Below are positions 1 to 64,000 of a DNA stretch of 64,000 nt, piece after piece (the stretch's first letter is position 1; every line of letters begins with the position of its first letter). The DNA comes from Lachnospiraceae bacterium (lineage in GTDB: Bacteria; Bacillota; Clostridia; Lachnospirales; Lachnospiraceae). A model generated the notes under the pieces. It did no database searches. It had not been told where the DNA came from and worked only from the letters and a program-made list of their open reading frames with translations. The DNA is taken from NCBI GenBank assembly GCA_024693845.1, contig JAILKJ010000067.1, forward strand, positions 1-64,000. Reading direction: 5' to 3'. A program made the position numbers and the translations under genes.

Positions 1-93
1 TTCCAGAGACTCGATCTGCATCCCGTTGACCGTCGCAAACCTGTCCCCCTTAAAAAACTCTCTTGCCTCTTCCAAGGATCCGAATGTTCCCAT
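1..93 (-). CDS. Probable PaaI-type hotdog thioesterase, N-terminus only
   Basis: Only the first 31 codons are inside the window. They read MGTFGSLEEAREFFKGDR and then FATVNGMQIESLE. An opening of the type 'LEEAREFF..DRFA..NGM' is what I recall for PaaI-family hotdog acyl-CoA thioesterases of Lachnospiraceae, which hydrolyse (aryl)acyl-CoA in the cytosol. No catalytic residue falls in the visible part, so the name rests on N-terminal resemblance. The start is ATG at 93 with a good Shine-Dalgarno (GGAGAAAGGGG) about 7 nt upstream. A SigA-like promoter sits about 35 nt before it, so it seems to be monocistronic or first in an operon. Confidence 0.45.
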   Translation of the reverse strand, partial: MGTFGSLEEAREFFKGDRFATVNGMQIESLE

Positions 94-128
94 TGTTTAT
101 CCCCTTTCTCCATGCATTATTCTAATCC

Positions 129-157
129 ATTCTGTACCACTTTCAGAGAGGTGTCAA
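129..157 (-). promoter_or_regulatory. Candidate SigA promoter of the thioesterase gene
   Basis: On the minus strand TTGACA (152-157) is separated by 17 nt from CAGAAT (129-134). The -35 is perfect and the -10 is weak. It lies upstream of the ATG at 93. Confidence 0.45.
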
Positions 158-183
158 GGAAATATATACCGCCTGCTGTCATG

Positions 184-230
184 CAAAAAATCCGCAGTAA
201 AACAGGCCGATCCCAAATGGGACCGGCCTG
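184..230 (-). terminator. Rho-independent terminator of the secreted-protein pair
   Basis: Arms CAGGCCG (203-209) and CGGCCTG (224-230) frame an inner TCCC/GGGA stem. On the minus strand the hairpin is followed by TTTTACTGCGG and then TTTTTT. It lies 23 bp after the stop of the gene ending at 253. Confidence 0.75.
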
Positions 231-252
231 CGGTGTTCAGATACTCAGTTCA

Positions 253-1119
253 TCATTTCTTATTGTAGAAATAGATATAGTACCAATCAGTTCCTTTTTC
301 TTTCGTCTTCTTATTCGTGTAATAGATATATAATCTCGTCGACAACATCATCGGATTATGATAAGTGCTCTCAGTGTAGTTGTTTGAAGCGCCATAGGGA
401 GAAGTATACTTCATCACCTGCGTTCCCTTGATCGCACTGGTAACGGAAATTTTCTTATTGTTCTTAATGGTCTTGGTTACCGGCATACCGTTCTTCTTGT
501 AGGTGGTCACCTCGATCTTATCCAGCTTATAACCTTTATTCATCTTAATCTTAAGCTTGCCGGATTTTTTCGTGGTGTATGCCATGTTATTCTCAACTAA
601 CACACCTTTGTCGTTCTCTTTTAACGGACCTCCGGTGACGTATTGACTGCCATACTTAACGTACTTGATTGGATAAGTATACTCCTTAGCGGTAACCGTA
701 AAGCTCTTGGTTTCAACCTTCTTGCCATCCTTATCAAGAACATCAAAAGATATCTTGGCCTTACCCTTTTTCTTTGCATAATAACCGATGCTGTAGCCCG
801 ATACGCTCTTAGTACCATCATATTCCTGGAACCTCTTCTGGGTCAGTTTCACTTTAAACTTCTTATTGTTGCACTTCACATTGCTGACATAAGGATACTG
901 CGAGGTAACATATATACTCGCATTTCCGCCGCCGCCACCGGTCTGTTTACTGGTGATATAAGAGGACAAGGGTGAGATCTGGCTGTCATAGGAATAGCTA
1001 ATTCCATAACTGTCAGAATCCACATTGACCCAATCTGCTTTAACATTCATCGGGATGATCGCCACGGCCACCGCCAGTAACAATCCGCTGATCACTGAAA
1101 AAATTTTGCTCTTCTTCAT
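253..1119 (-). CDS. Secreted protein of unknown function, paralogue of the next gene
   Basis: A 288-residue protein with a clear Sec signal peptide (MKKSKIFSVISGLLLAVAVA..NVKA) and a lysine- and tyrosine-rich mature part. Residues about 110-260 look beta-rich and Ig-like. They share the pattern KKSGK-K-K--MNK-YKL-KIEV with the protein encoded just upstream, and both end in a Y-Y/YIEY-type strand, so the two are tandem paralogues. The start is taken at 1119 rather than at the in-frame ATG at 1137, because AGGAG lies 7 nt before 1119. No catalytic motif, LPXTG sorting signal or lipobox is visible. A role as an exported surface or matrix protein is inference only. It is co-transcribed with the upstream paralogue and followed by a terminator. 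Confidence 0.75.
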   Translation of the reverse strand: MKKSKIFSVISGLLLAVAVAIIPMNVKADWVNVDSDSYGISYSYDSQISPLSSYITSKQTGGGGGNASIYVTSQYPYVSNVKCNNKKFKVKLTQKRFQEYDGTKSVSGYSIGYYAKKKGKAKISFDVLDKDGKKVETKSFTVTAKEYTYPIKYVKYGSQYVTGGPLKENDKGVLVENNMAYTTKKSGKLKIKMNKGYKLDKIEVTTYKKNGMPVTKTIKNNKKISVTSAIKGTQVMKYTSPYGASNNYTESTYHNPMMLSTRLYIYYTNKKTKEKGTDWYYIYFYNKK

Positions 1120-1137
1120 TTTCTGCTCTCCTTTCAC

Positions 1138-2103
1138 TTATTTCAGATACTCGATATACATAACATCCGTCGATTCCTGACCGGTCAGAGTATCTAAATA
1201 TGTGATCCTGACAGCCGTGATCGGATACATTCTGTCGGTTTCATATGTATACTTGTAACTTGAATACTTTTCCGTGACCGTCTGCTTATTTTTCAGATTA
1301 AGCTTCAGCTTCTTACCGTTCGAAAACTTCTTCCAGGTAAAATCATCATCGGAATAGTTCCAGCCGTCAGCAGATTCAGAAGTATAATCCCTCGGGGTTC
1401 CCACCTCTATCTTCTTCAGCTTATAGGTTTTATTCATTACAACCTTAAACTTTCCGCTCTTTTTGTTTGAAGATGTGGAATAAAACGAGCCATAAAACTT
1501 CTGGTCAGCATATTTAATGGACTTGAAGGGGCCATAAGTAGCATAAACCTTAATATTCTTCGTGCAAAGCGTCTTTTTACCCTTTTTGATCTTTACAGTG
1601 ACGGTATAGGTTCCTTCCTTCTTGGCATACATGTCGATACCAAACTGAGACAGGAACTTCTTGTCCTTCAACTTTTCGTTATAGATTGTTTTTTCCTTTT
1701 TGCTATCCCACCAACTCGTATTGTAATAAGCACTATAATACTGATCCTTACCGCTAATTGATTTAACATAGGATTTCTTCACCAGAAGATCATCACTGCT
1801 GGAAGAAACAGTGACCGTAGCCTTGGGAGCTACATATAATCTTGTTCTGTATGAAGTATAAACACCCATACGGTTCTTATAGGTGTAAGTAGAACTGGAA
1901 CCATATTGACTCGTATCATAACCGGATGCAGCATTAATACTTTCTGCATAGATGCGCTTTACAGGCTCCCACACGACACCTTTCTTAGAATCGTACTTGT
2001 AAGTACTCTTTGCCTGTGCACTCACTCCGCCGAGCATAGCGACTGCTACAAAGGCGATCACCAGCGACATGAGAGAACGCATAATTTTGTTCTTTGTTTT
2101 CAT
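1138..2103 (-). CDS. Secreted protein of unknown function, paralogue of the gene at 253-1119
   Basis: A 321-residue exported protein. The signal peptide runs MKTKNKIMRSLMSLVIAFVA up to about SAQA-KST. The mature part is rich in Tyr, Ser, Lys and Thr, with alternating hydrophobic and polar residues as in beta-sandwich Ig-like folds. The block KKSGKFKVVMNKTYKLKKIEV matches the paralogue downstream, from which only 18 bp separate it. The start is supported by AAAGGAGG about 6 nt before the ATG. No enzyme motif or anchoring signal is seen. The family is not recognised. The tandem copy suggests recent duplication and diversification of a secreted structural protein. Confidence 0.75.
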   Translation of the reverse strand: MKTKNKIMRSLMSLVIAFVAVAMLGGVSAQAKSTYKYDSKKGVVWEPVKRIYAESINAASGYDTSQYGSSSTYTYKNRMGVYTSYRTRLYVAPKATVTVSSSSDDLLVKKSYVKSISGKDQYYSAYYNTSWWDSKKEKTIYNEKLKDKKFLSQFGIDMYAKKEGTYTVTVKIKKGKKTLCTKNIKVYATYGPFKSIKYADQKFYGSFYSTSSNKKSGKFKVVMNKTYKLKKIEVGTPRDYTSESADGWNYSDDDFTWKKFSNGKKLKLNLKNKQTVTEKYSSYKYTYETDRMYPITAVRITYLDTLTGQESTDVMYIEYLK

Positions 2104-2160
2104 GTTGTTCCTCCTTTTATACTTTGATTGTGCCGATCAGATAAATCGTCACCCTCCTGT

Positions 2161-2169
2161 ATTTTAGCA
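2161..2169 (-). promoter_or_regulatory. Possible extended -10 promoter of the secreted pair
   Basis: TGC-TAAAAT reads on the minus strand 58 nt before the ATG at 2103. No good -35 is seen. Upstream, between about 2170 and 2240, two copies of a CAAAATG core (TGACGCAAAATGTG and TGTGCAAAATGACG) could bind a regulator. Confidence 0.35.
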
Positions 2170-2302
2170 CAAACTGACGCAAAATGTGATAATTCTGTGA
2201 ACAGTTTTTGGATTTTGTGCAAAATGACGAAATTATCAACTTACAATTGCCACCAGGAACTATTATGTAAACCGCATCCTGCGCGTTACAATATTATCCA
2301 CT

Positions 2303-2343
2303 CAAAACAAAACGGGCGGAGTGACACGATCACTCCGCCCGTT
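2303..2343 (-). terminator. Terminator of the pilus assembly operon
   Basis: A perfect 13-bp stem, AACGGGCGGAGTG (2311-2323) against CACTCCGCCCGTT (2331-2343), with a 7-nt loop. On the minus strand it is followed by TTGTTTTGAG. It lies 38 bp after the pilB stop codon. Confidence 0.8.
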
Positions 2344-2380
2344 CTTTCTTCTGTATTTTCTTCTCAGCCAAAGCAATCTC

Positions 2381-4069
2381 TTAGTCGAAGTATGCCACTC
2401 TCCTGAACTCTTCCATAGTGGTAACCCCTTGTTCCACAAGTTCGATGCAGGAATCCTTCAGGGTCTTCATGTTCTGGTAACGGATCGCGTAGTCTTTCAA
2501 CTCTTCCGTAGTGGCACCCTTTGCGATCATCTCACGGATCGGCTTGTCAACCAGCAGGATCTCATGGATGGAAACACGGCCGCTGTAGCCTGTGTTGTTG
2601 CAGTGTGCACAACCTCTTGCGATCTTCACCACAGGGATGTCTTTTCCTACGTACTGACGCTCAGCCTCATTCAGCGTCCCTTCCACGCAGCAGTGGGGGC
2701 ACACCTTTCTGACCAGACGCTGGGCAATGATACCGTCAAGGGCACTTGCCAGCATGTAGGGCTCGATCCCCATGTCCACCAGACGGATAACGGAGGATGC
2801 CGCATCGTTGGTATGGAGGGTGGAAAGCACCAGGTGTCCGGTGATAGCCGCTCTGACGGAGATCATGGCGGTTTCGGTATCACGGGTCTCACCAACCATG
2901 ATGATATCCGGATCCTGACGGAGCAGTGCCCTCAGACCAACCTCAAAGGTAAGGCCTGCCACTGGATGTACCTGCATCTGATTGAGTCTGGGCAGGTTCT
3001 TCTCCACGGGATCCTCGATGGTGGAGATGTTCACGGGCTTCTTGGAAAGCTCTGCCAGCATCATATACAGGGTCGTGGACTTACCGGAACCGGTAGGTCC
3101 TGTCATGTAGATGATACCGTTCAGGGACTGCAGCATCTTCTGCACTTTTTCATAATTCTCAAGATTCATACCGAAGGTATCGGAATGATCGATCTGCGCA
3201 TTGCTGGCCAGAAGCCTCAGCACCGCTTTCTCACCGAAGGTGGTGGGAATAAGGGATACACGGACATTGGCGATCTGGTTCTGGATCCTGGCACGGAAAT
3301 GTCCGTCCTGGGGAACTCTGCGCTCTGCGATATCCAGCTCTGCCATGATCTTGATACGGGCGATCAGGGAGGCGTGGATATTTTTCTGCAGTGTTACATA
3401 GTCTACCATGGCGCCGTCGATACGCATGCGAACCATGGTATTTTTCTCAAAGGGTTCGATATGGATATCGGAAACGTTATCCAGATACGCTTTCTCCAAA
3501 AGGCTGTTCACCAGGTTGATGATGGGGGTATCGTCATCACCGTCGGAGGTATCGATGACCATCTCATCCACTTCCCCGGAGGTCTGCGCCAGGTTCGCCG
3601 CATTGACGGCCTTCTTAGCCGAAACCTCTGCGTAGTAGTATTGGATCGCATTTTTCAGCGGTTCGATCTCAGACAAAAAGAGCTGGATGTTACGTCCGCT
3701 GGTCTGGCGGATATCCTCGATGCCGTACAGATCCAGAGGATCGTTGACCACAAGCTGGAGCTGGTCGTTTTCCAGTCCCAGGGGCATCATGTTGTACTTC
3801 TCAGCCAGCTGCTCGGGGATGAGGCGGATCGCATCCATGTCCACCCGTCGGCTGGAGATCTCGATCACCTCGATATTCAGACGCTCAGCCAGCGCCGAAA
3901 GCATCTGCCGCTCGGAGATAAAACCCAGCGTGATGAGGATCGCACCGATACGCTCTCCTTTATGCTCTTTCTGATAGGCCAGCGCCTGTCCGAGCTGATC
4001 ATCCGTGATATACCCCATCTCAATGAGGGTATCGCCTAGTCTCAGTTTTCGAATAATACTGGTATCCAT
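2381..4069 (-). CDS. pilB: Type IV pilus extension ATPase PilB (GspE family)
   Basis: A 562-residue cytoplasmic hexameric ATPase that powers pilin polymerisation. The N-terminus (1-150) looks like an MshEN-type domain (LGDTLIEMGYIT...LGFIS), which in some relatives binds c-di-GMP. The ATPase core has Walker A GPTGSGKS (324-331), an Asp box STIEDPVE (349-356), Walker B DPDIIMVGE (386-394) and a His box TGHLVLSTLHTN (410-421). Four cysteines (C457, C460, C487, C490) form the usual zinc site. The length is typical for PilB/GspE and longer than PilT. It is the last gene of the assembly operon, 39 bp after pilO. No PilT retraction ATPase is seen nearby, so retraction is either encoded elsewhere or absent. 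Confidence 0.95.
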   Translation of the reverse strand: MDTSIIRKLRLGDTLIEMGYITDDQLGQALAYQKEHKGERIGAILITLGFISERQMLSALAERLNIEVIEISSRRVDMDAIRLIPEQLAEKYNMMPLGLENDQLQLVVNDPLDLYGIEDIRQTSGRNIQLFLSEIEPLKNAIQYYYAEVSAKKAVNAANLAQTSGEVDEMVIDTSDGDDDTPIINLVNSLLEKAYLDNVSDIHIEPFEKNTMVRMRIDGAMVDYVTLQKNIHASLIARIKIMAELDIAERRVPQDGHFRARIQNQIANVRVSLIPTTFGEKAVLRLLASNAQIDHSDTFGMNLENYEKVQKMLQSLNGIIYMTGPTGSGKSTTLYMMLAELSKKPVNISTIEDPVEKNLPRLNQMQVHPVAGLTFEVGLRALLRQDPDIIMVGETRDTETAMISVRAAITGHLVLSTLHTNDAASSVIRLVDMGIEPYMLASALDGIIAQRLVRKVCPHCCVEGTLNEAERQYVGKDIPVVKIARGCAHCNNTGYSGRVSIHEILLVDKPIREMIAKGATTEELKDYAIRYQNMKTLKDSCIELVEQGVTTMEEFRRVAYFD

Positions 4070-4108
4070 CCGTTCCTCCTTTATCGCGAACGTATTCCGA
4101 AGTACCTT

Positions 4109-4912
4109 TTACTCCTCTGCTTCCTGCTCCTGCGAAATCTCCGGCTCCACATAAGCATCCGCATCATACATCAGCACCTGAAGATTTACATCCAGCTGCC
4201 TGTCATTCTCCGTCAGCTCCACCAGCTGTCCGTCCACATAGGAAAAGCCGAGAGAATCCACGGTGCTGTAGCCATAGCTGATCACCCGAAGGGACTGATC
4301 CTTAAACAGCTGATCCATCAGGTCCTTCAGCTGGCTCTCTTTTCCGTAGGCCGTCAGATTCACTGAAGCCGCATACACACCGGAAAGTGCCGTATCCGTA
4401 ACCAGGTTGGAATTCTGTTCCAGATCCACGCTCCCGCTGGCAAGTCCCTGGGTAAAGGCCTCTATCTGTGCCTCATCCGGGGTTCCGACCTCCGTGCCGC
4501 TCACCTCCTGCTCTGCCTGACGGGCAGCTTCTTCGGAAAACTGATAGGGCGGAAGGGAAATAGGATCGTTTGGCATATCGATGAAAAGATTCACCGCCTT
4601 CAGCCCCCTGCTCAGCACATAGCCCGTAAGCAGCTCATCCACCTTGGTGGATTCCATCTTGGGATAGTAGCGCGTTGCATACAGATCCACTTTTTCCTGG
4701 ATCTTGTCCTTATATTCGTTGACCAGCGCTTTTCTGCTGATCTTCTGCTCGATCATATCGTGGGTTGCCTGCTCGGTCTCGATCTGCTTGTTGGTCTCAC
4801 GGATCCTGCGGAAGGTGGGACGGATGGCTATGATCACGAAGGAAAAAATGATCACGATGTAGCCGAGCATGTATAACAGCTTTTTATCTCTTTCGGTCAT
4901 ATTCGTAGTCAT
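4109..4912 (-). CDS. pilO: PilO-like pilus alignment protein
   Basis: A 267-residue bitopic membrane protein: a short cytoplasmic N-terminus, one transmembrane helix at about 11-30 (LLYMLGYIVIIFSFVIIAI), a coiled coil (about 35-75) and an extracytoplasmic alpha/beta domain. This is the architecture of PilO/GspM-like proteins, which pair with PilN to link PilM and the ATPase to the pilus platform. Sequence identity to PilO is low and the name depends on topology and position. It overlaps the PilM/N fusion gene by 4 bp (ATGA, 4909-4912), which implies translational coupling. The acidic tail EISQEQEAEE is poorly conserved in such proteins. Confidence 0.75.
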   Translation of the reverse strand: MTTNMTERDKKLLYMLGYIVIIFSFVIIAIRPTFRRIRETNKQIETEQATHDMIEQKISRKALVNEYKDKIQEKVDLYATRYYPKMESTKVDELLTGYVLSRGLKAVNLFIDMPNDPISLPPYQFSEEAARQAEQEVSGTEVGTPDEAQIEAFTQGLASGSVDLEQNSNLVTDTALSGVYAASVNLTAYGKESQLKDLMDQLFKDQSLRVISYGYSTVDSLGFSYVDGQLVELTENDRQLDVNLQVLMYDADAYVEPEISQEQEAEE

Positions 4913-6456
4913 TGCTGCACCTCCGTTTCTTCCTCTTCACTCTGAGCTGCGGAAGGATCGGCCTGAATAACGGGAACCACGTCTCTGCCCGCACTTTCCG
5001 AAAGGGTACAGGATAAAAGTGCCGTCCACTGGGTACCGTCCGCGTTTTCACCGGTCTCGGTATAACCCTTGTAATCCACACTGCTGAAGATGCTCTCCGA
5101 CTTCAGTCTGTTGATGAATTCGTTCAGCAACGTTACATCGTTGAAGGCGGTGGTAAAGGACAGCTGGCCGGACTCGGCATCATAGCCTGTGATCTCGGCA
5201 TTGCCCACACCTGCGGCATCCTGACGGATCACGGACCAGACATTGCTCACCGCCGCCGGGTAGGAATTCAGGTCTGCTTCAAGAGCCTTGAGACCGCCGT
5301 AGTGCTGACCTAAGATCGCCACACGCTCTGCCGCCATATCGTATTCGATGGCTGCAAATTTATTCTCGGGATTGGTATTGTAATCTTCCAGCTCCTTTAA
5401 GTAATTCTTTCGGGACTGGCTGAAAAACAGCATATAGAAGGTAATGATCGCCATTACAAGCGCCGTGGCCAGATAAGGCACATACAGCTTCATGATCTTT
5501 TCCTGGCGGATCTGCTTTTCGCTCTTTTCTTTCTTGATGGATTTGAGAATGTTGATATGGTCCGTTCTGGGGATCAGCCCCGCTGCCGGGTACACCAGGG
5601 TATCAAGGGGTCTTCCGCTGGCGGTTACGTTCACACCCTTTAAGCTGATCAGCTCACCCACCACTACCGGGTTGGAAAGGGTATCCGAGATTGCCTTGGA
5701 GCAGATGGAATCGTCAGTGGAATCCATGCCTGCCAGATAAATGGTGGAAATGGGATCCTCCAGCTTCTGAGACTTGGAGAACTGATCGATCTGATTGATG
5801 ATCTTGGCCACTTCCCGACCGTACTCAGCCGTACCCGCTTCGCTGAACACACGGGTCGAAGTTGAATAATAATACTGTCCTTTTACGAAGAAGATGGCCG
5901 TAATGGTCATGCCGTCACGGATCAGGATCACGCAGTTTTCGCTCTGGGCAAAGCCGGTCTTACGGAACAGGTTGATAGCCGAACCCACACCGCTGAACAC
6001 GCCGCTTAAGGAAATGCCCGCTGCCGAGAATACCTGCAGATAGCTGTTCAAGAACTCGGTATCCGTGATCTCGGCACAGACCTTCGAGGTCTTGCTTTTC
6101 TTATCCCGGCTGATGCGGTAAAAGCCCAAGATCTGCTCCTCTTCCCGCTCGATATATTCTCTTTTCAGATACTCCAGGGTTTTGCCTGAGCTCATTAAGG
6201 GAACATCGGGCACACGGACCTTGATCTGAGGCGTATTTACCACCAGATCGATATCCTTGTTGGGAAGCTTATGGCGATACCAGAAATGCTTGAGTGCATC
6301 GATCAGTGACTGTCCGTCCGTGATAACGCCGTTCAGGACGCTGCCTTCCGGCACCTCCATGGAATAGAAGTGCTTAACGGACAGGCCTTTTTCCGTGCCG
6401 CTTCCCAGCAGAACCTGCACATCCGTATTCGATAGATAAACCGTTACCTGTGACAT
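4909..6456 (-). CDS. PilM-PilN fusion protein of the pilus platform
   Basis: 515 residues that join two usually separate pilus proteins. Residues 1-300 look like PilM, the actin-like cytoplasmic ATP-binding protein: IRDGMTITAIFF and YLAGMDSTDDS resemble its phosphate and adenosine loops. A basic linker (303-322) leads to a single transmembrane helix at about 325-345. A PilN-like coiled coil and alpha/beta domain follow (350-490), then an acidic tail. In separate form PilM binds the N-terminal tail of PilN, so fusion makes that contact permanent. The gene lies 27 bp after pilC and overlaps pilO by 4 bp. Assignment follows from domain order and context. Confidence 0.8.
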   Translation of the reverse strand: MSQVTVYLSNTDVQVLLGSGTEKGLSVKHFYSMEVPEGSVLNGVITDGQSLIDALKHFWYRHKLPNKDIDLVVNTPQIKVRVPDVPLMSSGKTLEYLKREYIEREEEQILGFYRISRDKKSKTSKVCAEITDTEFLNSYLQVFSAAGISLSGVFSGVGSAINLFRKTGFAQSENCVILIRDGMTITAIFFVKGQYYYSTSTRVFSEAGTAEYGREVAKIINQIDQFSKSQKLEDPISTIYLAGMDSTDDSICSKAISDTLSNPVVVGELISLKGVNVTASGRPLDTLVYPAAGLIPRTDHINILKSIKKEKSEKQIRQEKIMKLYVPYLATALVMAIITFYMLFFSQSRKNYLKELEDYNTNPENKFAAIEYDMAAERVAILGQHYGGLKALEADLNSYPAAVSNVWSVIRQDAAGVGNAEITGYDAESGQLSFTTAFNDVTLLNEFINRLKSESIFSSVDYKGYTETGENADGTQWTALLSCTLSESAGRDVVPVIQADPSAAQSEEEETEVQQ

Positions 6457-6483
6457 ACTCCCTCCTGTTAAAAAAGTCTTCTG

Positions 6484-7683
6484 TCAGCTGTTAGCTCCGA
6501 TATAATTGTAGGACTGATAGATCGGCGTGATCACGGAGATCATGATGAAGCCCACCAAAGCAGCCATAACAAAGATCATCACCGGCTCGATCAGGGCCAC
6601 CATCTGTCCGATGGCTCTCTCTGATTCAAACTCCAGGTCTCCCGCCAGGGACTCCAGCATGGAATCCAGGGATCCGGCTTCCTCTCCCACCTTAACGGAG
6701 GAGATCATCTTATTGATAAAACCATCCACTTTACCCAGGGAATAGGACAGTGTCTCGCCCGCCTGGGTATCGGCAATGACCTGGGCGAACTGGGATTCGA
6801 TATAGGAATTACCGATGGTGTTTCGCGCGATCTGCAGGCAGCTGATGATGGGGATTCCCGATGTGTACAGCGATGCCATGGTACGGGCAAAACGAGCCGT
6901 ATAGATAACCTTCATCAATCGGCCGATCTTCGGAAGATGGATCAGCGTTCTGTCCAGGATATATTGCACTTTGGGTATTTTTTTCAAAAAATACCAGGCC
7001 ACATACACGCAGATACAAAAGATGATGATAGCAAAGAAGTGATTCTTAAAGAAAGCACTGATGGCCATCATGATCCGCGTCGGGGTAGGCAGGACGGGCA
7101 TCGAGGAAAAGAGCTCGTCAAACTGCGGCATTACATAACCGAAGATAATGGCGATCACGATCACCAGGACTACCATCAGGATCTTGGGATAAGTGGTGGC
7201 GCTTTTGATCTTGGCATTGAGGTGATCTTCCTTGGCATACTGATCGGCGATCTTCAGTGCGGTGCTATCCATATTACCGCTGGATTCCGCAGCACGGAAC
7301 ATATTGATCATCAACGGCGGGAACACGCCGCCCAGCTTCTCCATTGCCTCGGAAAAGGGCACGCCCTGCATTACGTTGGCCGTGATGGTACCGTATACCG
7401 CCTTCTCATAGGCAGTGGCAGCCTCATCCTCGGATAGCATCTGCAGTGCACGCACCAGCGTTACGCCGGAACGGAGCAGTGTTCCGATCTGGCGGGCATA
7501 CTCGGCCAGTACCTTGGCGGAAAAAGGCTTGTAGTACTTCTTGTCCTCTTCGCCTTTGGCATCCAGCAGCATCAGGTCCTTCATCTTCAGACGATTGTGA
7601 AGATCCTGCTGATCCACTGCATTCATGCTGCCTGATACGATCTTACCGTCAGCAGTCTGCGCCCGGTATTTGTAATTGGCCAT
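6484..7683 (-). CDS. pilC: Type IV pilus inner-membrane platform protein PilC (GspF family)
   Basis: 399 residues with the duplicated GspF domain. The first copy (about 60-185, ARQIGTLLRSGVTLVRAL) and the second (about 265-390, ARTMASLYTSGIPIISCL) are each followed by membrane helices (about 165-190, 212-232 and 368-392). The protein is the polytopic platform on which PilB turns and from which pilin subunits are pulled out of the membrane. The N-terminal YKYRAQTADGKIVSG motif is typical of the family. Length and organisation are normal. It lies between pilD and the pilM/N fusion with 27-35 bp gaps, as expected for one operon. Confidence 0.95.
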   Translation of the reverse strand: MANYKYRAQTADGKIVSGSMNAVDQQDLHNRLKMKDLMLLDAKGEEDKKYYKPFSAKVLAEYARQIGTLLRSGVTLVRALQMLSEDEAATAYEKAVYGTITANVMQGVPFSEAMEKLGGVFPPLMINMFRAAESSGNMDSTALKIADQYAKEDHLNAKIKSATTYPKILMVVLVIVIAIIFGYVMPQFDELFSSMPVLPTPTRIMMAISAFFKNHFFAIIIFCICVYVAWYFLKKIPKVQYILDRTLIHLPKIGRLMKVIYTARFARTMASLYTSGIPIISCLQIARNTIGNSYIESQFAQVIADTQAGETLSYSLGKVDGFINKMISSVKVGEEAGSLDSMLESLAGDLEFESERAIGQMVALIEPVMIFVMAALVGFIMISVITPIYQSYNYIGANS

Positions 7684-7718
7684 CTGTCATCCTCCATCTT
7701 GCAGATCAGTCGTTTATC

Positions 7719-8660
7719 TCAAAAGAATAATCCCCTGCTCAGTGCCCAGTAGCCGTCCAGCAGACTCTGTCCGCAGACCGCTGCGATCATTACGCCCAGG
7801 CACAGGAAAGGTCCGAAGGCAAAGTGTTCTTTTCTGCCGGCTTTCTTGGCCGCCAGCAAAACCACCGCATAAATGCCCCCTGTGACGATCCCCAAAAAGC
7901 CTGCCACCAGCGTAAGCTTCCAGCCCAGCATAAGTCCCGCGCCCACCATGAGTTTCACGTCTCCTCCTCCGAAGGCGCCCGGAACAGCCAGGATCATCAG
8001 AAACATCGGAAGGGAAAGGGTTACCATCCCGATGAGATGTTCAACGATACCCACGTCATTCAACAGCAGGGCCCCCGCGATTCCCAGCACAAGCATTGCC
8101 GCGGAAAGTCCGTTGGGTATGATCATGGTCTGCGCGTCGATCAGCGTGACCAGAAACAGCAGACACAGGGTCAGAAACATCACGATCAATACGCCGAAGT
8201 CCCTTAGATCCATGCCGGCAGTAATAGCTACCACGTTTCGCAGCTCAAAGCCGGTCTTCAACATAGGAAAAGCCCCGAACCGGAAAAAGATCAGCTCAAA
8301 CAGCAATCCTCCCGCCAGCTCCGCCACCAGCTGACGTCGCCGTATCTTGGCTTTGCACACCCGGCATCTGCCCTTTAAAAACAAAAAACTGAAAATGGGA
8401 ATCAGTTCATAAATCTTTAAGACCTGCCCGCAGGCATCGCAGACATAATCCCCCTTGAAAATCTCGCCAAACGGAAATTTGGCCGGCTGCCAAGTCTCCC
8501 CCTCAGAAGACTCGGCGGCCTTCTCCTGCGCCTCCTCCTGCTCTGTCAGCCAGGCTGAGATCCGCTCAGCCAACGCCAGTAAAAAGGAGAACGTCAGGGC
8601 TCCGATCAAAAACAGAAAAACAATTGTCAGGATCTGTAACAAAAGCTCCATGGAATTCAT
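7719..8660 (-). CDS. pilD: Prepilin peptidase / N-methyltransferase PilD (A24 family)
   Basis: 313 residues and about eight membrane helices. It cuts class-III prepilin signals after Gly and N-methylates the new residue. The two catalytic aspartates are D175 (LIDAQTMIIPNG) and D234 in GGGDVKLM. The N-terminal cytoplasmic loop has the C74-x2-C77 and C99-x2-C102 pairs of the methyltransferase half. A Glu/Ala-rich stretch (33-66) between the first helix and the first CxxC is an insertion relative to the usual short sequence. The start at 8660 has GGGTGA about 5 nt upstream; M4 is an alternative. Its substrates here would be the five prepilin-like proteins encoded between 9.4 and 23.3 kb. Confidence 0.95.
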   Translation of the reverse strand: MNSMELLLQILTIVFLFLIGALTFSFLLALAERISAWLTEQEEAQEKAAESSEGETWQPAKFPFGEIFKGDYVCDACGQVLKIYELIPIFSFLFLKGRCRVCKAKIRRRQLVAELAGGLLFELIFFRFGAFPMLKTGFELRNVVAITAGMDLRDFGVLIVMFLTLCLLFLVTLIDAQTMIIPNGLSAAMLVLGIAGALLLNDVGIVEHLIGMVTLSLPMFLMILAVPGAFGGGDVKLMVGAGLMLGWKLTLVAGFLGIVTGGIYAVVLLAAKKAGRKEHFAFGPFLCLGVMIAAVCGQSLLDGYWALSRGLFF

Positions 8661-8675
8661 CGCATCACCCGCCTG

Positions 8676-9188
8676 TTAATAATCCGACACTCTGACGAAG
8701 AGATACACCTCCCAGGAATCCTCCCCTGCAGGATCCACCGAAGGGTCTGCTCCGATGTCGGCGCTTGTCGTGGCAACGGCAGTGTTTTTGCGGAATACCA
8801 CCATGTAATTACCTTCCCGGTAGGTAAAGGAAAGGGCATCTCCCAGCTGGTTATCCCATCCGGTAAGCAGCAGCGTTCCTTCCGCATCCGACAGCTGCTG
8901 AAGTTTCTCTTTGACTCCTTCTCTCAGACCGTCCGGCTGCTTGGGATCAAAGATGGAGGCGCCGCTCTGATAAAGTTCAATACTGGTCATCTGCATGGCC
9001 GTCCGAAGGTCCTTGGCATTGCGAAGAGCCCTTCTCGAGCCTGCTGCCGCCGAAGTATAAAACCAGGCGCAGGCCACAATGGCCAGTGTGATCAGCGTAA
9101 TGAAAAGGATCAGCGTAAACCGATATCTTCTGGCCAGCCGTTCTGCCGGAGTATTTTCCTGTTTATCAAAATTAAAGAGTGTGGGCAT
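8676..9188 (-). CDS. Single-pass membrane protein opening the pilus assembly operon
   Basis: 170 residues: a basic N-terminus, one transmembrane helix (about 23-46, YRFTLILFITLITLAIVACA) and an extracytoplasmic domain with GTLLLTGWDN and WEVYLFVRVSDY. There is no G|xxxxE prepilin motif, so it is not an obvious pilin despite its size and position. It might be a minor platform component or a pilin-like chaperone (inference). A TTG at 9200 is in frame, but the ATG at 9188 has TTGAGGA 5-8 nt upstream and is preferred. The stop is 15 bp from pilD. Confidence 0.7.
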   Translation of the reverse strand: MPTLFNFDKQENTPAERLARRYRFTLILFITLITLAIVACAWFYTSAAAGSRRALRNAKDLRTAMQMTSIELYQSGASIFDPKQPDGLREGVKEKLQQLSDAEGTLLLTGWDNQLGDALSFTYREGNYMVVFRKNTAVATTSADIGADPSVDPAGEDSWEVYLFVRVSDY

Positions 9189-9251
9189 TTTTATCCTCAA
9201 AGCACATCAATATTTCGTATATGACGGCCTATTACCGCACATACATATTGT

Positions 9252-9278
9252 ATTATATCACATTTTTCCCGATTTCAA
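9252..9278 (-). promoter_or_regulatory. Promoter of the pilus assembly operon
   Basis: A perfect TATAAT (9252-9257) with an extended TGA in front, and TTGAAA (9273-9278) at a short 15-nt spacing, 64 bp before the ATG at 9188. It lies just after the terminator of the major pilin gene, which separates the two units. Confidence 0.6.
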
Positions 9279-9300
9279 CAGTATCTTTATACTCTCACAA

Positions 9301-9335
9301 AGAAAAAAGCAACCGCCTTTTGCAAGGCAGGTTGC
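9301..9335 (-). terminator. Terminator of the major pilin gene
   Basis: GCAACC (9309-9314) and GGTTGC (9330-9335) enclose GCC/GGC. On the minus strand a TTTTTTCT run follows, and on the plus strand TTTTC, so it may work both ways. It lies 71 bp after the pilin stop and may limit read-through into the assembly operon. Confidence 0.8.
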
Positions 9336-9406
9336 TTTTCGTAATCATATCTCATGGAAGCGCAAGCATGATCTCTCAGACCTGCTCATTTTCGTCCCTC
9401 TAAGGA

Positions 9407-9838
9407 TTAGTCCCACTGGCAGGTGATGTTGCCTGCGTTGTCCATAACTGCGGACACCGCGGTAGCTGCGGAATCCTGAGAGCTGAACTTCATAGTCAGA
9501 CCCTTAACCGTAAACTTGTCATGCTTGTCTCCGGTGCCGAAGGTGATGGTCAGGCTGGTAACACTGGTGGGAGTTACCATATCATTCACCTTCTTCAACT
9601 CTGCCGAAGTATAAGTACTGGTGGGAGCTGCAGCACCCTGAGCATACTCTTCGTCTGCTACAACCTGAGCAGCCGTATAAATGGAGTGAACCTCCTCATT
9701 ATATCTGCCGCCCCGGGCACGATCGATATAACCAAGCAGAGCCGGAACCAGCATAGCTGCCAGGATCGCCAGGATTACCAGAACTACGATCAGCTCTACC
9801 AAAGTGAAACCTTTTTGATCTCTTCTAAATTTCTTCAT
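9407..9838 (-). CDS. pilA: Major type IV pilin
   Basis: 143 residues with a textbook prepilin leader: MKKFRRDQKG|FTLVELIVV, cut after G10, Glu at +5, then a hydrophobic spine (VLVILAILAAMLVPALLGYI) that forms the fibre core. The C-terminal head is small and has one cysteine, so no disulphide-bounded D-region. It is short, as in Clostridial pilins. The gene has its own strong promoter (9900-9928), its own terminator and an AGGAGG site, which suits a highly expressed subunit. It lies between the minor-pilin operon and the assembly operon, so it is probably the main fibre subunit made by this locus. Confidence 0.92.
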   Translation of the reverse strand: MKKFRRDQKGFTLVELIVVLVILAILAAMLVPALLGYIDRARGGRYNEEVHSIYTAAQVVADEEYAQGAAAPTSTYTSAELKKVNDMVTPTSVTSLTITFGTGDKHDKFTVKGLTMKFSSQDSAATAVSAVMDNAGNITCQWD

Positions 9839-9899
9839 GTATGTATCCTCCTTGAAATTATTCTTCAGTTTCCTTACATCTAAAATGTTTATCGGTTAT

Positions 9900-9928
9900 A
9901 TTTTAACAAACCTTAATACCTCTGTAAA
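9900..9928 (-). promoter_or_regulatory. Major pilin promoter
   Basis: TTTACA (9923-9928), 17-nt spacer, TAAAAT (9900-9905), with an extended TGT before the -10. The predicted 5' leader is about 55 nt, ending in AAGGAGG before the pilin ATG. Confidence 0.75.
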
Positions 9929-9966
9929 GAATGTTGGCCGTTATTTACACTTATTTTATAAACAAT

Positions 9967-10869
9967 TCAGACATCTGAGTAAAGGGTAGGGTCCTCATTG
10001 TAGATCACTTCGTTTTGCAGGGTAACGGTTCCCGTCTTCGTATAAAGGATCTCAGGGGTGGGAACTTCAGGCGTCGGAAGCCCTTTCAGGACCTCCACCG
10101 TCACGTCCACATAGGACACCTTCCACTTCCCGGCGTCCGCATAAGGCTTCATGGAAAAGCTGAGCCTGATGGGGTACCCCAGATAAGTCGTGGTGGGAAG
10201 CTTATTCTCCGCATCCCAGATCAGCGGTGTACTGTCCGTTAAGTCAGGCCTCTGATACCCCGTAACGGTATTTGCGCTACTGCCCGACGGAAGCCTGTCC
10301 ATACACAGGCCGCCGTAGGTGGCGTTACTCTTATCCGCCCGGTGTTTCAGATAATACCTGGTAGTCAGCTGATCGGCCGGGATCGTTCCTTTCAGCTCAT
10401 CAGCGTCCTTCAGAACTCCCTCTGCATCGATCATCATGGTATCGTCGCTGCAGCCGCGATCATCCATCTGCACCAGGATATAACCGTCCTTTTCGTTGGA
10501 GCGGATAAATTCCAGGATCTGTCCTTCCATACCTAACGCATCCGCCGGAACAACCGGATCAGGTACTCCCGAGCCCTTCGTCCGAAGCTTCACATAGCCC
10601 CCAAGATCGGAGGACTGCATTCTTCTGATCTCCTCCCTGCTCTCGGAAAGCACCGTGTCCGCTACGGAATAGATGCTCATCAGCTCCTGCTCGTGATAAT
10701 AGGTTTTGATGGAATTCGTGATCACCATGGTGGTGGCCAGCAAAAAGATGGCCAGCAGCATAAACGAAACGATCAGCTCCGCCATGGTGGTACCGCGCCG
10801 GTCACAGGCAAGCCGGGGCAGGGCAGACTTTATTCTGTTTTTACATTCCCTTATCGCTTTCTTAGTCAT
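9967..10869 (-). CDS. Minor pilin, PilW/PilJ-like
   Basis: 300 residues with a prepilin motif: DRRG|TTMAELIVSF, predicted cleavage after G26, Glu31 at +5, then the spine MLLAIFLLATTMVI. The leader is long (26 residues) but basic. The large C-terminal domain (about 60-290) is beta-rich. By size and position it resembles PilW/GspJ-type minor pilins that prime assembly and sit at the tip. It is the last gene of the five-gene unit headed by the giant pilin-like protein, 27 bp after the preceding minor pilin. The Shine-Dalgarno is weak, so translation may depend on coupling. Confidence 0.8.
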   Translation of the reverse strand: MTKKAIRECKNRIKSALPRLACDRRGTTMAELIVSFMLLAIFLLATTMVITNSIKTYYHEQELMSIYSVADTVLSESREEIRRMQSSDLGGYVKLRTKGSGVPDPVVPADALGMEGQILEFIRSNEKDGYILVQMDDRGCSDDTMMIDAEGVLKDADELKGTIPADQLTTRYYLKHRADKSNATYGGLCMDRLPSGSSANTVTGYQRPDLTDSTPLIWDAENKLPTTTYLGYPIRLSFSMKPYADAGKWKVSYVDVTVEVLKGLPTPEVPTPEILYTKTGTVTLQNEVIYNEDPTLYSDV

Positions 10870-10896
10870 GTGTTGCCGTCACATCCCGTCCCCCGG

Positions 10897-11292
10897 TCAG
10901 GGCACCTTGCTTGAGTAAAAATGTATGGTCGTGGTTTTCGAAGCCGCCGCAGGATCGCCGTATTCATGGTAGGTAACATCTTCCTTGGCAAGGACCATCT
11001 TCACTGTATAATCCGTGCCGGTAGCATCATCCTTAAACTTAAGGTTCAGCTGCTGGGTCGAATCCACCTCATAGGGATCTGCAGACGGGGCCCTTGTGAA
11101 CGTCTTGGCCGCCTCGCTTTCGTAATCCCCTATCTCCTTGTCCGTATCCGCAGCCCGTTTGATCATGTTGGATGAAAAACGGATACAGCTGTAGAGTATA
11201 CTGAAAATAATGGTAAGCAGAAGAAAGGCTATGATCACCTCCGTCATCGCCATGCCCCTGTTATGCACTTTTTTCAGTCTGCTTCGTATCAT
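10897..11292 (-). CDS. Minor pilin, PilV/GspI-like
   Basis: 131 residues. NRG|MAMTEVIIAFLLL gives cleavage after G13 and Glu18 at +5, followed by the helix LLTIIFSILYSCI. The head domain is about 95 residues with a short C-terminal strand. Size and position between a PilX-like and a PilW-like gene suggest the GspI/PilV role in a tip-priming complex (inference from T2SS and T4P order). It is 15 bp after the upstream minor pilin gene. No cysteine pair is present. Confidence 0.78.
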   Translation of the reverse strand: MIRSRLKKVHNRGMAMTEVIIAFLLLTIIFSILYSCIRFSSNMIKRAADTDKEIGDYESEAAKTFTRAPSADPYEVDSTQQLNLKFKDDATGTDYTVKMVLAKEDVTYHEYGDPAAASKTTTIHFYSSKVP

Positions 11293-11307
11293 ATTGCCTG
11301 TCTCTTT

Positions 11308-11871
11308 TCAATAAAATGCCTTAAAACTCAGATCATACTTCAGCGTGCCGCCATCATCACGGGTTTTGACCAGATATCCCGCCGTACATTCGCTCATCAC
11401 TCTGTCCCCGTCCAGGATCTGGGCAGTCAGATACAGATTGCATTTACGGTCCGACAGCTTCGTTTTCCGAAGGATCAGCCGGATATCGTCATAATTCTCG
11501 CCGCCAATGCCGTCGCCGGATGGCTTGGCCGTAAAGCTTCTCACCGGCTCCGACACGTTTCCTTCCGCATCCGTAACAAACAGATCCGGATCCGTGGCAA
11601 AATCAGCGATCTCGGTCAGAAGGCCCGATGTGGCCGGAACCTCCGCGTCCGTCGCCTCCAGCCTGGGGATCATTGCTTTGGAAAAAGAGAACGCCTGCTG
11701 GTAAACGGCTGTATCCCTTCTGGTATCGTTCACCGAAGCCATCATCTGATAAGCCCCCACCACCATTGTCAGACACAGGATCATGGTGACCATGAGAATG
11801 CAGACAACCACGATCATGGCTGCACCGGAATCTTTCCTATTCACTTTTTTACGGAAAAGATCCTTTTTCAT
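11308..11871 (-). CDS. Minor pilin, PilX/GspK-like, lacking Glu+5
   Basis: 187 residues. The N-terminus NRKDSG|AAMIVVVCILMV has a Gly cleavage site (G16) and a long hydrophobic helix, but the +5 residue is Val instead of Glu. GspK and several PilX proteins also lack Glu+5, and they cap the tip, where no upstream subunit needs the N-terminal amine to be neutralised. The same role is inferred here. The start has AGGAG 5 nt upstream; that AGGAG contains the stop codon of the preceding lipoprotein gene (8-bp gap). Confidence 0.75.
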   Translation of the reverse strand: MKKDLFRKKVNRKDSGAAMIVVVCILMVTMILCLTMVVGAYQMMASVNDTRRDTAVYQQAFSFSKAMIPRLEATDAEVPATSGLLTEIADFATDPDLFVTDAEGNVSEPVRSFTAKPSGDGIGGENYDDIRLILRKTKLSDRKCNLYLTAQILDGDRVMSECTAGYLVKTRDDGGTLKYDLSFKAFY

Positions 11872-11879
11872 TCAGTCTC

Positions 11880-13670
11880 CTACTTCAGATATTTTTCCAC
11901 CAGGAAGGTAACTCTCTTCCGGGTCCAGTCCGCTGCGGTGGAATTCTCCAGCATGGGCTGCATGCTGCCGCCTTCTGCCTCGGAGCCGGCTGCCTTCCTG
12001 GCTGCCTCTTTATTCTGTACCCATTCCTTCTGGGAAGCGGAAAGCGACTCAAAGCTGCTCTCATCCATGGTATTGCCCAGGTATGCCCAGATCCGGTTCA
12101 GCAGGGTGTCCCAAAGATCAAAGGATTCATAGGAAATGGAATTCAGGGTCACCTGATCCAGGGTCGCATCCTCTGTGATCCGCTTGTCCATCTCATCCTG
12201 CTTCTCCTTAGCCTGCTCATACATGGCCACAAGATCGGAGGCATCGTCCACCTTCTGGGTACTGATGATATCGCTGTACTTGGCAATGTTATTTTCGATC
12301 TGGCAGTCCTCCATCTTAACCTCGTAGTTGGAGAAGATGTTGTACTTGTTATCCGTGAAGCTGCACTTTTTGAAGGTTATATCATCATATTCGGACATCT
12401 GTACAAAATAGCTGCCCTCATTGGTTGACTCGTTATTCTTAAAAGTACAGTCCTCAAAGGTAATGTCATAGCAGGAATCGATGCTGAGCATGGAATACTC
12501 CCGGCTGTCCCTGAGGGTGCAGTTGTTGATGTGTGCCGTGCTGACACCGGAAAAGCTGAGCAGACCATAGGTACATTCATAGATGTCACAATCCGTCACA
12601 TCCATGTAGCTGCAGCTGTAGGCATCGATACCGTAGGTGCCGCTGCCGTACAGATTACACTTATCAACCTTGATGCCGGATACACCGCTGTAATACAGCA
12701 CGCTGCCGCTGCAGTAGCCCGGCTCCACCTCATGACCGACGGTCAGGTTGCGCAGAACGATATTGTTACCGTCCTGGAAGCTCAAGACCGCATCATAGGG
12801 ATCACTGATTGTGACGCTGACCTTGGCACCTTCCTTACCCTCGATACAGAGGTTGGAAATACCCGTAACGGTTCTTGCGCTGATCTCATACTTGAGGGCA
12901 TCGTTATTGATGGCCGATTCCGGAACGGCGGTAAGGTCATAATGACCTTCTTCCAGGATGATCTTGGTATTGTTTTTGATGCTGTTCAAAAGCTCTTCGG
13001 CGGTACTTACGGTTACCGTATCGAAATAGCGGATCTCCTCTTTGTTCTCGAACTTGGGGCTGTCCTTTTTGAAATAGGTCTTAACGGAAAGGGAGTGGAA
13101 ATAGTAATCCTCATCGGTGGTCTCGTACTCCTCGGTCTCGATCAGAGTCTCGTCATCCAGCATGGTGATCCTGCGGGAGACATCATCCGCCTTGATGGGC
13201 TCCTCCATCTCCATATACCAGTCCTTGTTGGGACAATCCTTGTAAGCCGGTTCTTCCTTCAGAGAAAGCTTGTTGCCGTAATAACGGTACTCCGACTCAT
13301 AGAAGGCATAGCGGTAATCGGCGATGTACTGATTCCCCTCCTTCTGGACACGGATGGCAGATTCAGGGCAATAGGGATCATCACACATGGTGTAATAATC
13401 GTAGCTGTCGCCTTCGGAATAATCGGAATGATCCAGGCTGTAGGCAAACTCCCACTCGCCCACCATGGCATCCAGACTGATGTCGCCGGAAGCCTGTGAC
13501 TGATCTTCTTCCTTGCTCTCATCGACCTTTGCCTCGGCATTGCTTTCATCCTGCTCCGTGTTTTCCGTATTTTCTGCAGGCTCCGGATTCTCTGCGGGTG
13601 CATTTCCTCCGCATCCCGTCATCGCCAGCATGGCTACCGTTACGATTGCAAGTATCACTCTTTTTTTCAT
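11880..13670 (-). CDS. Lipoprotein with a parallel beta-helix and a C-terminal LprI-like domain
   Basis: 596 residues. The lipobox LAMTGC (C20) predicts lipid anchoring on the outer face of the membrane. A Glu/Asp/Asn-rich linker (20-70) precedes a domain of about 140 residues. Then come NosD-like right-handed beta-helix turns (about 230-440: IVLRNLTV, IKVDKCNLYGSG, MDVTDCDIYECTYG, AHINNCTLRDS, ITFEDCTFKNN, ITFKKCSFTDN). The last 90 residues (LWDTLLNRIWAYL...QKEWVQNKEAA...EKYLK) resemble the DUF1311/LprI fold but lack its cysteines. ATG 13670 is chosen because AGGAG sits 8 nt before it. Its place between the giant pilin and the minor pilins suggests a pilus-associated carbohydrate- or wall-binding role (inference). 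Confidence 0.72.
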   Translation of the reverse strand: MKKRVILAIVTVAMLAMTGCGGNAPAENPEPAENTENTEQDESNAEAKVDESKEEDQSQASGDISLDAMVGEWEFAYSLDHSDYSEGDSYDYYTMCDDPYCPESAIRVQKEGNQYIADYRYAFYESEYRYYGNKLSLKEEPAYKDCPNKDWYMEMEEPIKADDVSRRITMLDDETLIETEEYETTDEDYYFHSLSVKTYFKKDSPKFENKEEIRYFDTVTVSTAEELLNSIKNNTKIILEEGHYDLTAVPESAINNDALKYEISARTVTGISNLCIEGKEGAKVSVTISDPYDAVLSFQDGNNIVLRNLTVGHEVEPGYCSGSVLYYSGVSGIKVDKCNLYGSGTYGIDAYSCSYMDVTDCDIYECTYGLLSFSGVSTAHINNCTLRDSREYSMLSIDSCYDITFEDCTFKNNESTNEGSYFVQMSEYDDITFKKCSFTDNKYNIFSNYEVKMEDCQIENNIAKYSDIISTQKVDDASDLVAMYEQAKEKQDEMDKRITEDATLDQVTLNSISYESFDLWDTLLNRIWAYLGNTMDESSFESLSASQKEWVQNKEAARKAAGSEAEGGSMQPMLENSTAADWTRKRVTFLVEKYLK

Positions 13671-13788
13671 TTGCATTTCTCCTAACTGTTTCTTTCTATT
13701 TCCGGCTTTCCGGTTTCCGCGACGATCTCTTCTGTTTGAAACCCGCAAACGGACAATCCCTGTGGGGGACTGAATCCGGACGGATTCA

Positions 13789-16700
13789 TCACGGCGTTAC
13801 CGTCGGCGTCGTCTCCAGATACAATACGTTGGTGGCCTTGAACTCATCCTTAGCCAGCGGAGCGGCATAGAAGTATACCGGAGCCGACGGGGTTCCGCCT
13901 TCCTGTGTACCGCCGGTTGCCGAATAATTCTTGGCGATCAGTTTGATGAATCCGTTCGCTCTCGTGGCGATAGCATCGTCAACTGCCTCATTGGTCTTAA
14001 ACCAGGTATGCAGGTAGTGACCTGCCACATGTTTCGGGAAGGCCATACCGCTGTACCAGCAGGCTACATGGATATCGGTATAATCATCCAGATGCAGACC
14101 GGTGTTTTCATCCGTCAGATGAATCGGGATCTCCACATCATACAGATAATTTGCACTTTTCTTATCAGGAAGCTTCTTGTCTGCTTCCAGATACAGGGTA
14201 ACAACCTTACCCGATGCATCCGTACCGAACATCTCCACTGTAATATACTGCGGCTCCTCTCCGTTATTGTTCGGGTGTGATTTCGTGTGCAAATGTCCCG
14301 TATAATCGATCGCTCCGGGAGATCTGGTCAGGATTTCATTATCTATACTGTCCATATCGACTTTTGTCTCAACCGAATCCAGACTAGACTTCAGACGCAT
14401 CGCCAAATTGGTTGTCTTATCATAGTCATACACATCGGAATCTTCAAAGCCGGGTGCCGTGGCAACGGCGGATTTCTTCCAATACTGGGCAGTTCCGGGA
14501 TTCTTGTTTCCCTTTGCCTCTGTTTCAAACCGGTATCCCCATTCATTTGTCAGGCCCAGACCCAAAACATCCATATTCGAAAGAACATATTCTTCATGGT
14601 GGTTTGTACCTTCCAGTGTAACGGTGATGGTAGCGTTCAATCCCGTAAACTTATCGGCATTCACAAGACGCACATACCATTCTCTGTCGTTCTTTGACAG
14701 CTTGCAGAATTCCACGATGGGAGTTGTCAGCTTCAGCGGCATTCTCATATAAGTGCTTGCGCCGTAGGCGGTCAGGTAGCCGTCGTTTGCAGGGGTTCCG
14801 TCAGCTGCCGCCAGATCGGAATCGTAGATCTGCATAACGATATAGTAATCATAATTGACCGCATCATAGCTACCGGTAAAGCCGCCGGTATACCAGCCGC
14901 TGGGAGGCAGTGCCCCCGTTACTTCCTTCGCTGCAACATCCTCTGTCACACCTTCTGCCACGATGGTATTACCGCTTACAGAACCCACTCCCGCCAGCAG
15001 ATCCTCTGCCGAGGCAACCGCCGTGTTCTTCGGTACCTGAATAAAGGTCTCTTTGACATTGTATTTATTTGTATCGCTGATATCGGAATTCACCGTCCAG
15101 GTTGCCTTATGCGTAGTATCATCTGCAGTGGCACTGAGCACCTTCGCAATGGTGGCTCCCGAATCGCGGCGAAGCTCCTTATTATTGTAATAAGCATGAT
15201 CCTTCAGCGGAGCTGCGTAGTAGTAGACCGCATTTTCTGATACGCTGCGGATATTCTCATCCAGACCCACATAGGTAAGGATGCCCTCGCTTCTGTCATA
15301 GCCGTTGGCCTGTGCCACTTCTTCCGTCGTCTTAAAGTACTGGGTAAGCTTCCTGGTATTGGTGTTCGGATAATTCATGGCCGAATACCAGGCTGTCAGG
15401 TGGAAGTCATAGAACCGGCTCAGGTCACCCAGGTTCTTTGAGGTGTCCGGCGTAAGGGTAAAGCTCATATCCAGATCGTTGTTGCCGGGCTGCAGCTGGT
15501 GATCAAGATCCAGATAAAGGGTCTTATACTCACCGTCCGCAGAATCCTTTGCAAAAAGCTCAACCGATACATACTGGGGCTGGTTTGCATCATTGACGCT
15601 GGGTGTATGCAGGGTTCCCGTATAGGTCAGCTTACCGTCGGCGCCCAGCTTCATGGAATCGCCGGTGATGGGCGACATATCAACGCCGGTATCGTTGCCC
15701 AGGTTCTTCTTAAGGTTCACGGCGCCACGGCTGGTGCCTTCACCGAAGATAACGAAGTCGGAAGCAAAGCTCTCCTCTCCGACAGCCCTTGCTTCAACGA
15801 TCACATTACTGTTCAGCTTACCGTCAATGCTGCCTCCGTAGAAATCCAGATTCTCATGTCCTGATACTTTATCCTTTGCAGAGAAGACCGTAGTCACGTA
15901 ATCCGTGGGCTTGGTCGCATTCCTTACTCTTACCTCGATCTGAGCTCCCGGCGCATCCGCATAATCTTCCGGATTGACAAGGCGTGCCCACCAGCCTCCG
16001 GCAGAGTTCGCATTCCCCGGTGCTCCCCTGGTCAGATGCACGATCTCGATCTCGGGCTCAACCAGCTCTTTGACTGTATGGAAATAATACTTCGTGGTGC
16101 CCGTGGAAATATCCGTAATATAGCCGGTGCTTCGATCCTTGGGAACACCGCTTTCCACAGCCCACTTCTGGGTTGTTTCAAAGTAGGTATTAACATCACC
16201 CTGTCCGGAGTTGGCATACCAGTATGCCACACCGAAGGTGTCCGTATCCTTAAATTCTTTCTTTACGCTTGCCGGTACATAGTAAGAGCCGATATCGACC
16301 TTCTGGGATTGGCCGACTTCCAGCATGACATCCTGTCTTGCCACCGTCTCCTGCCAGGTCTTGCCGCCCTCAGTCCTGATTCGGTAAAGCTCCAGAAGGA
16401 TGTACTGGGGGATGGGCGGGGTGATGGTATCGTCAAACTGATCATAGGTCAGGATCGCCTCATACTGCGGGTCCTTACCGGTGAGCACCTCTGTTGTCAC
16501 CGTAGCAGTGATCAGGGTGTTGGGATGGGCCTTCTGGGGCACATAGACCGTCATGGTCTGAACATCCGCCGACAGATAACCGGTGGCCGTAGCAAAGGTC
16601 TGAATCTCCAGATCCTGCTGACCCTTGGCAAAATTCTTATCATCTATATACGTATCGGAGATGTTGTTAAGCAGATTTGTATCCGTGCTCTTGTACTCGA

Positions 16701-19700
16701 TGGAATCCGCCGCGATGGCAACTTCGGTGGCAGTATTTTTCTTGCCGAGGTTGTTCAGCAGGTATGCGCCCACCCTGATGTTGGCACCTTTTTCAATGTA
16801 AGGCATGAATACATCCGGGTTCAGCAGATGCAGCCGCCACAGGCCGCCGTATTCCACGATCTCGAATTCGGGAGAAGGAAGCTTTTCAAGCAGAACGGCG
16901 TAGGAGCGGATATCATCCTCACCATCTCCTTCATCCTCAACGTCGGAGAATCCCAAGGTAGCATAATTTGCCGCCGTTGTATCCCGCAAAGCCCTGTAAT
17001 CGCGCGCTCTGACTACCAGGTAGTACTTTCTTCCGCTCTCATATTCGGGAAGTGTGGGCGCGTCAATGGTGGTGGTCCTTGAAGTAACCACCTGTTCCGT
17101 TTCTTTTTCAAGTCTGTAGTAAGTCGGCAGATCCGAGTTGCCGTTAAAGTCATCTGCATCAAAAGTCTCTTCCGACGGCAGACTGTAAACGGAGATCTTC
17201 ATCTGGTAACGGGTAGCGGTTACGGGCTTGTTGTTTCTCTCCACCGGCTTCCAGCTGATCTTGTAACGGCCGGATTCCGTATCCTCTTTCACATTAACGT
17301 CGTCTACGTTGTCCCAGCCGCGGATACTCTTCACATAGTCCGCATGCTCGATATAATCGCGGTCCAGCTGATAGTATCCGTCCTCATCCCAGTCAAACTC
17401 GTCCGCAATGGGAAGACGGCTCTTTTCATAGGTCCCGGCTTCATATTTATTACTATAGGAATAGTGCTGCGCATCATCCATCTTGGTGATGTTCCGATCC
17501 ATATCCTTCTCGGAGAAGGTATGGATCACAGGTCCTACCAGATCCGCATCTCCCACAGGGTTTACCTGCAGGAAAAGTGCATCTCTGTTTTTGCGCTGGC
17601 TATCCTTGCCGATCCAGGCATTTTCTGTATTGGCACTTCTTACCATGCCTCCGTCCTCTTCCGCGATCAGCGCATAGGTTTCGTCGTTCTCATCAACGGA
17701 CACGGCAAACAGACGCTGCACCGCTGCTTCCGGCTCGGAATCGATGGTTTTTGCAAAATTGGTATAGTAAGTTCTGAGACTTCCGCCTGCTACATACTCC
17801 TCTGCCAGGCTGTCACCCAGCTCTCCGGTGGATTGTATCCCCGAAGAAGGCTTTGCAGCATTCACCCTGGAAAGCTGCCTGAGTGAAATGACTTTTTGAT
17901 TTGTAACGCCGGGAATGGTAACAAGTCTCTCCTGATTTCTGGAAACATCCTCCGAGGAAGGCAGATACTGGAAGGACAGATTGTCAATCACATAGTTATC
18001 GGAACAGTATTCCAATCCTCTGCCCCATTCGGGATGCTTGGAACTCTTTTTAACATCATCCCTGGAAAAGATCTTGCAGTCGGCAGTGGTATAACCGTTG
18101 CTGGTATAATCTCCCACTCGTACCGTCAAGCAGTTCTGAACAGCCAAGTAACCCGCTCTGCTTGCTTTCGTGATTTCGGGTTTGGAGGCGAAGATGGAAC
18201 CTTCCTTGTTATCAAGCACCCGCTTGTTTCCGACAGCCATGCGGTCATTAAAGGCATAAATATCATCGCTGTAGTTGCGGCAGCTGATCAGATTGACAAC
18301 GGCATTGTTCTCCGTTTCCGCTATGGTCTTGCTCTCTTTCCTGTTGGTTGCCGAATAATCCGACACGCCGCCGACTCTGCACAGGATAGCGGCGCAGGCG
18401 GAATGGGTATAAATTTCTGCTCCCACACCGTTGACGCAGTCTTCCATGTTGAGTACATAGTAACGGTCATTCTTGGGAGAGGAAAGCTGTCCCACAATGC
18501 CGCCTACGTCGTTGGCGGACATTCTTCCCCAGTTGCTGACCAGGGTCTTTCGGTCGGCGGAAATACCCCGGATCGGGAGATTGACCACGCCGTGATTCTG
18601 ACATGAGATCACGGAGACACTCTGGTCGAAATTCATCTCCGTCAGATGGGACATGATGCCGCCGGCAGTACCTACATAACCGCCGATACCGTTCTTATTA
18701 TCCGCAAAGCCGCACATCAGGGTTCCGTAATTATAGCAATACTGAACCGTGCCGCCGTTCTTTCGCATCTTAGCGATCACGCCGCCCACGTTGTTTCCGT
18801 ACAGATTAGCCACATAGCCCGCATTGGCGCAGCCTTCAATAACCCAGCCATCTTTCGTGACATTACTCTGGGTTCCGATCACGCCGCCCACATAATGGAA
18901 GGCATGAGCATCAAAGACCGGATCCGGCTCATCGGTCATTGCGTTCGATGCATAAAGATCAACATCCAGGTCACAGGGCAGCTCTCTTCTGATATAGGCA
19001 AGATTCAGGTTGTAGCGGAACTTTCTTCCGTCAGCCGCATTTTCTCCTGCGATGCCGCCTATTGCAGAGATGGTCGAGGTGGGAAGATAACTCTCCACTA
19101 CCCAGCGACCGGTGCTGCAGTATTCCACTTCACCGGACTTGCTGTTATAACCTACGATACCTCCCAGATAGCCCTTACCGGTATCCATTGTGATCCGGCA
19201 GCGGTTATCACCGATGTCATAGGCGGGAAGTCCCGTGGCATCCGCCTCCTTGGGAAGACTCGCACAGGTATTGACAGGATCGGACCAGTAGCCAGCCAGA
19301 TATCCGCAGGCGGAAGCTGCCGAAATGGAAGAATCCTTCTCCGGCTGATCGTTCAGCTCATCGGTCAGGCCCTTCATAAATTTACGCCGCAGCATTTCCG
19401 CAGCCGCTGCAGAGATCTCCTTTGCCCTGACGCGCTTGCCGGCATCAATATCGATCTTGGACTCGGCAAAAGACTCCACCTTACTTCTTAAGGTATCCCG
19501 GGCAGCCGCCCAGTCGGTACCTGCTTTATAATCCTCAGAATACTCCTTATTGCCCTCCTCCTCGGATGCGATCTCCATGTAACGGATGGCTTCATCCGCA
19601 AAGGCCATGTCCTTTGTGGGATTGCTCGGCGCTGCGGAGAGGGTCATGAACCGGTGGAAGGGTTTTTCTCCCGCCTGCGTCTTTGCCAGATCTTCCCGAA

Positions 19701-22700
19701 GCAGGATCAGTCTGTCGGTATAACCGCAGTGCTGAACGCGGCCGATGTTAACCGCCGCAATACCGCCTGCCATACCGTTGACCACGGAGAATTCCGTTCT
19801 CCGGTCAATGATGGGCTGGTTGGATGTATTTCCTACAAAACCGCCGTTCTCTGTCTTGAAATGGGCCGTCAGATGGCAATCCTTGATCAGAGCCCCTGCC
19901 TCGTTGGAAGCGCATACACCGCCGATCCGGGAGCTCTTGTCCAGCTTCTGGGCCTCTGTATCACTCTCGGATAGCGTACATACACCGCGGGCCAGGATCG
20001 AGGCACCCACAAGGTTGCAGTCTTTGATCACGGGCTGTTTGGTCTTTCCCGTCTCTTTTGCATTGACCGCAACGATACCGCCGATCCTAAGCTCCTTGAT
20101 GGAGCGTCCGTTTGTCTTCTGATCGATGCTTCCGCTGAAGATACAATCCTTGATGTCACCGTGATTCTTGCCGGCCACGCCGCCCAGTATGGCTGCACTG
20201 CCCATCTTCATATCCATGGTGGATTCGAAGTTCTTGACAGTACCCGTGCTGTAGTTCACACCGGCGCCGCCGCCGATGACAATATCGTTCCTGAGGGTCT
20301 CGTAGGCTACGTAAGGACCTACGAGACCGCCGTCCAGCATGCCCTCGTTCTCCCCGATCAGGTAACCGAAGATATCCATGCTGTTACCCTTGATGGTGAT
20401 CCTTTCGGTATCCTCCAGACCGGACTGGTCCTTATGCAAAAGTGCACAGCCGCAATCCTTGACAATGGCTTTTTCATGGTTGATGCAGGTAACGGCACCT
20501 GCTGCGTTCTCGTTTCCTTCGATCAGCGGCAGATAGGTCTTGCTATCATCCTTAAAGCGGTCCACATAGCAGCTTTCCAGATAACCGAAGTTCTCGGCAC
20601 TGATACCGCCTGCGATACCCTTGGAGGCACCTACCTCTCCGTAATCCACGCACTCGCTGATGTACGCACTTTTACCACTGAATCCGACAATACCGCCCAC
20701 CATGTCACGGCCGAAGACATTGCCGTAGTTCTCACAGCCCACGATCCTGGGCGCGATCTCTGTTTTCGGGATGGCAATATCCCCTGTCTGGGCAGCCGTT
20801 TTTCCGGTCTTCACCCAGATGTTTCCGACGATGCCGCCCACCATATCGTTCTTGCTGCCGCCGGTTTTCTCATTGATATCCACATAGCTGACCACGGAGC
20901 GAAGATCCAGCTTACTGTCCGCCTTCAGCTGCTCTGCACTGCTGACGCCACTGCCCTTGACATAGAAGACGGGATCGTTACCGGATACGGTTGAGATCGT
21001 ACCGTCTACAGCCTTCTCGGCTTTCTCCATCTTCAGATAGCCGTCCTCTTCGCTCTTGAGCAGTTTATCGATAACTGCATTCTGGGAAAGGCCCAGAGCA
21101 GACTGACTCGCAAGAGCAACGTTGGCTTCCCCCGTCTTTGTCAGGTCGCCGCTGACATATCCGAAGATACCGCCCACACCATAAGCATAGGTATCTGCGT
21201 AGGTCTCATTCAGCTTTTCTCTTTCCGCACTCTCGGAATAATCGGGAACTGTTTCGGTACCTCTGATATAGCCCTTCAGCTGCCCGCCTGCCCGGATCCT
21301 GTCATGGCTCTGCAGTGCTTTTCCGTCCTGCTTAGCCTTCAGTGTGAGCACGCCGCCCACCATACCGACGCCGCAGCCCTTCTGTTTATCGGGAGAAGGA
21401 TCCTGCACCAAAGTGGCCTCACTCTCACACGTATCATCAAGATACACTTCTTCTATGGAACCCTCATCCCGTCCGCAGAGGATACCTGCGGCACGAAGGG
21501 TATCGGAAAAGATGGCGCCGTCAGCACTTTCACTCACGCCGTCCGCATCAGCCTGTGCTTTGGTCAGCACCGAAAGCTTGGCGCCGGAAAGGATGAGCCT
21601 GCGGATCTTACCCTTATTCTCATCCACAATACCGATGCTCTCCGCCTTGTTGGTGGAACCGGTTTTGATGGATCCGTCGGTGTCTCTGTCAGATGCCGCA
21701 AAAGTGATATTGGAGGAGTTATCCATCTTCAGATCAAAGATGGTATAGCCGTCTCCGTTCAGGGTACTTTCTTCGGACAGTTCCGGGATCGAGGCAAAGA
21801 AAAGCTTATCCGCGGCGATTTTCTGTCCGTCCGGGGTCAGCACCTGATACTGCAGGGCCTTCTCCATATCTATATGATCCTTCAGGGTATAGGTATAATC
21901 CTTCTTCGTCTCGCCTGCATCCTCCAGGCGCTTCTTGGAACTCTCACCAAAACGGATATTGGACAGGTGTCTGGGATAGAGTACACCATAACTGCCGCGC
22001 TGCAGAGGCTGCACCGCGCCCAGATCATCCTTATCCGTGGCAAACAGATCGTTTTCAATATTGGAGTCCTTGCTTTCGGCATGCAGCCCGCTGAGGGCAC
22101 CGCCTGCTCCTGCCGAAGGCTCTACTTCCACCGTGGCAAAAATGAGAGCCGGGTCATCCCCCAGGAATCTGGTGATGCTTAGGCCTGTACGATCCGTACG
22201 TCCCTCCGTAAGCTCATTACCGGATGAATCTTTGGTATTCAGACGGGCATAAGTATTGGAATTCATGGTGGCATCCAGCATCAGCGTTACATTCAGCTTG
22301 TCGGTGTTGCCCGCCACTCTCGAGGGCTGATATCCCACATAGAAATAGCAATCGGAATAATCACTTTCTCCCGCAAGCTTGGCCTGCAGTTTTGCACGTC
22401 TGTATTCTACCGGATCAGGAGGGGTGTCCGGATCGAAGGCTGTGGGATCGATCCCTTTGTCCAGCCATTCCTGCTTGAACATATCCTCCATAGGATCCAT
22501 CTTCACACTGAAGACTTCCTGATCTCCACTGTCTGTCTTCTTATAGAAAGTCAGGGTGTAAGCAGTATGATACTCGTAAGAGTCAGAATCGGAACGGAAG
22601 TCCAGATGCAGCAACTCCTCGTTATAGAGCATGGCTTCCTCCACTTCCCAGGAAAAGCCGCTGTCCTCAATCTGTGCCACGTTGACCTGATCGGCTGCAT

Positions 22701-23328
22701 AATAACCGATGCTGTAGTCCCGGCGCATGGTCTCTGCCCGGGAAGCGGGATTGATCTCATAGGGGCCCCAGACACTCGTTGCTTCAATATTTTCATTATA
22801 GGCATAGAGGCTCGCCCAGCTGGAATAAAAGACGGAATAAACCTTGCCGGCAGTCAGATCGAACTCCACCGCCACGCTGCCGTCCAAAGTCTCCGTATCG
22901 GAAAGATAGGGACCGATGATCTCATATAAAAGCTTACTCTCGGGAATAGAATTGTCCCTGAGGGTTCCTTTATCCGCCTTCAGGGTCGCATACTTATGCT
23001 GCTTATCATGATTATCCGTATTGTCCGGCAGACCGTATTTTGTCTTCTCAGTCGATGTGGTAAATACTTTGGCGGCGCCGGCCTGTGCTTCGACGCGGTC
23101 CATCAGCTCTTCCAGGCTGCCTCTTGACGCATACGCAGAAAGCCCGGACTGCGCGCCCAGGTAGATATAACGTGCCGTCTCTTCATTCCGGATATAGGTG
23201 AAATGATCGATCCAACCCGTAACGCCCCACATGGTGGCACCCATCATAATGGCCATGACCATGATGACTACCATCATTTCCACCAATGTGAAACCGTATC
23301 GATTGTCCTTTCTTCGTTTATTTCTCAT
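13789..23328 (-). CDS. Giant pilin-like surface protein (3,179 aa) with a class-III prepilin signal
   Basis: The N-terminus (MRNKRRKDNRYG|FTLVEMM) is a full prepilin leader: cleavage after G12, Glu17 at +5, then the hydrophobic spine VVIMVMAIMMGATMWGV. Over 3,000 extracellular residues follow. About 650-1650 carries many GLUG-like turns (GGIVGNIW, GGIVGFSGK, GGIAGENA, GGVIAKM, GGIVGQLS) typical of adhesins. About 2000-2130 resembles a fibronectin type III domain (YQMKISVY ... KYYLVVRARDY). About 2150-3165 has three diverged repeats, each with a W-x-RLVNPD-like strand, PQY[IV]-[ST]VE[LM], a WYS/WYA block and a Y[FY]-[AH] block. There is no sorting signal, so anchoring would be as a pilin. It heads the minor-pilin operon from its own promoter. 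Known pilins rarely exceed 500 residues. A tip adhesin is the likely role. Confidence 0.85.
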   Translation of the reverse strand: MRNKRRKDNRYGFTLVEMMVVIMVMAIMMGATMWGVTGWIDHFTYIRNEETARYIYLGAQSGLSAYASRGSLEELMDRVEAQAGAAKVFTTSTEKTKYGLPDNTDNHDKQHKYATLKADKGTLRDNSIPESKLLYEIIGPYLSDTETLDGSVAVEFDLTAGKVYSVFYSSWASLYAYNENIEATSVWGPYEINPASRAETMRRDYSIGYYAADQVNVAQIEDSGFSWEVEEAMLYNEELLHLDFRSDSDSYEYHTAYTLTFYKKTDSGDQEVFSVKMDPMEDMFKQEWLDKGIDPTAFDPDTPPDPVEYRRAKLQAKLAGESDYSDCYFYVGYQPSRVAGNTDKLNVTLMLDATMNSNTYARLNTKDSSGNELTEGRTDRTGLSITRFLGDDPALIFATVEVEPSAGAGGALSGLHAESKDSNIENDLFATDKDDLGAVQPLQRGSYGVLYPRHLSNIRFGESSKKRLEDAGETKKDYTYTLKDHIDMEKALQYQVLTPDGQKIAADKLFFASIPELSEESTLNGDGYTIFDLKMDNSSNITFAASDRDTDGSIKTGSTNKAESIGIVDENKGKIRRLILSGAKLSVLTKAQADADGVSESADGAIFSDTLRAAGILCGRDEGSIEEVYLDDTCESEATLVQDPSPDKQKGCGVGMVGGVLTLKAKQDGKALQSHDRIRAGGQLKGYIRGTETVPDYSESAEREKLNETYADTYAYGVGGIFGYVSGDLTKTGEANVALASQSALGLSQNAVIDKLLKSEEDGYLKMEKAEKAVDGTISTVSGNDPVFYVKGSGVSSAEQLKADSKLDLRSVVSYVDINEKTGGSKNDMVGGIVGNIWVKTGKTAAQTGDIAIPKTEIAPRIVGCENYGNVFGRDMVGGIVGFSGKSAYISECVDYGEVGASKGIAGGISAENFGYLESCYVDRFKDDSKTYLPLIEGNENAAGAVTCINHEKAIVKDCGCALLHKDQSGLEDTERITIKGNSMDIFGYLIGENEGMLDGGLVGPYVAYETLRNDIVIGGGAGVNYSTGTVKNFESTMDMKMGSAAILGGVAGKNHGDIKDCIFSGSIDQKTNGRSIKELRIGGIVAVNAKETGKTKQPVIKDCNLVGASILARGVCTLSESDTEAQKLDKSSRIGGVCASNEAGALIKDCHLTAHFKTENGGFVGNTSNQPIIDRRTEFSVVNGMAGGIAAVNIGRVQHCGYTDRLILLREDLAKTQAGEKPFHRFMTLSAAPSNPTKDMAFADEAIRYMEIASEEEGNKEYSEDYKAGTDWAAARDTLRSKVESFAESKIDIDAGKRVRAKEISAAAAEMLRRKFMKGLTDELNDQPEKDSSISAASACGYLAGYWSDPVNTCASLPKEADATGLPAYDIGDNRCRITMDTGKGYLGGIVGYNSKSGEVEYCSTGRWVVESYLPTSTISAIGGIAGENAADGRKFRYNLNLAYIRRELPCDLDVDLYASNAMTDEPDPVFDAHAFHYVGGVIGTQSNVTKDGWVIEGCANAGYVANLYGNNVGGVIAKMRKNGGTVQYCYNYGTLMCGFADNKNGIGGYVGTAGGIMSHLTEMNFDQSVSVISCQNHGVVNLPIRGISADRKTLVSNWGRMSANDVGGIVGQLSSPKNDRYYVLNMEDCVNGVGAEIYTHSACAAILCRVGGVSDYSATNRKESKTIAETENNAVVNLISCRNYSDDIYAFNDRMAVGNKRVLDNKEGSIFASKPEITKASRAGYLAVQNCLTVRVGDYTSNGYTTADCKIFSRDDVKKSSKHPEWGRGLEYCSDNYVIDNLSFQYLPSSEDVSRNQERLVTIPGVTNQKVISLRQLSRVNAAKPSSGIQSTGELGDSLAEEYVAGGSLRTYYTNFAKTIDSEPEAAVQRLFAVSVDENDETYALIAEEDGGMVRSANTENAWIGKDSQRKNRDALFLQVNPVGDADLVGPVIHTFSEKDMDRNITKMDDAQHYSYSNKYEAGTYEKSRLPIADEFDWDEDGYYQLDRDYIEHADYVKSIRGWDNVDDVNVKEDTESGRYKISWKPVERNNKPVTATRYQMKISVYSLPSEETFDADDFNGNSDLPTYYRLEKETEQVVTSRTTTIDAPTLPEYESGRKYYLVVRARDYRALRDTTAANYATLGFSDVEDEGDGEDDIRSYAVLLEKLPSPEFEIVEYGGLWRLHLLNPDVFMPYIEKGANIRVGAYLLNNLGKKNTATEVAIAADSIEYKSTDTNLLNNISDTYIDDKNFAKGQQDLEIQTFATATGYLSADVQTMTVYVPQKAHPNTLITATVTTEVLTGKDPQYEAILTYDQFDDTITPPIPQYILLELYRIRTEGGKTWQETVARQDVMLEVGQSQKVDIGSYYVPASVKKEFKDTDTFGVAYWYANSGQGDVNTYFETTQKWAVESGVPKDRSTGYITDISTGTTKYYFHTVKELVEPEIEIVHLTRGAPGNANSAGGWWARLVNPEDYADAPGAQIEVRVRNATKPTDYVTTVFSAKDKVSGHENLDFYGGSIDGKLNSNVIVEARAVGEESFASDFVIFGEGTSRGAVNLKKNLGNDTGVDMSPITGDSMKLGADGKLTYTGTLHTPSVNDANQPQYVSVELFAKDSADGEYKTLYLDLDHQLQPGNNDLDMSFTLTPDTSKNLGDLSRFYDFHLTAWYSAMNYPNTNTRKLTQYFKTTEEVAQANGYDRSEGILTYVGLDENIRSVSENAVYYYAAPLKDHAYYNNKELRRDSGATIAKVLSATADDTTHKATWTVNSDISDTNKYNVKETFIQVPKNTAVASAEDLLAGVGSVSGNTIVAEGVTEDVAAKEVTGALPPSGWYTGGFTGSYDAVNYDYYIVMQIYDSDLAAADGTPANDGYLTAYGASTYMRMPLKLTTPIVEFCKLSKNDREWYVRLVNADKFTGLNATITVTLEGTNHHEEYVLSNMDVLGLGLTNEWGYRFETEAKGNKNPGTAQYWKKSAVATAPGFEDSDVYDYDKTTNLAMRLKSSLDSVETKVDMDSIDNEILTRSPGAIDYTGHLHTKSHPNNNGEEPQYITVEMFGTDASGKVVTLYLEADKKLPDKKSANYLYDVEIPIHLTDENTGLHLDDYTDIHVACWYSGMAFPKHVAGHYLHTWFKTNEAVDDAIATRANGFIKLIAKNYSATGGTQEGGTPSAPVYFYAAPLAKDEFKATNVLYLETTPTVTP

Positions 23329-23368
23329 ATGCGCCTTCTAAGATATGTAAACCTAGTCATACACATTT

Positions 23369-23397
23369 ACAGTACCACAAAATCTTGTATTTTTCAA
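23369..23397 (-). promoter_or_regulatory. Promoter of the giant pilin/minor pilin operon
   Basis: TTGAAA (23392-23397), 17-nt spacer, TACTGT (23369-23374), preceded by an extended TGG. It gives a leader of about 34 nt with GAAGG before the ATG at 23328. Confidence 0.65.
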
Positions 23398-23710
23398 TGC
23401 AGATTCCCCTCATTCCGTATATCGGCTGAAATTCGGACGATACTTAGACAAGATTTACAAAACGGATGTTTGGAAAGTTACCATAATTTTTCGATATTTT
23501 CAGCCTTTTTTCTGTGGATAAAGTGGAAAAGTTCGTTTATAAGTCGATTTTTACGCAAAAAACCGGGTTTTTGGATGTGGAAAACTTTCTTCCGTTTTCG
23601 TAGAATTAAGTGTTGCATTTCAGGATCGTTGTGCACAATGCTGAAAATGATTTCGAACGCTGCGCAGCCCACGTCCGGTGAAAGCCGGGAACCTACATGA
23701 CATGGGCTAC
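23398..23710. other. Non-coding stretch between the giant pilin operon and the NlpC/P60 gene
   Basis: AT-rich, with many A and T runs (23480-23600) and no credible ORF. At about 23670-23710 an AGCCCA/TGGGCT stem encloses a CCGG-TGAAAG-CCGG hairpin. It matches no riboswitch I know. It could be an upstream control region for the pilus operon. Confidence 0.4.
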
Positions 23711-23745
23711 ACATAACAAGAAACCCCACAGCCGAAGCTGCGGGG
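23711..23745 (-). terminator. Terminator of the NlpC/P60 gene
   Basis: CCCCGCAGC-TTCGG-type hairpin: arms 23724-23732 and 23737-23745 with one mismatch and a stable UUCG-like loop. On the minus strand it is followed by TTTCTTGTTATG. It lies 58 bp after the stop codon. Confidence 0.8.
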
Positions 23746-23803
23746 TCCTTAGTATGTTTTCGAAACACTGCATTGCAGTGATCTCTATCTGATTGTAACG
23801 CTC

Positions 23804-25285
23804 TTAGAAGATACGTCTTACGGAAAGAACGTTTCTGTAACTTGCGTTGGATACCTTGATACCGGTCTTAGCGGTAGAAGCGTGTACGATCTGTCCGCCG
23901 CCGATGTAGATACCTACGTGGCCGGAGTAGCATACGATGTCACCGGGCTGTGCATTTGCCAGGCCGCCTACATCAGTACCGCAGCTTCTCTGAGCACCTG
24001 AGGAGTGGGGAAGACCAACACCGAAGGCTGCATATACGCTCATGGTGAATCCGGAGCAGTCGGTTCCGCCTGTCAGGGAAGAACCACCGTATACATACGG
24101 ATTACCTACGAACTGAAGTGCATAGTTGGCAACTGCGGAACCGCTGGCGCTGCCTGCTGCCGCATAGCTCTTGCCGCCGCCTGAGGACTTACCGCCCTTC
24201 TTCTTGCCGGACTTCTTGGCTGCTGCTGCCAGAGCCGCTTCTCTCTCGGCCTTCTCTTTTGCCAGACGGGCCTCTTCCTCTTCCTTGGACTCCGCCTTGG
24301 TGAACTCGGTCTTCAGAGTTACGAACTCAGTGGAGATATAGCCCTCACCTTCCTCGATGGAAACCTTAGCCCAACCGTCATCGGTCTCTTCCATTACGGA
24401 AAGGTCGTCATCACCTGCAACCATACCGATCACGTGAGAATCGGTACTGGGCTCTTCTCTTACATATAAGGTAGTGGTATTTACGGTTGCGATCCGCTTA
24501 CCAACTTCTTTGGCTCTCTCAACTGCCGCATCACCGGTCACTACATACTCAGCCTTTACATAGCCGCGAACGGTACCGGAAATGATCTCAACCCAGCCGC
24601 CTTCTGCTTCGGAAACGAAATCGCCTACCGACTCATTGTACAGCTTGCCGAGGATCTCTGCTTCCTCATTGGGCTCCTTGCGGACATTTACGTAATCATT
24701 ACACTTAGCGATTACAAGGTTCTGATACTGCTCTCTTGCATTGGCTGCAGCTGCGTCTGCTCCGGATACCACCTTGCCGGTGGATGCGGATCCGTTCTCT
24801 GCAGCTTCCTCAGCGCTCTTGGTCTCGGTGGTTTCTGTAGACGGAACACTGTCAGCAGCGATATCGGCGGGAACTGCGATGGTAGCTTCCTCTGCCTGGG
24901 TATTATCTGTTGTCTGGGAAGCGGTTTCAGCGCTCTGGGTTGTTGCTGCGCTTACAGCTGCTTCTGTATCATCCGTAGAGATCTCGGGCATTGCCTTGGG
25001 AGCATCTGCCTTAGCCGTAGTAGTTGCTACTGCAATACCGCCTGCAGCGGATTCTACACCCGCACCTTTGAGTGCGCTGGTCTGGCTCTTGGCGGGAGCT
25101 GCCTTCTTAACAGGCTCCTCTTCCTGAACGCTTGCCATGGTGATCGTAGATCCGGTTACATTAAGAGACGACCCGGCTCCGACAGAAGGAAGAATGCTTG
25201 CTGCCGATACGCCCGTCGTCAATGTGCTGAAAGCAATTGCTGCGGATAAGATCCATGCGGAAAGCTTTAATTTACGATTATACAT
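23804..25285 (-). CDS. Secreted NlpC/P60 peptidoglycan endopeptidase with two SH3b domains
   Basis: 493 residues: a signal peptide (MYNRKLKLSAWILSAAIAFS...VSAA), a low-complexity Ala/Thr-rich stretch (about 40-180), two bacterial SH3 domains (about 190-255 and 265-325; DYVNVRKEPNEEAEILGKL and TLYVREEPSTDSHVIG), a Lys/Glu/Gly linker, then the NlpC/P60 catalytic domain (about 385-493). The catalytic Cys is in GTDCSGF, the His in GHVGIYIG, with a further His in VHAS. Such enzymes cut the D-Glu-diaminoacid bond of stem peptides. Start 25285 is preferred over ATG 25303 because GGAGG lies 11 nt before it and nothing precedes the other. The position next to the pilus locus could help pilus passage through the wall (inference). 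Confidence 0.9.
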   Translation of the reverse strand: MYNRKLKLSAWILSAAIAFSTLTTGVSAASILPSVGAGSSLNVTGSTITMASVQEEEPVKKAAPAKSQTSALKGAGVESAAGGIAVATTTAKADAPKAMPEISTDDTEAAVSAATTQSAETASQTTDNTQAEEATIAVPADIAADSVPSTETTETKSAEEAAENGSASTGKVVSGADAAAANAREQYQNLVIAKCNDYVNVRKEPNEEAEILGKLYNESVGDFVSEAEGGWVEIISGTVRGYVKAEYVVTGDAAVERAKEVGKRIATVNTTTLYVREEPSTDSHVIGMVAGDDDLSVMEETDDGWAKVSIEEGEGYISTEFVTLKTEFTKAESKEEEEARLAKEKAEREAALAAAAKKSGKKKGGKSSGGGKSYAAAGSASGSAVANYALQFVGNPYVYGGSSLTGGTDCSGFTMSVYAAFGVGLPHSSGAQRSCGTDVGGLANAQPGDIVCYSGHVGIYIGGGQIVHASTAKTGIKVSNASYRNVLSVRRIF

Positions 25286-25332
25286 AAGGTTTTGGGCCTC
25301 CATTTGTTACGAAAATGTTACATTTCTTGTTA

Positions 25333-25361
25333 AATATATCAAAACTCCCTTATTTTGTCAA
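25333..25361 (-). promoter_or_regulatory. Promoter of the NlpC/P60 gene
   Basis: TTGACA (25356-25361), 17-nt spacer, TATATT (25333-25338): a near-consensus SigA promoter. GTTAC elements recur around it (25305, 25315, 25391). Confidence 0.8.
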
Positions 25362-25451
25362 CAATATATAGTGTAAAAATGTAGTTTTTTTGTAACACTT
25401 CTTAATTTATGTAAATCTGGGGCTTTAAGTGGACCGGGGTGTGCGGGGCAA

Positions 25452-26765
25452 TCATTTCAAAATCGAGATGAACACCAGCAGGCTGCAGCTGCCCAGGAAC
25501 AACGGTATAGCCTTCAGCCAAACCGGTTTACGCTCTTTCAGCCTAACCGCCAGAAATACTGCCAGGATCAAAAAAACACACCACATCGGATAATCCGTCC
25601 GGTTTCCCGAGGAAAAGATCGTAGGAGAGAACGCCACACCCAGTCTGCTGAGCATTCCCGCAAAAACCGCAGTGATCAGCAGCCATCCGTCAGCACCGGA
25701 ATCATACAGCAGCCAGAGTGCGATCAGCAACGAGGCCCAGAAGAAGATCATGAAGCCCAGAGGCACGAAGGCATACGGCATATCAAAATCTGTCAGATCT
25801 CCGACGCCGTATGTTTCCACACTTTTCAACATATACAAATGAGGAAAACTGATCCCGAGGATCGGATACAACGGGCCGAAGACCATACAGATTGAAAACG
25901 GTATGCATCCGATCACCCTTTCCCAGGACTTTTTTTCGTAGAAGAAAAGCGCCGCCAGATAAAATGTAGCGATCAGACAGACAACATTACCCGAAAATGC
26001 GATCTCTCTGGTCGCGATCGAAAAGCCCAGATTGACCTTCTGAATGAAACCGAGCATGGAATACTCCGGAAATGACTGCATGATCTCCTCGGTATATCGT
26101 GCACCGCGGCCGGGCGCTGTAAAAGTAAAAACCATACTGCACACGGAGGTGAGCAGGCCTGCGACAATATAACTGTTAAACTTTTTGTCGATCAGCATTT
26201 TTCCAAACCAGAACAGCTGCACGCCGGTCACAACGATCAAAAACTGTTCCATATTATCAGCAGCTGCCGTCAGCAGGATCACCCCCGCCAGATTAAGGAG
26301 CTTCACCTTCCCGTCGTTTTGCATACTTTGCCTAATCAGCAAAATCGACCAGATGGCTGCCGTTGCCGGCCAGATATAATATATAGAAGTAACCGAAAAA
26401 CCACAATCATAAAAACATACATAAGAAAACGACGACAGCAGCGCAGCTATGATCCATTGAACCGAAATACTCTCATCCCGATCGCACAATTTGAGAATAC
26501 CGAGACATTCCAGCGTCATCACAAGGGAATTTGCCAGTTTAAAAAAAGCCAGCGGATAATGATGTGCGATCGCACAAAGCACATCCCAGAACACCCTGCT
26601 CGACCAATGGTAATAGTAGTCCGAGAACACGCCCGCCACCGATTTTTGCTCCAACAGGGCTGCATAGACCGTTTCGTCGCCAATCCATACCTTCATGGAC
26701 AGCTGGAGAAGCAGCCAGATTCCTCCGTATATGATGATGGGGTAGTATTTCTTTACCATTTTCAT
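25452..26765 (-). CDS. Polytopic membrane protein, GT-C/DUF6056-like
   Basis: 437 residues and about 10-12 membrane helices. The first outer loop has an acidic pair and a Trp-Ser-Arg motif (WIGDETVYAALL ... YYYHWSSRVFWD), a layout seen in DUF6056-type proteins thought to be GT-C-fold glycosyltransferases that use lipid-linked sugars. The substrate cannot be deduced. The start is placed at 26765, where GGGAGAG (which also ends the preceding gene) is well spaced. An in-frame upstream ATG lacks this. It is the last gene of a four-gene unit with two acyltransferase-like proteins, so surface glycan decoration is a fair guess. No terminator is obvious after it. Confidence 0.6.
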   Translation of the reverse strand: MKMVKKYYPIIIYGGIWLLLQLSMKVWIGDETVYAALLEQKSVAGVFSDYYYHWSSRVFWDVLCAIAHHYPLAFFKLANSLVMTLECLGILKLCDRDESISVQWIIAALLSSFSYVCFYDCGFSVTSIYYIWPATAAIWSILLIRQSMQNDGKVKLLNLAGVILLTAAADNMEQFLIVVTGVQLFWFGKMLIDKKFNSYIVAGLLTSVCSMVFTFTAPGRGARYTEEIMQSFPEYSMLGFIQKVNLGFSIATREIAFSGNVVCLIATFYLAALFFYEKKSWERVIGCIPFSICMVFGPLYPILGISFPHLYMLKSVETYGVGDLTDFDMPYAFVPLGFMIFFWASLLIALWLLYDSGADGWLLITAVFAGMLSRLGVAFSPTIFSSGNRTDYPMWCVFLILAVFLAVRLKERKPVWLKAIPLFLGSCSLLVFISILK

Positions 26766-26770
26766 GTTGC

Positions 26771-27280
26771 TTACTCTCCCTCTTTTGGTGTGCCGCAAAA
26801 CGATCCAGTATGCACGATATAATGAAGATTCTCATTGATATCAGCCAAAAAACAGATCTCGTAGTAACGCTCGCCGAATCGTCCGATTTTTTTGGAGATC
26901 CTTCCGTAAAACCCCACCTTTTCAAAAATCAGGTCCGTATGTTTTTTGAAAAGATCCGGTCTGTCCACAACAAGCGATGGGATGATCAGATAATCATTCG
27001 TCTCGCAGTCTCGAAGCGCCACGGCATATCGAATTGTTTTGTATTCCAGCTGCGGCCAATATGCAAAACCGGACAGTGCCAGGTAGTCCGAATCCACCGG
27101 TGTATCCGTTTTAAACACTGCTGTGTCGGTCATATCAGTATAAACACCTTCGACCTCCTCTGCGGAGCGGGTGTCGACCGCCGTGTATTCTCTTTTTTCC
27201 AGATATACAAAGATCAGAAAAATGATTAGCGCCAGTGCATAGAACCCGATCACAGCCACTTTTCTTTTGTTCTCATTCAT
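26771..27280 (-). CDS. Single-pass membrane or exported protein of unknown function
   Basis: 169 residues. The N-terminus MNENKRKVAVIGFYALALII gives one membrane helix (about 8-27) or an uncleaved signal. The extracytoplasmic part (30-169) has alternating beta strands (TIRYAVALRDCETNDYLIIP) and a basic C-terminal third. I do not recognise the family. It overlaps the upstream acyltransferase gene by 4 bp (ATGA, 27277-27280) and ends 5 bp before the next gene, so all three are tightly coupled and probably act together. Confidence 0.7.
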   Translation of the reverse strand: MNENKRKVAVIGFYALALIIFLIFVYLEKREYTAVDTRSAEEVEGVYTDMTDTAVFKTDTPVDSDYLALSGFAYWPQLEYKTIRYAVALRDCETNDYLIIPSLVVDRPDLFKKHTDLIFEKVGFYGRISKKIGRFGERYYEICFLADINENLHYIVHTGSFCGTPKEGE

Positions 27281-28347
27281 ACGCCTTTCCCTTTCGCAAA
27301 ACCTCTTGAGGCAACTTTTGCTATCTTCTCTCTATTGCTTTTATAGAACAACGTCAGTTTATTCAAAACTGTCTTCATCAAAAGTGCCGTACCTGCCGAC
27401 AGCAGGAGCACCAGAAGAAACATTTCAACAATCCGCACGATCGCAGCGCCGGGGCGGGCGATCACGGGGAGAAGCCCCTGCAACCACTCCAGATAGTAGC
27501 CGTGCCAAAGATACATGAAATAAGTAAGCGATGCTGCCATTTGCACCGGACGAACGATGCGATCTCTTCCGTTGAGCCTCTGCAGGCCTTTCGTCAGCAG
27601 AAGATAAATGCCCAGGCACATCAAGACTCTGGTGGGACACAGACCGAAGATCGAAGGATTTGCACCCGGCCAGAGCAGCATCTCACAGCAGGAGATAACT
27701 GAAGCGATCAGGCCGCATACTAAGGCCGCAATCTCCTGCCTTTCGGAAAAACCCACCTGCTCCCACAGATAACCCAGCAGGAAATAAACCATATATCCCA
27801 TAAAGGGAATCTCCGGGTGATAAAGATACGGCTGCAGGCATTCTCTGAAAGAGTTAGCGCATGTAAACAAAATCAGAAGAAGCAACAGATACTTTTTTCT
27901 TGTCGTTGAAAGGCTTTTGATCAGCCGGGAGATGATAGGCGCAGACAGATAGCAGCCGAGCAGGACATACATGAACCAGTACCAGGCACCCAGATCGCTG
28001 TGAAGAAGTCTTGTAAAGTAGTCATGAACAGACGGTTCCCCGAACAGCAGCTTTGAAAAAAGCAGATAACCCAGCGTCTGCACAAACAGCATTGGCAGAT
28101 AGATCGCCTTTAGTTTTTTCAGATAATACTCGCCAAACCCGCTATTTTCTTCTGCCAGGGCAAATCTGCCGCTCATCATAAAGAACAGCCCGTTGCAGAC
28201 CATGCAGAGGTTATCGATCACAAGAACAAATGCGGTCTCCGTCTCGTTACTGCTGAAGGCGGAATTGTAATTGATGCAATGATGCAGGATCACCAGCAGG
28301 CAGGCAGCGATCCGCAGAATCCCGTAATTGGTCAGATACTTTTTCAT
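27277..28347 (-). CDS. Acyltransferase-3 family membrane protein
   Basis: 356 residues and about ten membrane helices. The first helix carries RIAACLLVILHHCINY, with the His pair expected at the active site of acyltransferase-3 enzymes. The loop with NGLFFMMSGRFAL and the AWYWFMYVLLGCYLSAPII helix also fit the family. These proteins move acyl groups (often acetyl) from the cytoplasm onto extracellular sugars. The start at 28347 overlaps the upstream stop (ATGA, 28344-28347) and is preceded by GGGAG. The acceptor is unknown; the GT-C-like and single-pass proteins in the same operon suggest a surface polysaccharide. Confidence 0.8.
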   Translation of the reverse strand: MKKYLTNYGILRIAACLLVILHHCINYNSAFSSNETETAFVLVIDNLCMVCNGLFFMMSGRFALAEENSGFGEYYLKKLKAIYLPMLFVQTLGYLLFSKLLFGEPSVHDYFTRLLHSDLGAWYWFMYVLLGCYLSAPIISRLIKSLSTTRKKYLLLLLILFTCANSFRECLQPYLYHPEIPFMGYMVYFLLGYLWEQVGFSERQEIAALVCGLIASVISCCEMLLWPGANPSIFGLCPTRVLMCLGIYLLLTKGLQRLNGRDRIVRPVQMAASLTYFMYLWHGYYLEWLQGLLPVIARPGAAIVRIVEMFLLVLLLSAGTALLMKTVLNKLTLFYKSNREKIAKVASRGFAKGKGV

Positions 28348-29171
28348 AACTGCCACTCCCATAAACAAACCGCCAGAAACATCACCGGCAGAATATTGAT
28401 CTCACGGCGCTCGGATCTGCCGAGAGTTAGCAGATGATAACAGCCCAGGGTCATGAGCATCCGGAAAATGAAATACATATCATTCATCTGATCCGCAGAC
28501 GGATAAAACCGTAAAAAAAGAAATGTCAGGAATACCGAAAGAAGAAAACCCACTGCCAAAATCCGCTTTTCAAGGTCCGTCCACTGTATGGATACAAATA
28601 ATTGATAGCCCAGGAGATAACCGAAGATGTTGTGAAAGAAAACATCCGACATCTTGATCGCAAAGCCCCCGAATATCTCAGCGGTAAAAAACAGAAAATA
28701 ACCGCCCAGCACGCAGAGGACTGCTCTTTTTTCACGATCGGAAAGATGCGGGATGAGCCTTGAAAAAACAGGTGCAAACAGGAAGATCACGCAGAGGGAA
28801 TACAAAGCCGAAAGTCCGGCAGACTGGGGATGCTGGAAAAGACTTTTGACATAATCCTTCAAAAAACCAAGGGAAACCGAGAAGCCGATCTGAGATATCA
28901 GAAGGATCGCCCGAACCAGCAAGAGGGCGATCAGACAAATACAGCCGTGGATCAGAAAGCTTCTCTTTTGATCGCAGATCTGAAAAAAGAAATTTCCGTA
29001 ATACAGCAAAACAAAGACCGGAATACATCCGGCCATTCCTATCGCTACTTTTCCATAGCCCGACACATCGCTGGTCTTTTGCAAATACAGATAACCGCAC
29101 CACAGAACCATGATCCCGATCTGAATGAGCGGCATTTTTCCGATCTGACTGCGCACTGAACAATCTCCCAT
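28344..29171 (-). CDS. Polytopic membrane protein, possibly a diverged acyltransferase-3
   Basis: 275 residues and about eight hydrophobic segments with short loops. It has the helix density and ending (RMLMTLGCYHLL ... LVMFLAVCLWEWQL-like) of acyltransferase-3 proteins but lacks the N-terminal R-x10-HH helix, so it may be an inactive or truncated relative, or an unrelated membrane protein. It is the first gene of the unit and is coupled to the active-looking acyltransferase by a 4-bp overlap. The start at 29171 has only a weak Shine-Dalgarno. Transcription would start in the AT-rich region shared with the divergent regulator. Confidence 0.55.
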   Translation of the reverse strand: MGDCSVRSQIGKMPLIQIGIMVLWCGYLYLQKTSDVSGYGKVAIGMAGCIPVFVLLYYGNFFFQICDQKRSFLIHGCICLIALLLVRAILLISQIGFSVSLGFLKDYVKSLFQHPQSAGLSALYSLCVIFLFAPVFSRLIPHLSDREKRAVLCVLGGYFLFFTAEIFGGFAIKMSDVFFHNIFGYLLGYQLFVSIQWTDLEKRILAVGFLLSVFLTFLFLRFYPSADQMNDMYFIFRMLMTLGCYHLLTLGRSERREINILPVMFLAVCLWEWQL

Positions 29172-29212
29172 GAATCAAACGATTTCATGGATAACTATAT
29201 CATTTTGTATAG

Positions 29213-29225
29213 CTATTTGCAATAG
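29213..29225. promoter_or_regulatory. Operator candidate between the XRE regulator and the membrane-protein operon
   Basis: A perfect inverted repeat CTATT-TGC-AATAG lies in an AT-rich divergent intergenic region (29172-29320). ATAGC/TATAGC elements flank it (29209-29213 and 29229-29235). A short palindrome of this kind suits a dimeric helix-turn-helix repressor, most simply the XRE protein encoded next to it. Confidence 0.4.
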
Positions 29226-29320
29226 TATATATAGCATATCATACCTTAATATGAAGTTTGAAAATATCGGAAACTTAGGGAGATAAGACACGGCTGTGTA
29301 CACCTATGAGGGCAGATAGT

Positions 29321-29695
29321 ATGAAGAAAAAGACAACAAAAGAACTCCCGTCAACGGATATTTCACGAGTCATTTCAGCCAACATCAAAAAGTATCGCCT
29401 GATGAATCATCTGACACAGGAAAAGATGGCAGAACTGCTTTATATAGACACGCAATACTATGCGCAGCTGGAGCGGGGCCTGCGGAATTTCACAATAGAC
29501 AAGATTGTAGCAATCTGCTATATCTTCCATATCGGGATCGACAAGATCATCGAGATCGAAACCTCATCCCCGGATAAAAAAGAAACCGAACAGCTTCAGA
29601 AAAAGATCCATCGTAAACTGGACAGTCTGAGCTACACGCAGCTGGTTTTAACAGACCGCTTCATCTCAGAAGTGCTGCCCTGCGTCAATCAGTAA
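29321..29695 (+). CDS. XRE-family helix-turn-helix regulator
   Basis: 124 residues. The HTH_3 domain is at about 16-72: ISANIKKYRLMNHLTQEKMAEL, then the recognition helix region YIDTQYYAQLERGLRNFTIDK. The C-terminal half is helical and probably mediates dimerisation. GAGGG lies 8 nt before ATG 29321; an earlier ATG at 29306 has no ribosome site. The gene diverges from the membrane-protein operon at 25.4-29.2 kb, the usual layout for a local repressor or activator. No ligand-binding domain is evident. Confidence 0.85.
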   Translation: MKKKTTKELPSTDISRVISANIKKYRLMNHLTQEKMAELLYIDTQYYAQLERGLRNFTIDKIVAICYIFHIGIDKIIEIETSSPDKKETEQLQKKIHRKLDSLSYTQLVLTDRFISEVLPCVNQ

Positions 29696-29927
29696 CCGTG
29701 GGGACGGAGTCAGGGGGGGTGAGCCAGGGGGACGGATCTGCCACATTTGAGATAACCCGGGCACCGATCAGCTCGAAGGTAGAGATGGAAGACTGGACAG
29801 TCGGTACTTCGTCAAGTGTTCCTACCATCTCCGGCAATTCCAAGGCCAGGGTAAAAGTTTCAAAGAAATAACCCATACTCCCATGTTTTGTAGTATAATA
29901 TAAGAAAAAAGAAAGCGGGGTGATCCT
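29696..29927. other. Intergenic stretch with a G-rich direct repeat
   Basis: Between the XRE gene and the dehydrogenase. 29700-29731 has runs of four, seven and five G on the plus strand, and GGGGACGGAGTC / GGGGGACGGATC form an imperfect direct repeat. The rest is unremarkable. A TATAAT at 29894-29899 may be the -10 of the dehydrogenase, but no -35 is visible. Confidence 0.5.
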
Positions 29928-30647
29928 ATGGCAAAACGAGCATTTGTTACCGGCGCTTCCCGCGGGATCGGGGAGGCCATCGCCAGGGAACTGGCTTCCG
30001 AGGGCTATGAACTGTATCTTACCTGTCACAGCTCTTCCGACCGGCTGACTTCTCTTGCTTCAGAGCTGTCGGGGACCTATGATATCGAATGTACCAGCTT
30101 CATCGGTGACATCGGAGATTACGCATTTGTTAAGAAATGTTTCGAAGATATAGAGCAGCTGGATGTGCTGATCAACAATGCGGGCATTTCCTACGTAGGC
30201 CTTTTGTCCGATATGTCCGTTGAGGACTGGGACAATGTGCTTCGCACCAATCTCTCCGCCTGCTTCTATACCAGTAAGCTGGCCATTCCCCTGATGCTGA
30301 AAAAGCGCAGCGGCCAGATCATCAACATCTCCTCGATCTGGGGTAACGTGGGTGCCTCCATGGAGGTGGCTTACTCCGCTTCCAAGGGCGGACTCAACAG
30401 TTTCACCCGCTCTCTGGCAAAAGAGCTGGCTCCCAGCAACATCCAGGTCAACGCCATTGCCTGCGGCGTCATCGATACGGATATGAACAAGCACCTTTCC
30501 ATGTCCGATCTGGAGATCCTGAAGGGAGAGATTCCCGCTGACAGGATCGGAACCACCATCGAAGTGGCACGTATGGTCCGTCACGTGATCGAATCTCCTT
30601 CCTATTTAACAGGACAGATCATTTCTCTGGACGGCGGCTGGCAATAA
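29928..30647 (+). CDS. Short-chain dehydrogenase/reductase, FabG-like
   Basis: 239 residues with the classical SDR layout: cofactor motif TGASRGIG (9-16), structural NNAG (about 84-87), the catalytic Ser in NISSIWG, and the YSASKGG motif carrying the Tyr and Lys of the catalytic tetrad. The C-terminal GQIISLDGGWQ is typical of FabG, the 3-oxoacyl-ACP reductase of fatty acid synthesis. It stands alone, away from other fab genes, so an accessory reductase with another substrate is equally possible. GGGGTGA lies 6 nt before the ATG. The 3' end overlaps the convergent GTPase gene by 29 bp. Confidence 0.88.
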   Translation: MAKRAFVTGASRGIGEAIARELASEGYELYLTCHSSSDRLTSLASELSGTYDIECTSFIGDIGDYAFVKKCFEDIEQLDVLINNAGISYVGLLSDMSVEDWDNVLRTNLSACFYTSKLAIPLMLKKRSGQIINISSIWGNVGASMEVAYSASKGGLNSFTRSLAKELAPSNIQVNAIACGVIDTDMNKHLSMSDLEILKGEIPADRIGTTIEVARMVRHVIESPSYLTGQIISLDGGWQ

Positions 30648-33393
30648 CGGGATTGAACAGACTCTTCTGAGACTGCAGGTATTCCTCCTGCAGTCTCTTT
30701 TTTGTGTCAGCGATCATCTCCAAAAGGGATCTTGCCGAGATTACCTGTGCGCCCCGGGCTGAAGAAACGATACGCTCCACCCCGTCCGAAGTGGCCACGG
30801 TCACCTTTGCTTTCCTTCCCAGCCGGTTGACCTCTTTTTCGATATACATATCCGCCGTCTCGTTACGGGCGGTGTAAACCACTTCTATAGTATGGCTCTT
30901 TTCCGTATGCGCCTGCTGCCCGTCCCGTCTGTAGGCATCAAAGACCACCACCATCCTGCCGGACTGCGTCCCCTGGTAATCCCCCAGCATGTTCAAAAGT
31001 GCCTCTCTGGCACGATCCATGTTTTCCTTTGCCATCTCAGCCAGCTTCGGATCTGCGTGAAGCACGTTATATCCATCCACATAGAGGATCTGCTCTCTCT
31101 CATCGTTGCCTTCCTTTGTCCGCTGCTTTGATCCGTCTGTGCTGCCTGCGCTCTTCTCCGGCTTCCCGCCAACAAAAACTGTATCCTGCTGTGGTCTCCT
31201 GGTACCCTCCCAGCTGCTCTTAAAAGTCCGCTCAAAGATCTCCTTCAGCTCGTCCTCTCCCGCATAACCGGAAGAGCGGCCTCCCCCAGTCTGCTGCTTA
31301 ACAGGTGCCGGATCCGTATCTTCCTTCACGGCCTTTTCCAGATGCATATGTTCAAACACCTCATCCCAGGGCACGATCTGGCTGCTGCCGTAGGCGGTAA
31401 AAACGGAATCTGCCCGGTTGCGGGTATCCGCCTGGGGATCATATCCCTTCTGAAGGATCACCTCCTGTGCATTATGACACAGGTCATAGCCGTCATACTG
31501 CAGACTGATCCTGCCCCGGCCGCCGGAAAAAGAGGCCAGCTCCCCGGCATAATTCCTGACTGTTGAAAGAGGTGCCCTGCCGCTGATCTGCGCACTTTCT
31601 TCCTCCATGACCGTCACTTCTCCGCTGCCGGACAGCTTGTCAAGATCCGTCAAAACCCGTCCCACCAGGCTCTTAGGCAGACTGATCTGCAATCTGCAAT
31701 AGGGTTCCAGCAGGACACTTTCCGCCTGCATCAGGCCCTGGCGCACGGCGCGGTAGGTGGCCTGCCGGAAATCTCCTCCCTCAGTGTGCTTCGGATGAGC
31801 CTTTCCGGCCACCAGTGTGATCTTCATATCCGTAATGGGCGATCCCGTCAGGACGCCCCTGTGGACCTTCTCGGAAAGGTGAGTCATGATCAGCCGCTTC
31901 CAGTTCGTCGCCAGCAGATCGGAAGAAAGCCGAGTGGCAAAAACAAGGCCGCTGCCCCGCTCTCCCGGTTCCAGCAGAAGGTGCACCTCCGCATAGTGGC
32001 GGAGCGGCTCAAAATGTCCCACTCCGTAAGCGGTATCGGCGATGGTCTCACGATAGAGCACCTCTCCCTCATCCAGGCTGATATCCACGCCAAACCGCTT
32101 TTGCATCAGGTGCCTTAAGATCTCGATCTGCACCTCACCCATCAAAAGTGCATGGATCTGCTTTTTTTCTTCATCATATGAGATGGAAAGCTCAGGGCTT
32201 TCCTCCTCCAGAATCTTCAGATCAGACAAAAGCTGCGAAGCCGGAACCTCATCGGGCCCTGAAATACGATAACTCAGAAGCGGGGTTAACGTCGGCTTAC
32301 TTTCGCCTTCCTCAAAACCGAGTCCCATACCCGCTTCTCCCAGAGTAAGGCCGCACAGCACGGCAGTCTGCGAGGCGGAGACACTTTGCACGGTTTCATA
32401 TTTCTCTCCGTTGTACAGACGGATCTGGGTCACCTTCTCCCGGACGGTCCTTGTCTGCATGGTATCAGAACCGTTATCCGATGCATTATCGGCCGGCGTC
32501 TCAAAGGCCACCTCATCCCGCACCGACAGACTGCCCCCGGTGATCCGGACATGAACCTGCCGCTGCCCCTTCTCATCCCTGCTCACTTTATAGATCCTGG
32601 CCCCGAAGGTATCCGGATGATCCTTTTCGGCCAGCCAGCGGGGAAGCTCTCCCAGAAACTCCTCAATCCCCTGTCCTTTCAGCGCACTGCCGAAATAGCA
32701 GGGAAAGACCTTTTGTCCGCGGACCGCCTCCGCGATCCTTTCCTCGGGAAAAATGCTGCGATCATCTGCATCCTCTCCCTTCTCCTGCGCTGCCAGATAC
32801 AGCTCCAGCAATCCCTCGTCGCACATGGCCAGCTGTTCGCAAAGCTCACCTGCTTTATGGGAATCCGGGCAGAAGTCCAGGATCTGATCCGACAATTCGC
32901 TGCGCAGCTGTGCAAGTACCTCCTCCCTGCGGGAGGAGCCTTCAAACATATCCATCTTATTGACAAAGACAAAGCTCGGGATCTGATGAAGCCGCAGCAT
33001 CCGCCAAAGAGTTTTGGTATATTCCGTCACTCCGTCCGCGGCACTGATCAGCAGGATCCCGTAGTCCAGGATCCCCAGCGTCCTTTCCATCTCCGCGGAA
33101 AAATCCACATGCCCCGGCGTATCCAGCAGGATCAAATGCCGACCGCCGAGAGTAGCCCGTGCTTCCTTGGCAAAAATGGTGATCCCTCTTTGCCGCTCCA
33201 TCTCATCCGTGTCCAAAAAGGCATCCTGATGATCCACCCTGCCCATCTTCCTGATGGCTCCGCCGTGAAACAGGAGCTGCTCCGAGAGCGTGGTCTTGCC
33301 TGCATCCACATGGGCCAGGATCCCGATGGTGATCTGCTTATCTTCGTTTCTATTCTCTGTCCTTTTGTTTTCTTCCATCTGTTTATCGCTCAT
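30619..33393 (-). CDS. TetM/EF-G-like ribosomal GTPase fused to a YacP/Rae1-like NYN ribonuclease
   Basis: 924 residues. The GTPase domain has G1 AHVDAGKTT (27-35), G2 RGITIF (69-74), G3 DTPGH (91-95), G4 NKMD (145-148) and G5 SALKG, followed by the EF-G domains II-V seen in TetM/TetO ribosomal protection proteins. The TetM-like part ends near 740 (ELKEIFERTFKSS). A Gly/Lys/Gln-rich linker leads to residues 769-924, a NYN (PIN-like) domain related to YacP/Rae1: VDGYNVLHA, VVFDAYR, NETADMYIE and TSDGVE supply its acidic residues. Rae1 of Bacillus subtilis is a ribosome-dependent mRNA endonuclease, and EF-G-like factors enter the same A site. A ribosome-targeted mRNA cleavage role is inferred. 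The start at 33393 has no good Shine-Dalgarno. Confidence 0.85.
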   Translation of the reverse strand: MSDKQMEENKRTENRNEDKQITIGILAHVDAGKTTLSEQLLFHGGAIRKMGRVDHQDAFLDTDEMERQRGITIFAKEARATLGGRHLILLDTPGHVDFSAEMERTLGILDYGILLISAADGVTEYTKTLWRMLRLHQIPSFVFVNKMDMFEGSSRREEVLAQLRSELSDQILDFCPDSHKAGELCEQLAMCDEGLLELYLAAQEKGEDADDRSIFPEERIAEAVRGQKVFPCYFGSALKGQGIEEFLGELPRWLAEKDHPDTFGARIYKVSRDEKGQRQVHVRITGGSLSVRDEVAFETPADNASDNGSDTMQTRTVREKVTQIRLYNGEKYETVQSVSASQTAVLCGLTLGEAGMGLGFEEGESKPTLTPLLSYRISGPDEVPASQLLSDLKILEEESPELSISYDEEKKQIHALLMGEVQIEILRHLMQKRFGVDISLDEGEVLYRETIADTAYGVGHFEPLRHYAEVHLLLEPGERGSGLVFATRLSSDLLATNWKRLIMTHLSEKVHRGVLTGSPITDMKITLVAGKAHPKHTEGGDFRQATYRAVRQGLMQAESVLLEPYCRLQISLPKSLVGRVLTDLDKLSGSGEVTVMEEESAQISGRAPLSTVRNYAGELASFSGGRGRISLQYDGYDLCHNAQEVILQKGYDPQADTRNRADSVFTAYGSSQIVPWDEVFEHMHLEKAVKEDTDPAPVKQQTGGGRSSGYAGEDELKEIFERTFKSSWEGTRRPQQDTVFVGGKPEKSAGSTDGSKQRTKEGNDEREQILYVDGYNVLHADPKLAEMAKENMDRAREALLNMLGDYQGTQSGRMVVVFDAYRRDGQQAHTEKSHTIEVVYTARNETADMYIEKEVNRLGRKAKVTVATSDGVERIVSSARGAQVISARSLLEMIADTKKRLQEEYLQSQKSLFNPVIASRRPEK
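30669..30703 (+). terminator. Terminator of the FabG-like gene, inside the convergent coding region
   Basis: A perfect 11-bp stem, GAGACTGCAGG (30669-30679) with CCTGCAGTCTC (30687-30697), followed by TTTTTT. It ends the plus-strand dehydrogenase transcript while also encoding the C-terminal tail of the GTPase-RNase fusion. Confidence 0.85.
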
Positions 33394-33400
33394 TTATTGA

Positions 33401-33482
33401 TTTCCGTCCCGGAAATAAAAGCCCCGGTTTGGGAGCCGGGGCTTTACGCTAATACATGATCGCATACGAATAGTATATTATA
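33401..33482 (-). promoter_or_regulatory. Leader of the GTPase-RNase fusion with a possible attenuator
   Basis: TATAAT (33477-33482, no clear -35) would start a leader of about 77 nt. This contains a strong hairpin, AAAGCCCCGG (33418-33427) with CCGGGGCTTT (33436-33445), followed on the minus strand by TTTTATTT, and then a second hairpin, TTTCCG-TCC-CGGAAA (33401-33415), just before the start codon. The first hairpin may simply terminate mscL, or may attenuate the GTPase gene, as is known for tetM leaders. Confidence 0.5.
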
Positions 33483-33524
33483 GGGGTTTCGCCTGCGACA
33501 GATAATATCATATGAAAAGGGTTC

Positions 33525-33938
33525 TCAACCCTCCAGCTGAGAGGTGCAATGAGGACATCTGGTGGCATCCTTGTTGATCTCGCTCTTGCAGTAAGGGCAG
33601 ATCTTGGTGGTAGGAGCTGCTTCCTCTTCCTTCTTCTTACCCAGATCCATCAGCTTGTTGATGGCCTTGAGCATGGCAAACAGGATCAGTGCCATGATCA
33701 CGAAGTTGATGACCGCCGTGATAAAGGTTCCGTAATCCAGTGCCTGGCCGCTTGCTCCCAGAGGGATGGTACCGTGAACCTCAGCTCCGCCGATCAGAGC
33801 GATCAGAGGCTGGATGAAGCACTCGGTAAGTGCGGTAACGATATTGCCGAAAGCTGCACCGATGATAACACCGACAGCCATATCCATTACATTACCCTTC
33901 AGGGCAAAGGCTTTAAACTCTTCCATAAATTTCTTCAT
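33525..33938 (-). CDS. mscL: Large-conductance mechanosensitive channel MscL with C-terminal zinc ribbon
   Basis: 137 residues. The MscL core is at about 1-97: [24 protein letters not shown], the TM1 pore-lining helix, then TM2 at about 70-92 and the KKKEEE cytoplasmic start. The homopentamer opens under membrane tension to release solutes in hypo-osmotic shock. In place of a plain C-terminal helix there is a rubredoxin-like knuckle pair, C114-x2-C117 and C128-x2-C131, expected to bind zinc. The gene is 19 bp after the aquaporin gene and shares its promoter, so water and solute release look co-regulated. Confidence 0.95.
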
Positions 33939-33957
33939 AATAAATACCCTCCTAAGA

Positions 33958-34653
33958 TCACTTGTCTTCGCTTTCCAGATATTTGTAGATCACTGCTGCG
34001 ATAGCCGCACCGATCATGGGTCCGATGATGAATACCCAGATGCAGGAAATGGGAGCGGTGTTTCCGCTTACCGCTGCTACAATGGCAGGGCCAAGAGAGC
34101 GGGCCGGGTTAACACTGGTGCCCGTAAGGCCGATGCCGAGGATATGGATCACTACCAGGGTCCAGCCGATGATCAGACCGCCGAAGGAGCCGTGTGCTGC
34201 CTTCTTGCTGGTCACACCCAGGATCACCATGACAAAAATGCAGGTAAGCACGATCTCTACCAGCAGACCTGCAACAGGATTACCGTTCACACCGGCAAGT
34301 CCGTTGCTGCCCAGACCACCGGTCTTATCCGTTACGCCGCCCAGAGAAAAGATGGCAGCCAGAAGGCCGGAGCCTGCCAGTGCACCGAGGCACTGGGAAA
34401 CCGCATATCCCACAAAATCGGATGCGCTCATACCGCCACTGATCAGTACGCCCAGGGAAACCGCCGGATTGATATGGCAGCCGGAAATATTGCCCACACA
34501 GTAAGCCATTCCGACGATGGTCAGACCGAAGGCCAGAGCCGTCAGAAGGTATCCTGTTCCCTGCTCGGAACTGCAGCCAACCAGCATGGCCGTTCCGCAG
34601 CCCAGCACCACAAGCGTCATCGTTCCGATGAATTCCGCTATATACTTTTTCAT
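33958..34653 (-). CDS. aqpZ: Aquaporin (MIP family), AqpZ-like
   Basis: 231 residues, six membrane helices and two half-helices with the NPA boxes ([10 protein letters not shown] near 62 and [12 protein letters not shown] near 182). The selectivity filter region, with NPARS and the Cys-containing second loop, is closer to water channels than to glycerol facilitators, but the substrate cannot be settled by eye. It leads a two-gene operon with mscL, which supports a role in osmotic adjustment. GGGAGG lies 7 nt before the ATG. Confidence 0.9.
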
Positions 34654-34746
34654 GTCACTACCTCCCTTACGTTACAAACAACGTAGCTGTGCCCCTTCGC
34701 GACCGAATTTGTTAAAAAATCAACCGCTTTTGTCAATCCGATTGTA

Positions 34747-34775
34747 AGTATATCACACTACCCCTCACACGGCAA
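34747..34775 (-). promoter_or_regulatory. Promoter of the aqpZ-mscL operon
   Basis: TTGCCG (34770-34775), 17-nt spacer, TATACT (34747-34752). The leader is about 87 nt. It contains ACGTTACAAACAACGT (about 34675-34690), a small inverted repeat (ACGTT/AACGT) just upstream of the ribosome site. Confidence 0.6.
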
Positions 34776-34786
34776 GGGCTAATCTG

Positions 34787-35410
34787 CTATTCCTCCTGCA
34801 GGGATGTGATGACCAGAGTTCTTTCTCCCAGAAGCTCCTTGGGGAAAAGTGTTTCGATCAGATCTTTGGCGTTGGCATCCGCCTCGGCGATCACCCCCTC
34901 CACATTGGCATGAAGCTGTGCATCCTCCTGGGCCTTCTTGAGTATCTCGGTGACATCCTCCTCATCGATCTGATTCAGGATCGACGTCTGCTTATCATAA
35001 TAACGAAGGGAATCCGGCAGAATGTTCACCTCATCTAAAAGCTTTGCCTTCGGCAGGCGGATGATCAGCTCCTTGTCCGTCATATCGTAGGTGATCTGTG
35101 ATGCGTCGATGCCCACATTGATCTGTGCCTCATACATGGCATTGACATGCTTCCTGGTAAGCAGCGGGATATCCCCGTCCGTGTAGCGGATCATACCGCG
35201 GTAGGTCATTTCCGCCGTGGTCAGCTTGGCCACCTTTTCGATCCTGCTCTCCACGAACTCCGCACTGATATCCGCCGGTTTGTTCCCGCCCAGATAGAAC
35301 CACATGATCAAACCACCGAGGAAAAGTGCGACCAGAATGGCGCCGGCCATCATAAAGGCTGTTTTGAAAAAATCCGCCGTGGTCCTTTTTTCTTCCTTGT
35401 TTCTTCTCAT
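34787..35410 (-). CDS. DUF4230 membrane-anchored protein
   Basis: 207 residues. After a basic N-terminus (MRRNKEEKRTT) there is one membrane helix (about 12-38, FMMAGAILVALFLGGLIMWFYL). The extracytoplasmic domain (ISAEFVESRIEKVAKLTTAEMTYRGM ... KELIIRLPKAKL) fits DUF4230, whose function is unknown. The start at 35410 is chosen because GGGAGG is 5 nt upstream; that site overlaps the end of the Suv3-like helicase gene, whose TGA lies 2 nt before this ATG, so the two are coupled. No terminator is obvious after it. Confidence 0.8.
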   Translation of the reverse strand: MRRNKEEKRTTADFFKTAFMMAGAILVALFLGGLIMWFYLGGNKPADISAEFVESRIEKVAKLTTAEMTYRGMIRYTDGDIPLLTRKHVNAMYEAQINVGIDASQITYDMTDKELIIRLPKAKLLDEVNILPDSLRYYDKQTSILNQIDEEDVTEILKKAQEDAQLHANVEGVIAEADANAKDLIETLFPKELLGERTLVITSLQEE

Positions 35411-35412
35411 AG

Positions 35413-37782
35413 TCACCTCCCTCTTGAAAGCCTGAAGCATTTTTCACAGAGATTGTATGGATAGTTCCAGGGAACCTGTCTGCCGCAGCGGGAGCATTTT
35501 CTCACCGGCAGATGCTGCTGGTTCAGGATCGTTATGATCCGTTCCGAGATCAGACGCTTGTTCTCCGTGATCCGGGGCAGATAGTCGGGGTGATCGAACT
35601 TCTTGGCATACCGAAACAGCAGGTCACAGGTGGAATACAGCCGCTCCAGTGCCTCCAGAGAGGATTCGTCGTAGCTGCCCTCCGCCATGTAGATTGCCAT
35701 GATATCCGAAAGGTCGTTTCTTTTCCCGGTTTCGATCAGCGTCAGGATCAGCAAAAGCTCCGTCAGGGCTTCATTTTTGCTGTCATAGGGAGTCGTGACC
35801 ATACCGTAGATGATCTCCTTGTCCTCCGTGATCTGCTCCAGCTTTTTGGCCAGGAGCATCTGCTCCTTGATGTCTTCCTTCTTATAATATTCCTGGTCCG
35901 GCAGTTCCACCCACCGCTCCAGGATCTCGGAGATGGGTTTTTCGATGGAGGTGATACTCTCCGGGATACCCAGCCTTACCTTATCGATCTGCTCCAGCTC
36001 GGATTCCACGCCGCTTCGGATCAGCTTGCGTGAGTACTCCGAGGTATAGTAGCCCTTTTCAAAAATGCCCCGTCTTCCCGCGCGGCCGGCGATCTGCTTG
36101 ATCTCCGACGGATTTAAGTTTCTGCTGCGGATCCCGTCGAACTTCTCCGTCTCCAGAAAAACGATCCTCCGGATGGGAAGGTTCAGTCCCATTCCGATGG
36201 CATCCGTGGATACCACAACGCTGGTCTGGCCTTCGGTGAACTTGCGTACCTCATTCATCCGCACGTCATAGGGAAGCTTGCCGTAGATCACGCTGGCGGA
36301 GATGCTCTGTCTCTGCAGTTCCGCTGCCACCGCCAGCACCGATCGCTTGGAAAAAACGATCAGTGCATCCTTTTCCTCGATGCTTCCGGGGAAACGGAAT
36401 TCCTTCTTGTCAAATACCAGCGGGATGCTCCTCTCATGATGCACGATCTCGAAGTCATCCCCGCAATCCGTTATCATCTGGGTCACGATATTCTGGCAGG
36501 AGTTGTCACAGCAGATATGGATCTCCGGTGCACATACGCCCAGGACCGCTCTGGTCCAGGCGCCGCCTCTTTGAGAATCCGCGATCATCTGACATTCGTC
36601 GATCACCGCCACATCGTAGTTTTTGTAGATATCCAGGGTCTCAATGGTGGAGGAGGTATGGGTAGAACCCGGTACATGGATCTCCTCTTCGCCGGTGATC
36701 ATCTCACAGATCACACTGTCATGGTTCAGCCTGTCGAAGATCTCATAGGCTAGGAGCCTTAAGGGCGAAAGATAGATCCCGGTTTCAGCCTGCTTAAGCC
36801 GCTCCAGCGCCTGATAGGTCTTGCCGGAATTGGTGGGGCCGATATGCAGGATAAAATGTCGCTTCAGTTCTCTGGCCAGGGGATAGAGATCCGGGATCCT
36901 GTCGGGGATCTCCTTTAAGATCATACGGCGGAGCCTGTCTCTTTCTTTTTTGACCTGCTTGTGACTGCGTTCCGTACGCTGGACCTCATTGCGAAGCTTC
37001 TTATAAGAAGTGGTGAGCTGCAGAAGGTCCATCATCCTGGATAAACAGAGGGGATTGTCAAAATTGATCAGCTCTCTGGTAATATCCTCCGATACATTCT
37101 GCAAAAGCATGGGCTGCTCTTTTTTCATGGATGCTGCCTTCTGACTGCTGCGAAGGAGCACCGCCTTAACAAAAGCATAGATGCTGCGGCCCTCGGCGGC
37201 CTTGTACAGTTCATTGATCAGCGCATGTTCGTTCCTGGTCCCCACAAGCCGGAGGAGCAGATAGTCCTCCAGAGTCATGTTGACGGAGCCGATCTTCAGA
37301 TAATCCTCTGCATCCAGGCGGCTGTTTTTCAAAAGCTTGTCCAGGCGTTTCAAAGAGATCTTTTCAAATACCTGCTCTGCGATCCAGTCCTGTTCGTAGC
37401 GGATCTCCTCCAGGATCTTCTCTTTGCTGATATCGAAAAAAGCAGCATCCTGCAGAGCCTGCTCTTTTTTCTGCTGCTGGGCGGTGAGGTTGGCGGCCTG
37501 GCTTTTGCAGTAATCCTCATACCTTAAGCTGTATTTTTCCTCCAGTTCCTCTTTCGTCAGATCAAAAAGTGCATCCACCTCCTGACTGATCTGCAGAGCC
37601 TTTTCCTGATACTCCCTGGTCTTCTCATACTCCTGAAGGCGCTTCTGTTTCTTCTTCGCCTTACCCAGGGAGTGGAGATAGCTCTTGCGGACCACATGGA
37701 GACGCTTTTTGCGCTCAGCTTTCTTCAGCTGCTGTATGTAGTCCTCAAAGGACTGTTCCTTCTTGAATTCTTCTGTCGTCAT
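35413..37782 (-). CDS. Bacterial Suv3-like DExH RNA helicase with C-terminal zinc finger
   Basis: 789 residues. Residues 1-300 are a helical, Lys/Glu/Gln-rich extension with no known fold. The helicase core has Walker A HIGPTNSGKTYQAL (K321), the DExH-type motif II VIDECQMI (395-398), then DAIGMGLNLPIRRIVF and motif VI QIAGRAGRRG (563-572). The segments GPTNSGKTY, IDE-QMI-D--RG-AWTRA-LG and ATDAIGMGLNL-IRRI are the hallmark of the Suv3 family, known from mitochondria, where it feeds RNA to PNPase in the degradosome. A zinc finger (CSRCGR ... CEKC) ends the protein. The operon with a secreted protein and a DUF4230 protein gives no hint of the target. 3'-5' RNA unwinding is inferred from the family. 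Confidence 0.85.
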   Translation of the reverse strand: MTTEEFKKEQSFEDYIQQLKKAERKKRLHVVRKSYLHSLGKAKKKQKRLQEYEKTREYQEKALQISQEVDALFDLTKEELEEKYSLRYEDYCKSQAANLTAQQQKKEQALQDAAFFDISKEKILEEIRYEQDWIAEQVFEKISLKRLDKLLKNSRLDAEDYLKIGSVNMTLEDYLLLRLVGTRNEHALINELYKAAEGRSIYAFVKAVLLRSSQKAASMKKEQPMLLQNVSEDITRELINFDNPLCLSRMMDLLQLTTSYKKLRNEVQRTERSHKQVKKERDRLRRMILKEIPDRIPDLYPLARELKRHFILHIGPTNSGKTYQALERLKQAETGIYLSPLRLLAYEIFDRLNHDSVICEMITGEEEIHVPGSTHTSSTIETLDIYKNYDVAVIDECQMIADSQRGGAWTRAVLGVCAPEIHICCDNSCQNIVTQMITDCGDDFEIVHHERSIPLVFDKKEFRFPGSIEEKDALIVFSKRSVLAVAAELQRQSISASVIYGKLPYDVRMNEVRKFTEGQTSVVVSTDAIGMGLNLPIRRIVFLETEKFDGIRSRNLNPSEIKQIAGRAGRRGIFEKGYYTSEYSRKLIRSGVESELEQIDKVRLGIPESITSIEKPISEILERWVELPDQEYYKKEDIKEQMLLAKKLEQITEDKEIIYGMVTTPYDSKNEALTELLLILTLIETGKRNDLSDIMAIYMAEGSYDESSLEALERLYSTCDLLFRYAKKFDHPDYLPRITENKRLISERIITILNQQHLPVRKCSRCGRQVPWNYPYNLCEKCFRLSRGR

Positions 37783-37790
37783 AAATCTCC

Positions 37791-38453
37791 TCAGCGCTTT
37801 CTGAGCTTCAGATCGTTTTCGGCGATCCGGAAGGGATGCTCTTTGTGATCCGAGGTATAATAGGTCATATCGATATGGATATCGTCATTGGATACCCAGG
37901 CACCGCACTGCTTGAGGGAAACCTCCTGGCTCATGCTCTTGTGGGCGGGGATCCATCTGAAATGCAGGTCTTCGTTTTTGTAGGCCAGACCTCCGCTGGT
38001 GATCCGAAGTCTGTCAAAGGCGTAGCCCAGGTTCTTGCCCGTTTTGTTCTTGATCCTTAGACAGAGTTTGTTCTTCTTGGTCTTTTGCAGATAGACCGCG
38101 ATATTCTTATCCTCCCTCAGCAAAAGTTTGGGACTCTTGGAGGGGATGGGGGAATAGCAGATCACGTTGACCTTGAACTTCAGCCCCTTGTATTTGCCGA
38201 TCATGGTGGTCTGTCCGATCTCGTAGGCGATCAGCACGCCGTTGTCATCCACGTCAGCGATGCGGTTGTTGAGGGACCGCCACTTGATCTTCCTGGCCGG
38301 GATCCCGGCCGGAGCAAGGCAGATCCTGTGATCCTCCTGCACTTTGATCGTTGAAGTGGTAAGGCTGTATTTCGGTGTTTTTGCAAAAGCCGTTCCTGCG
38401 GACAGCAGAAGCAGCAGCAAAGTACAAAACAGAAATCCTGCTTTCTTTTTCAT
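37791..38453 (-). CDS. Secreted protein with an Ig-like (BIG2-type) domain
   Basis: 220 residues. Signal peptide MKKKAGFLFCTLLLLLLSAGTAFA. Residues about 30-98 read like a bacterial Ig-like domain (LTTSTIKVQEDHRICL ... KWRSLNNRIADVDDNGVLIAYEIGQTTM). The C-terminal half (about 105-220) is beta-rich and unrecognised (LRIKNKTGKNLGYAFDRLRI). No anchor is seen. It is the first gene of the operon with the Suv3-like helicase (8-bp gap) and is expressed from a good promoter 47 bp upstream. The pairing of an exported protein with an RNA helicase is unexplained. Confidence 0.75.
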   Translation of the reverse strand: MKKKAGFLFCTLLLLLLSAGTAFAKTPKYSLTTSTIKVQEDHRICLAPAGIPARKIKWRSLNNRIADVDDNGVLIAYEIGQTTMIGKYKGLKFKVNVICYSPIPSKSPKLLLREDKNIAVYLQKTKKNKLCLRIKNKTGKNLGYAFDRLRITSGGLAYKNEDLHFRWIPAHKSMSQEVSLKQCGAWVSNDDIHIDMTYYTSDHKEHPFRIAENDLKLRKR

Positions 38454-38499
38454 CTTTCGATATCCCTTTCCGGTCTGATCTTATAACATGGCACAATAT

Positions 38500-38527
38500 A
38501 TTGTAGCACAGGTGGCGGGAATTGCAA
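38500..38527 (-). promoter_or_regulatory. Promoter of the Ig-like protein/Suv3/DUF4230 operon
   Basis: TTGCAA (38522-38527), 16-nt spacer, TACAAT (38500-38505), with an extended TGC before the -10. Confidence 0.65.
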
Positions 38528-38540
38528 AGGATGGGGGAAA

Positions 38541-38646
38541 GATTGTTGCGAAGATAAGAGATAACCTTAGACCGATAAGGATTACTGCGAAAACAAGAGA
38601 CAACCTTTAGACCGATAAGGATTGTTGCGAAGATAAGAGATAACCT
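38541..38646. repeat. Three tandem ~40-bp repeat units
   Basis: Units begin at 38541, 38580 and 38620. Each starts GATTGTTGCGAAGATAAGAG (the second copy has changes: ACTGCGAAAACAAGAGAC) and the first two end in TAGACCGATAAG. The third unit is truncated at 38646 and flows into the branched palindrome at the end of rpsI. Unit length without spacers argues against CRISPR. Confidence 0.85.
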
Positions 38647-38766
38647 CGATTTCGCTTCGCTCATCTCGGTCATCTCTTATCTTCTCATGAAATACAGCAA
38701 AGAAAAAGAGTTCCTCGAGTAAACTCGGGAACTCTTTCCTTTGCTGTATTTCGCAACAATCCTTAT
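38615..38766. repeat. Branched palindromic element at the end of rpsI
   Basis: A perfect 16-bp outer inverted repeat (38615-38630 with 38751-38766; ATAAGGATTGTTGCGA) encloses two hairpins: 38629-38641 with 38672-38684 (GAAGATAAGAGAT), and 38689-38698 with 38743-38752 (GAAATACAGC-type). The right outer arm includes the rpsI stop codon, and the second inner hairpin contains the operon terminator. As RNA or single-stranded DNA it would fold as a three-way junction. Confidence 0.85.
38697..38734 (-). terminator. Terminator of rplM-rpsI
   Basis: GAGTTCC/GGAACTC (38708-38714, 38728-38734) with an inner CGAG-TAAA-CTCG stem. On the minus strand it is followed by TTTTTCTTT. It is nested in the branched palindrome. 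Confidence 0.8.
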
Positions 38767-39161
38767 CTCTTTGAAAATTGCGGTGCTCTACGTGCTGCCT
38801 TGAGTCCGTATTTCTTACGCTCTTTCATACGAGGATCGCGGGTAAGGTAACCTGCCTTCTTGAGGATGGGTCTGTAGTCACCATCTACGGTAAGAAGTGC
38901 TCTTGCGATACCATGACGGATAGCACCTGCCTGACCGGTGAAACCGCCGCCCTTTACGTTTACGAGAACATCAAACTTATCGGTGGTCTCGGTCGCTACA
39001 AGGGGCTGACGAACGATAACCTTCAGGGTCTCCATTCCGAAATAATCATCGATGGGACGCTTGTTTACGACGATCTGTCCCTTGCCGGGCTTTAAGTATA
39101 CACGGGCGATGGATTTTTTCCGTCTGCCTGTTCCATGATATGTATTTGCTGCTTTCGCCAT
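38763..39161 (-). CDS. rpsI: Ribosomal protein S9
   Basis: 132 residues. [17 protein letters not shown] at the N-terminus and the basic tail [17 protein letters not shown], which reaches into the 30S P site, identify S9. It is partnered with rplM 21 bp upstream, the invariant bacterial pair. Its TAA stop is part of the arm of a 16-bp inverted repeat (38751-38766), so the mRNA 3' end can fold right up to the stop codon. Confidence 0.97.
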
Positions 39162-39182
39162 TTTACTTCTCTCCTTTCAGCC

Positions 39183-39611
39183 TTAAAAAGTCAGTACTTC
39201 AGGCTTCTGTGCTGCCTGCTGATGCTCAGGACCTGCATATACATGAAGCTTCTTGTACATCTGTCTGCCCAGGGGGCCCTTGGGAAGCATACCCTTAACA
39301 GCCAGCTCAACTACCTTCTCAGGCTTCTTTGCCATCATCTCACGCAGGTTGGTCTCTTTCATACCGCCTACGTAATCGGAATGATGATAGTACATCTTCT
39401 GATCCAGCTTCTTACCGGTTACTTTGATCTTCTCAGCGTTGATAACTACTACATAGTCACCGGTATCCGCATGAGGAGTGAAGATCGGCTTATTCTTACC
39501 TCTTAATACCTTTGCGACCTCGGAAGCAAGACGTCCGAGAGTCATATCCGTAGCATCCACCACGTACCATTTTCTCTCAACGGTCTGTGGATTCGGCATA
39601 AATGTCTTCAT
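39183..39611 (-). CDS. rplM: Ribosomal protein L13
   Basis: 142 residues: [35 protein letters not shown] and [19 protein letters not shown] are diagnostic. It is an early-assembling 50S protein. The start at 39611 has a consensus GGAGG 7 nt upstream; the frame stays open further upstream but without a ribosome site. The gene leads rplM-rpsI from a consensus promoter with a leader of about 117 nt that may bind L13 itself. In many Clostridia rplM follows truA directly, but here a receptor and a sulfatase gene lie between them. Confidence 0.97.
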
Positions 39612-39728
39612 ATGATTACCTCCAGATTCACGAAACAATTGCTCATTTGTGCAGATCCTTTCTGGGAAGTGGCAGGATCTTAGGCGACGTTCGGGTCTCC
39701 GGGGCATGGCTACCCACCGCCGACACAC
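39612..39728 (-). ncRNA. Structured rplM leader (L13 leader candidate)
   Basis: The predicted transcript leader, with GGCGGTGGGTAGCC, ATGCCCCGGAGACCCG and TCCTGCCACTTCCCAG-type segments, can form several helices. Position and length fit the L13 leader class of Firmicutes, which lets L13 repress its own operon. I cannot check a covariance match by eye. Confidence 0.4.
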
Positions 39729-39734
39729 TACAGT

Positions 39735-39763
39735 ATTATACTGCGCCCTCTATAGCATGTCAA
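39735..39763 (-). promoter_or_regulatory. rplM-rpsI promoter
   Basis: A perfect SigA promoter: TTGACA (39758-39763), 17 nt, TATAAT (39735-39740). Confidence 0.92.
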
Positions 39764-39764
39764 G

Positions 39765-39792
39765 GGCGATTTTCAGCCATTTTCAAATCGCC
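39765..39792 (-). terminator. Hairpin after the chemotaxis receptor gene
   Basis: GGCGATTT (39765-39772) with AAATCGCC (39785-39792), 2 bp after the receptor stop and 1 bp before the rplM -35. There is no U run, so it may be a weak terminator or an mRNA end-protecting stem. Confidence 0.5.
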
Positions 39793-39794
39793 TT

Positions 39795-41513
39795 TCAGTC
39801 TTTAAAGAAGGCAATGTCATCTGTCAGCTTATCGGCCAGAACCTGCAGATTGTCTGCGGACTGTGCCAGAATATTAACAGTTGCATTGAGCTCTTCCATA
39901 GCGGCGCTGGTCTCTTCGGTGGAAGCTGCATTCTCTTCCGAGATAGCGGACAGGGAGGACATTACATCCACAACCACGTCCTTGGCCTGCTCGGAATTCT
40001 GAGCGCTCTCGTTGATGGCGCCTACTCCGCTGACCGTCGTGCCGATGGACTTGATCAGATCGCCGATGCTGTCAACGGTATTGTTGATGACATCCTGCTG
40101 GGATTCATTGGTCTTCTGAACTTCCTGAGCCGTCTTAACAGCCTCAGTGGACTCACTCAGCAGAACCTCCATCTCCTTACGGATCTCGTCTGCACTCTGA
40201 GCGGAATCATCAGCCAGCTTGCCGATCTCTTCTGCCACAACTGCGAATCCGCGGCCGGCATCGCCTGCTCTTGCTGCCTCGATGGAAGCATTCAGTGCCA
40301 GCAGGTTTGTCTGGGTAGCGATGGAAGTGATGGCTGCCACTTTTTCATTGATAATGGTAACGGCTGCGCTGGTAGCATTGATACGATCCGTGATCTCACC
40401 GATCCTGGTGCTCATATCGGTAGCGCTCTTGCTCAGGCGCTCCAGCTCGCCCACTGCCTGTTTACTCTCATCATCCATTTCAGAAGCGGTGTTCTCAAGG
40501 GAAATGGTGTTATCCATAACCGTAGCAACTGCGTCGGAGATCTTCTCCACATTGACATTGGCACTCTGGATCTCTTCAGCCTGCTGAACCGCACCGGTGG
40601 CGATTCCCTGTACCGCATCCGAAATACCGTCCGTGGTATTGGAGATCTGCTCTGCGGTCTCTGCCAGCTCGATGGAAGACTTATGTACGGAGCTTACCGC
40701 ATTCTTGATGTTTCCGATGATACCGCTCAGGGTATCAACCAGATGGTTTACATCCCGGATCGTCTCACCGATCTCATCCTCATTCAAACCGGTTTCATCT
40801 ACACGGACAAACTCTCCGTTTGCCACATGAGACATAACTTCTGCGATCTTCTTAACATTGACTCTGATATAATGGATCACCTTTACCGACAGCGTGGTAA
40901 GCACAGCAAGGATCAGGATAATGAAGACAAACAGAATGATAAGAGTCTTCTGGATGGTGGCTGCCAGCTGCTTATCCTGATAGGTAGCATATTCAGCCAG
41001 TACATCCTCCAGACTGTTGATGCCGTCTCTTGCAGCCAGAAAGCGTACATAGGCTCCGTCGTAGTTGCCCGCTCCCGTGATGGGATTGTAGCCTTCCTTC
41101 CATGCATTATAAGCTTCCTTAGAAGCCGAAAGGAAACCGGCGCAGCTGTCTTCCTGACCGTCGTAGCGATACTCATCTCTCAGATAAGTGTCCGCAGCCA
41201 GCACTTCCTCAATGGCTGCATAACCGTCTTCCACCTGCTTGGTATTGGTCTCATAATCATCCTTTGCCTCAGCAAGCATATCCGGATCCTGAACATTAGC
41301 CAGCTGGTCCAGAGCAAGCTGTGCCTGATAATAATCACGGTCAAGAATGATGAGCTTGTCGTTCATGGCCTTCAGCTGATCATAATAAATCGCTTTGGCC
41401 TTGTTCAGCGTTGTCAACTCTCCCTGTCCCATCAAAAAGAGCAGGATCAGGATCACGATCGCCTGAGGAACCGAGATACTCATCAGTTTCTTTTGAATGT
41501 TCAATTTTTTCAT
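39795..41513 (-). CDS. Methyl-accepting chemotaxis protein
   Basis: 572 residues. TM1 is at about 12-31, an extracytoplasmic four-helix-bundle sensor at about 35-185, TM2 at about 190-212, HAMP at about 213-265, then a long signalling coiled coil. The hairpin tip has [28 protein letters not shown] split around [19 protein letters not shown], the segment that binds CheA and CheW. The receptor would modulate flagellar or pilus motility; no che genes are near. The start at 41513 has AAGGAG 8 nt upstream, chosen over an in-frame GTG/ATG further up. It has its own promoter and separates the ribosomal rplM-rpsI pair from truA. Confidence 0.93.
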
Positions 41514-41585
41514 AAGAGAACTCCTTTCTCTGTCTGGCGCCTTCCGATTTACCCCTCCATGTTTTATGGTGCGCACCACATTTCC

Positions 41586-41620
41586 ATGATACTACAACGG
41601 CACCTTTCATTCAATGAAAG
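41586..41620 (-). promoter_or_regulatory. Receptor gene promoter with an overlapping palindrome
   Basis: TTGAAT (41609-41614), 17 nt, TATCAT (41586-41591). The 17-bp palindrome CTTTCATT-C-AATGAAAG (41604-41620) lies across the -35 box, as an operator would. Confidence 0.55.
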
Positions 41621-41661
41621 ATGTCGAAAAAATGCCGAAAAATGTGATATTTCCCCCTCTT

Positions 41662-43509
41662 TTATTCTGCGGTTCCCTCCTCCGGAACGGGCACTTTTGT
41701 AGAATCATACAACTCATAGTGTTCGAAGCCGCCTTCCACATCAACATATACTCTGTACTCAAATAATCCGGCCAGATCAAAGTCAATGTCGGTGGTCACA
41801 TCCAACCGGAACACATTGGGATCATTTTTGCTGGGTTTAACCTTCATTTCATAGGTGTACACCTCGCCGCCTCCCTTGGGCGTCACCTCCAGGACCGCTT
41901 TATGGCAGCTGGTATAGTTTAGCGTGCGGATACCGCTTGAGCGCAGCCGCAGCTTATTCTTCTTTTTCTTGGGTACCAGGGAAAGTGCCACCCTGGTATT
42001 ATACAGATCCTCCTCCGTAATGCGGACATTGCTCTTTTCCTGCATGAACAGGGAGGGAAGGGACATCTTCTCATCCGCCCTCTCCAGTCCGTATTCCTCG
42101 ATCATGGTCTTTTTACCGGAAAACAGGTTCGTTCCCAGGCCCAGCTTATCCCCCTTGATGGTCACGCCCATGGCCGCCAGGGTCGTGGGGAAAAGATCCA
42201 TGGTGGAATAGAGCCTTGCACCGTCGTCCTTGCGCTGGGCAGCACTGTTGATAAAGGCGGTATAGACCCTTCTTTCGTAATCCTTATCCACATCGTCGCA
42301 AAAATCCGCATCCATGGTGGGATGATCCCCCACCAGCACAACGGTGGTGTTTTCATAGAAATCCTGGGTTTTGATCCAATCCAGGAACTCTGCCGTCTGC
42401 TTACTGGAGCAGGCATAGACATTGGCATACTGGTTCTCCCCGAAGGTATCTTCGCAAAGATCGCATACGTACCCATCGGAAAAATGCGTGTCCACGGTCA
42501 GCATGGTAAGACAGAAGGGCTCTTCCTGACCCGCCAGCTCTGTCAGCTCCTCCTTCGCAAAGGCAAAGAGCTTCTCGTCCTCATATCCCCACCAGACCTT
42601 ATAATCCTCCAGGATCTTTCCGTTTTGGATGGCCCAGACATAGTCGTGGATCTCAAAATCACCGTGGGTGCTGTAATACAGATCCCTTCCGCCGAAGGAG
42701 GCGTCGGATCCGATCAAAAGCCGCTGATGATAGCCCTGCTCCTTCAGGATATCTCCCAGGGTCACGATATCGGGGAAAAAGCTGTCCTGACCTGTCATGG
42801 CATTTCCCGTCAGAGGGATCTGCAGAGGAAGGCCGCTGCTGTGAGCAAACATCGCCCCCATGGTCCAGTTGCTGCCGCTTAAGGAATAGCCCCCGTTCAG
42901 CTGTCCCGGTGTTCCGAAATTCTCATTTTCCAATGAGATCTGCTCCAGCTCGGGAATACAGCTTTGCTCAAAACCACCGCCCTTTTCCTTATCCGCGAAG
43001 GTCATTTCGGCCGATTCCAGGAAAACATAGATCAGGTTTCTCTTTTTCTCGGGAAAAGAGAGCTTGACCTCCTTCGGATCCGCATATTCCTGGGCGATAA
43101 AATCCGCACCGGGATTGAGTTTAAGCTCCACCCAGTGATAGCCGGTGCTCAGAAGCCCCGTATGATGCTCCAGCCGCACACAGAAGATCACGCAAAGGCA
43201 GATGGCCAGAATAAAATACAGGCCCCAGATCTTTTTGAAGATGCATTCTTTCTTCTTTTTAAGGACGATGGCAAGGATCACAAAAGCCAGGAACACCAGG
43301 GCTCCCGGCAACAGATACTTCAGGATCAGCTCCGTGATCATCTCTGGATTGGTCCCTCCCAGGGATGCCTTCAGATGGAAGATCACCTCGTCCGCCGTCA
43401 GCTCCGACCAGGTGGTGAACAGCCAGTTCTGCGCAAAGAGCAACAAGATCATGAGCAGCAGAAACAGCAGACACAGAGCGCGTCCCACCACGCCTAACAC
43501 TTTTTTCAT
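41662..43509 (-). CDS. LTA-synthase-like membrane sulfatase (phosphoglycerol transferase family)
   Basis: 615 residues. The N-terminal part has three or four membrane helices (about 10-30, 64-84, 92-112). The sulfatase-fold catalytic domain (about 160-460) starts NLIYVFLESAEMTFA and has the nucleophile Thr in SGSNWTMGAMFAHSSG, VDTHFSDG, and the metal-binding VVLVGDHPTMD. Enzymes of this family transfer phosphoglycerol to teichoic acid or glycolipid. The acceptor here is not known. About 120 extra residues at the C-terminus form a probable beta-rich domain. The start overlaps the truA stop by 4 bp (ATGA, 43506-43509). Confidence 0.88.
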   Translation of the reverse strand: MKKVLGVVGRALCLLFLLLMILLLFAQNWLFTTWSELTADEVIFHLKASLGGTNPEMITELILKYLLPGALVFLAFVILAIVLKKKKECIFKKIWGLYFILAICLCVIFCVRLEHHTGLLSTGYHWVELKLNPGADFIAQEYADPKEVKLSFPEKKRNLIYVFLESAEMTFADKEKGGGFEQSCIPELEQISLENENFGTPGQLNGGYSLSGSNWTMGAMFAHSSGLPLQIPLTGNAMTGQDSFFPDIVTLGDILKEQGYHQRLLIGSDASFGGRDLYYSTHGDFEIHDYVWAIQNGKILEDYKVWWGYEDEKLFAFAKEELTELAGQEEPFCLTMLTVDTHFSDGYVCDLCEDTFGENQYANVYACSSKQTAEFLDWIKTQDFYENTTVVLVGDHPTMDADFCDDVDKDYERRVYTAFINSAAQRKDDGARLYSTMDLFPTTLAAMGVTIKGDKLGLGTNLFSGKKTMIEEYGLERADEKMSLPSLFMQEKSNVRITEEDLYNTRVALSLVPKKKKNKLRLRSSGIRTLNYTSCHKAVLEVTPKGGGEVYTYEMKVKPSKNDPNVFRLDVTTDIDFDLAGLFEYRVYVDVEGGFEHYELYDSTKVPVPEEGTAE

Positions 43510-44342
43510 AACGATTCTTTCTCCTCTTCAGGTTCCGCCGCTGCCTCTGTTTCCTCAGGCAGAGCGGGATCCGTTAAAAATGTATGCTTTATCATGGTCA
43601 GGCCCAGAGCAGGAGCTGTCGGGCCCGCCAGATTTCTGTCTTTCTTTTCCAGGATATCCGGGATATCCTCCGGGGACATATTGCCCATTCCCACCTCCAG
43701 CAGAGTTCCCGCTATGATCCTTACCATATGATATAAAAATCCATTGCCGCTGACACGGATCACGATCCTTGCCCCTTCTGCTTCCACCTCGATCCGGTGA
43801 ATGGTCCGGATGGTGGAACTCACTTCGGGTTTAAAAGTGGAAAAGGCCGCAAAATCGTGGGTTCCCTCCAGAAAGGCTGCCGCTCTTTTCATAGCGGATA
43901 CGTTCAGTTTCCGATAGGTAAAATAGCTGTACAGACGCCGGGTAGGGTCCGGAAACCGGGCATTGCAGATCCTGTATTCATAGGTTTTGCTGCTTTCCAC
44001 TCTCCGGGGATGGAAATCCGGGGCCACAAGGCAGGAGGCCTGTATCCTGATATCCTCCGGAAGATAGCGGTTGAGTGCATAGGAAAGCTTTTCAGCCGGT
44101 ATCCTGGTTTTCGTATCAAAAACCGCCTTATTACACAAGGAATGCACCCCTGCGTCTGTTCTGCTGGCCCCGGTGATGGTGACCTTTTCACCCAGAAGCT
44201 CCTCAATGGCGCGGATCAGTTCTCCTTCGATGGTGATCCCGCCGGGCTGGATCTGCCAGCCGTTATATCTTGTTCCGTCATAGGCCACGGTGAGCATGAC
44301 ACGTTTAGTCGCATCAGCACCCGTTCCTTCCGTCTTTTCCAT
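43506..44342 (-). CDS. truA: tRNA pseudouridine(38-40) synthase TruA
   Basis: 278 residues. The catalytic aspartate is D63 in GASRTDAGVHS. VAYDGTRYNGWQIQPG at the N-terminus and FLYHMVRIIAGTLLEVG near the C-terminus are family marks. It modifies U38-40 in the anticodon stem of many tRNAs. The final 20 residues are acidic (EETEAAAEPEEEKE) and look like a lineage-specific tail. It stands 13 bp after ecfT, the usual Firmicutes order, and is coupled to the sulfatase gene by overlap. Confidence 0.96.
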   Translation of the reverse strand: MEKTEGTGADATKRVMLTVAYDGTRYNGWQIQPGGITIEGELIRAIEELLGEKVTITGASRTDAGVHSLCNKAVFDTKTRIPAEKLSYALNRYLPEDIRIQASCLVAPDFHPRRVESSKTYEYRICNARFPDPTRRLYSYFTYRKLNVSAMKRAAAFLEGTHDFAAFSTFKPEVSSTIRTIHRIEVEAEGARIVIRVSGNGFLYHMVRIIAGTLLEVGMGNMSPEDIPDILEKKDRNLAGPTAPALGLTMIKHTFLTDPALPEETEAAAEPEEEKESL

Positions 44343-44355
44343 AGATAACCTCTTA

Positions 44356-45156
44356 TCAGGTAAGCTTTCCGACTGCGATCACCGCTGCCAGATATACCAT
44401 CAGGATCAGATACGCCACGGTATCCGCACCTTTATAACGCAGGGGTTTCATTTTTGTCCTTCCCTCTCCGCCCTGATAGCACCTGGCTTCCATGGCCATG
44501 GCCAGGTCATTGGCCCGGCGAAAGGCGGATATGAACAAAGGCACCAGGATGGGGACCATGGCTTTGAGACGCCGAAGCAGGTTTCCGCTTTCAAAATCGG
44601 CACCCCTGGCCATCTGTGCCTTCATGATCTTATCGGTCTCCTCCAGCAGGATCGGGATAAAACGAAGGGCGATGGACATCATCATGGCCACCTCATGCAC
44701 CGGCAGATGGATCTTCTGCAGCGGCCAGAGCAGCTTTTCCATGGCATCGGTAAGCTGCGTAGGGGTTGTGGTAAGGGTCATCAGCGAAGATGAAATGATC
44801 AGCAGCACCAGTCTGGCTGCCATAAAGGCCGCGATCAGCGCGCCTTCCTTTGTGATCTTGAGCCCTCCCCAGGCCACCAGGGTCTCCCCCGGGGTCAAAA
44901 AAAGATTGAACACCGCCGTAAAAAGCATCAGCACCACGACAGCCTTCAGGCCTCTTACGATATAGCTAAAGGGCACTTTTGACAATCCGACGCAAAGCGC
45001 AAGAAACAGAGCCGCCAGCAAAAAGGGAAGCGGCTTCCGATACAGGAAGATCGAAACAATATACAAAATGACAAAGATGAGCTTTACCCGCGGATCCAGT
45101 CTGTGAAGGACGGAATCCGTCTGATAGTATTGCCCGATGGTGATTTCTCGGATCAT
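44356..45156 (-). CDS. ecfT: ECF transporter transmembrane component EcfT
   Basis: 266 residues with five to six membrane helices and the two cytoplasmic Ala-Arg-Gly signatures that couple to the ATPases (AQMARGADF and AMEARCYQGG, the second being the A-R-C variant). EcfT joins interchangeable vitamin- or cofactor-binding S components to the EcfA1/A2 motor. No S component is encoded here, so it is a shared group II module. ATG 45156 lies 4 nt after the ecfA2 stop and has GGGAG about 9 nt upstream. Confidence 0.95.
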   Translation of the reverse strand: MIREITIGQYYQTDSVLHRLDPRVKLIFVILYIVSIFLYRKPLPFLLAALFLALCVGLSKVPFSYIVRGLKAVVVLMLFTAVFNLFLTPGETLVAWGGLKITKEGALIAAFMAARLVLLIISSSLMTLTTTPTQLTDAMEKLLWPLQKIHLPVHEVAMMMSIALRFIPILLEETDKIMKAQMARGADFESGNLLRRLKAMVPILVPLFISAFRRANDLAMAMEARCYQGGEGRTKMKPLRYKGADTVAYLILMVYLAAVIAVGKLT

Positions 45157-45160
45157 AACT

Positions 45161-46015
45161 TCATACTCCCGACCCAAAAACATTCAAAATGGCATCTGCC
45201 GCCTCTTCGATCCGGGTCACGTCACCCGGCAGATCAAAGCCGGCCTTTTGCAGATCCCGCATAATGTAGCAGGCCTCCGGCGCGGCAAGTCCTGCCTCCT
45301 CCAGCTGTTCCACGTGGGAAAAGACCTCCTTGGGGCTGCCGTCCAGCATAACGCTTCCTTTATTCATCACGATGATGCGGTCCACATAGTTGGCCACATC
45401 CTCCATGCTGTGGGAAACCAGGATGATCGTCATTCCCGTTTCCTTCTGCATGCCGGCGATCAGACCCAGGATCTCCTCACGGCCTGCAGGATCCAGTCCC
45501 GCCGTGGGCTCATCCAGGATCAGCACCTCAGGCTTCATGGCCAGCACACCCGCAATGGCGACTCTCCTTTTCTGTCCCCCCGACAGATCAAAGGGAGAAA
45601 CATAAAAAGCATCGTCTTCCAGCCCCACCTTCTTTAAGGCATCATAGGCCCGAAGCTCTACCTCCTTTTGTTCCAGACCCAGATTCTTCGGTCCGAAACA
45701 AACGTCCGTGAATACATCCGCCTCAAAGAGCTGATGCTCGGGATACTGGAAAACCAGACCCACCCGGCTGCGAAGCTTCTTTTTGTCATAATCCTTGTCA
45801 AAAATGTCCTCGCCACCCACATACACGGTTCCGGAGGTGGGTTTCAAAAGGCCGTTCAGATGCTGGATCAGGGATGACTTGCCCGATCCGGTGTGTCCGA
45901 TCAGCCCCACGAACTGTCCATCGGGGATCTGGAGACTCACATCCGAAATAGCCTTCACCGCCATGGCGGTTCCCGTCTCATATTCATGTGTTAAATGATC
46001 GATGATGATCGACAT
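45161..46015 (-). CDS. ecfA2: ECF transporter ATPase EcfA2
   Basis: 284 residues. Walker A is GHTGSGKSS, the signature LSGGQKRR, and Walker B VLILDEPTAGLDP, followed by the switch His in LVSHSMEDV. It pairs with EcfA1 to power vitamin uptake. The start at 46015 has AGGTGA 8 nt upstream. The 12-nt longer frame would start at a GTG inside the ribosome site. The C-terminal 60 residues (EEAGLAAPEACYIMRDL) are typical of EcfA2. Confidence 0.95.
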   Translation of the reverse strand: MSIIIDHLTHEYETGTAMAVKAISDVSLQIPDGQFVGLIGHTGSGKSSLIQHLNGLLKPTSGTVYVGGEDIFDKDYDKKKLRSRVGLVFQYPEHQLFEADVFTDVCFGPKNLGLEQKEVELRAYDALKKVGLEDDAFYVSPFDLSGGQKRRVAIAGVLAMKPEVLILDEPTAGLDPAGREEILGLIAGMQKETGMTIILVSHSMEDVANYVDRIIVMNKGSVMLDGSPKEVFSHVEQLEEAGLAAPEACYIMRDLQKAGFDLPGDVTRIEEAADAILNVFGSGV

Positions 46016-46023
46016 ATTATCTG

Positions 46024-46884
46024 TCACCTGCCGCTTTTTATCCTGACAAGCTCTGCAGTAAGCTCGTCACGGGTCAGGATCCCGCTTTTGATCGGAAGTC
46101 CCGACTTCTTTAATCTGTCTGCCAAAAGTGTTACCTGGGGTACCGTGAGATGGAGTGCCGATAGCTCGTCCACCCGGGAGAAAACCTCTCTGGGACTGCC
46201 TTCCATCTTCACACTGCCGTGATCCATCACATAAACGTGATCCGCATAGATGACCTCTTCCATATAATGGGTGATGAGGATCACTGTGATCTTCTCCACA
46301 TCATTCAAAGCCCTTGCTGCCCGGATCACTTCCCTGCGTCCCGCAGGATCCAGCATGGCCGTGGGCTCATCCAAAACGATGCATTTGGGATGCATGGCCA
46401 GCACACCCGCGATGGATACTCTCTGCTTCTGTCCGCCGGAAAGCCGGTTGGGGGACTTTTTACGGAACTCATACATTCCTACCGCCTTAAGGCTTTCCTC
46501 CACCCTTTCCCAGATCTTTTTCGTCGGCACGCCCAGATTCTCGGGACCGAAGCCCACATCCTCTTCGACGATCTGGGCGATGATCTGATTATCGGGATTC
46601 TGGAACACCATTCCCGTAGTCTGCCGGATCTGCATCAGCTTATCTTCTTCGGTGGTATCCATACCGTCAACCCACACCGTGCCTTCCGAAGGATAGAGGA
46701 TGGCGTTCAGGTGCTTGGCCAGCGTGGATTTACCCGAACCGTTATGGCCCAGGATGGCGATGAAGTCTCCGGGTTTCACGGACAGATCCACATGGTCCAC
46801 CGCCGTGGTGATACCGGTCACATTACCCTCGTCATCACGGCGAAAATATTCATATACAACTTTTTTCAGATCGATAATGTTCAT
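46024..46884 (-). CDS. ecfA1: ECF transporter ATPase EcfA1
   Basis: 286 residues. Walker A is GHNGSGKST, the Q loop FQNPDNQI, the signature [13 protein letters not shown], Walker [14 protein letters not shown], and the switch His in ITHYMEE. It opens the ecfA1-ecfA2-ecfT-truA-sulfatase operon. In most Clostridia this gene follows rplQ directly. Here a divergent peptidase gene and two branched palindromes separate them, and ecfA1 has gained its own promoter. The ribosome site is weak. Confidence 0.95.
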
Positions 46885-46920
46885 AGGCTTTCGCGCCGCC
46901 CGTTTTCGGCGCCACCTTTG

Positions 46921-46949
46921 ATTGTAACTGATACTTGCGCCTTTTACAA
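46921..46949 (-). promoter_or_regulatory. ecfA1 operon promoter
   Basis: TTGTAA (46944-46949), 17 nt, TACAAT (46921-46926), giving a leader of about 30 nt. Back to back with the peptidase promoter. Confidence 0.65.
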
Positions 46950-46975
46950 GTCAATTACACTTTTAACCCACCTGC

Positions 46976-47004
46976 TCGACAGAGAGGTCCCTTACGTATA
47001 TACT
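46976..47004 (+). promoter_or_regulatory. Promoter placing the transcript start at the VanY-like ATG
   Basis: TCGACA (46976-46981), 17 nt, TATACT (46999-47004). The ATG at 47012 is 8 nt after the -10 box, so the mRNA would be nearly or fully leaderless. Confidence 0.6.
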
Positions 47005-47011
47005 GTTTACT

Positions 47012-47986
47012 ATGAAGAAAAATACCATCATCAGATTAACCATCCTGCTTTTACTCATCGCCACCCTGACAGGGGTGCTGCTCCTTCCCGCCCTCGTATC
47101 CAACGATGCGGACCTGAGCGTAGGAACCATTGATCCCACGACCGGGCAGGCGCCTGAGGGCGAGGATATTCCGGTAACCGACACGGAAGATAAGCCGGAT
47201 GAAGACACGGGACTTATGTCTGCGGGAGCTTCTCTTCCCGGAGATGAGGCATATGCCGATGCGGCTTTGACGCAAGATGCCAAGGATGCGCAAAACGCGG
47301 ATGACTCTGCTGCATCGGAGGAAAACGGAAATACACCGGAGCCTGCAGAAACAAAAAGCGATCTCCTCTTTGGAGATCTGCCACCCCATCCTGACCGCGT
47401 GACGCTGCGGGAGGGCTTTTTCAAAGAGCCTCTTTCCGATACGATATGCAAGACCATAAACGGTGTTTCCTATCACGAGAATGATACCATCACCTATGAG
47501 GATCTTTCCTATCTGCAGGTTCTGTATGTGGATTATGAGAAAAATACCCGGACCGGGGAACTGATCTGTAACAAAAAGATCGCAGATGACCTGTTGGAGA
47601 TCTTTTCGGAATTATATGATGCGGGCTATGAGATCTGCCGGATCCGACTGATCGATGAATATGGCGGCGACGATGATGCCTCCTGCGCAGATGACAACAC
47701 CTCCTGCTTTAACTACCGTGTTGTGCAGGGCACCACCCATCTTTCCAATCATGCAAAGGGACTTGCCATTGATATCAATCCTTTTTACAATCCCTACGTC
47801 ACCTACCCGGACGGAAAAGAGCGGATCTCACCACCGGGCAGCGAGCCCTATGCTGACCGAAGCAGCATCGGGCCTCACATGATCGATGAGAACGATCTTT
47901 GCTACCGGCTCTTTACGGAGCACGGCTTCAAATGGGGCGGGCATTGGAAAAGTTTAAAGGATTATCAACATTTTGAAAAGCCCTGA
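47012..47986 (+). CDS. VanY/M15-type D,D-carboxypeptidase, membrane-anchored
   Basis: 324 residues: a signal-anchor helix (about 8-28), an acidic low-complexity linker (about 30-115), then an M15 peptidase domain. THLSNHAKGLAIDINPF has the zinc His and Asp of the H-x6-D motif, and GHWKSLKDYQHFE carries the catalytic Glu/His side, as in the M15_4 group. Such enzymes trim the terminal D-Ala of peptidoglycan stems; a relative could cut L,D bonds instead. No vanR/S genes are nearby, so this is housekeeping wall turnover and not a sign of glycopeptide resistance. There is no Shine-Dalgarno. Confidence 0.85.
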   Translation: MKKNTIIRLTILLLLIATLTGVLLLPALVSNDADLSVGTIDPTTGQAPEGEDIPVTDTEDKPDEDTGLMSAGASLPGDEAYADAALTQDAKDAQNADDSAASEENGNTPEPAETKSDLLFGDLPPHPDRVTLREGFFKEPLSDTICKTINGVSYHENDTITYEDLSYLQVLYVDYEKNTRTGELICNKKIADDLLEIFSELYDAGYEICRIRLIDEYGGDDDASCADDNTSCFNYRVVQGTTHLSNHAKGLAIDINPFYNPYVTYPDGKERISPPGSEPYADRSSIGPHMIDENDLCYRLFTEHGFKWGGHWKSLKDYQHFEKP

Positions 47987-47992
47987 TGTTAC

Positions 47993-48168
47993 TACTCACA
48001 ATTGTGCTGACCAGAGGAGCGATTTGCGAGCTTGCTCGACATAATCGTTACTCTGGTCGGCACAACCTGTGAAACAGGAACTCCATATACAACGAGCAAT
48101 CAGTTGCGAAGCAACAGTTGAGTGCGAAGCACGGGATTGCGAGTCTGGATATGGAGTTATTGTGAGTA
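47993..48168. repeat. Branched palindromic element after the VanY-like gene
   Basis: Outer arms TACTCACAAT (47993-48002) and ATTGTGAGTA (48159-48168). Inside are a 14-bp stem (48003-48016 with 48051-48064, one G-U), a CCTGT-GAA-ACAGG hairpin (48066-48078), and a third stem AACTCCATAT (48079-48088 with 48149-48158). That third stem holds GTTGC-GAA-GCAAC (48103-48115) and GTGC-GAA-GCAC (48122-48132). It folds into a multi-way junction with nothing left over between the arms. Confidence 0.85.
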
Positions 48169-48174
48169 TGAAAA

Positions 48175-48309
48175 ATAACAAGACGCTCTGTTCGTGAAGC
48201 GTTGCTTCACGAACCGTCGCCATAGGCGACTCATAAGAATAAAAAAACAACCCCGTTCGAATGCAAGCATTCGATGGGGTTGTTTCCTTATTCTTGCGCG
48301 TCTTGTTAT
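48175..48309. repeat. Branched palindromic element at the end of rplQ
   Basis: Outer arms of 12 bp (48175-48186 with 48298-48309), the right arm covering the rplQ TAA stop. Inside are a stem GTTCGTGAAGC/GCTTCACGAAC (48190-48214), GTCGCC/GGCGAC (48216-48230) and the long terminator stem (48235-48295). The plan is the same as at the end of rpsI and after the VanY-like gene. Confidence 0.85.
48241..48285 (-). terminator. Terminator of the ribosomal super-operon after rplQ
   Basis: AACAACCCC/GGGGTTGTT arms (48246-48254, 48276-48284) with an inner TCGAATGC-AA-GCATTCGA stem. On the minus strand it ends in TTTTTTT, and on the plus strand in TTTCCTTATTCTT, so it can stop transcripts from both sides. 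Confidence 0.9.
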
Positions 48310-48842
48310 ACAAGCTCTATCAAAACTTCCATGGCGCCGTCGCCCTTACGCTGTCCGATCTTTACGATACGGGTGTAACCGCCCTTGCGGTCTGCGTACT
48401 TGGGTGCGATCTCATCAAAGAGCTTTGCAACCATGTCAATCTCTTTGGTGCCTTTCTTCTTGCCTGCGCTCTCCGTAGGAACTTCCTTTACGGGATACAG
48501 TACCTGAAGCATCTGGCGTCTTGCGTGAAGACGGGAAGGAAGGTCCTTCTTGATCTCTTTGTCGATCTCGTCATAAACGGTTACCTTCTTGCCGTCCTTA
48601 ACTTCTTTTACTCTCTTGCCGTCCTTATCCTTCTGGGCTACTTTAGCCTTTACGGTAACGGTTTCGAAGTTGTCCTTCTCCTTAACAGCCAGAGTGATCA
48701 GCTTCTCTGCGATCTTACGAAGCTCTTTTGCTCTTGCCTCAGTGGTAACGATCTTTCCATGATAAAGAAGATTGGTTACCTGGTTACGAAGAAGTGCTTT
48801 TCTCTGAGAAGAAGTTCTTCCCAACTTTCTGTACTTTGCCAT
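48306..48842 (-). CDS. rplQ: Ribosomal protein L17 with a lineage-specific insertion
   Basis: 178 residues. [20 protein letters not shown] and [20 protein letters not shown] are typical L17, and the C-terminus [20 protein letters not shown] closes the fold. The usual length is about 115-130. Residues about 75-140 form an extra charged segment ([18 protein letters not shown] ... [11 protein letters not shown]), an insertion I associate with some Lachnospiraceae. GGAGG lies 7 nt before the ATG at 48842. It is the last gene of the alpha operon, 114 bp after rpoA. Confidence 0.95.
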
Positions 48843-48956
48843 TTTCTTACCTCCATATTGACTTCCCGGCTTGCTCATCGGTCTTACAGACGGGAGAATG
48901 GCTATGCAGATCGGTGCTCATCGGACTTACCCTTTCCGCTACAATAGATACCTGAT

Positions 48957-49913
48957 TTACTCTTCTCCTGTGCGAAGCTCCAGACCCAGCTCCTTGAGCT
49001 TGGCAAGAACCTCCTCCAGGGACTTGCGACCGAGGTTACGAACCTTCATCATGTCGTCCTGGGTCTTGTCGGTCAGCTCCTGCACAGTATTGATACCGGC
49101 ACGCTTCAGACAGTTGTAGGAACGAACGGAAAGCTCCAACTCGTCGATGCTCATCTCCAGAACCTTTTCCTTCTCGTCATCTTCTTTCTCAACCATTACC
49201 TCAGCGGTCTTGGCATTCTCGGAAAGATCGATGAACAGGGAAAGATGCTCGGAAAGCACCTTTGCCGCAAGGCTGACAGCCTCATCGGGCTCTAAGGTTC
49301 CGTTGGTGTAAACATCCAGCGTCAGCTTATCAAAATCGGTAACCTGACCTACACGGGTATTCTCAACCGTCATGTTTACACGCTCAACCGGTGTATAGAT
49401 CGAATCTACCGCGATCACACCGATGGGGAAATCTTCTGTTTTGTTCTTCTCGGCGCTGATATAACCTCTGCCCTTGCTGATGGTGATCTCCATGAACAGC
49501 TTGGCATCCTTTGCGCCGCAGGTTGCGATCACCTGATCCGAGTTAATGATCTCGATATCGGAATCGCACTGAATATCGGAAGCTCTGACAACTCCCTCTC
49601 CCTCGAACTCAATATATGCGATCTTGGGCTCATTGGTAGAGGACGAATTCTTGATGGCCAGGCTCTTCAGATTCATGATGATCTCTGTCACATCTTCCTT
49701 TACACCGGGGATGGATGAGAACTCATGTAATACGCCATCGATCTTAACGGAGCTTACTGCCGCCCCGGGAAGGGACGAAAGCATGATCCTGCGAAGGGAG
49801 TTTCCCAACGTGATACCATATCCTCTCTCGAGGGGCTCCACTACAAAGCGGCCATATTTTTTATCTTCAGAAATCTCGGCTACTTCAATATTCGGTCTTT
49901 CAAAATCAAACAC
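48957..49913 (-). CDS. rpoA: RNA polymerase alpha subunit
   Basis: 318 residues. The N-terminal assembly domain is at about 1-230 ([20 protein letters not shown]), the flexible linker at about 231-250, and the C-terminal UP-element and activator-binding domain at about 251-310 ([20 protein letters not shown]). It starts with GTG at 49913, with AGGAGG 8 nt upstream. Placement between rpsD and rplQ is standard. Nothing unusual in sequence or length. Confidence 0.98.
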
Positions 49914-49952
49914 TGCAAATACCTCCTTCTGACTTATTCAGGCTGACTCTGA

Positions 49953-50546
49953 TTACTTGGAGTACAGCTCGACGATAAGCATCTCATCAACAGGAACGTC
50001 AATCATCTCCCTGGTAGGAAGCTGCTTTACAGTACCTTTGAAATTCTCAAGATCCTGATCCAGCCATTCCGGAACAAGTCTTGCACCGGTAACTTCTGCG
50101 ATATCCTTATATCTCTGAAGACTCTTGGACTTCTCTCTGATCTCGATCACATCACCGGCCTTTACAAGGTAGGAAGGGATGTTTACGCTCTTACCGTTTA
50201 CCAGTACATGCTTGTGACCTACGATCTGTCTTGCTTCACGTCTTGTACGTGCAAAAGCCAGACGGAAGATTACGTTGTCCAGACGGCTCTCCAGCATGAT
50301 CATCAGGTTCTCACCGGTCTGGCCCTTCATCATATCGGCCTTCTCATAGTAGTTTCTGAAGGGCTTCTCCAGAACACCGTAGATGAATTTAGCTTTCTGT
50401 TTTTCACGAAGCTGAAGTCCGTACTCGGAAACCTTACGGTTAGCTCTCTCCAGCTTTCTGTTGGATTTCTTGTCATAGCCCAATACTGCGGGCTCCAGGC
50501 CAAGAGATCTGCATCTCTTAAGCACAGGGATCCTGTTTACTGCCAT
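49953..50546 (-). CDS. rpsD: Ribosomal protein S4
   Basis: 197 residues. [12 protein letters not shown], the S4 RNA-binding domain at about 88-150 ([39 protein letters not shown]) and the C-terminal [10 protein letters not shown] identify this primary 16S binder. It lacks the N-terminal zinc cysteines found in some S4 proteins (the C- form; only one Cys is present). 89 bp separate it from rpsK, the longest gap in the alpha operon apart from the one before rpsM and the one before rplQ. Confidence 0.98.
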
Positions 50547-50635
50547 TGTTTTTCCTCCTAGATGAATTGATACCTGCTCTGCAGGTAATTACAGTTGTTT
50601 ACAGCCAAACGGCTTTCTTCCAACAAAACGTATGA

Positions 50636-51031
50636 TCAAACACGACGACGCTTCGGCGGACGGCAACCATTGTGCGGTACCGGAGTTACGTCACGGATAC
50701 TGGTAACCTCCAAGCCGCTTGCCTGCAATGCACGGATCGCTGCCTCACGGCCTGAGCCGGGGCCTTTCACGAATACGTCCACCGTTTTAAGTCCATGGAT
50801 CAGAGCAGCCTTGGTAGCTGTTTCCGATGCCATCTGAGCAGCGTAAGGAGTAGATTTCTTTGAACCTCTAAATCCCAGACCACCGGCACTTGCCCAAGAA
50901 AGAGCATTACCCTCGTTATCTGTCAACGTTACGATAGTATTGTTGAAGGAAGCCTGGATATGTGCCTGTCCGTGTTCAACGTTTTTCTTGACACGCTTCT
51001 TTGTTACTTTTCTTGCATTCTGCTTTGCCAT
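50636..51031 (-). CDS. rpsK: Ribosomal protein S11
   Basis: 131 residues. [26 protein letters not shown]-type motifs and the C-terminal [18 protein letters not shown] are diagnostic. It forms the 30S platform near the Shine-Dalgarno duplex. 31 bp after rpsM, with a normal ribosome site. Confidence 0.98.
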
Positions 51032-51062
51032 AAAACTAACCTACTTTCTTCCTTTCTACGGT

Positions 51063-51431
51063 TTATTTCTTCTTGTTCGCTACGGTTCTCTTAGGACCCT
51101 TACGGGTTCTTGCGTTGGTCTTGGTCTTCTGACCGCGAACGGGAAGACCTTTTCTGTGACGGATACCGCGATAGCAACCGATCTCCTGAAGACGCTTGAT
51201 GTTAAGCGCAACCTCACGACGAAGATCACCTTCTACCATCTGGGTATTCTCGATCACTTCACTGATCCTTTTCACCTCGTCATCGGTAAGATCACGACAA
51301 CGGGTATCCGGATTTACCTTTGCATCCTTCAGGATACGGGTAGCGCTCGGACGGCCGATACCGTAAATATAGGTAAGTCCGATCTCAACACGCTTGTCTC
51401 TGGGTAAATCCACACCTGCAATACGAGCCAT
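51063..51431 (-). CDS. rpsM: Ribosomal protein S13
   Basis: 122 residues. [32 protein letters not shown] and the basic tail [20 protein letters not shown] fit S13, a 30S head protein that touches the 50S and the P-site tRNA. GGAGG lies 8 nt upstream. It is preceded by an unusual 235-bp gap after rpmJ that may be a regulatory leader. Confidence 0.98.
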
Positions 51432-51666
51432 TTTACTTTCCTCCGTTCTCCGAAAGCCGCTTAGCGGCTCTCCCGGCGCCTCACTTCTGACGCCTCCTAC
51501 TGGTTACTAATTGACTGGGGCGAAAAATACAAAATTCCGGATAGAATCTGTTTTTCCTTCAAGAGATGCCCAACCTGTTACTATAAGAAGAAACAGGCCT
51601 TGCCCGGCATGGCCGGTATCAACAGTAAACACGTCGCCGCCCTGTAGGGGCGGCTCTCAGGGTCGA
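51432..51666 (-). promoter_or_regulatory. Structured rpmJ-rpsM intergenic leader
   Basis: 235 bp without an ORF. Hairpins GCCGCCC/GGGCGGC (51636-51654), a GGCC-bounded stem (about 51597-51615) and AGCCGC-TTA-GCGGCT (51455-51469) can be drawn. No consensus promoter or U-tract terminator is seen. It may be an S4- or S13-dependent control region for the alpha operon genes (inference). Confidence 0.5.
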
Positions 51667-51780
51667 TTAACCCTGTACCTGTTTATGTTTAGGATTCTCA
51701 CAGATAATTCTGATCTTCCCTTTTCTCTTGATAACTTTGCATTTTTCGCAAATCGGTTTTACTGACGATCTAACCTTCAC
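51667..51780 (-). CDS. rpmJ: Ribosomal protein L36
   Basis: 37 residues read directly: [20 protein letters not shown] followed by [17 protein letters not shown]. The zinc ligands C11, C14 and C27 and the His H32 make it the C+ form. The start is GTG (51778-51780 on the minus strand) with AAGGAGGGT 7 nt upstream. It lies 70 bp after infA, the normal order. It is too short and GTG-started, so easily missed. Confidence 0.96.
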
Positions 51781-51850
51781 GTTAAACCCTCCTTTCAAAA
51801 AAGACCATTTTGCATTATATCACGCAAAAAACCTTATTGCAACCTATTTT

Positions 51851-52069
51851 TTATTTATCTCTCCAAATAATCCTGCCCTTGGAAAGATCATACGGTGAGA
51901 GTTCCAATGTCACTTTGTCTCCGGGCAGGATCCGGATGAAATTCTGGCGCAGCTTGCCGCTGATATGAGCCAGCACTCTGTGTCCGTTCTCAAGCTCTAC
52001 CTGAAACATGGTGTTCGGAAGCTTCTCAACTACCACACCCTCGATTTCAATTACATCTGCTTTTGACAT
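51851..52069 (-). CDS. infA: Translation initiation factor IF-1
   Basis: 72 residues forming a single OB (S1-like) fold: [40 protein letters not shown] and [18 protein letters not shown] are invariant features. It occupies the 30S A site during initiation. AGGAGG lies 8 nt before the ATG, 16 bp after map. Confidence 0.98.
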
Positions 52070-52085
52070 TTTTTTCCTCCGTGTT

Positions 52086-52838
52086 TTAAATGGTAAGGAT
52101 TTCCGGTTCTCCGTCCTTTGTGATCACGATGGTGTTCTCATAGTGGGCGGAAACGCTTCTGTCTGCGCTTACTACTGTCCAGTCATCATCCAGCCAGTCC
52201 ACATCGCCCCGCCCCAAGTTGATCATGGGCTCTACGGCCAGCGTCATGCCGGCGCAGAGGCGGATGCCTTTTTTCTTCTGGGCAAAATTGGGGATCTGCG
52301 GGTCCTCATGGAGTTTCTGGCCGATGCCGTGTCCTACAAGATCTCTTACGATACCGTAGCCGAAGCCGCTGATATAACTGTCGATCCTGTTGGAGATATC
52401 ATACAGATGACCGCCGTCGACTGCCATCTGAATGCCTTCAAAAAAGCTTTGCTTCGTTCTTTCCACCAGGTCCTTTACTTCCTTGGGCGCATCTCCGATG
52501 ATATGGGTCCTGGCCGCATCGGAATGCCAGCCTTTGTAGATCAGTCCGCAATCCAGGCTGACCACGTCGCCTTCCTTTAAGATCCTGTTCTTTTTGGGGA
52601 TCCCATGTACCACTTCCTCGTTGACGGATACACAGATGGATGCGGGAAAACCGTTGTAGTTCAGAAAGTTCGGCTCGCAGCCGTAGCTTCTGATGATCTT
52701 CTCTCCCAACTGGTCGATCTCCAGAGTACTCATTCCGGCCTTAAGGGATTCACCCATCCTCTCATGCAGCTCCGCCAAGTACTTTCCCGCGGTGCGCATC
52801 AGTTCGATCTGTCTGGCCGACTTAACTGTAACTGCCAT
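52086..52838 (-). CDS. map: Methionine aminopeptidase, type I
   Basis: 250 residues with the pita-bread fold. The five metal ligands are visible: Asp in SLDCG, Asp in HSDAARTH, His in GHGIG, Glu in AVEPM and Glu in HYENT. It removes the initiator Met from nascent proteins. No N-terminal zinc extension is present. It sits between adk and infA with 11- and 16-bp gaps, the standard Clostridial order. Confidence 0.98.
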
Positions 52839-52849
52839 TTTTGCGCTCC

Positions 52850-53491
52850 TTATCCCAGGATCTTTGCAATGCTGTCAAAGATTTCTTCCATTGTCTTAGT
52901 GCCGTCTACCTCGCGAAGAACTCCTTTGTTCTGATAGAAGTCTACCAGAGGCTGTGTCTGCTCATGATATACTTCCAGTCTCTTGCGAACGGTCTCCGGC
53001 TTGTCGTCATCCCTGAGGATCAGCTCACTGCCGCAAACATCGCAGATGCCTTCCTTCTTCGGCGGAATGTTTACAATATGATAGGTAGCACCGCAGCTTA
53101 CACAGGCACGTCTTCCCGACATCCTGTTTACGATGGCTTCATCCGGCACTTCCACGTTGATGGCATAATCGATGCTCTCACCGAGTTTTGCCAAAGCATC
53201 TTCAAGGACCTGTGCCTGAGGGATCGTGCGCGGAAAGCCGTCCAGTACATAGCCGCCCTCGCAGTCCTTCTGAGCCACACGGTCAAGAAGGATCTTTACG
53301 GTAAGCTCGTCCGGTACCAGCGCCCCGGCATCCATATATTTCTTGGCTTCCTTTCCAAGCTCGGTGCCGTTCTTGATATTGGCACGGAAGATATCGCCGG
53401 TGGAAACATGGGGAAGTCCGTATTTCTCAGCGATCAGCTTGGCCTGGGTGCCTTTTCCCGCTCCGGGAGCTCCCAACATAATGATTTTCAT
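52850..53491 (-). CDS. adk: Adenylate kinase, zinc-lid type
   Basis: 213 residues. The P-loop is [10 protein letters not shown] (7-16), the AMP-binding STGDIFR and DGFPRT motifs follow, and the lid has four cysteines (CVSCGATYH ... CDVCGSEL) that bind structural zinc, as in many Gram-positives. It keeps AMP, ADP and ATP in balance. An 82-bp spacer with a perfect hairpin separates it from secY. Confidence 0.98.
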
Positions 53492-53523
53492 GTTTTTTCC
53501 TCCAAGACTCTAAGCCGCAGGAA

Positions 53524-53552
53524 ATCGAGTAGAGAATTATCCTCTACTCGAT
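53524..53552 (-). other. Intercistronic hairpin between secY and adk
   Basis: A perfect 11-bp stem, ATCGAGTAGAG (53524-53534) with CTCTACTCGAT (53542-53552), and a 7-nt loop. There is no U run after it, so it is more likely an mRNA processing or stability element, or a partial terminator, than a full stop. Confidence 0.7.
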
Positions 53553-53573
53553 CCTGATTTCTACAAATGTTAA

Positions 53574-54893
53574 TTATGCGTTCAAGAAGCCCTTGTAATT
53601 ACGTACCAGCATCAGAGACTCAACCTGCTTGATGGTCTCAAGGATAACGCTGACGATAATGATCAGGGAAGTACCACCAAAGGATACGTCCGCACCAAAC
53701 ATTCCGTTAAAGAAGATCGGGATCACCGCTACGATCACAAGTCCTACCGCGCCGATAAAGATTACATAGTTCAAAATGCCGGTCAGATAATCCGTCGTCG
53801 GCTTACCGGGACGAATACCCGGGACGAAGCCGCCCTGCTTCTTCATATTGTTGGACACCTCAAGGGGATTGAAGGTGATGGACGTATAGAAGTAGGCAAA
53901 AAAGATCACCAGAACAACATATACCACAAGCCCGATATTATACTGGGGCAGGGAAGGATTAAACCAGTTGTTCGAATTAAGACCCTTTAAGATCTCACTC
54001 CATACACCTGTTCCCTGATAGCCTAACAGCTGGCAGATCACAATGGGGAACTGCAGCAGAGAGGAAGCAAAGATGATGGGGATAACTCCCGCCGTATTGA
54101 TCTTCAGGGGAATGTGAGTGCTGTTCCCGCCAAAGGTCTTTCTTCCCTGCATTTTCTTGGCGTACTGTACCGGGATCCGGCGTACACCGTCATTCAAAAG
54201 AATAACCAATACCACCATAGCAAGGATGATGGCGATGATCACAACTGCCGCGATCACAGACATGGTCACGGTAGAAGCGTTCTTTACAAACTGCTCATAA
54301 AGCGTTGCCAGATCCTGCGGCATACGTGAAATGATGTTGATGGTCAGGACAACGGAGATTCCGTTACCTACACCGTGCTCGGTGATCTGCTCACCGATCC
54401 ACATGATAAATGCCGCGCCGCCTGTCAGCGCTGCGATCACGCAGATATAATCCAGCCACTTGGCATCTCCCTGCAAAAGGCCGCTTCTCCCGAAGCCGAT
54501 AGCCATTGCGGTTGACTCGATAAGAGCAAGGCCGACTGTTACATATCTGGTGATGGCCGCAATTTTCTTACGACCGTCTTCACCGTCTCTTTGCATCTCC
54601 TCCAGCTTCGGGATAGCAATCGTCAGAAGCTGCATGATAATGGAGGATGTGATGTACGGTGTGATGTTGAGTGCAAATACCGACATGTTCAGGAAGGAAC
54701 CGCCGGTGAAAGCATCAAAGAAGTTGAACGCATCACCTGACTGCTGCTTGAACCACTCCGCAAAGAAGTTACGGTCAACGCCGGGTACCGGCAGCTGGCA
54801 TCCGAAACGGATCACTACCAGCATGAGCAGAGTGAATATAAGACGCGTTCTGACTTCCTTTGCTTTAAAGGCATTTCTCAAAGTCTGTAACAT
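53574..54893 (-). CDS. secY: Protein translocase subunit SecY
   Basis: 439 residues and ten membrane helices. QLPVPGVD, the plug region with GGSFLNMSVFALNITPYITSS, GLNSNNWFNPS, and the cytoplasmic loop with FVPGIRPGKPTTDYL are characteristic. It forms the channel for Sec export, needed by the many secreted proteins of this window. Its start overlaps the rplO stop by one base (TAATG). Confidence 0.98.
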   Translation of the reverse strand: MLQTLRNAFKAKEVRTRLIFTLLMLVVIRFGCQLPVPGVDRNFFAEWFKQQSGDAFNFFDAFTGGSFLNMSVFALNITPYITSSIIMQLLTIAIPKLEEMQRDGEDGRKKIAAITRYVTVGLALIESTAMAIGFGRSGLLQGDAKWLDYICVIAALTGGAAFIMWIGEQITEHGVGNGISVVLTINIISRMPQDLATLYEQFVKNASTVTMSVIAAVVIIAIILAMVVLVILLNDGVRRIPVQYAKKMQGRKTFGGNSTHIPLKINTAGVIPIIFASSLLQFPIVICQLLGYQGTGVWSEILKGLNSNNWFNPSLPQYNIGLVVYVVLVIFFAYFYTSITFNPLEVSNNMKKQGGFVPGIRPGKPTTDYLTGILNYVIFIGAVGLVIVAVIPIFFNGMFGADVSFGGTSLIIIVSVILETIKQVESLMLVRNYKGFLNA

Positions 54894-55333
54894 TAGATCA
54901 CCTCTGTTGTTCCGCCAAGAGCCTCAATCTTTTCCTTTGCCGCATTCGAGAATGCATTTGCTTTTACTGTCAGCTTCTTGGTCAACTCGCCGTTGCCGAG
55001 AATCTTAACACCGTCTCTGGTGTTCTTTACAACACCTGCCTCGATCAGAGCATCGATATCAACGGTAGCACCGTTATCAAAACGCTCAAGGGCGGAGATG
55101 TTGATACCTACAATGTCTTTCGCATTGATATTCTTGAAGCCTCTCTTAGGGAGTCTTCTGTAAAGAGGCATCTGACCACCTTCGAAACCGATCCTGGGTG
55201 CGCCGGAACGAGCCTTCTGACCCTTGTGTCCCTTGCCGGCAGTCTTGCCGTTACCTGAACCGTGTCCACGGCCTCTTCTGAAATTGTCATTATGCTTGGA
55301 ACCTTCTGCAGGTCTTAAATTTGATAATTCCAT
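54893..55333 (-). CDS. rplO: Ribosomal protein L15
   Basis: 146 residues. [14 protein letters not shown], the Gly-rich [21 protein letters not shown]-like region (about 18-40), [18 protein letters not shown] and the [10 protein letters not shown]-type C-terminus are standard. It is a late 50S assembly protein. It overlaps secY by one base, coupling L15 to SecY as in most bacteria. Confidence 0.98.
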
Positions 55334-55348
55334 TTTTCTCCTCCTGCT

Positions 55349-55534
55349 TTACGCCTCTTCAACCTTCACAAGATGCTTCACCTGCTCTACCATACCGCGG
55401 GTAGCGGCATTGTCGGGAAGCTCAACCGTCTTGTGCATTTTCTTAAGGCCCAGTGCCTCCACCGTTTTTCTGTGCTTCGGAATTGCACCGATGGGAGACT
55501 TGACCAGAGTCACCTTAACCTTCTTATCTGCCAT
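55349..55534 (-). CDS. rpmD: Ribosomal protein L30
   Basis: 61 residues. [20 protein letters not shown] and the [20 protein letters not shown] segment fit bacterial L30. It is 15 bp before rplO and 13 bp after rpsE, all in one transcription unit. Confidence 0.97.
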
Positions 55535-55547
55535 TTTCTCCTGCCTC

Positions 55548-56057
55548 CTAAGCTAAAATCTCGCTTACCTGCTTACCGCGCTTTGCAGCTACTTCTTCAG
55601 GTGTTTTCAGTCTGCTCAGTCCTTCGATAGCGGCCAGAACAACGTTCTGCTTGTTGTTAGAGCCCAGGGACTTGGTACGGATATTCTTAATGCCGGCAAG
55701 CTCGCAAACCACACGAGCGGGACCGCCTGCGATGATACCGGTACCATCGGGAGCCTTTCTCAGCAGTACGGAAGCGCTTCCGAACTTACCGATATTATCA
55801 TGTGTAATGGAACCTACCTCATCAATGGCTACGGTTACCATTCTCTTAATGGCATCTTCTTTACCTTTACGGATTGCTTCAGGGATTTCAGTTGCCTTAC
55901 CGAGACCGGCACCTACATGACCTTTGCCGTCACCCACAACAACCAGTGCTGTGAAGCGCATGTTACGACCACCCTTAACAACCTTGGTTACACGCTTGAT
56001 GGCAACTACTTTTTCATTCAGTTCCTCATTGCTTGAATCAATGATTGTGCGTTTCAT
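55548..56057 (-). CDS. rpsE: Ribosomal protein S5
   Basis: 169 residues. The S5 N-terminal double-stranded RNA-binding domain ([36 protein letters not shown]) and the C-terminal domain ([15 protein letters not shown]) are complete. It acts in 30S fidelity and mRNA helicase activity. Normal spacing. Confidence 0.98.
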
Positions 56058-56075
56058 GTATTCCTTCTCCCTTCC

Positions 56076-56444
56076 TTAAAATTCCAATCCGGCTTCTCTG
56101 GCTGCCTCAGCCAGTGCAGCGATCTTGCCCTGGTAAATGAAACCGCCTCTGTCAAATACAACGGTCTTGATACCCTTGTCCAGTGCCTTCTTGGCAATAA
56201 CCTTGCCAAGGTATGCTGCTGCATCCACGTTATTGGTTTTCTCAATCTCAGCCTTTACTTCCTTTTCAAGAGTAGAAGCGGATACCAGAGTATTGCCCAC
56301 CGTATCATCGATAATTTGAGCATACATGTGGTTGTTGCTGCGGAAAACTGCCAGACGGGGTCTTTCAGCAGTACCGGAAAAACGGTTACGCAGCCTTTTG
56401 TGTTTTTTAACACGGACTTCTTGTCTACATACTTTACTAACCAT
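56076..56444 (-). CDS. rplR: Ribosomal protein L18
   Basis: 122 residues. [25 protein letters not shown] (about 13-37), [15 protein letters not shown] and [21 protein letters not shown] identify the 5S rRNA binder. ATG 56444 is preferred over the GTG at 56450 since AGGAG then lies 9 nt upstream. Confidence 0.97.
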
Positions 56445-56464
56445 TCTCACACTCTCCTTATCTC

Positions 56465-57007
56465 TTATTTCTTACCGGTCTTACCAACCTTGCGGCGGAT
56501 CGTCTCGTCAGCATACTTGATACCCTTACCCTTGTAAGGCTCAGGTCTTCTCTTATCGCGGATCTGTGCTGCGAACTGTCCGACCTTCTCTTTATCGATA
56601 CCCTTTACGATGATGATGTTCTGACCATCGAGTACCGTTTCCACGCCCTCGGGATCCTCCATCTCAACCGGATGGGAATAACCCAGGTTCAAAACCAGCT
56701 TCTTGCCCTGCTTTGCAGCACGGTAGCCGACACCGTTAACCTCAAGCTTCTTCTCATAACCCTCGGTAACTCCAACTACCATGTTGTTCAAAAGGGATCT
56801 GGTCAGACCATGCAGAGCCTTCATTTTCTTAAGATCATTGGGTCTTGCGATGGAAAGACTTCCGTCCTCAAGCTTGATCTCCATCTCTGCAGGGAGTACT
56901 CTTTCCAACGTTCCTTTGGGACCCTTGACGGTCACTTTGTTATTTTCTGCAATATCCACGGTTACACCGGCGGGTATCGCGATTGGCATTCTTCCTATAC
57001 GTGACAT
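56465..57007 (-). CDS. rplF: Ribosomal protein L6
   Basis: 180 residues with the duplicated L6 fold: [32 protein letters not shown], then [20 protein letters not shown] and the C-terminal [16 protein letters not shown]. It lies near the 50S stalk base. Standard length. Confidence 0.98.
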
Positions 57008-57039
57008 GCCCGTACCTCCTATTAATTCTTAAACTCTGA

Positions 57040-57441
57040 TTACCAAACGAATGCTAATACCTCGCCGCCTACCTTAAGCTCGCGAGCTTTCTTGTCCGTG
57101 ATCACTCCCTGGTTGGTGGAGATGATAGCACAGCCGAGTCCGCCCAGTACCTTGGGCAGCTCATCCTTGCCGGCATATACTCTAAGACCGGGCTTGGAAA
57201 TTCTCTTGATACCGGTAATGATCTTGTCATTCTTATCTGCACCATACTTTAAGGTGATGCGGATGTTCTTGAAATTACCGTCGTCAACCAGATCATACTT
57301 TGCAATATAACCCTCATCCACAAGGATATCAGCGATAGCCAGTTTCATTTTGGATGAAGGAACATCTACCGTATCATGCTTTGCAGTATTTGCATTACGG
57401 ATTCTTGTAAGCATATCTGCAATGGGATCACTCATTGTCAT
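57040..57441 (-). CDS. rpsH: Ribosomal protein S8
   Basis: 133 residues. [37 protein letters not shown] and [20 protein letters not shown] are invariant. It is the 16S central-domain binder and, in Escherichia coli, the translational repressor of the spc operon. AGGAGG 8 nt before the ATG at 57441 favours the first of two near Met codons. Confidence 0.98.
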
Positions 57442-57461
57442 TTTACTTTCCTCCTTCTTTT

Positions 57462-57647
57462 TTACCAGCTTGCTTTCTTAACGCCCGGGATCTGTCCCTT
57501 GTACGCAAGTTCACGGAAGCAAATTCTGCAAATTCCGTATTTACGAAGGACCGAATGGGGACGTCCACAAATACTGCAGCGTGTATAAGCTCTTGTAGAA
57601 AACTTGGGCTTTCTCTGCTGTTTTACTTTCATAGAAGTCTTAGCCAT
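57462..57647 (-). CDS. rpsN: Ribosomal protein S14, zinc-binding type
   Basis: 61 residues, the short form. The zinc knuckle has CSICGRPH and CRICFRELA (C-x2-C ... C-x2-C). [20 protein letters not shown] is the usual N-terminus. The zinc form is standard in Clostridia. 14 bp after rplE. Confidence 0.98.
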
Positions 57648-57661
57648 GAATTTACCTCCTG

Positions 57662-58201
57662 TTATTTTGCAAACGGCATGTTGAAGAGGCGCAGAAGTTC
57701 TCTTGCTTCTTCATCCGTCTTAGCCGTTGTTACGATCGCTACGTCCAAACCTCTTACCTTGTCAACCTTATCGTACTCGATCTCAGGGAAGATGATCTGC
57801 TCTTTGATACCGAGGGAATAGTTACCTCTTCCGTCGAAAGAGTTGGGATTCACACCTCTGAAGTCACGCACACGGGGAAGTGCAAGGTTTACAAGTCTGT
57901 CAAGGAACTCATACATCTTATCACCGCGCAGTGTGGTGCGGCAGCCGATGTTCATACCTTCACGGATCTTGAAGTTTGCGATGGAGTTCTTAGCCTTGGT
58001 CACTACAGCCTTCTGACCGGAGATGGTCTCCATATCGGAGATCGCGTTCTCCAAAGCCTTGGCATTATCCTTGGCCTCACCAACGCCCATATTCAGAACG
58101 ATCTTGTCGATCTTGGGTACTTCCATGGCATTCTTGTAGCCGAACTTTTTGATCATGGCATCCATGATCTCGTCTTTGTACATATCTTTTAATCTGCTCA
58201 A
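57662..58201 (-). CDS. rplE: Ribosomal protein L5
   Basis: 179 residues. [40 protein letters not shown] and [20 protein letters not shown] are diagnostic. It binds 5S rRNA together with L18. Standard length and place. Confidence 0.98.
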
Positions 58202-58222
58202 AGCACCTGTCTCCTTTCTGCC

Positions 58223-58543
58223 TTAGTCGATCACATCGCCGGTGGATTTTGCAAAACGGACCTTCTTATCGCCTTCCGTCTTAATACCGACTCTGGTGGT
58301 TTTTCCCTTATGTACATACATAACATTGGAAAGGGAGATGGGTGCTTCCTTCTCAATGATACCGCCGTTAGCATTTGCTGCATTGGGCTTGGTATGTCTC
58401 ATTACCTTGTTCACACCTTCCACAACAACCTTACCGTTCTTGTGGTCAACAGAGAGGACCTTGCCCTCTTTGCCCTTGCATTTAACTGCATCGCCGGCTA
58501 TTACTCTGACTGTATCGCCTTTTTTGATCTTTGCAATTGCCAT
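58223..58543 (-). CDS. rplX: Ribosomal protein L24
   Basis: 106 residues with a KOW motif at about 6-35 (IKKGDTVRVIAGDAVKCKGK). GIIEKEAPISLSNVMYV and the GDKKVRFAKSTGDVID end are typical. One of the two initiators of 50S assembly. Confidence 0.98.
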   Translation of the reverse strand: MAIAKIKKGDTVRVIAGDAVKCKGKEGKVLSVDHKNGKVVVEGVNKVMRHTKPNAANANGGIIEKEAPISLSNVMYVHKGKTTRVGIKTEGDKKVRFAKSTGDVID

Positions 58544-58556
58544 TTCTGAGGCCCTC

Positions 58557-58925
58557 CTATAATACTTCCGGAGCCAGAGATACGATCTTCATGAACTGCT
58601 TCTCACGAAGCTCTCTTGCAACCGGTCCAAAAATACGGGTTCCGCGGGGTGTCTTGTCATCCTTGATGATGACAGCCGCATTCTCGTCAAATTTAATGTA
58701 GGATCCGTCTTTACGGCGTGCGCCTTTTACGCTTCTAACCACAACAGCCTTTACAACGTCACCTTTTTTTACAACGCCGCCTGGTGTTGCATCTTTAACG
58801 GTAGCTACAATGATATCACCGATGCTGGCGTATCTTCTGGTGGATCCGCCTACTACGCGGATGCAGAGGATCTCTTTTGCGCCGGTATTATCAGCAACCT
58901 TAAGTCTGCTTTCCTGCTGAATCAT
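58557..58925 (-). CDS. rplN: Ribosomal protein L14
   Basis: 122 residues. [39 protein letters not shown] and [20 protein letters not shown] are family hallmarks. It sits at the subunit interface. 13 bp before rplX. Confidence 0.98.
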
Positions 58926-58943
58926 GCCAATTCTCCTTCCCGC

Positions 58944-59201
58944 TTATTTAACCTTTTCAACGATCTCAACCAGTCTCCATCTCTTGTCCTTGGACAGGGG
59001 TCTGGTCTCCATTACTTTAACAGTATCACCGATGTTGCACTCATTCTGCTCGTCATGGGCCTTCAACTTGTAGGTCCGCTTTACGATCTTTTTGTAAAGA
59101 GGGTGCTTCACATGGTTCTCAACCGCAACGACGATGGTCTTGTCCATTTTGTTACTAACTACCTTGCCGATACGTGTTTTTCTTAAATTTCTCTCTTCCA
59201 C
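58944..59201 (-). CDS. rpsQ: Ribosomal protein S17
   Basis: 85 residues with an OB fold: [39 protein letters not shown] and [20 protein letters not shown] fit S17, an early 30S binder. 26 bp after rpmC. Confidence 0.98.
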
Positions 59202-59227
59202 GATTTTCTCTCCTTCCTACAAGATCT

Positions 59228-59431
59228 TTAGGCGCGTGCCTTCTGGGTGATCACCGTCTGGATGCGGGCGATGTTCTTGCGAACTTCCTTGATCCTGCTG
59301 GTGTTATCAAGCTGATTGGTTGCGTTCTGGAACCGGAGATTGAACAGCTCCTTCTTTGCGTTTACCAGTTCTTCGGTCAGCTCTGCTTCAGACTTTGCTT
59401 TTAAATCTTCTACATATGTACTTGTCTTCAT
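59228..59431 (-). CDS. rpmC: Ribosomal protein L29
   Basis: 67 residues, an all-helical hairpin: [40 protein letters not shown] and [11 protein letters not shown]. It lies by the polypeptide exit, near the SRP and trigger factor site. Its ATG overlaps the rplP stop by 4 bp (ATGA, 59428-59431). Confidence 0.97.
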
Positions 59432-59859
59432 TCAGCAATGCCTCCTTCCAAATCTGCTTTAGAAACGATCTTGCACTTGCAGGGAAGCTTGTGGGACGCC
59501 AGGCGAAGTGCCTCTCTTGCGGTATCCTCGGGTACGCCTGCGATCTCGAACATTACGCGACCGGGCTTAACTACTGCTACCCAATACTCCAGTGCTCCTT
59601 TACCGGAACCCATTCGGGTCTCGGCGGGCTTGTTGGTTACCGGCTTGTCAGGGAAGATCTTGATCCAAACCTGACCGCCACGCTTTACGTGTCTCGTCAT
59701 AGCTACACGGGCTGCCTCGATCTGATTGGAACGGATCCAGCAGGGCTCCATTGCTACGATACCAAATTCTCCGTAAGTGATCTTATTACCTCTCTGCGCC
59801 TTGCCCCTCATGGTACCACGGAACTGTTTACGGCGCTTTACTCTTTTCGGCATTAACAT
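59428..59859 (-). CDS. rplP: Ribosomal protein L16
   Basis: 143 residues. [40 protein letters not shown] and the [13 protein letters not shown] tail are diagnostic. It contacts A-site tRNA. The ATG at 59859 overlaps the rpsC stop (TAATG) and has GGGAG 9 nt upstream. An ATG two codons later, the more common start in other bacteria, is an alternative. Confidence 0.97.
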
Positions 59860-60518
59860 TATTTATCGCTCCCTTCCTTATCGCCTTTGGTGGGAAGGAT
59901 CTCGCCCTTGTAGATCCAGACCTTAACGCCTACCTTACCGTAGGTGGTGTCTGCCTCAGCGAATCCATAGTCAATATCTGCTCTCAGTGTCTGAAGGGGA
60001 ATGGTTCCCTCACTGTAAAACTCGGTACGAGCCATATCGGCGCCGCCCAGACGACCGGAAACAGAAGTCTTGATGCCCAGAGCGGATGCCTTCATCGCGC
60101 GTCCCATGCAGGACTTCATAGCACGACGGAAGGAAATACGGTTCTCAAGCTGCTGTGCGATATTCTCTGCAACCAGCTGTGCATCTCTGTCCGGACGCTT
60201 GATCTCTTTGATGTCTACCAGAGCTTTCTTTCCGGTAAGCTTCTCAAGCTCAGCCTTGGTCTTCTCGATCTCAGCGCCGCCCTTGCCGATTACAACACCG
60301 GGCTTAGCGGTATAGATGATAACCTTTACGCGGTCATCAGCGCTTCTCTCGATCTCAACCTTGGAGATACCTGCGCTCTCAAGCTTTTTCTTGATATAAG
60401 TACGAATCTTGTGATCTTCCTCAAGGTAATCTGCGAACTCACCTTCTGCATACCAACGGGAGTCCCAGTCCTTAATGATGCCGACGCGAAGGCCGTGAGG
60501 ATTAACTTTCTGTCCCAT
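59859..60518 (-). CDS. rpsC: Ribosomal protein S3
   Basis: 219 residues. [20 protein letters not shown], the KH domain with [18 protein letters not shown], and the C-terminal S3 domain with [19 protein letters not shown] are complete. It lines the mRNA entry channel. One-base overlap with rplP. Confidence 0.98.
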
Positions 60519-60529
60519 TTTTCTTCCTC

Positions 60530-60916
60530 CTATCTTTCATCCAGAACAACAGTAATGTGGCTCATTCTCTTCAGGATCCGATATGCCCTGCCCTGTGCTC
60601 TTGCCCGGATTCTCTTCATCGTCGGTCCTTCACTTGCATAGCATTCAGCAACGAAAAGATTCTCTCTCTTCATGCCGTTGTTATTCTCTGCGTTTGCGAT
60701 AGCAGACTCCAGAAGCTTCTTTACAACGCCGGATGCATAACGGGGATTGTACTCAAGTACTGCCAGTGCCGTCTCCACATCCTTGCCTCTGATGGCGTCT
60801 AATACAAAACATGCTTTCTGAACAGGAATACGCGCATAAGAGAGCTTTGCGCTCGGGCGGGTATCCTTGTTCGCGTTTCTTTCACGTTTGATCTGTGATC
60901 TGTGTCCCTTAGCCAT
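60530..60916 (-). CDS. rplV: Ribosomal protein L22
   Basis: 128 residues. Its core follows a basic N-terminus ([20 protein letters not shown]): [40 protein letters not shown] and the beta-hairpin [17 protein letters not shown] that reaches the exit tunnel, where macrolides bind. The N-terminal extension of about 20 residues is longer than in Escherichia coli. Confidence 0.97.
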
Positions 60917-60937
60917 GGGATCGCCCTCCTTTTCCTA

Positions 60938-61219
60938 TTATCTTACTTTGCCTTTCTTCTCGTCCTTACCGTGTCCGCGGTAGGTACGGGTAGCTACAAA
61001 CTCGCCGAGCTTGTGGCCTACCATATCTTCGGTTACATATACAGGAACATGCTTGCGTCCGTCATGTACTGCGATCGTATGTCCGACAAAGGACGGGAAG
61101 ATCGTGGAACGACGGGACCATGTCTTGATCACGGACTTCTGTCCGGAAGCGTTCATTGCATCAACCTTTTTCAAAAGACTTACGTCTGCAAAAGGTCCTT
61201 TTTTTAATGATCTGGCCAT
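60938..61219 (-). CDS. rpsS: Ribosomal protein S19
   Basis: 93 residues. [40 protein letters not shown] and [15 protein letters not shown] are typical. It is a 30S head protein that contacts S13. Standard spacing of 17 and 21 bp to its neighbours. Confidence 0.98.
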
Positions 61220-61236
61220 TTTCTTTCCTCCCTTAC

Positions 61237-62082
61237 TTATTTGATGGCTCTGCCGTCACGGCGTCTTACGATCAGCTTATTGGAAGCTTTCTTCTTCTTG
61301 CGGGTCTTAAGTCCCAATGCAGGCTTACCCCAAGGGGTGCTCGGGCCGGGACGACCGATAGGTGCGCGTCCCTCACCACCGCCGTGCGGATGGTCATTGG
61401 GGTTCATTACGGAACCTCTGACTGTAGGACGAATGCCCATGTAACGCTTACGACCTGCCTTACCGATCTTCACAAGGTTGTGATCGCCGTTACCGACTAC
61501 ACCGATGGAAGCGCGGCATACTGCAGGAACCATTCTCATTTCGCCGGAGGGAAGACGCAGGGTTGCGTATTTACCTTCCTTAGCCATGAGCTGTGCGCTG
61601 TTGCCTGCTGCTCTGACCATCTGGCCACCCTTGCCGGGCTGCAGCTCGATGTTGTGCACCAGCGTACCAACGGGGATCTCGGAAAGGGGCAGGCAGTTAC
61701 CTACTCTTACCTCGGCCTGGGCACCGCTCATAACGGTCATGCCGTCGGTCAGGCCCTGGGGAGCGAGGATGTAGGACTTCTCGCCATCCTCATAGCAGAT
61801 CAGCGCGATGTTAGCGCTGCGGTTAGGATCATACTCGATACCGATAACCTTTGCCGGGATGCCATCCTTGGAATTTCTTCTGAAATCCACCATTCTGTAC
61901 TTTTTCTTTGCGCCGCCGCCATGATGACGAACGGTGATCTTACCCTGATTGTTACGGCCGGAATGCTTCGGCAGTGCCACCACCAGAGACTTTTCCGGTT
62001 CACTCTTGGTGATCTCTGAAAAATCAGAACCGGTCATGTTTCTTCTGGAGGGGGTATATGGGTTATAACTCTTGATTCCCAT
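61237..62082 (-). CDS. rplB: Ribosomal protein L2
   Basis: 281 residues. [40 protein letters not shown] and the functional-site [20 protein letters not shown] with its conserved His just before ([10 protein letters not shown]) are present. It is needed for subunit joining and peptidyl transfer. 67 bp lie between it and rplW; nothing is seen there beyond the ribosome site. Confidence 0.98.
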
Positions 62083-62149
62083 GTTCTTAAACTCCTTTCA
62101 AAATGATTTGCTCTCGTGCTTTTCTGCACATAGTCATCAGCTTATACTA

Positions 62150-62449
62150 TCAAAGACCTGCGAAGATCTCGATCTCTTTGCTGTCCTCGGTCAACTGAAC
62201 GATCGCCTTTTTGGTCTTGGCGGTCTTTCCGTAGGTCATGCCGCGACGCTTTGTCTTGCCGTCCTGGTTCATGGTGTTGACCTTTGCTACCTTTACACCG
62301 TCGAACATCTTCTCGACTGCTTCCTTGATCTGGGACTTGTTAGCTTCGGGATGTACGAAAAATGTGTACTTCTTCTCGCTCATGCCGTCCATGCTTTTTT
62401 CGGTGATGACCGGCTTCAAGATCACGTCGTAATACTGTAATGCTGCCAT
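62150..62449 (-). CDS. rplW: Ribosomal protein L23
   Basis: 99 residues. [40 protein letters not shown] and [20 protein letters not shown] are diagnostic. It is the docking site for trigger factor and SRP at the tunnel exit. One-base overlap with rplD. Confidence 0.98.
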
Positions 62450-63069
62450 TATGCGTACACCTCCTCAATCTTTGCCACGGAATCCTTGGTAAGTACGATG
62501 GTGCCGCCGTTCATGATGTCATATACATTGATCTGCGTAGCCAGTGTTGTATTTACCTTATCCACGTTTCTTGCGGAAAGTACCGTGTTCTGATCATTGT
62601 CTGCCAGAACTACCAGGCCTTTGTCAACCTTCAGGTTGTTCATAACCTGTGCGAAGTTCTTGGTCTTGATCTCGTCGAACTTCAGCTCATCCACAACGAT
62701 CAGCTTGTTCTCCTGGATTCTGCTGGTCAGAGCGCTCTTTAATGCTGCTCTCTTTTCCTTCTTGTTCAGCTTGAAGCTGTAATCTCTCGGAGTGGGAGCG
62801 AATACTACGCCGCCGCCCTTCCACTGGGGAGATCTGTTGGAACCCTGACGTGCATGTCCGGTTCCCTTCTGTCTCCAGGGCTTTCTGCCGCCGCCGGAAA
62901 CCTCGGAACGTGTTTTTGCCTTCTGTGTGCCCTGACGCTTAGCTGCCAGATGCTGCACAACTGCCATATGTACAAGGTGCTCGTTGACTTCAACGCCGAA
63001 GATCGCGTCATTTAAGTCGATGGAGCCGACCTCTTTACCTTCCATATTAAATACGGATACGTTTGCCAT
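62449..63069 (-). CDS. rplD: Ribosomal protein L4
   Basis: 206 residues. [20 protein letters not shown], the extended loop with [20 protein letters not shown] that lines the exit tunnel, and VAKIEEVYA at the end. In Escherichia coli L4 represses the S10 operon. 22 bp after rplC. Confidence 0.98.
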
Positions 63070-63091
63070 GACTCTGTCCTCCTTTCACCGA

Positions 63092-63775
63092 TTAAATATC
63101 TGCTCTCGTGGTCTCTTTGATGGTCACCAGAGACTTCTTGGGGCCGGGTACGGAACCCTTTACCAAAAGAAGATTCTTGTCTGCATCAACTCTTACGACC
63201 TCAAGGTTTTGAACAGTAACCTTTACGGAACCCATGTGACCGGGCATTCCCTTACCCTTGAATACCTTGGAAGGGGAAGAGCAGGCACCGTTGGAACCCT
63301 GATGACGGTGGAACTTGGAACCGTGCTTCATGGGACCTCTGTGCTGACCAAGTCTCTTGATCGCACCCTGGAATCCTTTACCCTTGGAGATCGCGGTTGC
63401 ATCTACATGATCGCCCTCGACAAAAATGTCTGCCTTGATCTCCTGTGCCAGCTGATACTCAGCGGCATTCTCAAACTTGAACTCGCGAAGATATCTCTTT
63501 GCGCCTGTTCCCGCCTTGTCAAAATGACCTTTCAGCGGCTTGTTAACACCATGTCTGTGTGCGATCTCTTTCTTACCGCCCTTATCCTTGGTGATAACCT
63601 TTTCCTTCTTGTCTTCAAAGCCCACCTGAACCGCATCATAGCCGTCGTTCTCAGCAGTCTTGATCTGCGTTACTACGCAGGGACCTGCGGAAAGCACGGT
63701 TACGGGGATCAGAGATCCGTCTTCCTGGAAGATCTGGGTCATGCCGACCTTCGTTGCCAAAATAGCTTTCTTCAT
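63092..63775 (-). CDS. rplC: Ribosomal protein L3
   Basis: 227 residues. [20 protein letters not shown] and the peptidyl-transferase loop [20 protein letters not shown] are invariant. The start at 63775 has a perfect AAGGAGG 5 nt upstream; the frame stays open further upstream without a better site. In most Firmicutes rpsJ (S10) lies just before it, but no S10 3' end is seen in the 225 bp that remain, which are taken up by palindromes. Confidence 0.98.
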
Positions 63776-64000
63776 ATTAACCTCCTTCATGCATCGGAAC
63801 GGAGCAAGCCGTTCATACATAATTAAATAGTTCCTTTGCGTCTTCACGAACATTCGTATTCCGCTCACTTCGTTCGCTTCTCCGTGCTTCGCACTCCGAA
63901 TACTCATGTTCGTTTGGTTCCTGCTTCGCAGTCACCCGATTCGGCTGTCCGCTCGAGTTTTTCCGTGCGAGCACGAAAACTCTCCCATCCATCCGAATCA
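63776..64000. repeat. Palindrome-rich region upstream of rplC
   Basis: No ORF is convincing. CGAACAT (63847-63853) pairs with ATGTTCG (63906-63912), then GTATTC (63856-63861) with GAATAC (63898-63903), around GTGC-TTC-GCAC (63884-63894). A second unit has GATTCGG (63938-63944) with CCGAATC (63993-63999) around GAGTTTT/AAAACTC and CGTGC-GA-GCACG. The style is that of the branched elements near rpsI and rplQ. The unit may continue past the window. Confidence 0.75.

Follow-up and report, generated by a model that had tools for sequence, protein, structure and literature searches.

The window, a stretch of 64,000 nucleotides from a contig of Lachnospiraceae bacterium (GenBank accession number JAILKJ010000067.1), contains a complete monoderm type IV pilus (T4P) operon, all of it on the minus strand (Table 1). 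The first gene of the operon encodes a giant prepilin-like protein of 3,179 residues, which starts with ATG and has no internal stop codon, and whose mature form is 347 kDa, approximately 20 times the size of an ordinary pilin. It is followed by genes encoding a 622-residue lipoprotein, the PilX-, PilV-, and PilW-like minor pilins, the major pilin, a 174-residue protein, PilD, PilC, a fused PilM/PilN-like protein, PilO, and PilB, with intergenic gaps of no more than 40 bases, except on the two sides of the major pilin gene (128 and 206 bases). The cognate peptidase and the assembly machine expected for a type IV pilin (PilD, PilC, PilM/N, PilO, and PilB) are thus encoded in the same operon as the giant protein. 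The initial annotation, which gave no strand, described a prepilin leader joined to more than 3,000 residues in one open frame, and this description holds, with the frame lying on the minus strand.

A 12-pair terminator-like hairpin (23748-23721) lies between the operon and the gene directly upstream of the giant, which encodes an NlpC/P60 endopeptidase with SH3 domains (23804-25303, minus strand) and is found in the same place in the congeners L131, L132, and L134. The position of a wall hydrolase next to a giant pilin may be meaningful, though the hairpin intervenes. The 622-residue lipoprotein (11880-13748, minus strand), whose gene separates that of the giant from that of the PilX-like minor pilin, has an LprI domain and contains a right-handed beta-helix. 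It is missing from this junction in three congeners (L134, L135, and L136) and therefore looks like a recent insertion in the minor-pilin cluster. Downstream of pilB (253-2103, minus strand), two neighboring genes encode secreted proteins of 294 and 321 residues, neither with a Pfam match, and an MscL channel whose C terminus carries a zinc-ribbon-like stretch is encoded at 33525-33938 (minus strand). Elsewhere in the same genome, there are a second PilB/PilC-like pair (G000:C66, L141) and an orphan major-pilin-like gene (G000:C69, L144), the match to which holds a stop codon near its start.

Table 1. Genes of the pilus operon and regions of the giant minor pilin in the window
Feature	Position	Strand	Remarks
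Giant minor pilin gene	13789..23328	-	3,179 aa, mature 347 kDa
Class-III prepilin leader, residues 1-12	23293..23328	-	cleavage expected after Gly12
Pilin module, residues 13-215	22684..23292	-	hydrophobic spine, Glu+5, predicted long helix 15-68, then head
Ig-like beta-sandwich "adapter," residues 226-429	22042..22653	-	Z 7-8 (common fold); giants only
Conserved RHLxNIR motif, residues 453-459	21952..21972	-	start of solenoid region
GLUG-type solenoid, residues ~480-1780	17989..21891	-	GG motifs and model of part
Right-handed beta-helix, modelled residues 806-1190	20913-19759	-	structure comparison
Fn3-like domain, residues ~2003-2147	16888..17322	-	predicted beta-sandwich, Z 7.8 to Fn3 of integrin beta4
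C-terminal repeat 1, residues ~2140-2430	16039..16911	-	self-comparison
C-terminal repeat 2, residues ~2425-2730	15139..16056	-	self-comparison
C-terminal repeat 3, residues ~2890-3179	13792..14661	-	self-comparison
PilX/GspK-like minor pilin, 187 aa	11308..11871	-	without Glu+5, as expected of capping subunit
PilV/GspI-like minor pilin, 131 aa	10897..11292	-	
PilW/GspJ-like minor pilin, 300 aa	9967..10869	-	
Major pilin, 143 aa	9407..9838	-	N_methyl 3.4e-11
Membrane protein, 174 aa	8676..9200	-	conserved in operon
PilD prepilin peptidase	7719..8660	-	
PilC platform protein	6484..7683	-	
Fused PilM/PilN-like protein	4909..6456	-	
PilO-like protein	4109..4912	-	
PilB extension ATPase	2381..4069	-	

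The N terminus of the giant consists of MRNKRRKDNRYG followed by FTLVEMMVVIMVMAIMM, with the predicted cleavage site between Gly12 and Phe13, a mature part that starts with FTLVEMM, and Glu at +5 in the hydrophobic stretch. It matches the Pfam N_methyl family above the family cutoff (5.5e-7) and TIGR02532 (3.8e-5), and the intact class-III leader with Glu+5 recognized in the initial annotation is thereby borne out. This 27-residue leader is the only part of the giant that matches a known family in Pfam or NCBIfam. When the profile of the giant family was compared with the PDB, residue 13 paired with residue 1 of mature pilins (PilE1 8pfb, 6.5e-11), which fits cleavage after Gly12, and G12, T14, and E17 are invariant across 21 relatives. 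Residues 11 to 36 form the sole strongly hydrophobic stretch; no second membrane segment was found in the hydrophobicity profile of the whole protein, and LPxTG-type sortase motifs are absent throughout the giant family, indicating that the pilin helix is the sole anchor. The giant thus lacks the LPxTG-type motif and hydrophobic C-terminal tail that define sortase-anchored adhesins.

The similarity to pilins extends past the leader, into the predicted long helix and the head. A hidden Markov model (HMM) of residues 50 to 215, from which the leader and spine were left out, matches approximately 40 giants as well as stand-alone pilins of 198 to 237 residues; many of the matched sequences lie outside its training set, and the other pilins of these operons are almost never matched. 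Because this model finds both giants and stand-alone pilins, the leader does not appear to be merely a borrowed signal peptide, and at the level of sequence the head of the giant is a real and specific pilin family, forming a full pilin module. The domain after the head (residues 216 to 470) is matched in long members only. Stand-alone pilins of 198 to 213 residues that are homologous to the head occupy the same operon slot in relatives. In a tree of 44 pilin heads, including one "short" entry (L092) that is cut by a contig end, the short forms are scattered, with six gains or losses of the arm on the best tree, of which the strongly supported branches force only one.

The remaining ~2,960 residues form an arm of predicted extracellular beta-structure, composed of an Ig-like adapter, a GLUG beta-helix, and tandem beta-sandwiches. 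The structure models have low mean pLDDT values (58 and 56) and are locally informative; residues 632 to 864 are modelled with low confidence, and residues 1191 to 1990 lie outside the models. The giant contains 20 GG[IVAYMG][IVACGSLM] motifs, 18 of them within residues 500 to 1750, compared with 4.2 expected after shuffling. The Pfam GLUG threshold is reached in 5 of 16 homologs and is not reached in the giant of the window. The modelled beta-helix agrees with the GG[IV]xG motifs (residues 500 to 1750) and with these Pfam matches, so that the GLUG-like turns noted in the initial annotation are confirmed. In the structure comparison, residues 806 to 1190 match best to M26 IgA1 proteases (Z 22-24, ~263 residues at rmsd 3.1-3.3), with other beta-helices, such as those of the pectinase type, matching at Z 15 or less. 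An M26-like GLUG beta-helix is an extra module that is not specific to T4P biology, by which modular pilins are recognized. The HExxH motif is missing from the giant of the window and from every giant examined; a reading of the region as an M26 metalloprotease was rejected on this ground, and a structural solenoid is the likelier interpretation.

The C-terminal third of the giant is predicted to be a chain of beta-sandwiches with three diverged repeats. Residues 2532 to 2727 align with 2972 to 3177 (E=1e-20) and residues 2307 to 2421 with 2584 to 2710 (E=9e-5). The initial annotation had counted three repeats of 270 to 290 residues; three are present, but with spacings of ~277 and ~440 residues this description is only roughly right. 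The Fn3-like domain that it had also proposed is supported by moderate evidence from the structure comparison. No catalytic domain was found in the giant with Pfam or NCBIfam, and no lectin, vWA, or other binding domain was recognized. A sequence search of the PDB with the arm gave no credible match.

Homologous frames of ~855 to 7,662 residues, with a prepilin leader and located beside pilus genes, were found in 22 other genomes when 200 genera of the family were sampled. A contig scan with the N-terminal alignment as the query recovered 39 loci, and the same scan with the full-length giant recovered no relative. The C-terminal part has homologs in all seven sampled genomes (species) of the window's genus. 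The relatives that have names agree with an assignment to Lachnospiraceae. PilM/N of the window's type is present in 24 of the 200 genomes, and 20 of these carry the giant family, as giants in 18 and as ordinary pilins of 198 and 213 residues in 2 (G152 and G172). The other four have a different, smaller T4P locus, which lies beside clpB in at least two. The giant therefore recurs in most related bacteria carrying the same pilus (18/24). The order giant-PilX-PilV-PilW-major pilin-(174 aa)-PilD-PilC-PilMN-PilO-PilB-(PilT) is conserved in many relatives. Among 398 sampled genomes of the phylum, the full match to head plus adapter is restricted to Lachnospiraceae. Elsewhere, the matches of the model are mostly to ordinary pilins, and a few are to separate large prepilins, which have 670 (in the same family), 1,232, and 2,182 residues.

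The genome of the isolate Lachnospiraceae bacterium AC2029 encodes two tandem giants of 2,077 and 2,437 residues on a 3.86-Mb contig, the name of which points to long-read polishing. A 238-residue pilin adjoins the 2,077-residue giant (L103 2749-9959) and shares 68% identity with it over the first 88 residues, indicating that a second pilin head, of the major type, has acquired a giant arm as well. The 7,662-residue prepilin contains 72 GG motifs and adjoins a PilT-like gene and a small pilin (L043/L044, G179:C19:310577-333565, minus strand). In G002 (L033 10165-13802), enlargement extends to the PilV- and PilW-like minor pilins, which have 579 and 629 residues.

The genome assembly to which the window belongs is a draft of 85 contigs, and the giant could in principle be an assembly error, a frameshift fusion, or a decaying gene. 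Between two congeners with unsaturated dS (0.475), the dN/dS ratio is 0.157 overall, 0.173 for the pilin module, 0.177 for the solenoid, and 0.142 for the C-terminal part, which are equally low values and indicate that the whole arm, including its C terminus, is under purifying constraint. With homologs in 7/7 genomes of the genus, this low ratio (0.16), and two giants on the 3.86-Mb contig of AC2029, an artifact has a negligible probability and was rejected.

The pilin module fused to a giant arm, the operon with its own peptidase, the recurrence, and the purifying selection are directly supported, and on this basis we consider it reasonably probable that the giant belongs to a monoderm T4P as an extreme form of modular minor pilin, taking an H-like position in the tip complex and doing the job of PilY1. 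The initial annotation had proposed a PilD-processed, pilus-inserted tip adhesin; the fusion, the operon, and the recurrence stand, and cleavage by PilD, assembly into the fiber, the tip position, and the adhesive function are what we infer. The giant would be exported by Sec and held by its spine helix, and the operon's PilD would cut it after Gly12. It would then enter the complex that starts the fiber, alongside the other three minor pilins and in the role of the H-like subunit. A subunit without Glu+5 is the mark of the capping subunit in an HIJK tip complex (PMC10191384). In none of the 16 relatives compared does the PilX-like partner have Glu+5, and in 6 of them it matches the GspK model weakly, as the HIJK complex predicts. 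The giant is tentatively placed in the H slot by gene order and weak matches, and the PilV- and PilW-like proteins are placed in the I and J slots by gene order and size. Since T4P fibers are built tip first (PMC9934059, PMC10191384), the giant would be placed at the tip, and its arm would cross the wall ahead of major pilin addition. The long, multidomain arm would hang from the pilus tip and bind a surface, a polymer, or a cell, doing in a monoderm what the separate PilY1 does in diderms. The arm most likely serves in binding, given the analogy with Streptococcus sanguinis PilB and PilC and the lack of PilY1 in monoderms (PMC9934059).

The bulk of the arm, which exceeds every pilin in the literature examined, raises the question of whether it can follow the fiber at all. 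A processed giant might stay at the base as a fixed membrane or wall adhesin, a plug, or a priming platform, and the pilin helix, which doubles as a membrane anchor, would allow this. In addition, no PilT-sized ATPase was found in the window's genome, so the arm may not be retracted by the usual motor here. PilT, however, adjoins the giant in many relatives, and the conserved head, the linkage to the whole operon, and the ordinary pilins in the same slot of relatives argue for assembly, making retention at the base unlikely. It is less likely still that the giant is no pilus subunit but a surface protein that is released or stands by itself, with the class-III leader serving only as an export signal. 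Members of the phylum with other pilus loci do hold large prepilins with short N-terminal similarity only, but the similarity of the giant to stand-alone pilins spans the head (residues 50 to 215), far past the leader, and its operon position is conserved. The arm might also be mainly enzymatic, acting from the pilus as a beta-helix polysaccharide depolymerase or hydrolase that cuts mucin, fiber, or capsule. Pectinases, alginate epimerases, and tailspike depolymerases use right-handed beta-helices and match that of the giant at Z 12-15. The best matches, however, are to the noncatalytic helix of the IgA1 proteases, HExxH motifs and catalytic domains are lacking as described above, and the Pfam matches of 16 giants comprise N_methyl, GLUG, one M26 N-terminal match, and nothing else, so a mainly enzymatic arm appears the least probable of these three.

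An assembled modular tip pilin thus remains our preferred reading. A broader proposal, that an H-like tip pilin with a single giant arm of 1,500 to 7,700 residues is the rule in T4P-bearing Lachnospiraceae and that the small pilin is one state of the slot, is one on which we are evenly divided. If it is true, these pili are started by a subunit of ~150 to 800 kDa that crosses the wall first, a self-contained replacement for the PilY1 system. The modular-pilin principle is known; the size of these proteins and their prevalence in T4P-bearing Lachnospiraceae look unreported in the open papers searched, which yielded neither giant type IV pilins nor type IV pilins of Lachnospiraceae. If the preferred reading is true, gut and rumen Lachnospiraceae display enormous pilus binding arms, a class hidden by current annotation, and modular pilins extend from ~50 kDa to several hundred kilodaltons. 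It would provide a monoderm answer to PilY1 replacement and raise the testable question of how a T4P machine assembles a giant subunit and gets it across the wall, for which a pilin head that occurs both alone and with a giant arm offers natural comparisons.

The M26 IgA1 proteases (7uvk and 6xjb) share the GLUG-type right-handed beta-helix with the giant and differ in having a metalloprotease domain and a different anchor. CofB/TcpB and Tad tip pilins such as KilN/TadG are much smaller than the giant. Compared by description, these are minor pilins of other pilus classes with extra C-terminal domains that are located at the tip, as proposed or shown (PMC8179133, PMC12075869). In diderms, PilC/PilY1 is likewise proposed to be a large tip effector on a minor-pilin complex, but PilY1 is not a pilin and has the IPR008707 propeller. 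The giant has a pilin module and no IPR008707/PF05567 match, and its assignment to the PilY1 family was rejected. PF05567 was not found in the 200 genomes, which is weak evidence since control genomes gave no match either. Tip adhesins were regarded in the initial annotation as separate proteins without a pilin domain, a view that is outdated, as modular pilins, in which a pilin is combined with an adhesin module, are widespread, with PilB and PilC of S. sanguinis as established examples (PMC8179133, PMC9934059). The text of the modular-pilin survey presents an 860-residue protein as extreme in its number of extra domains (PMC8179133). A pilin-plus-GLUG architecture (IPR012902-IPR011493) was mentioned by Raynaud et al. 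in 2021, with the second module interpreted as a predicted peptidase of the M26 family (PMC8179133), whereas the giants examined lack HExxH; the giant of the window probably represents this architecture at a very large size. A close parallel is with S. sanguinis PilB and PilC, which also belong to a monoderm T4P and have a class-III leader, a small pilin module, and a large C-terminal extracellular module. A tip complex has been proposed for both, and PilC has an Ig-like module, as does the giant. In contrast, they are ~50 kDa rather than 347 kDa and carry vWA and ConA-like lectin modules with shown ligands in place of a GLUG beta-helix and beta-sandwiches, and the slot of the giant sits in a PilX/PilV/PilW set, whereas S. 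sanguinis has PilABC.
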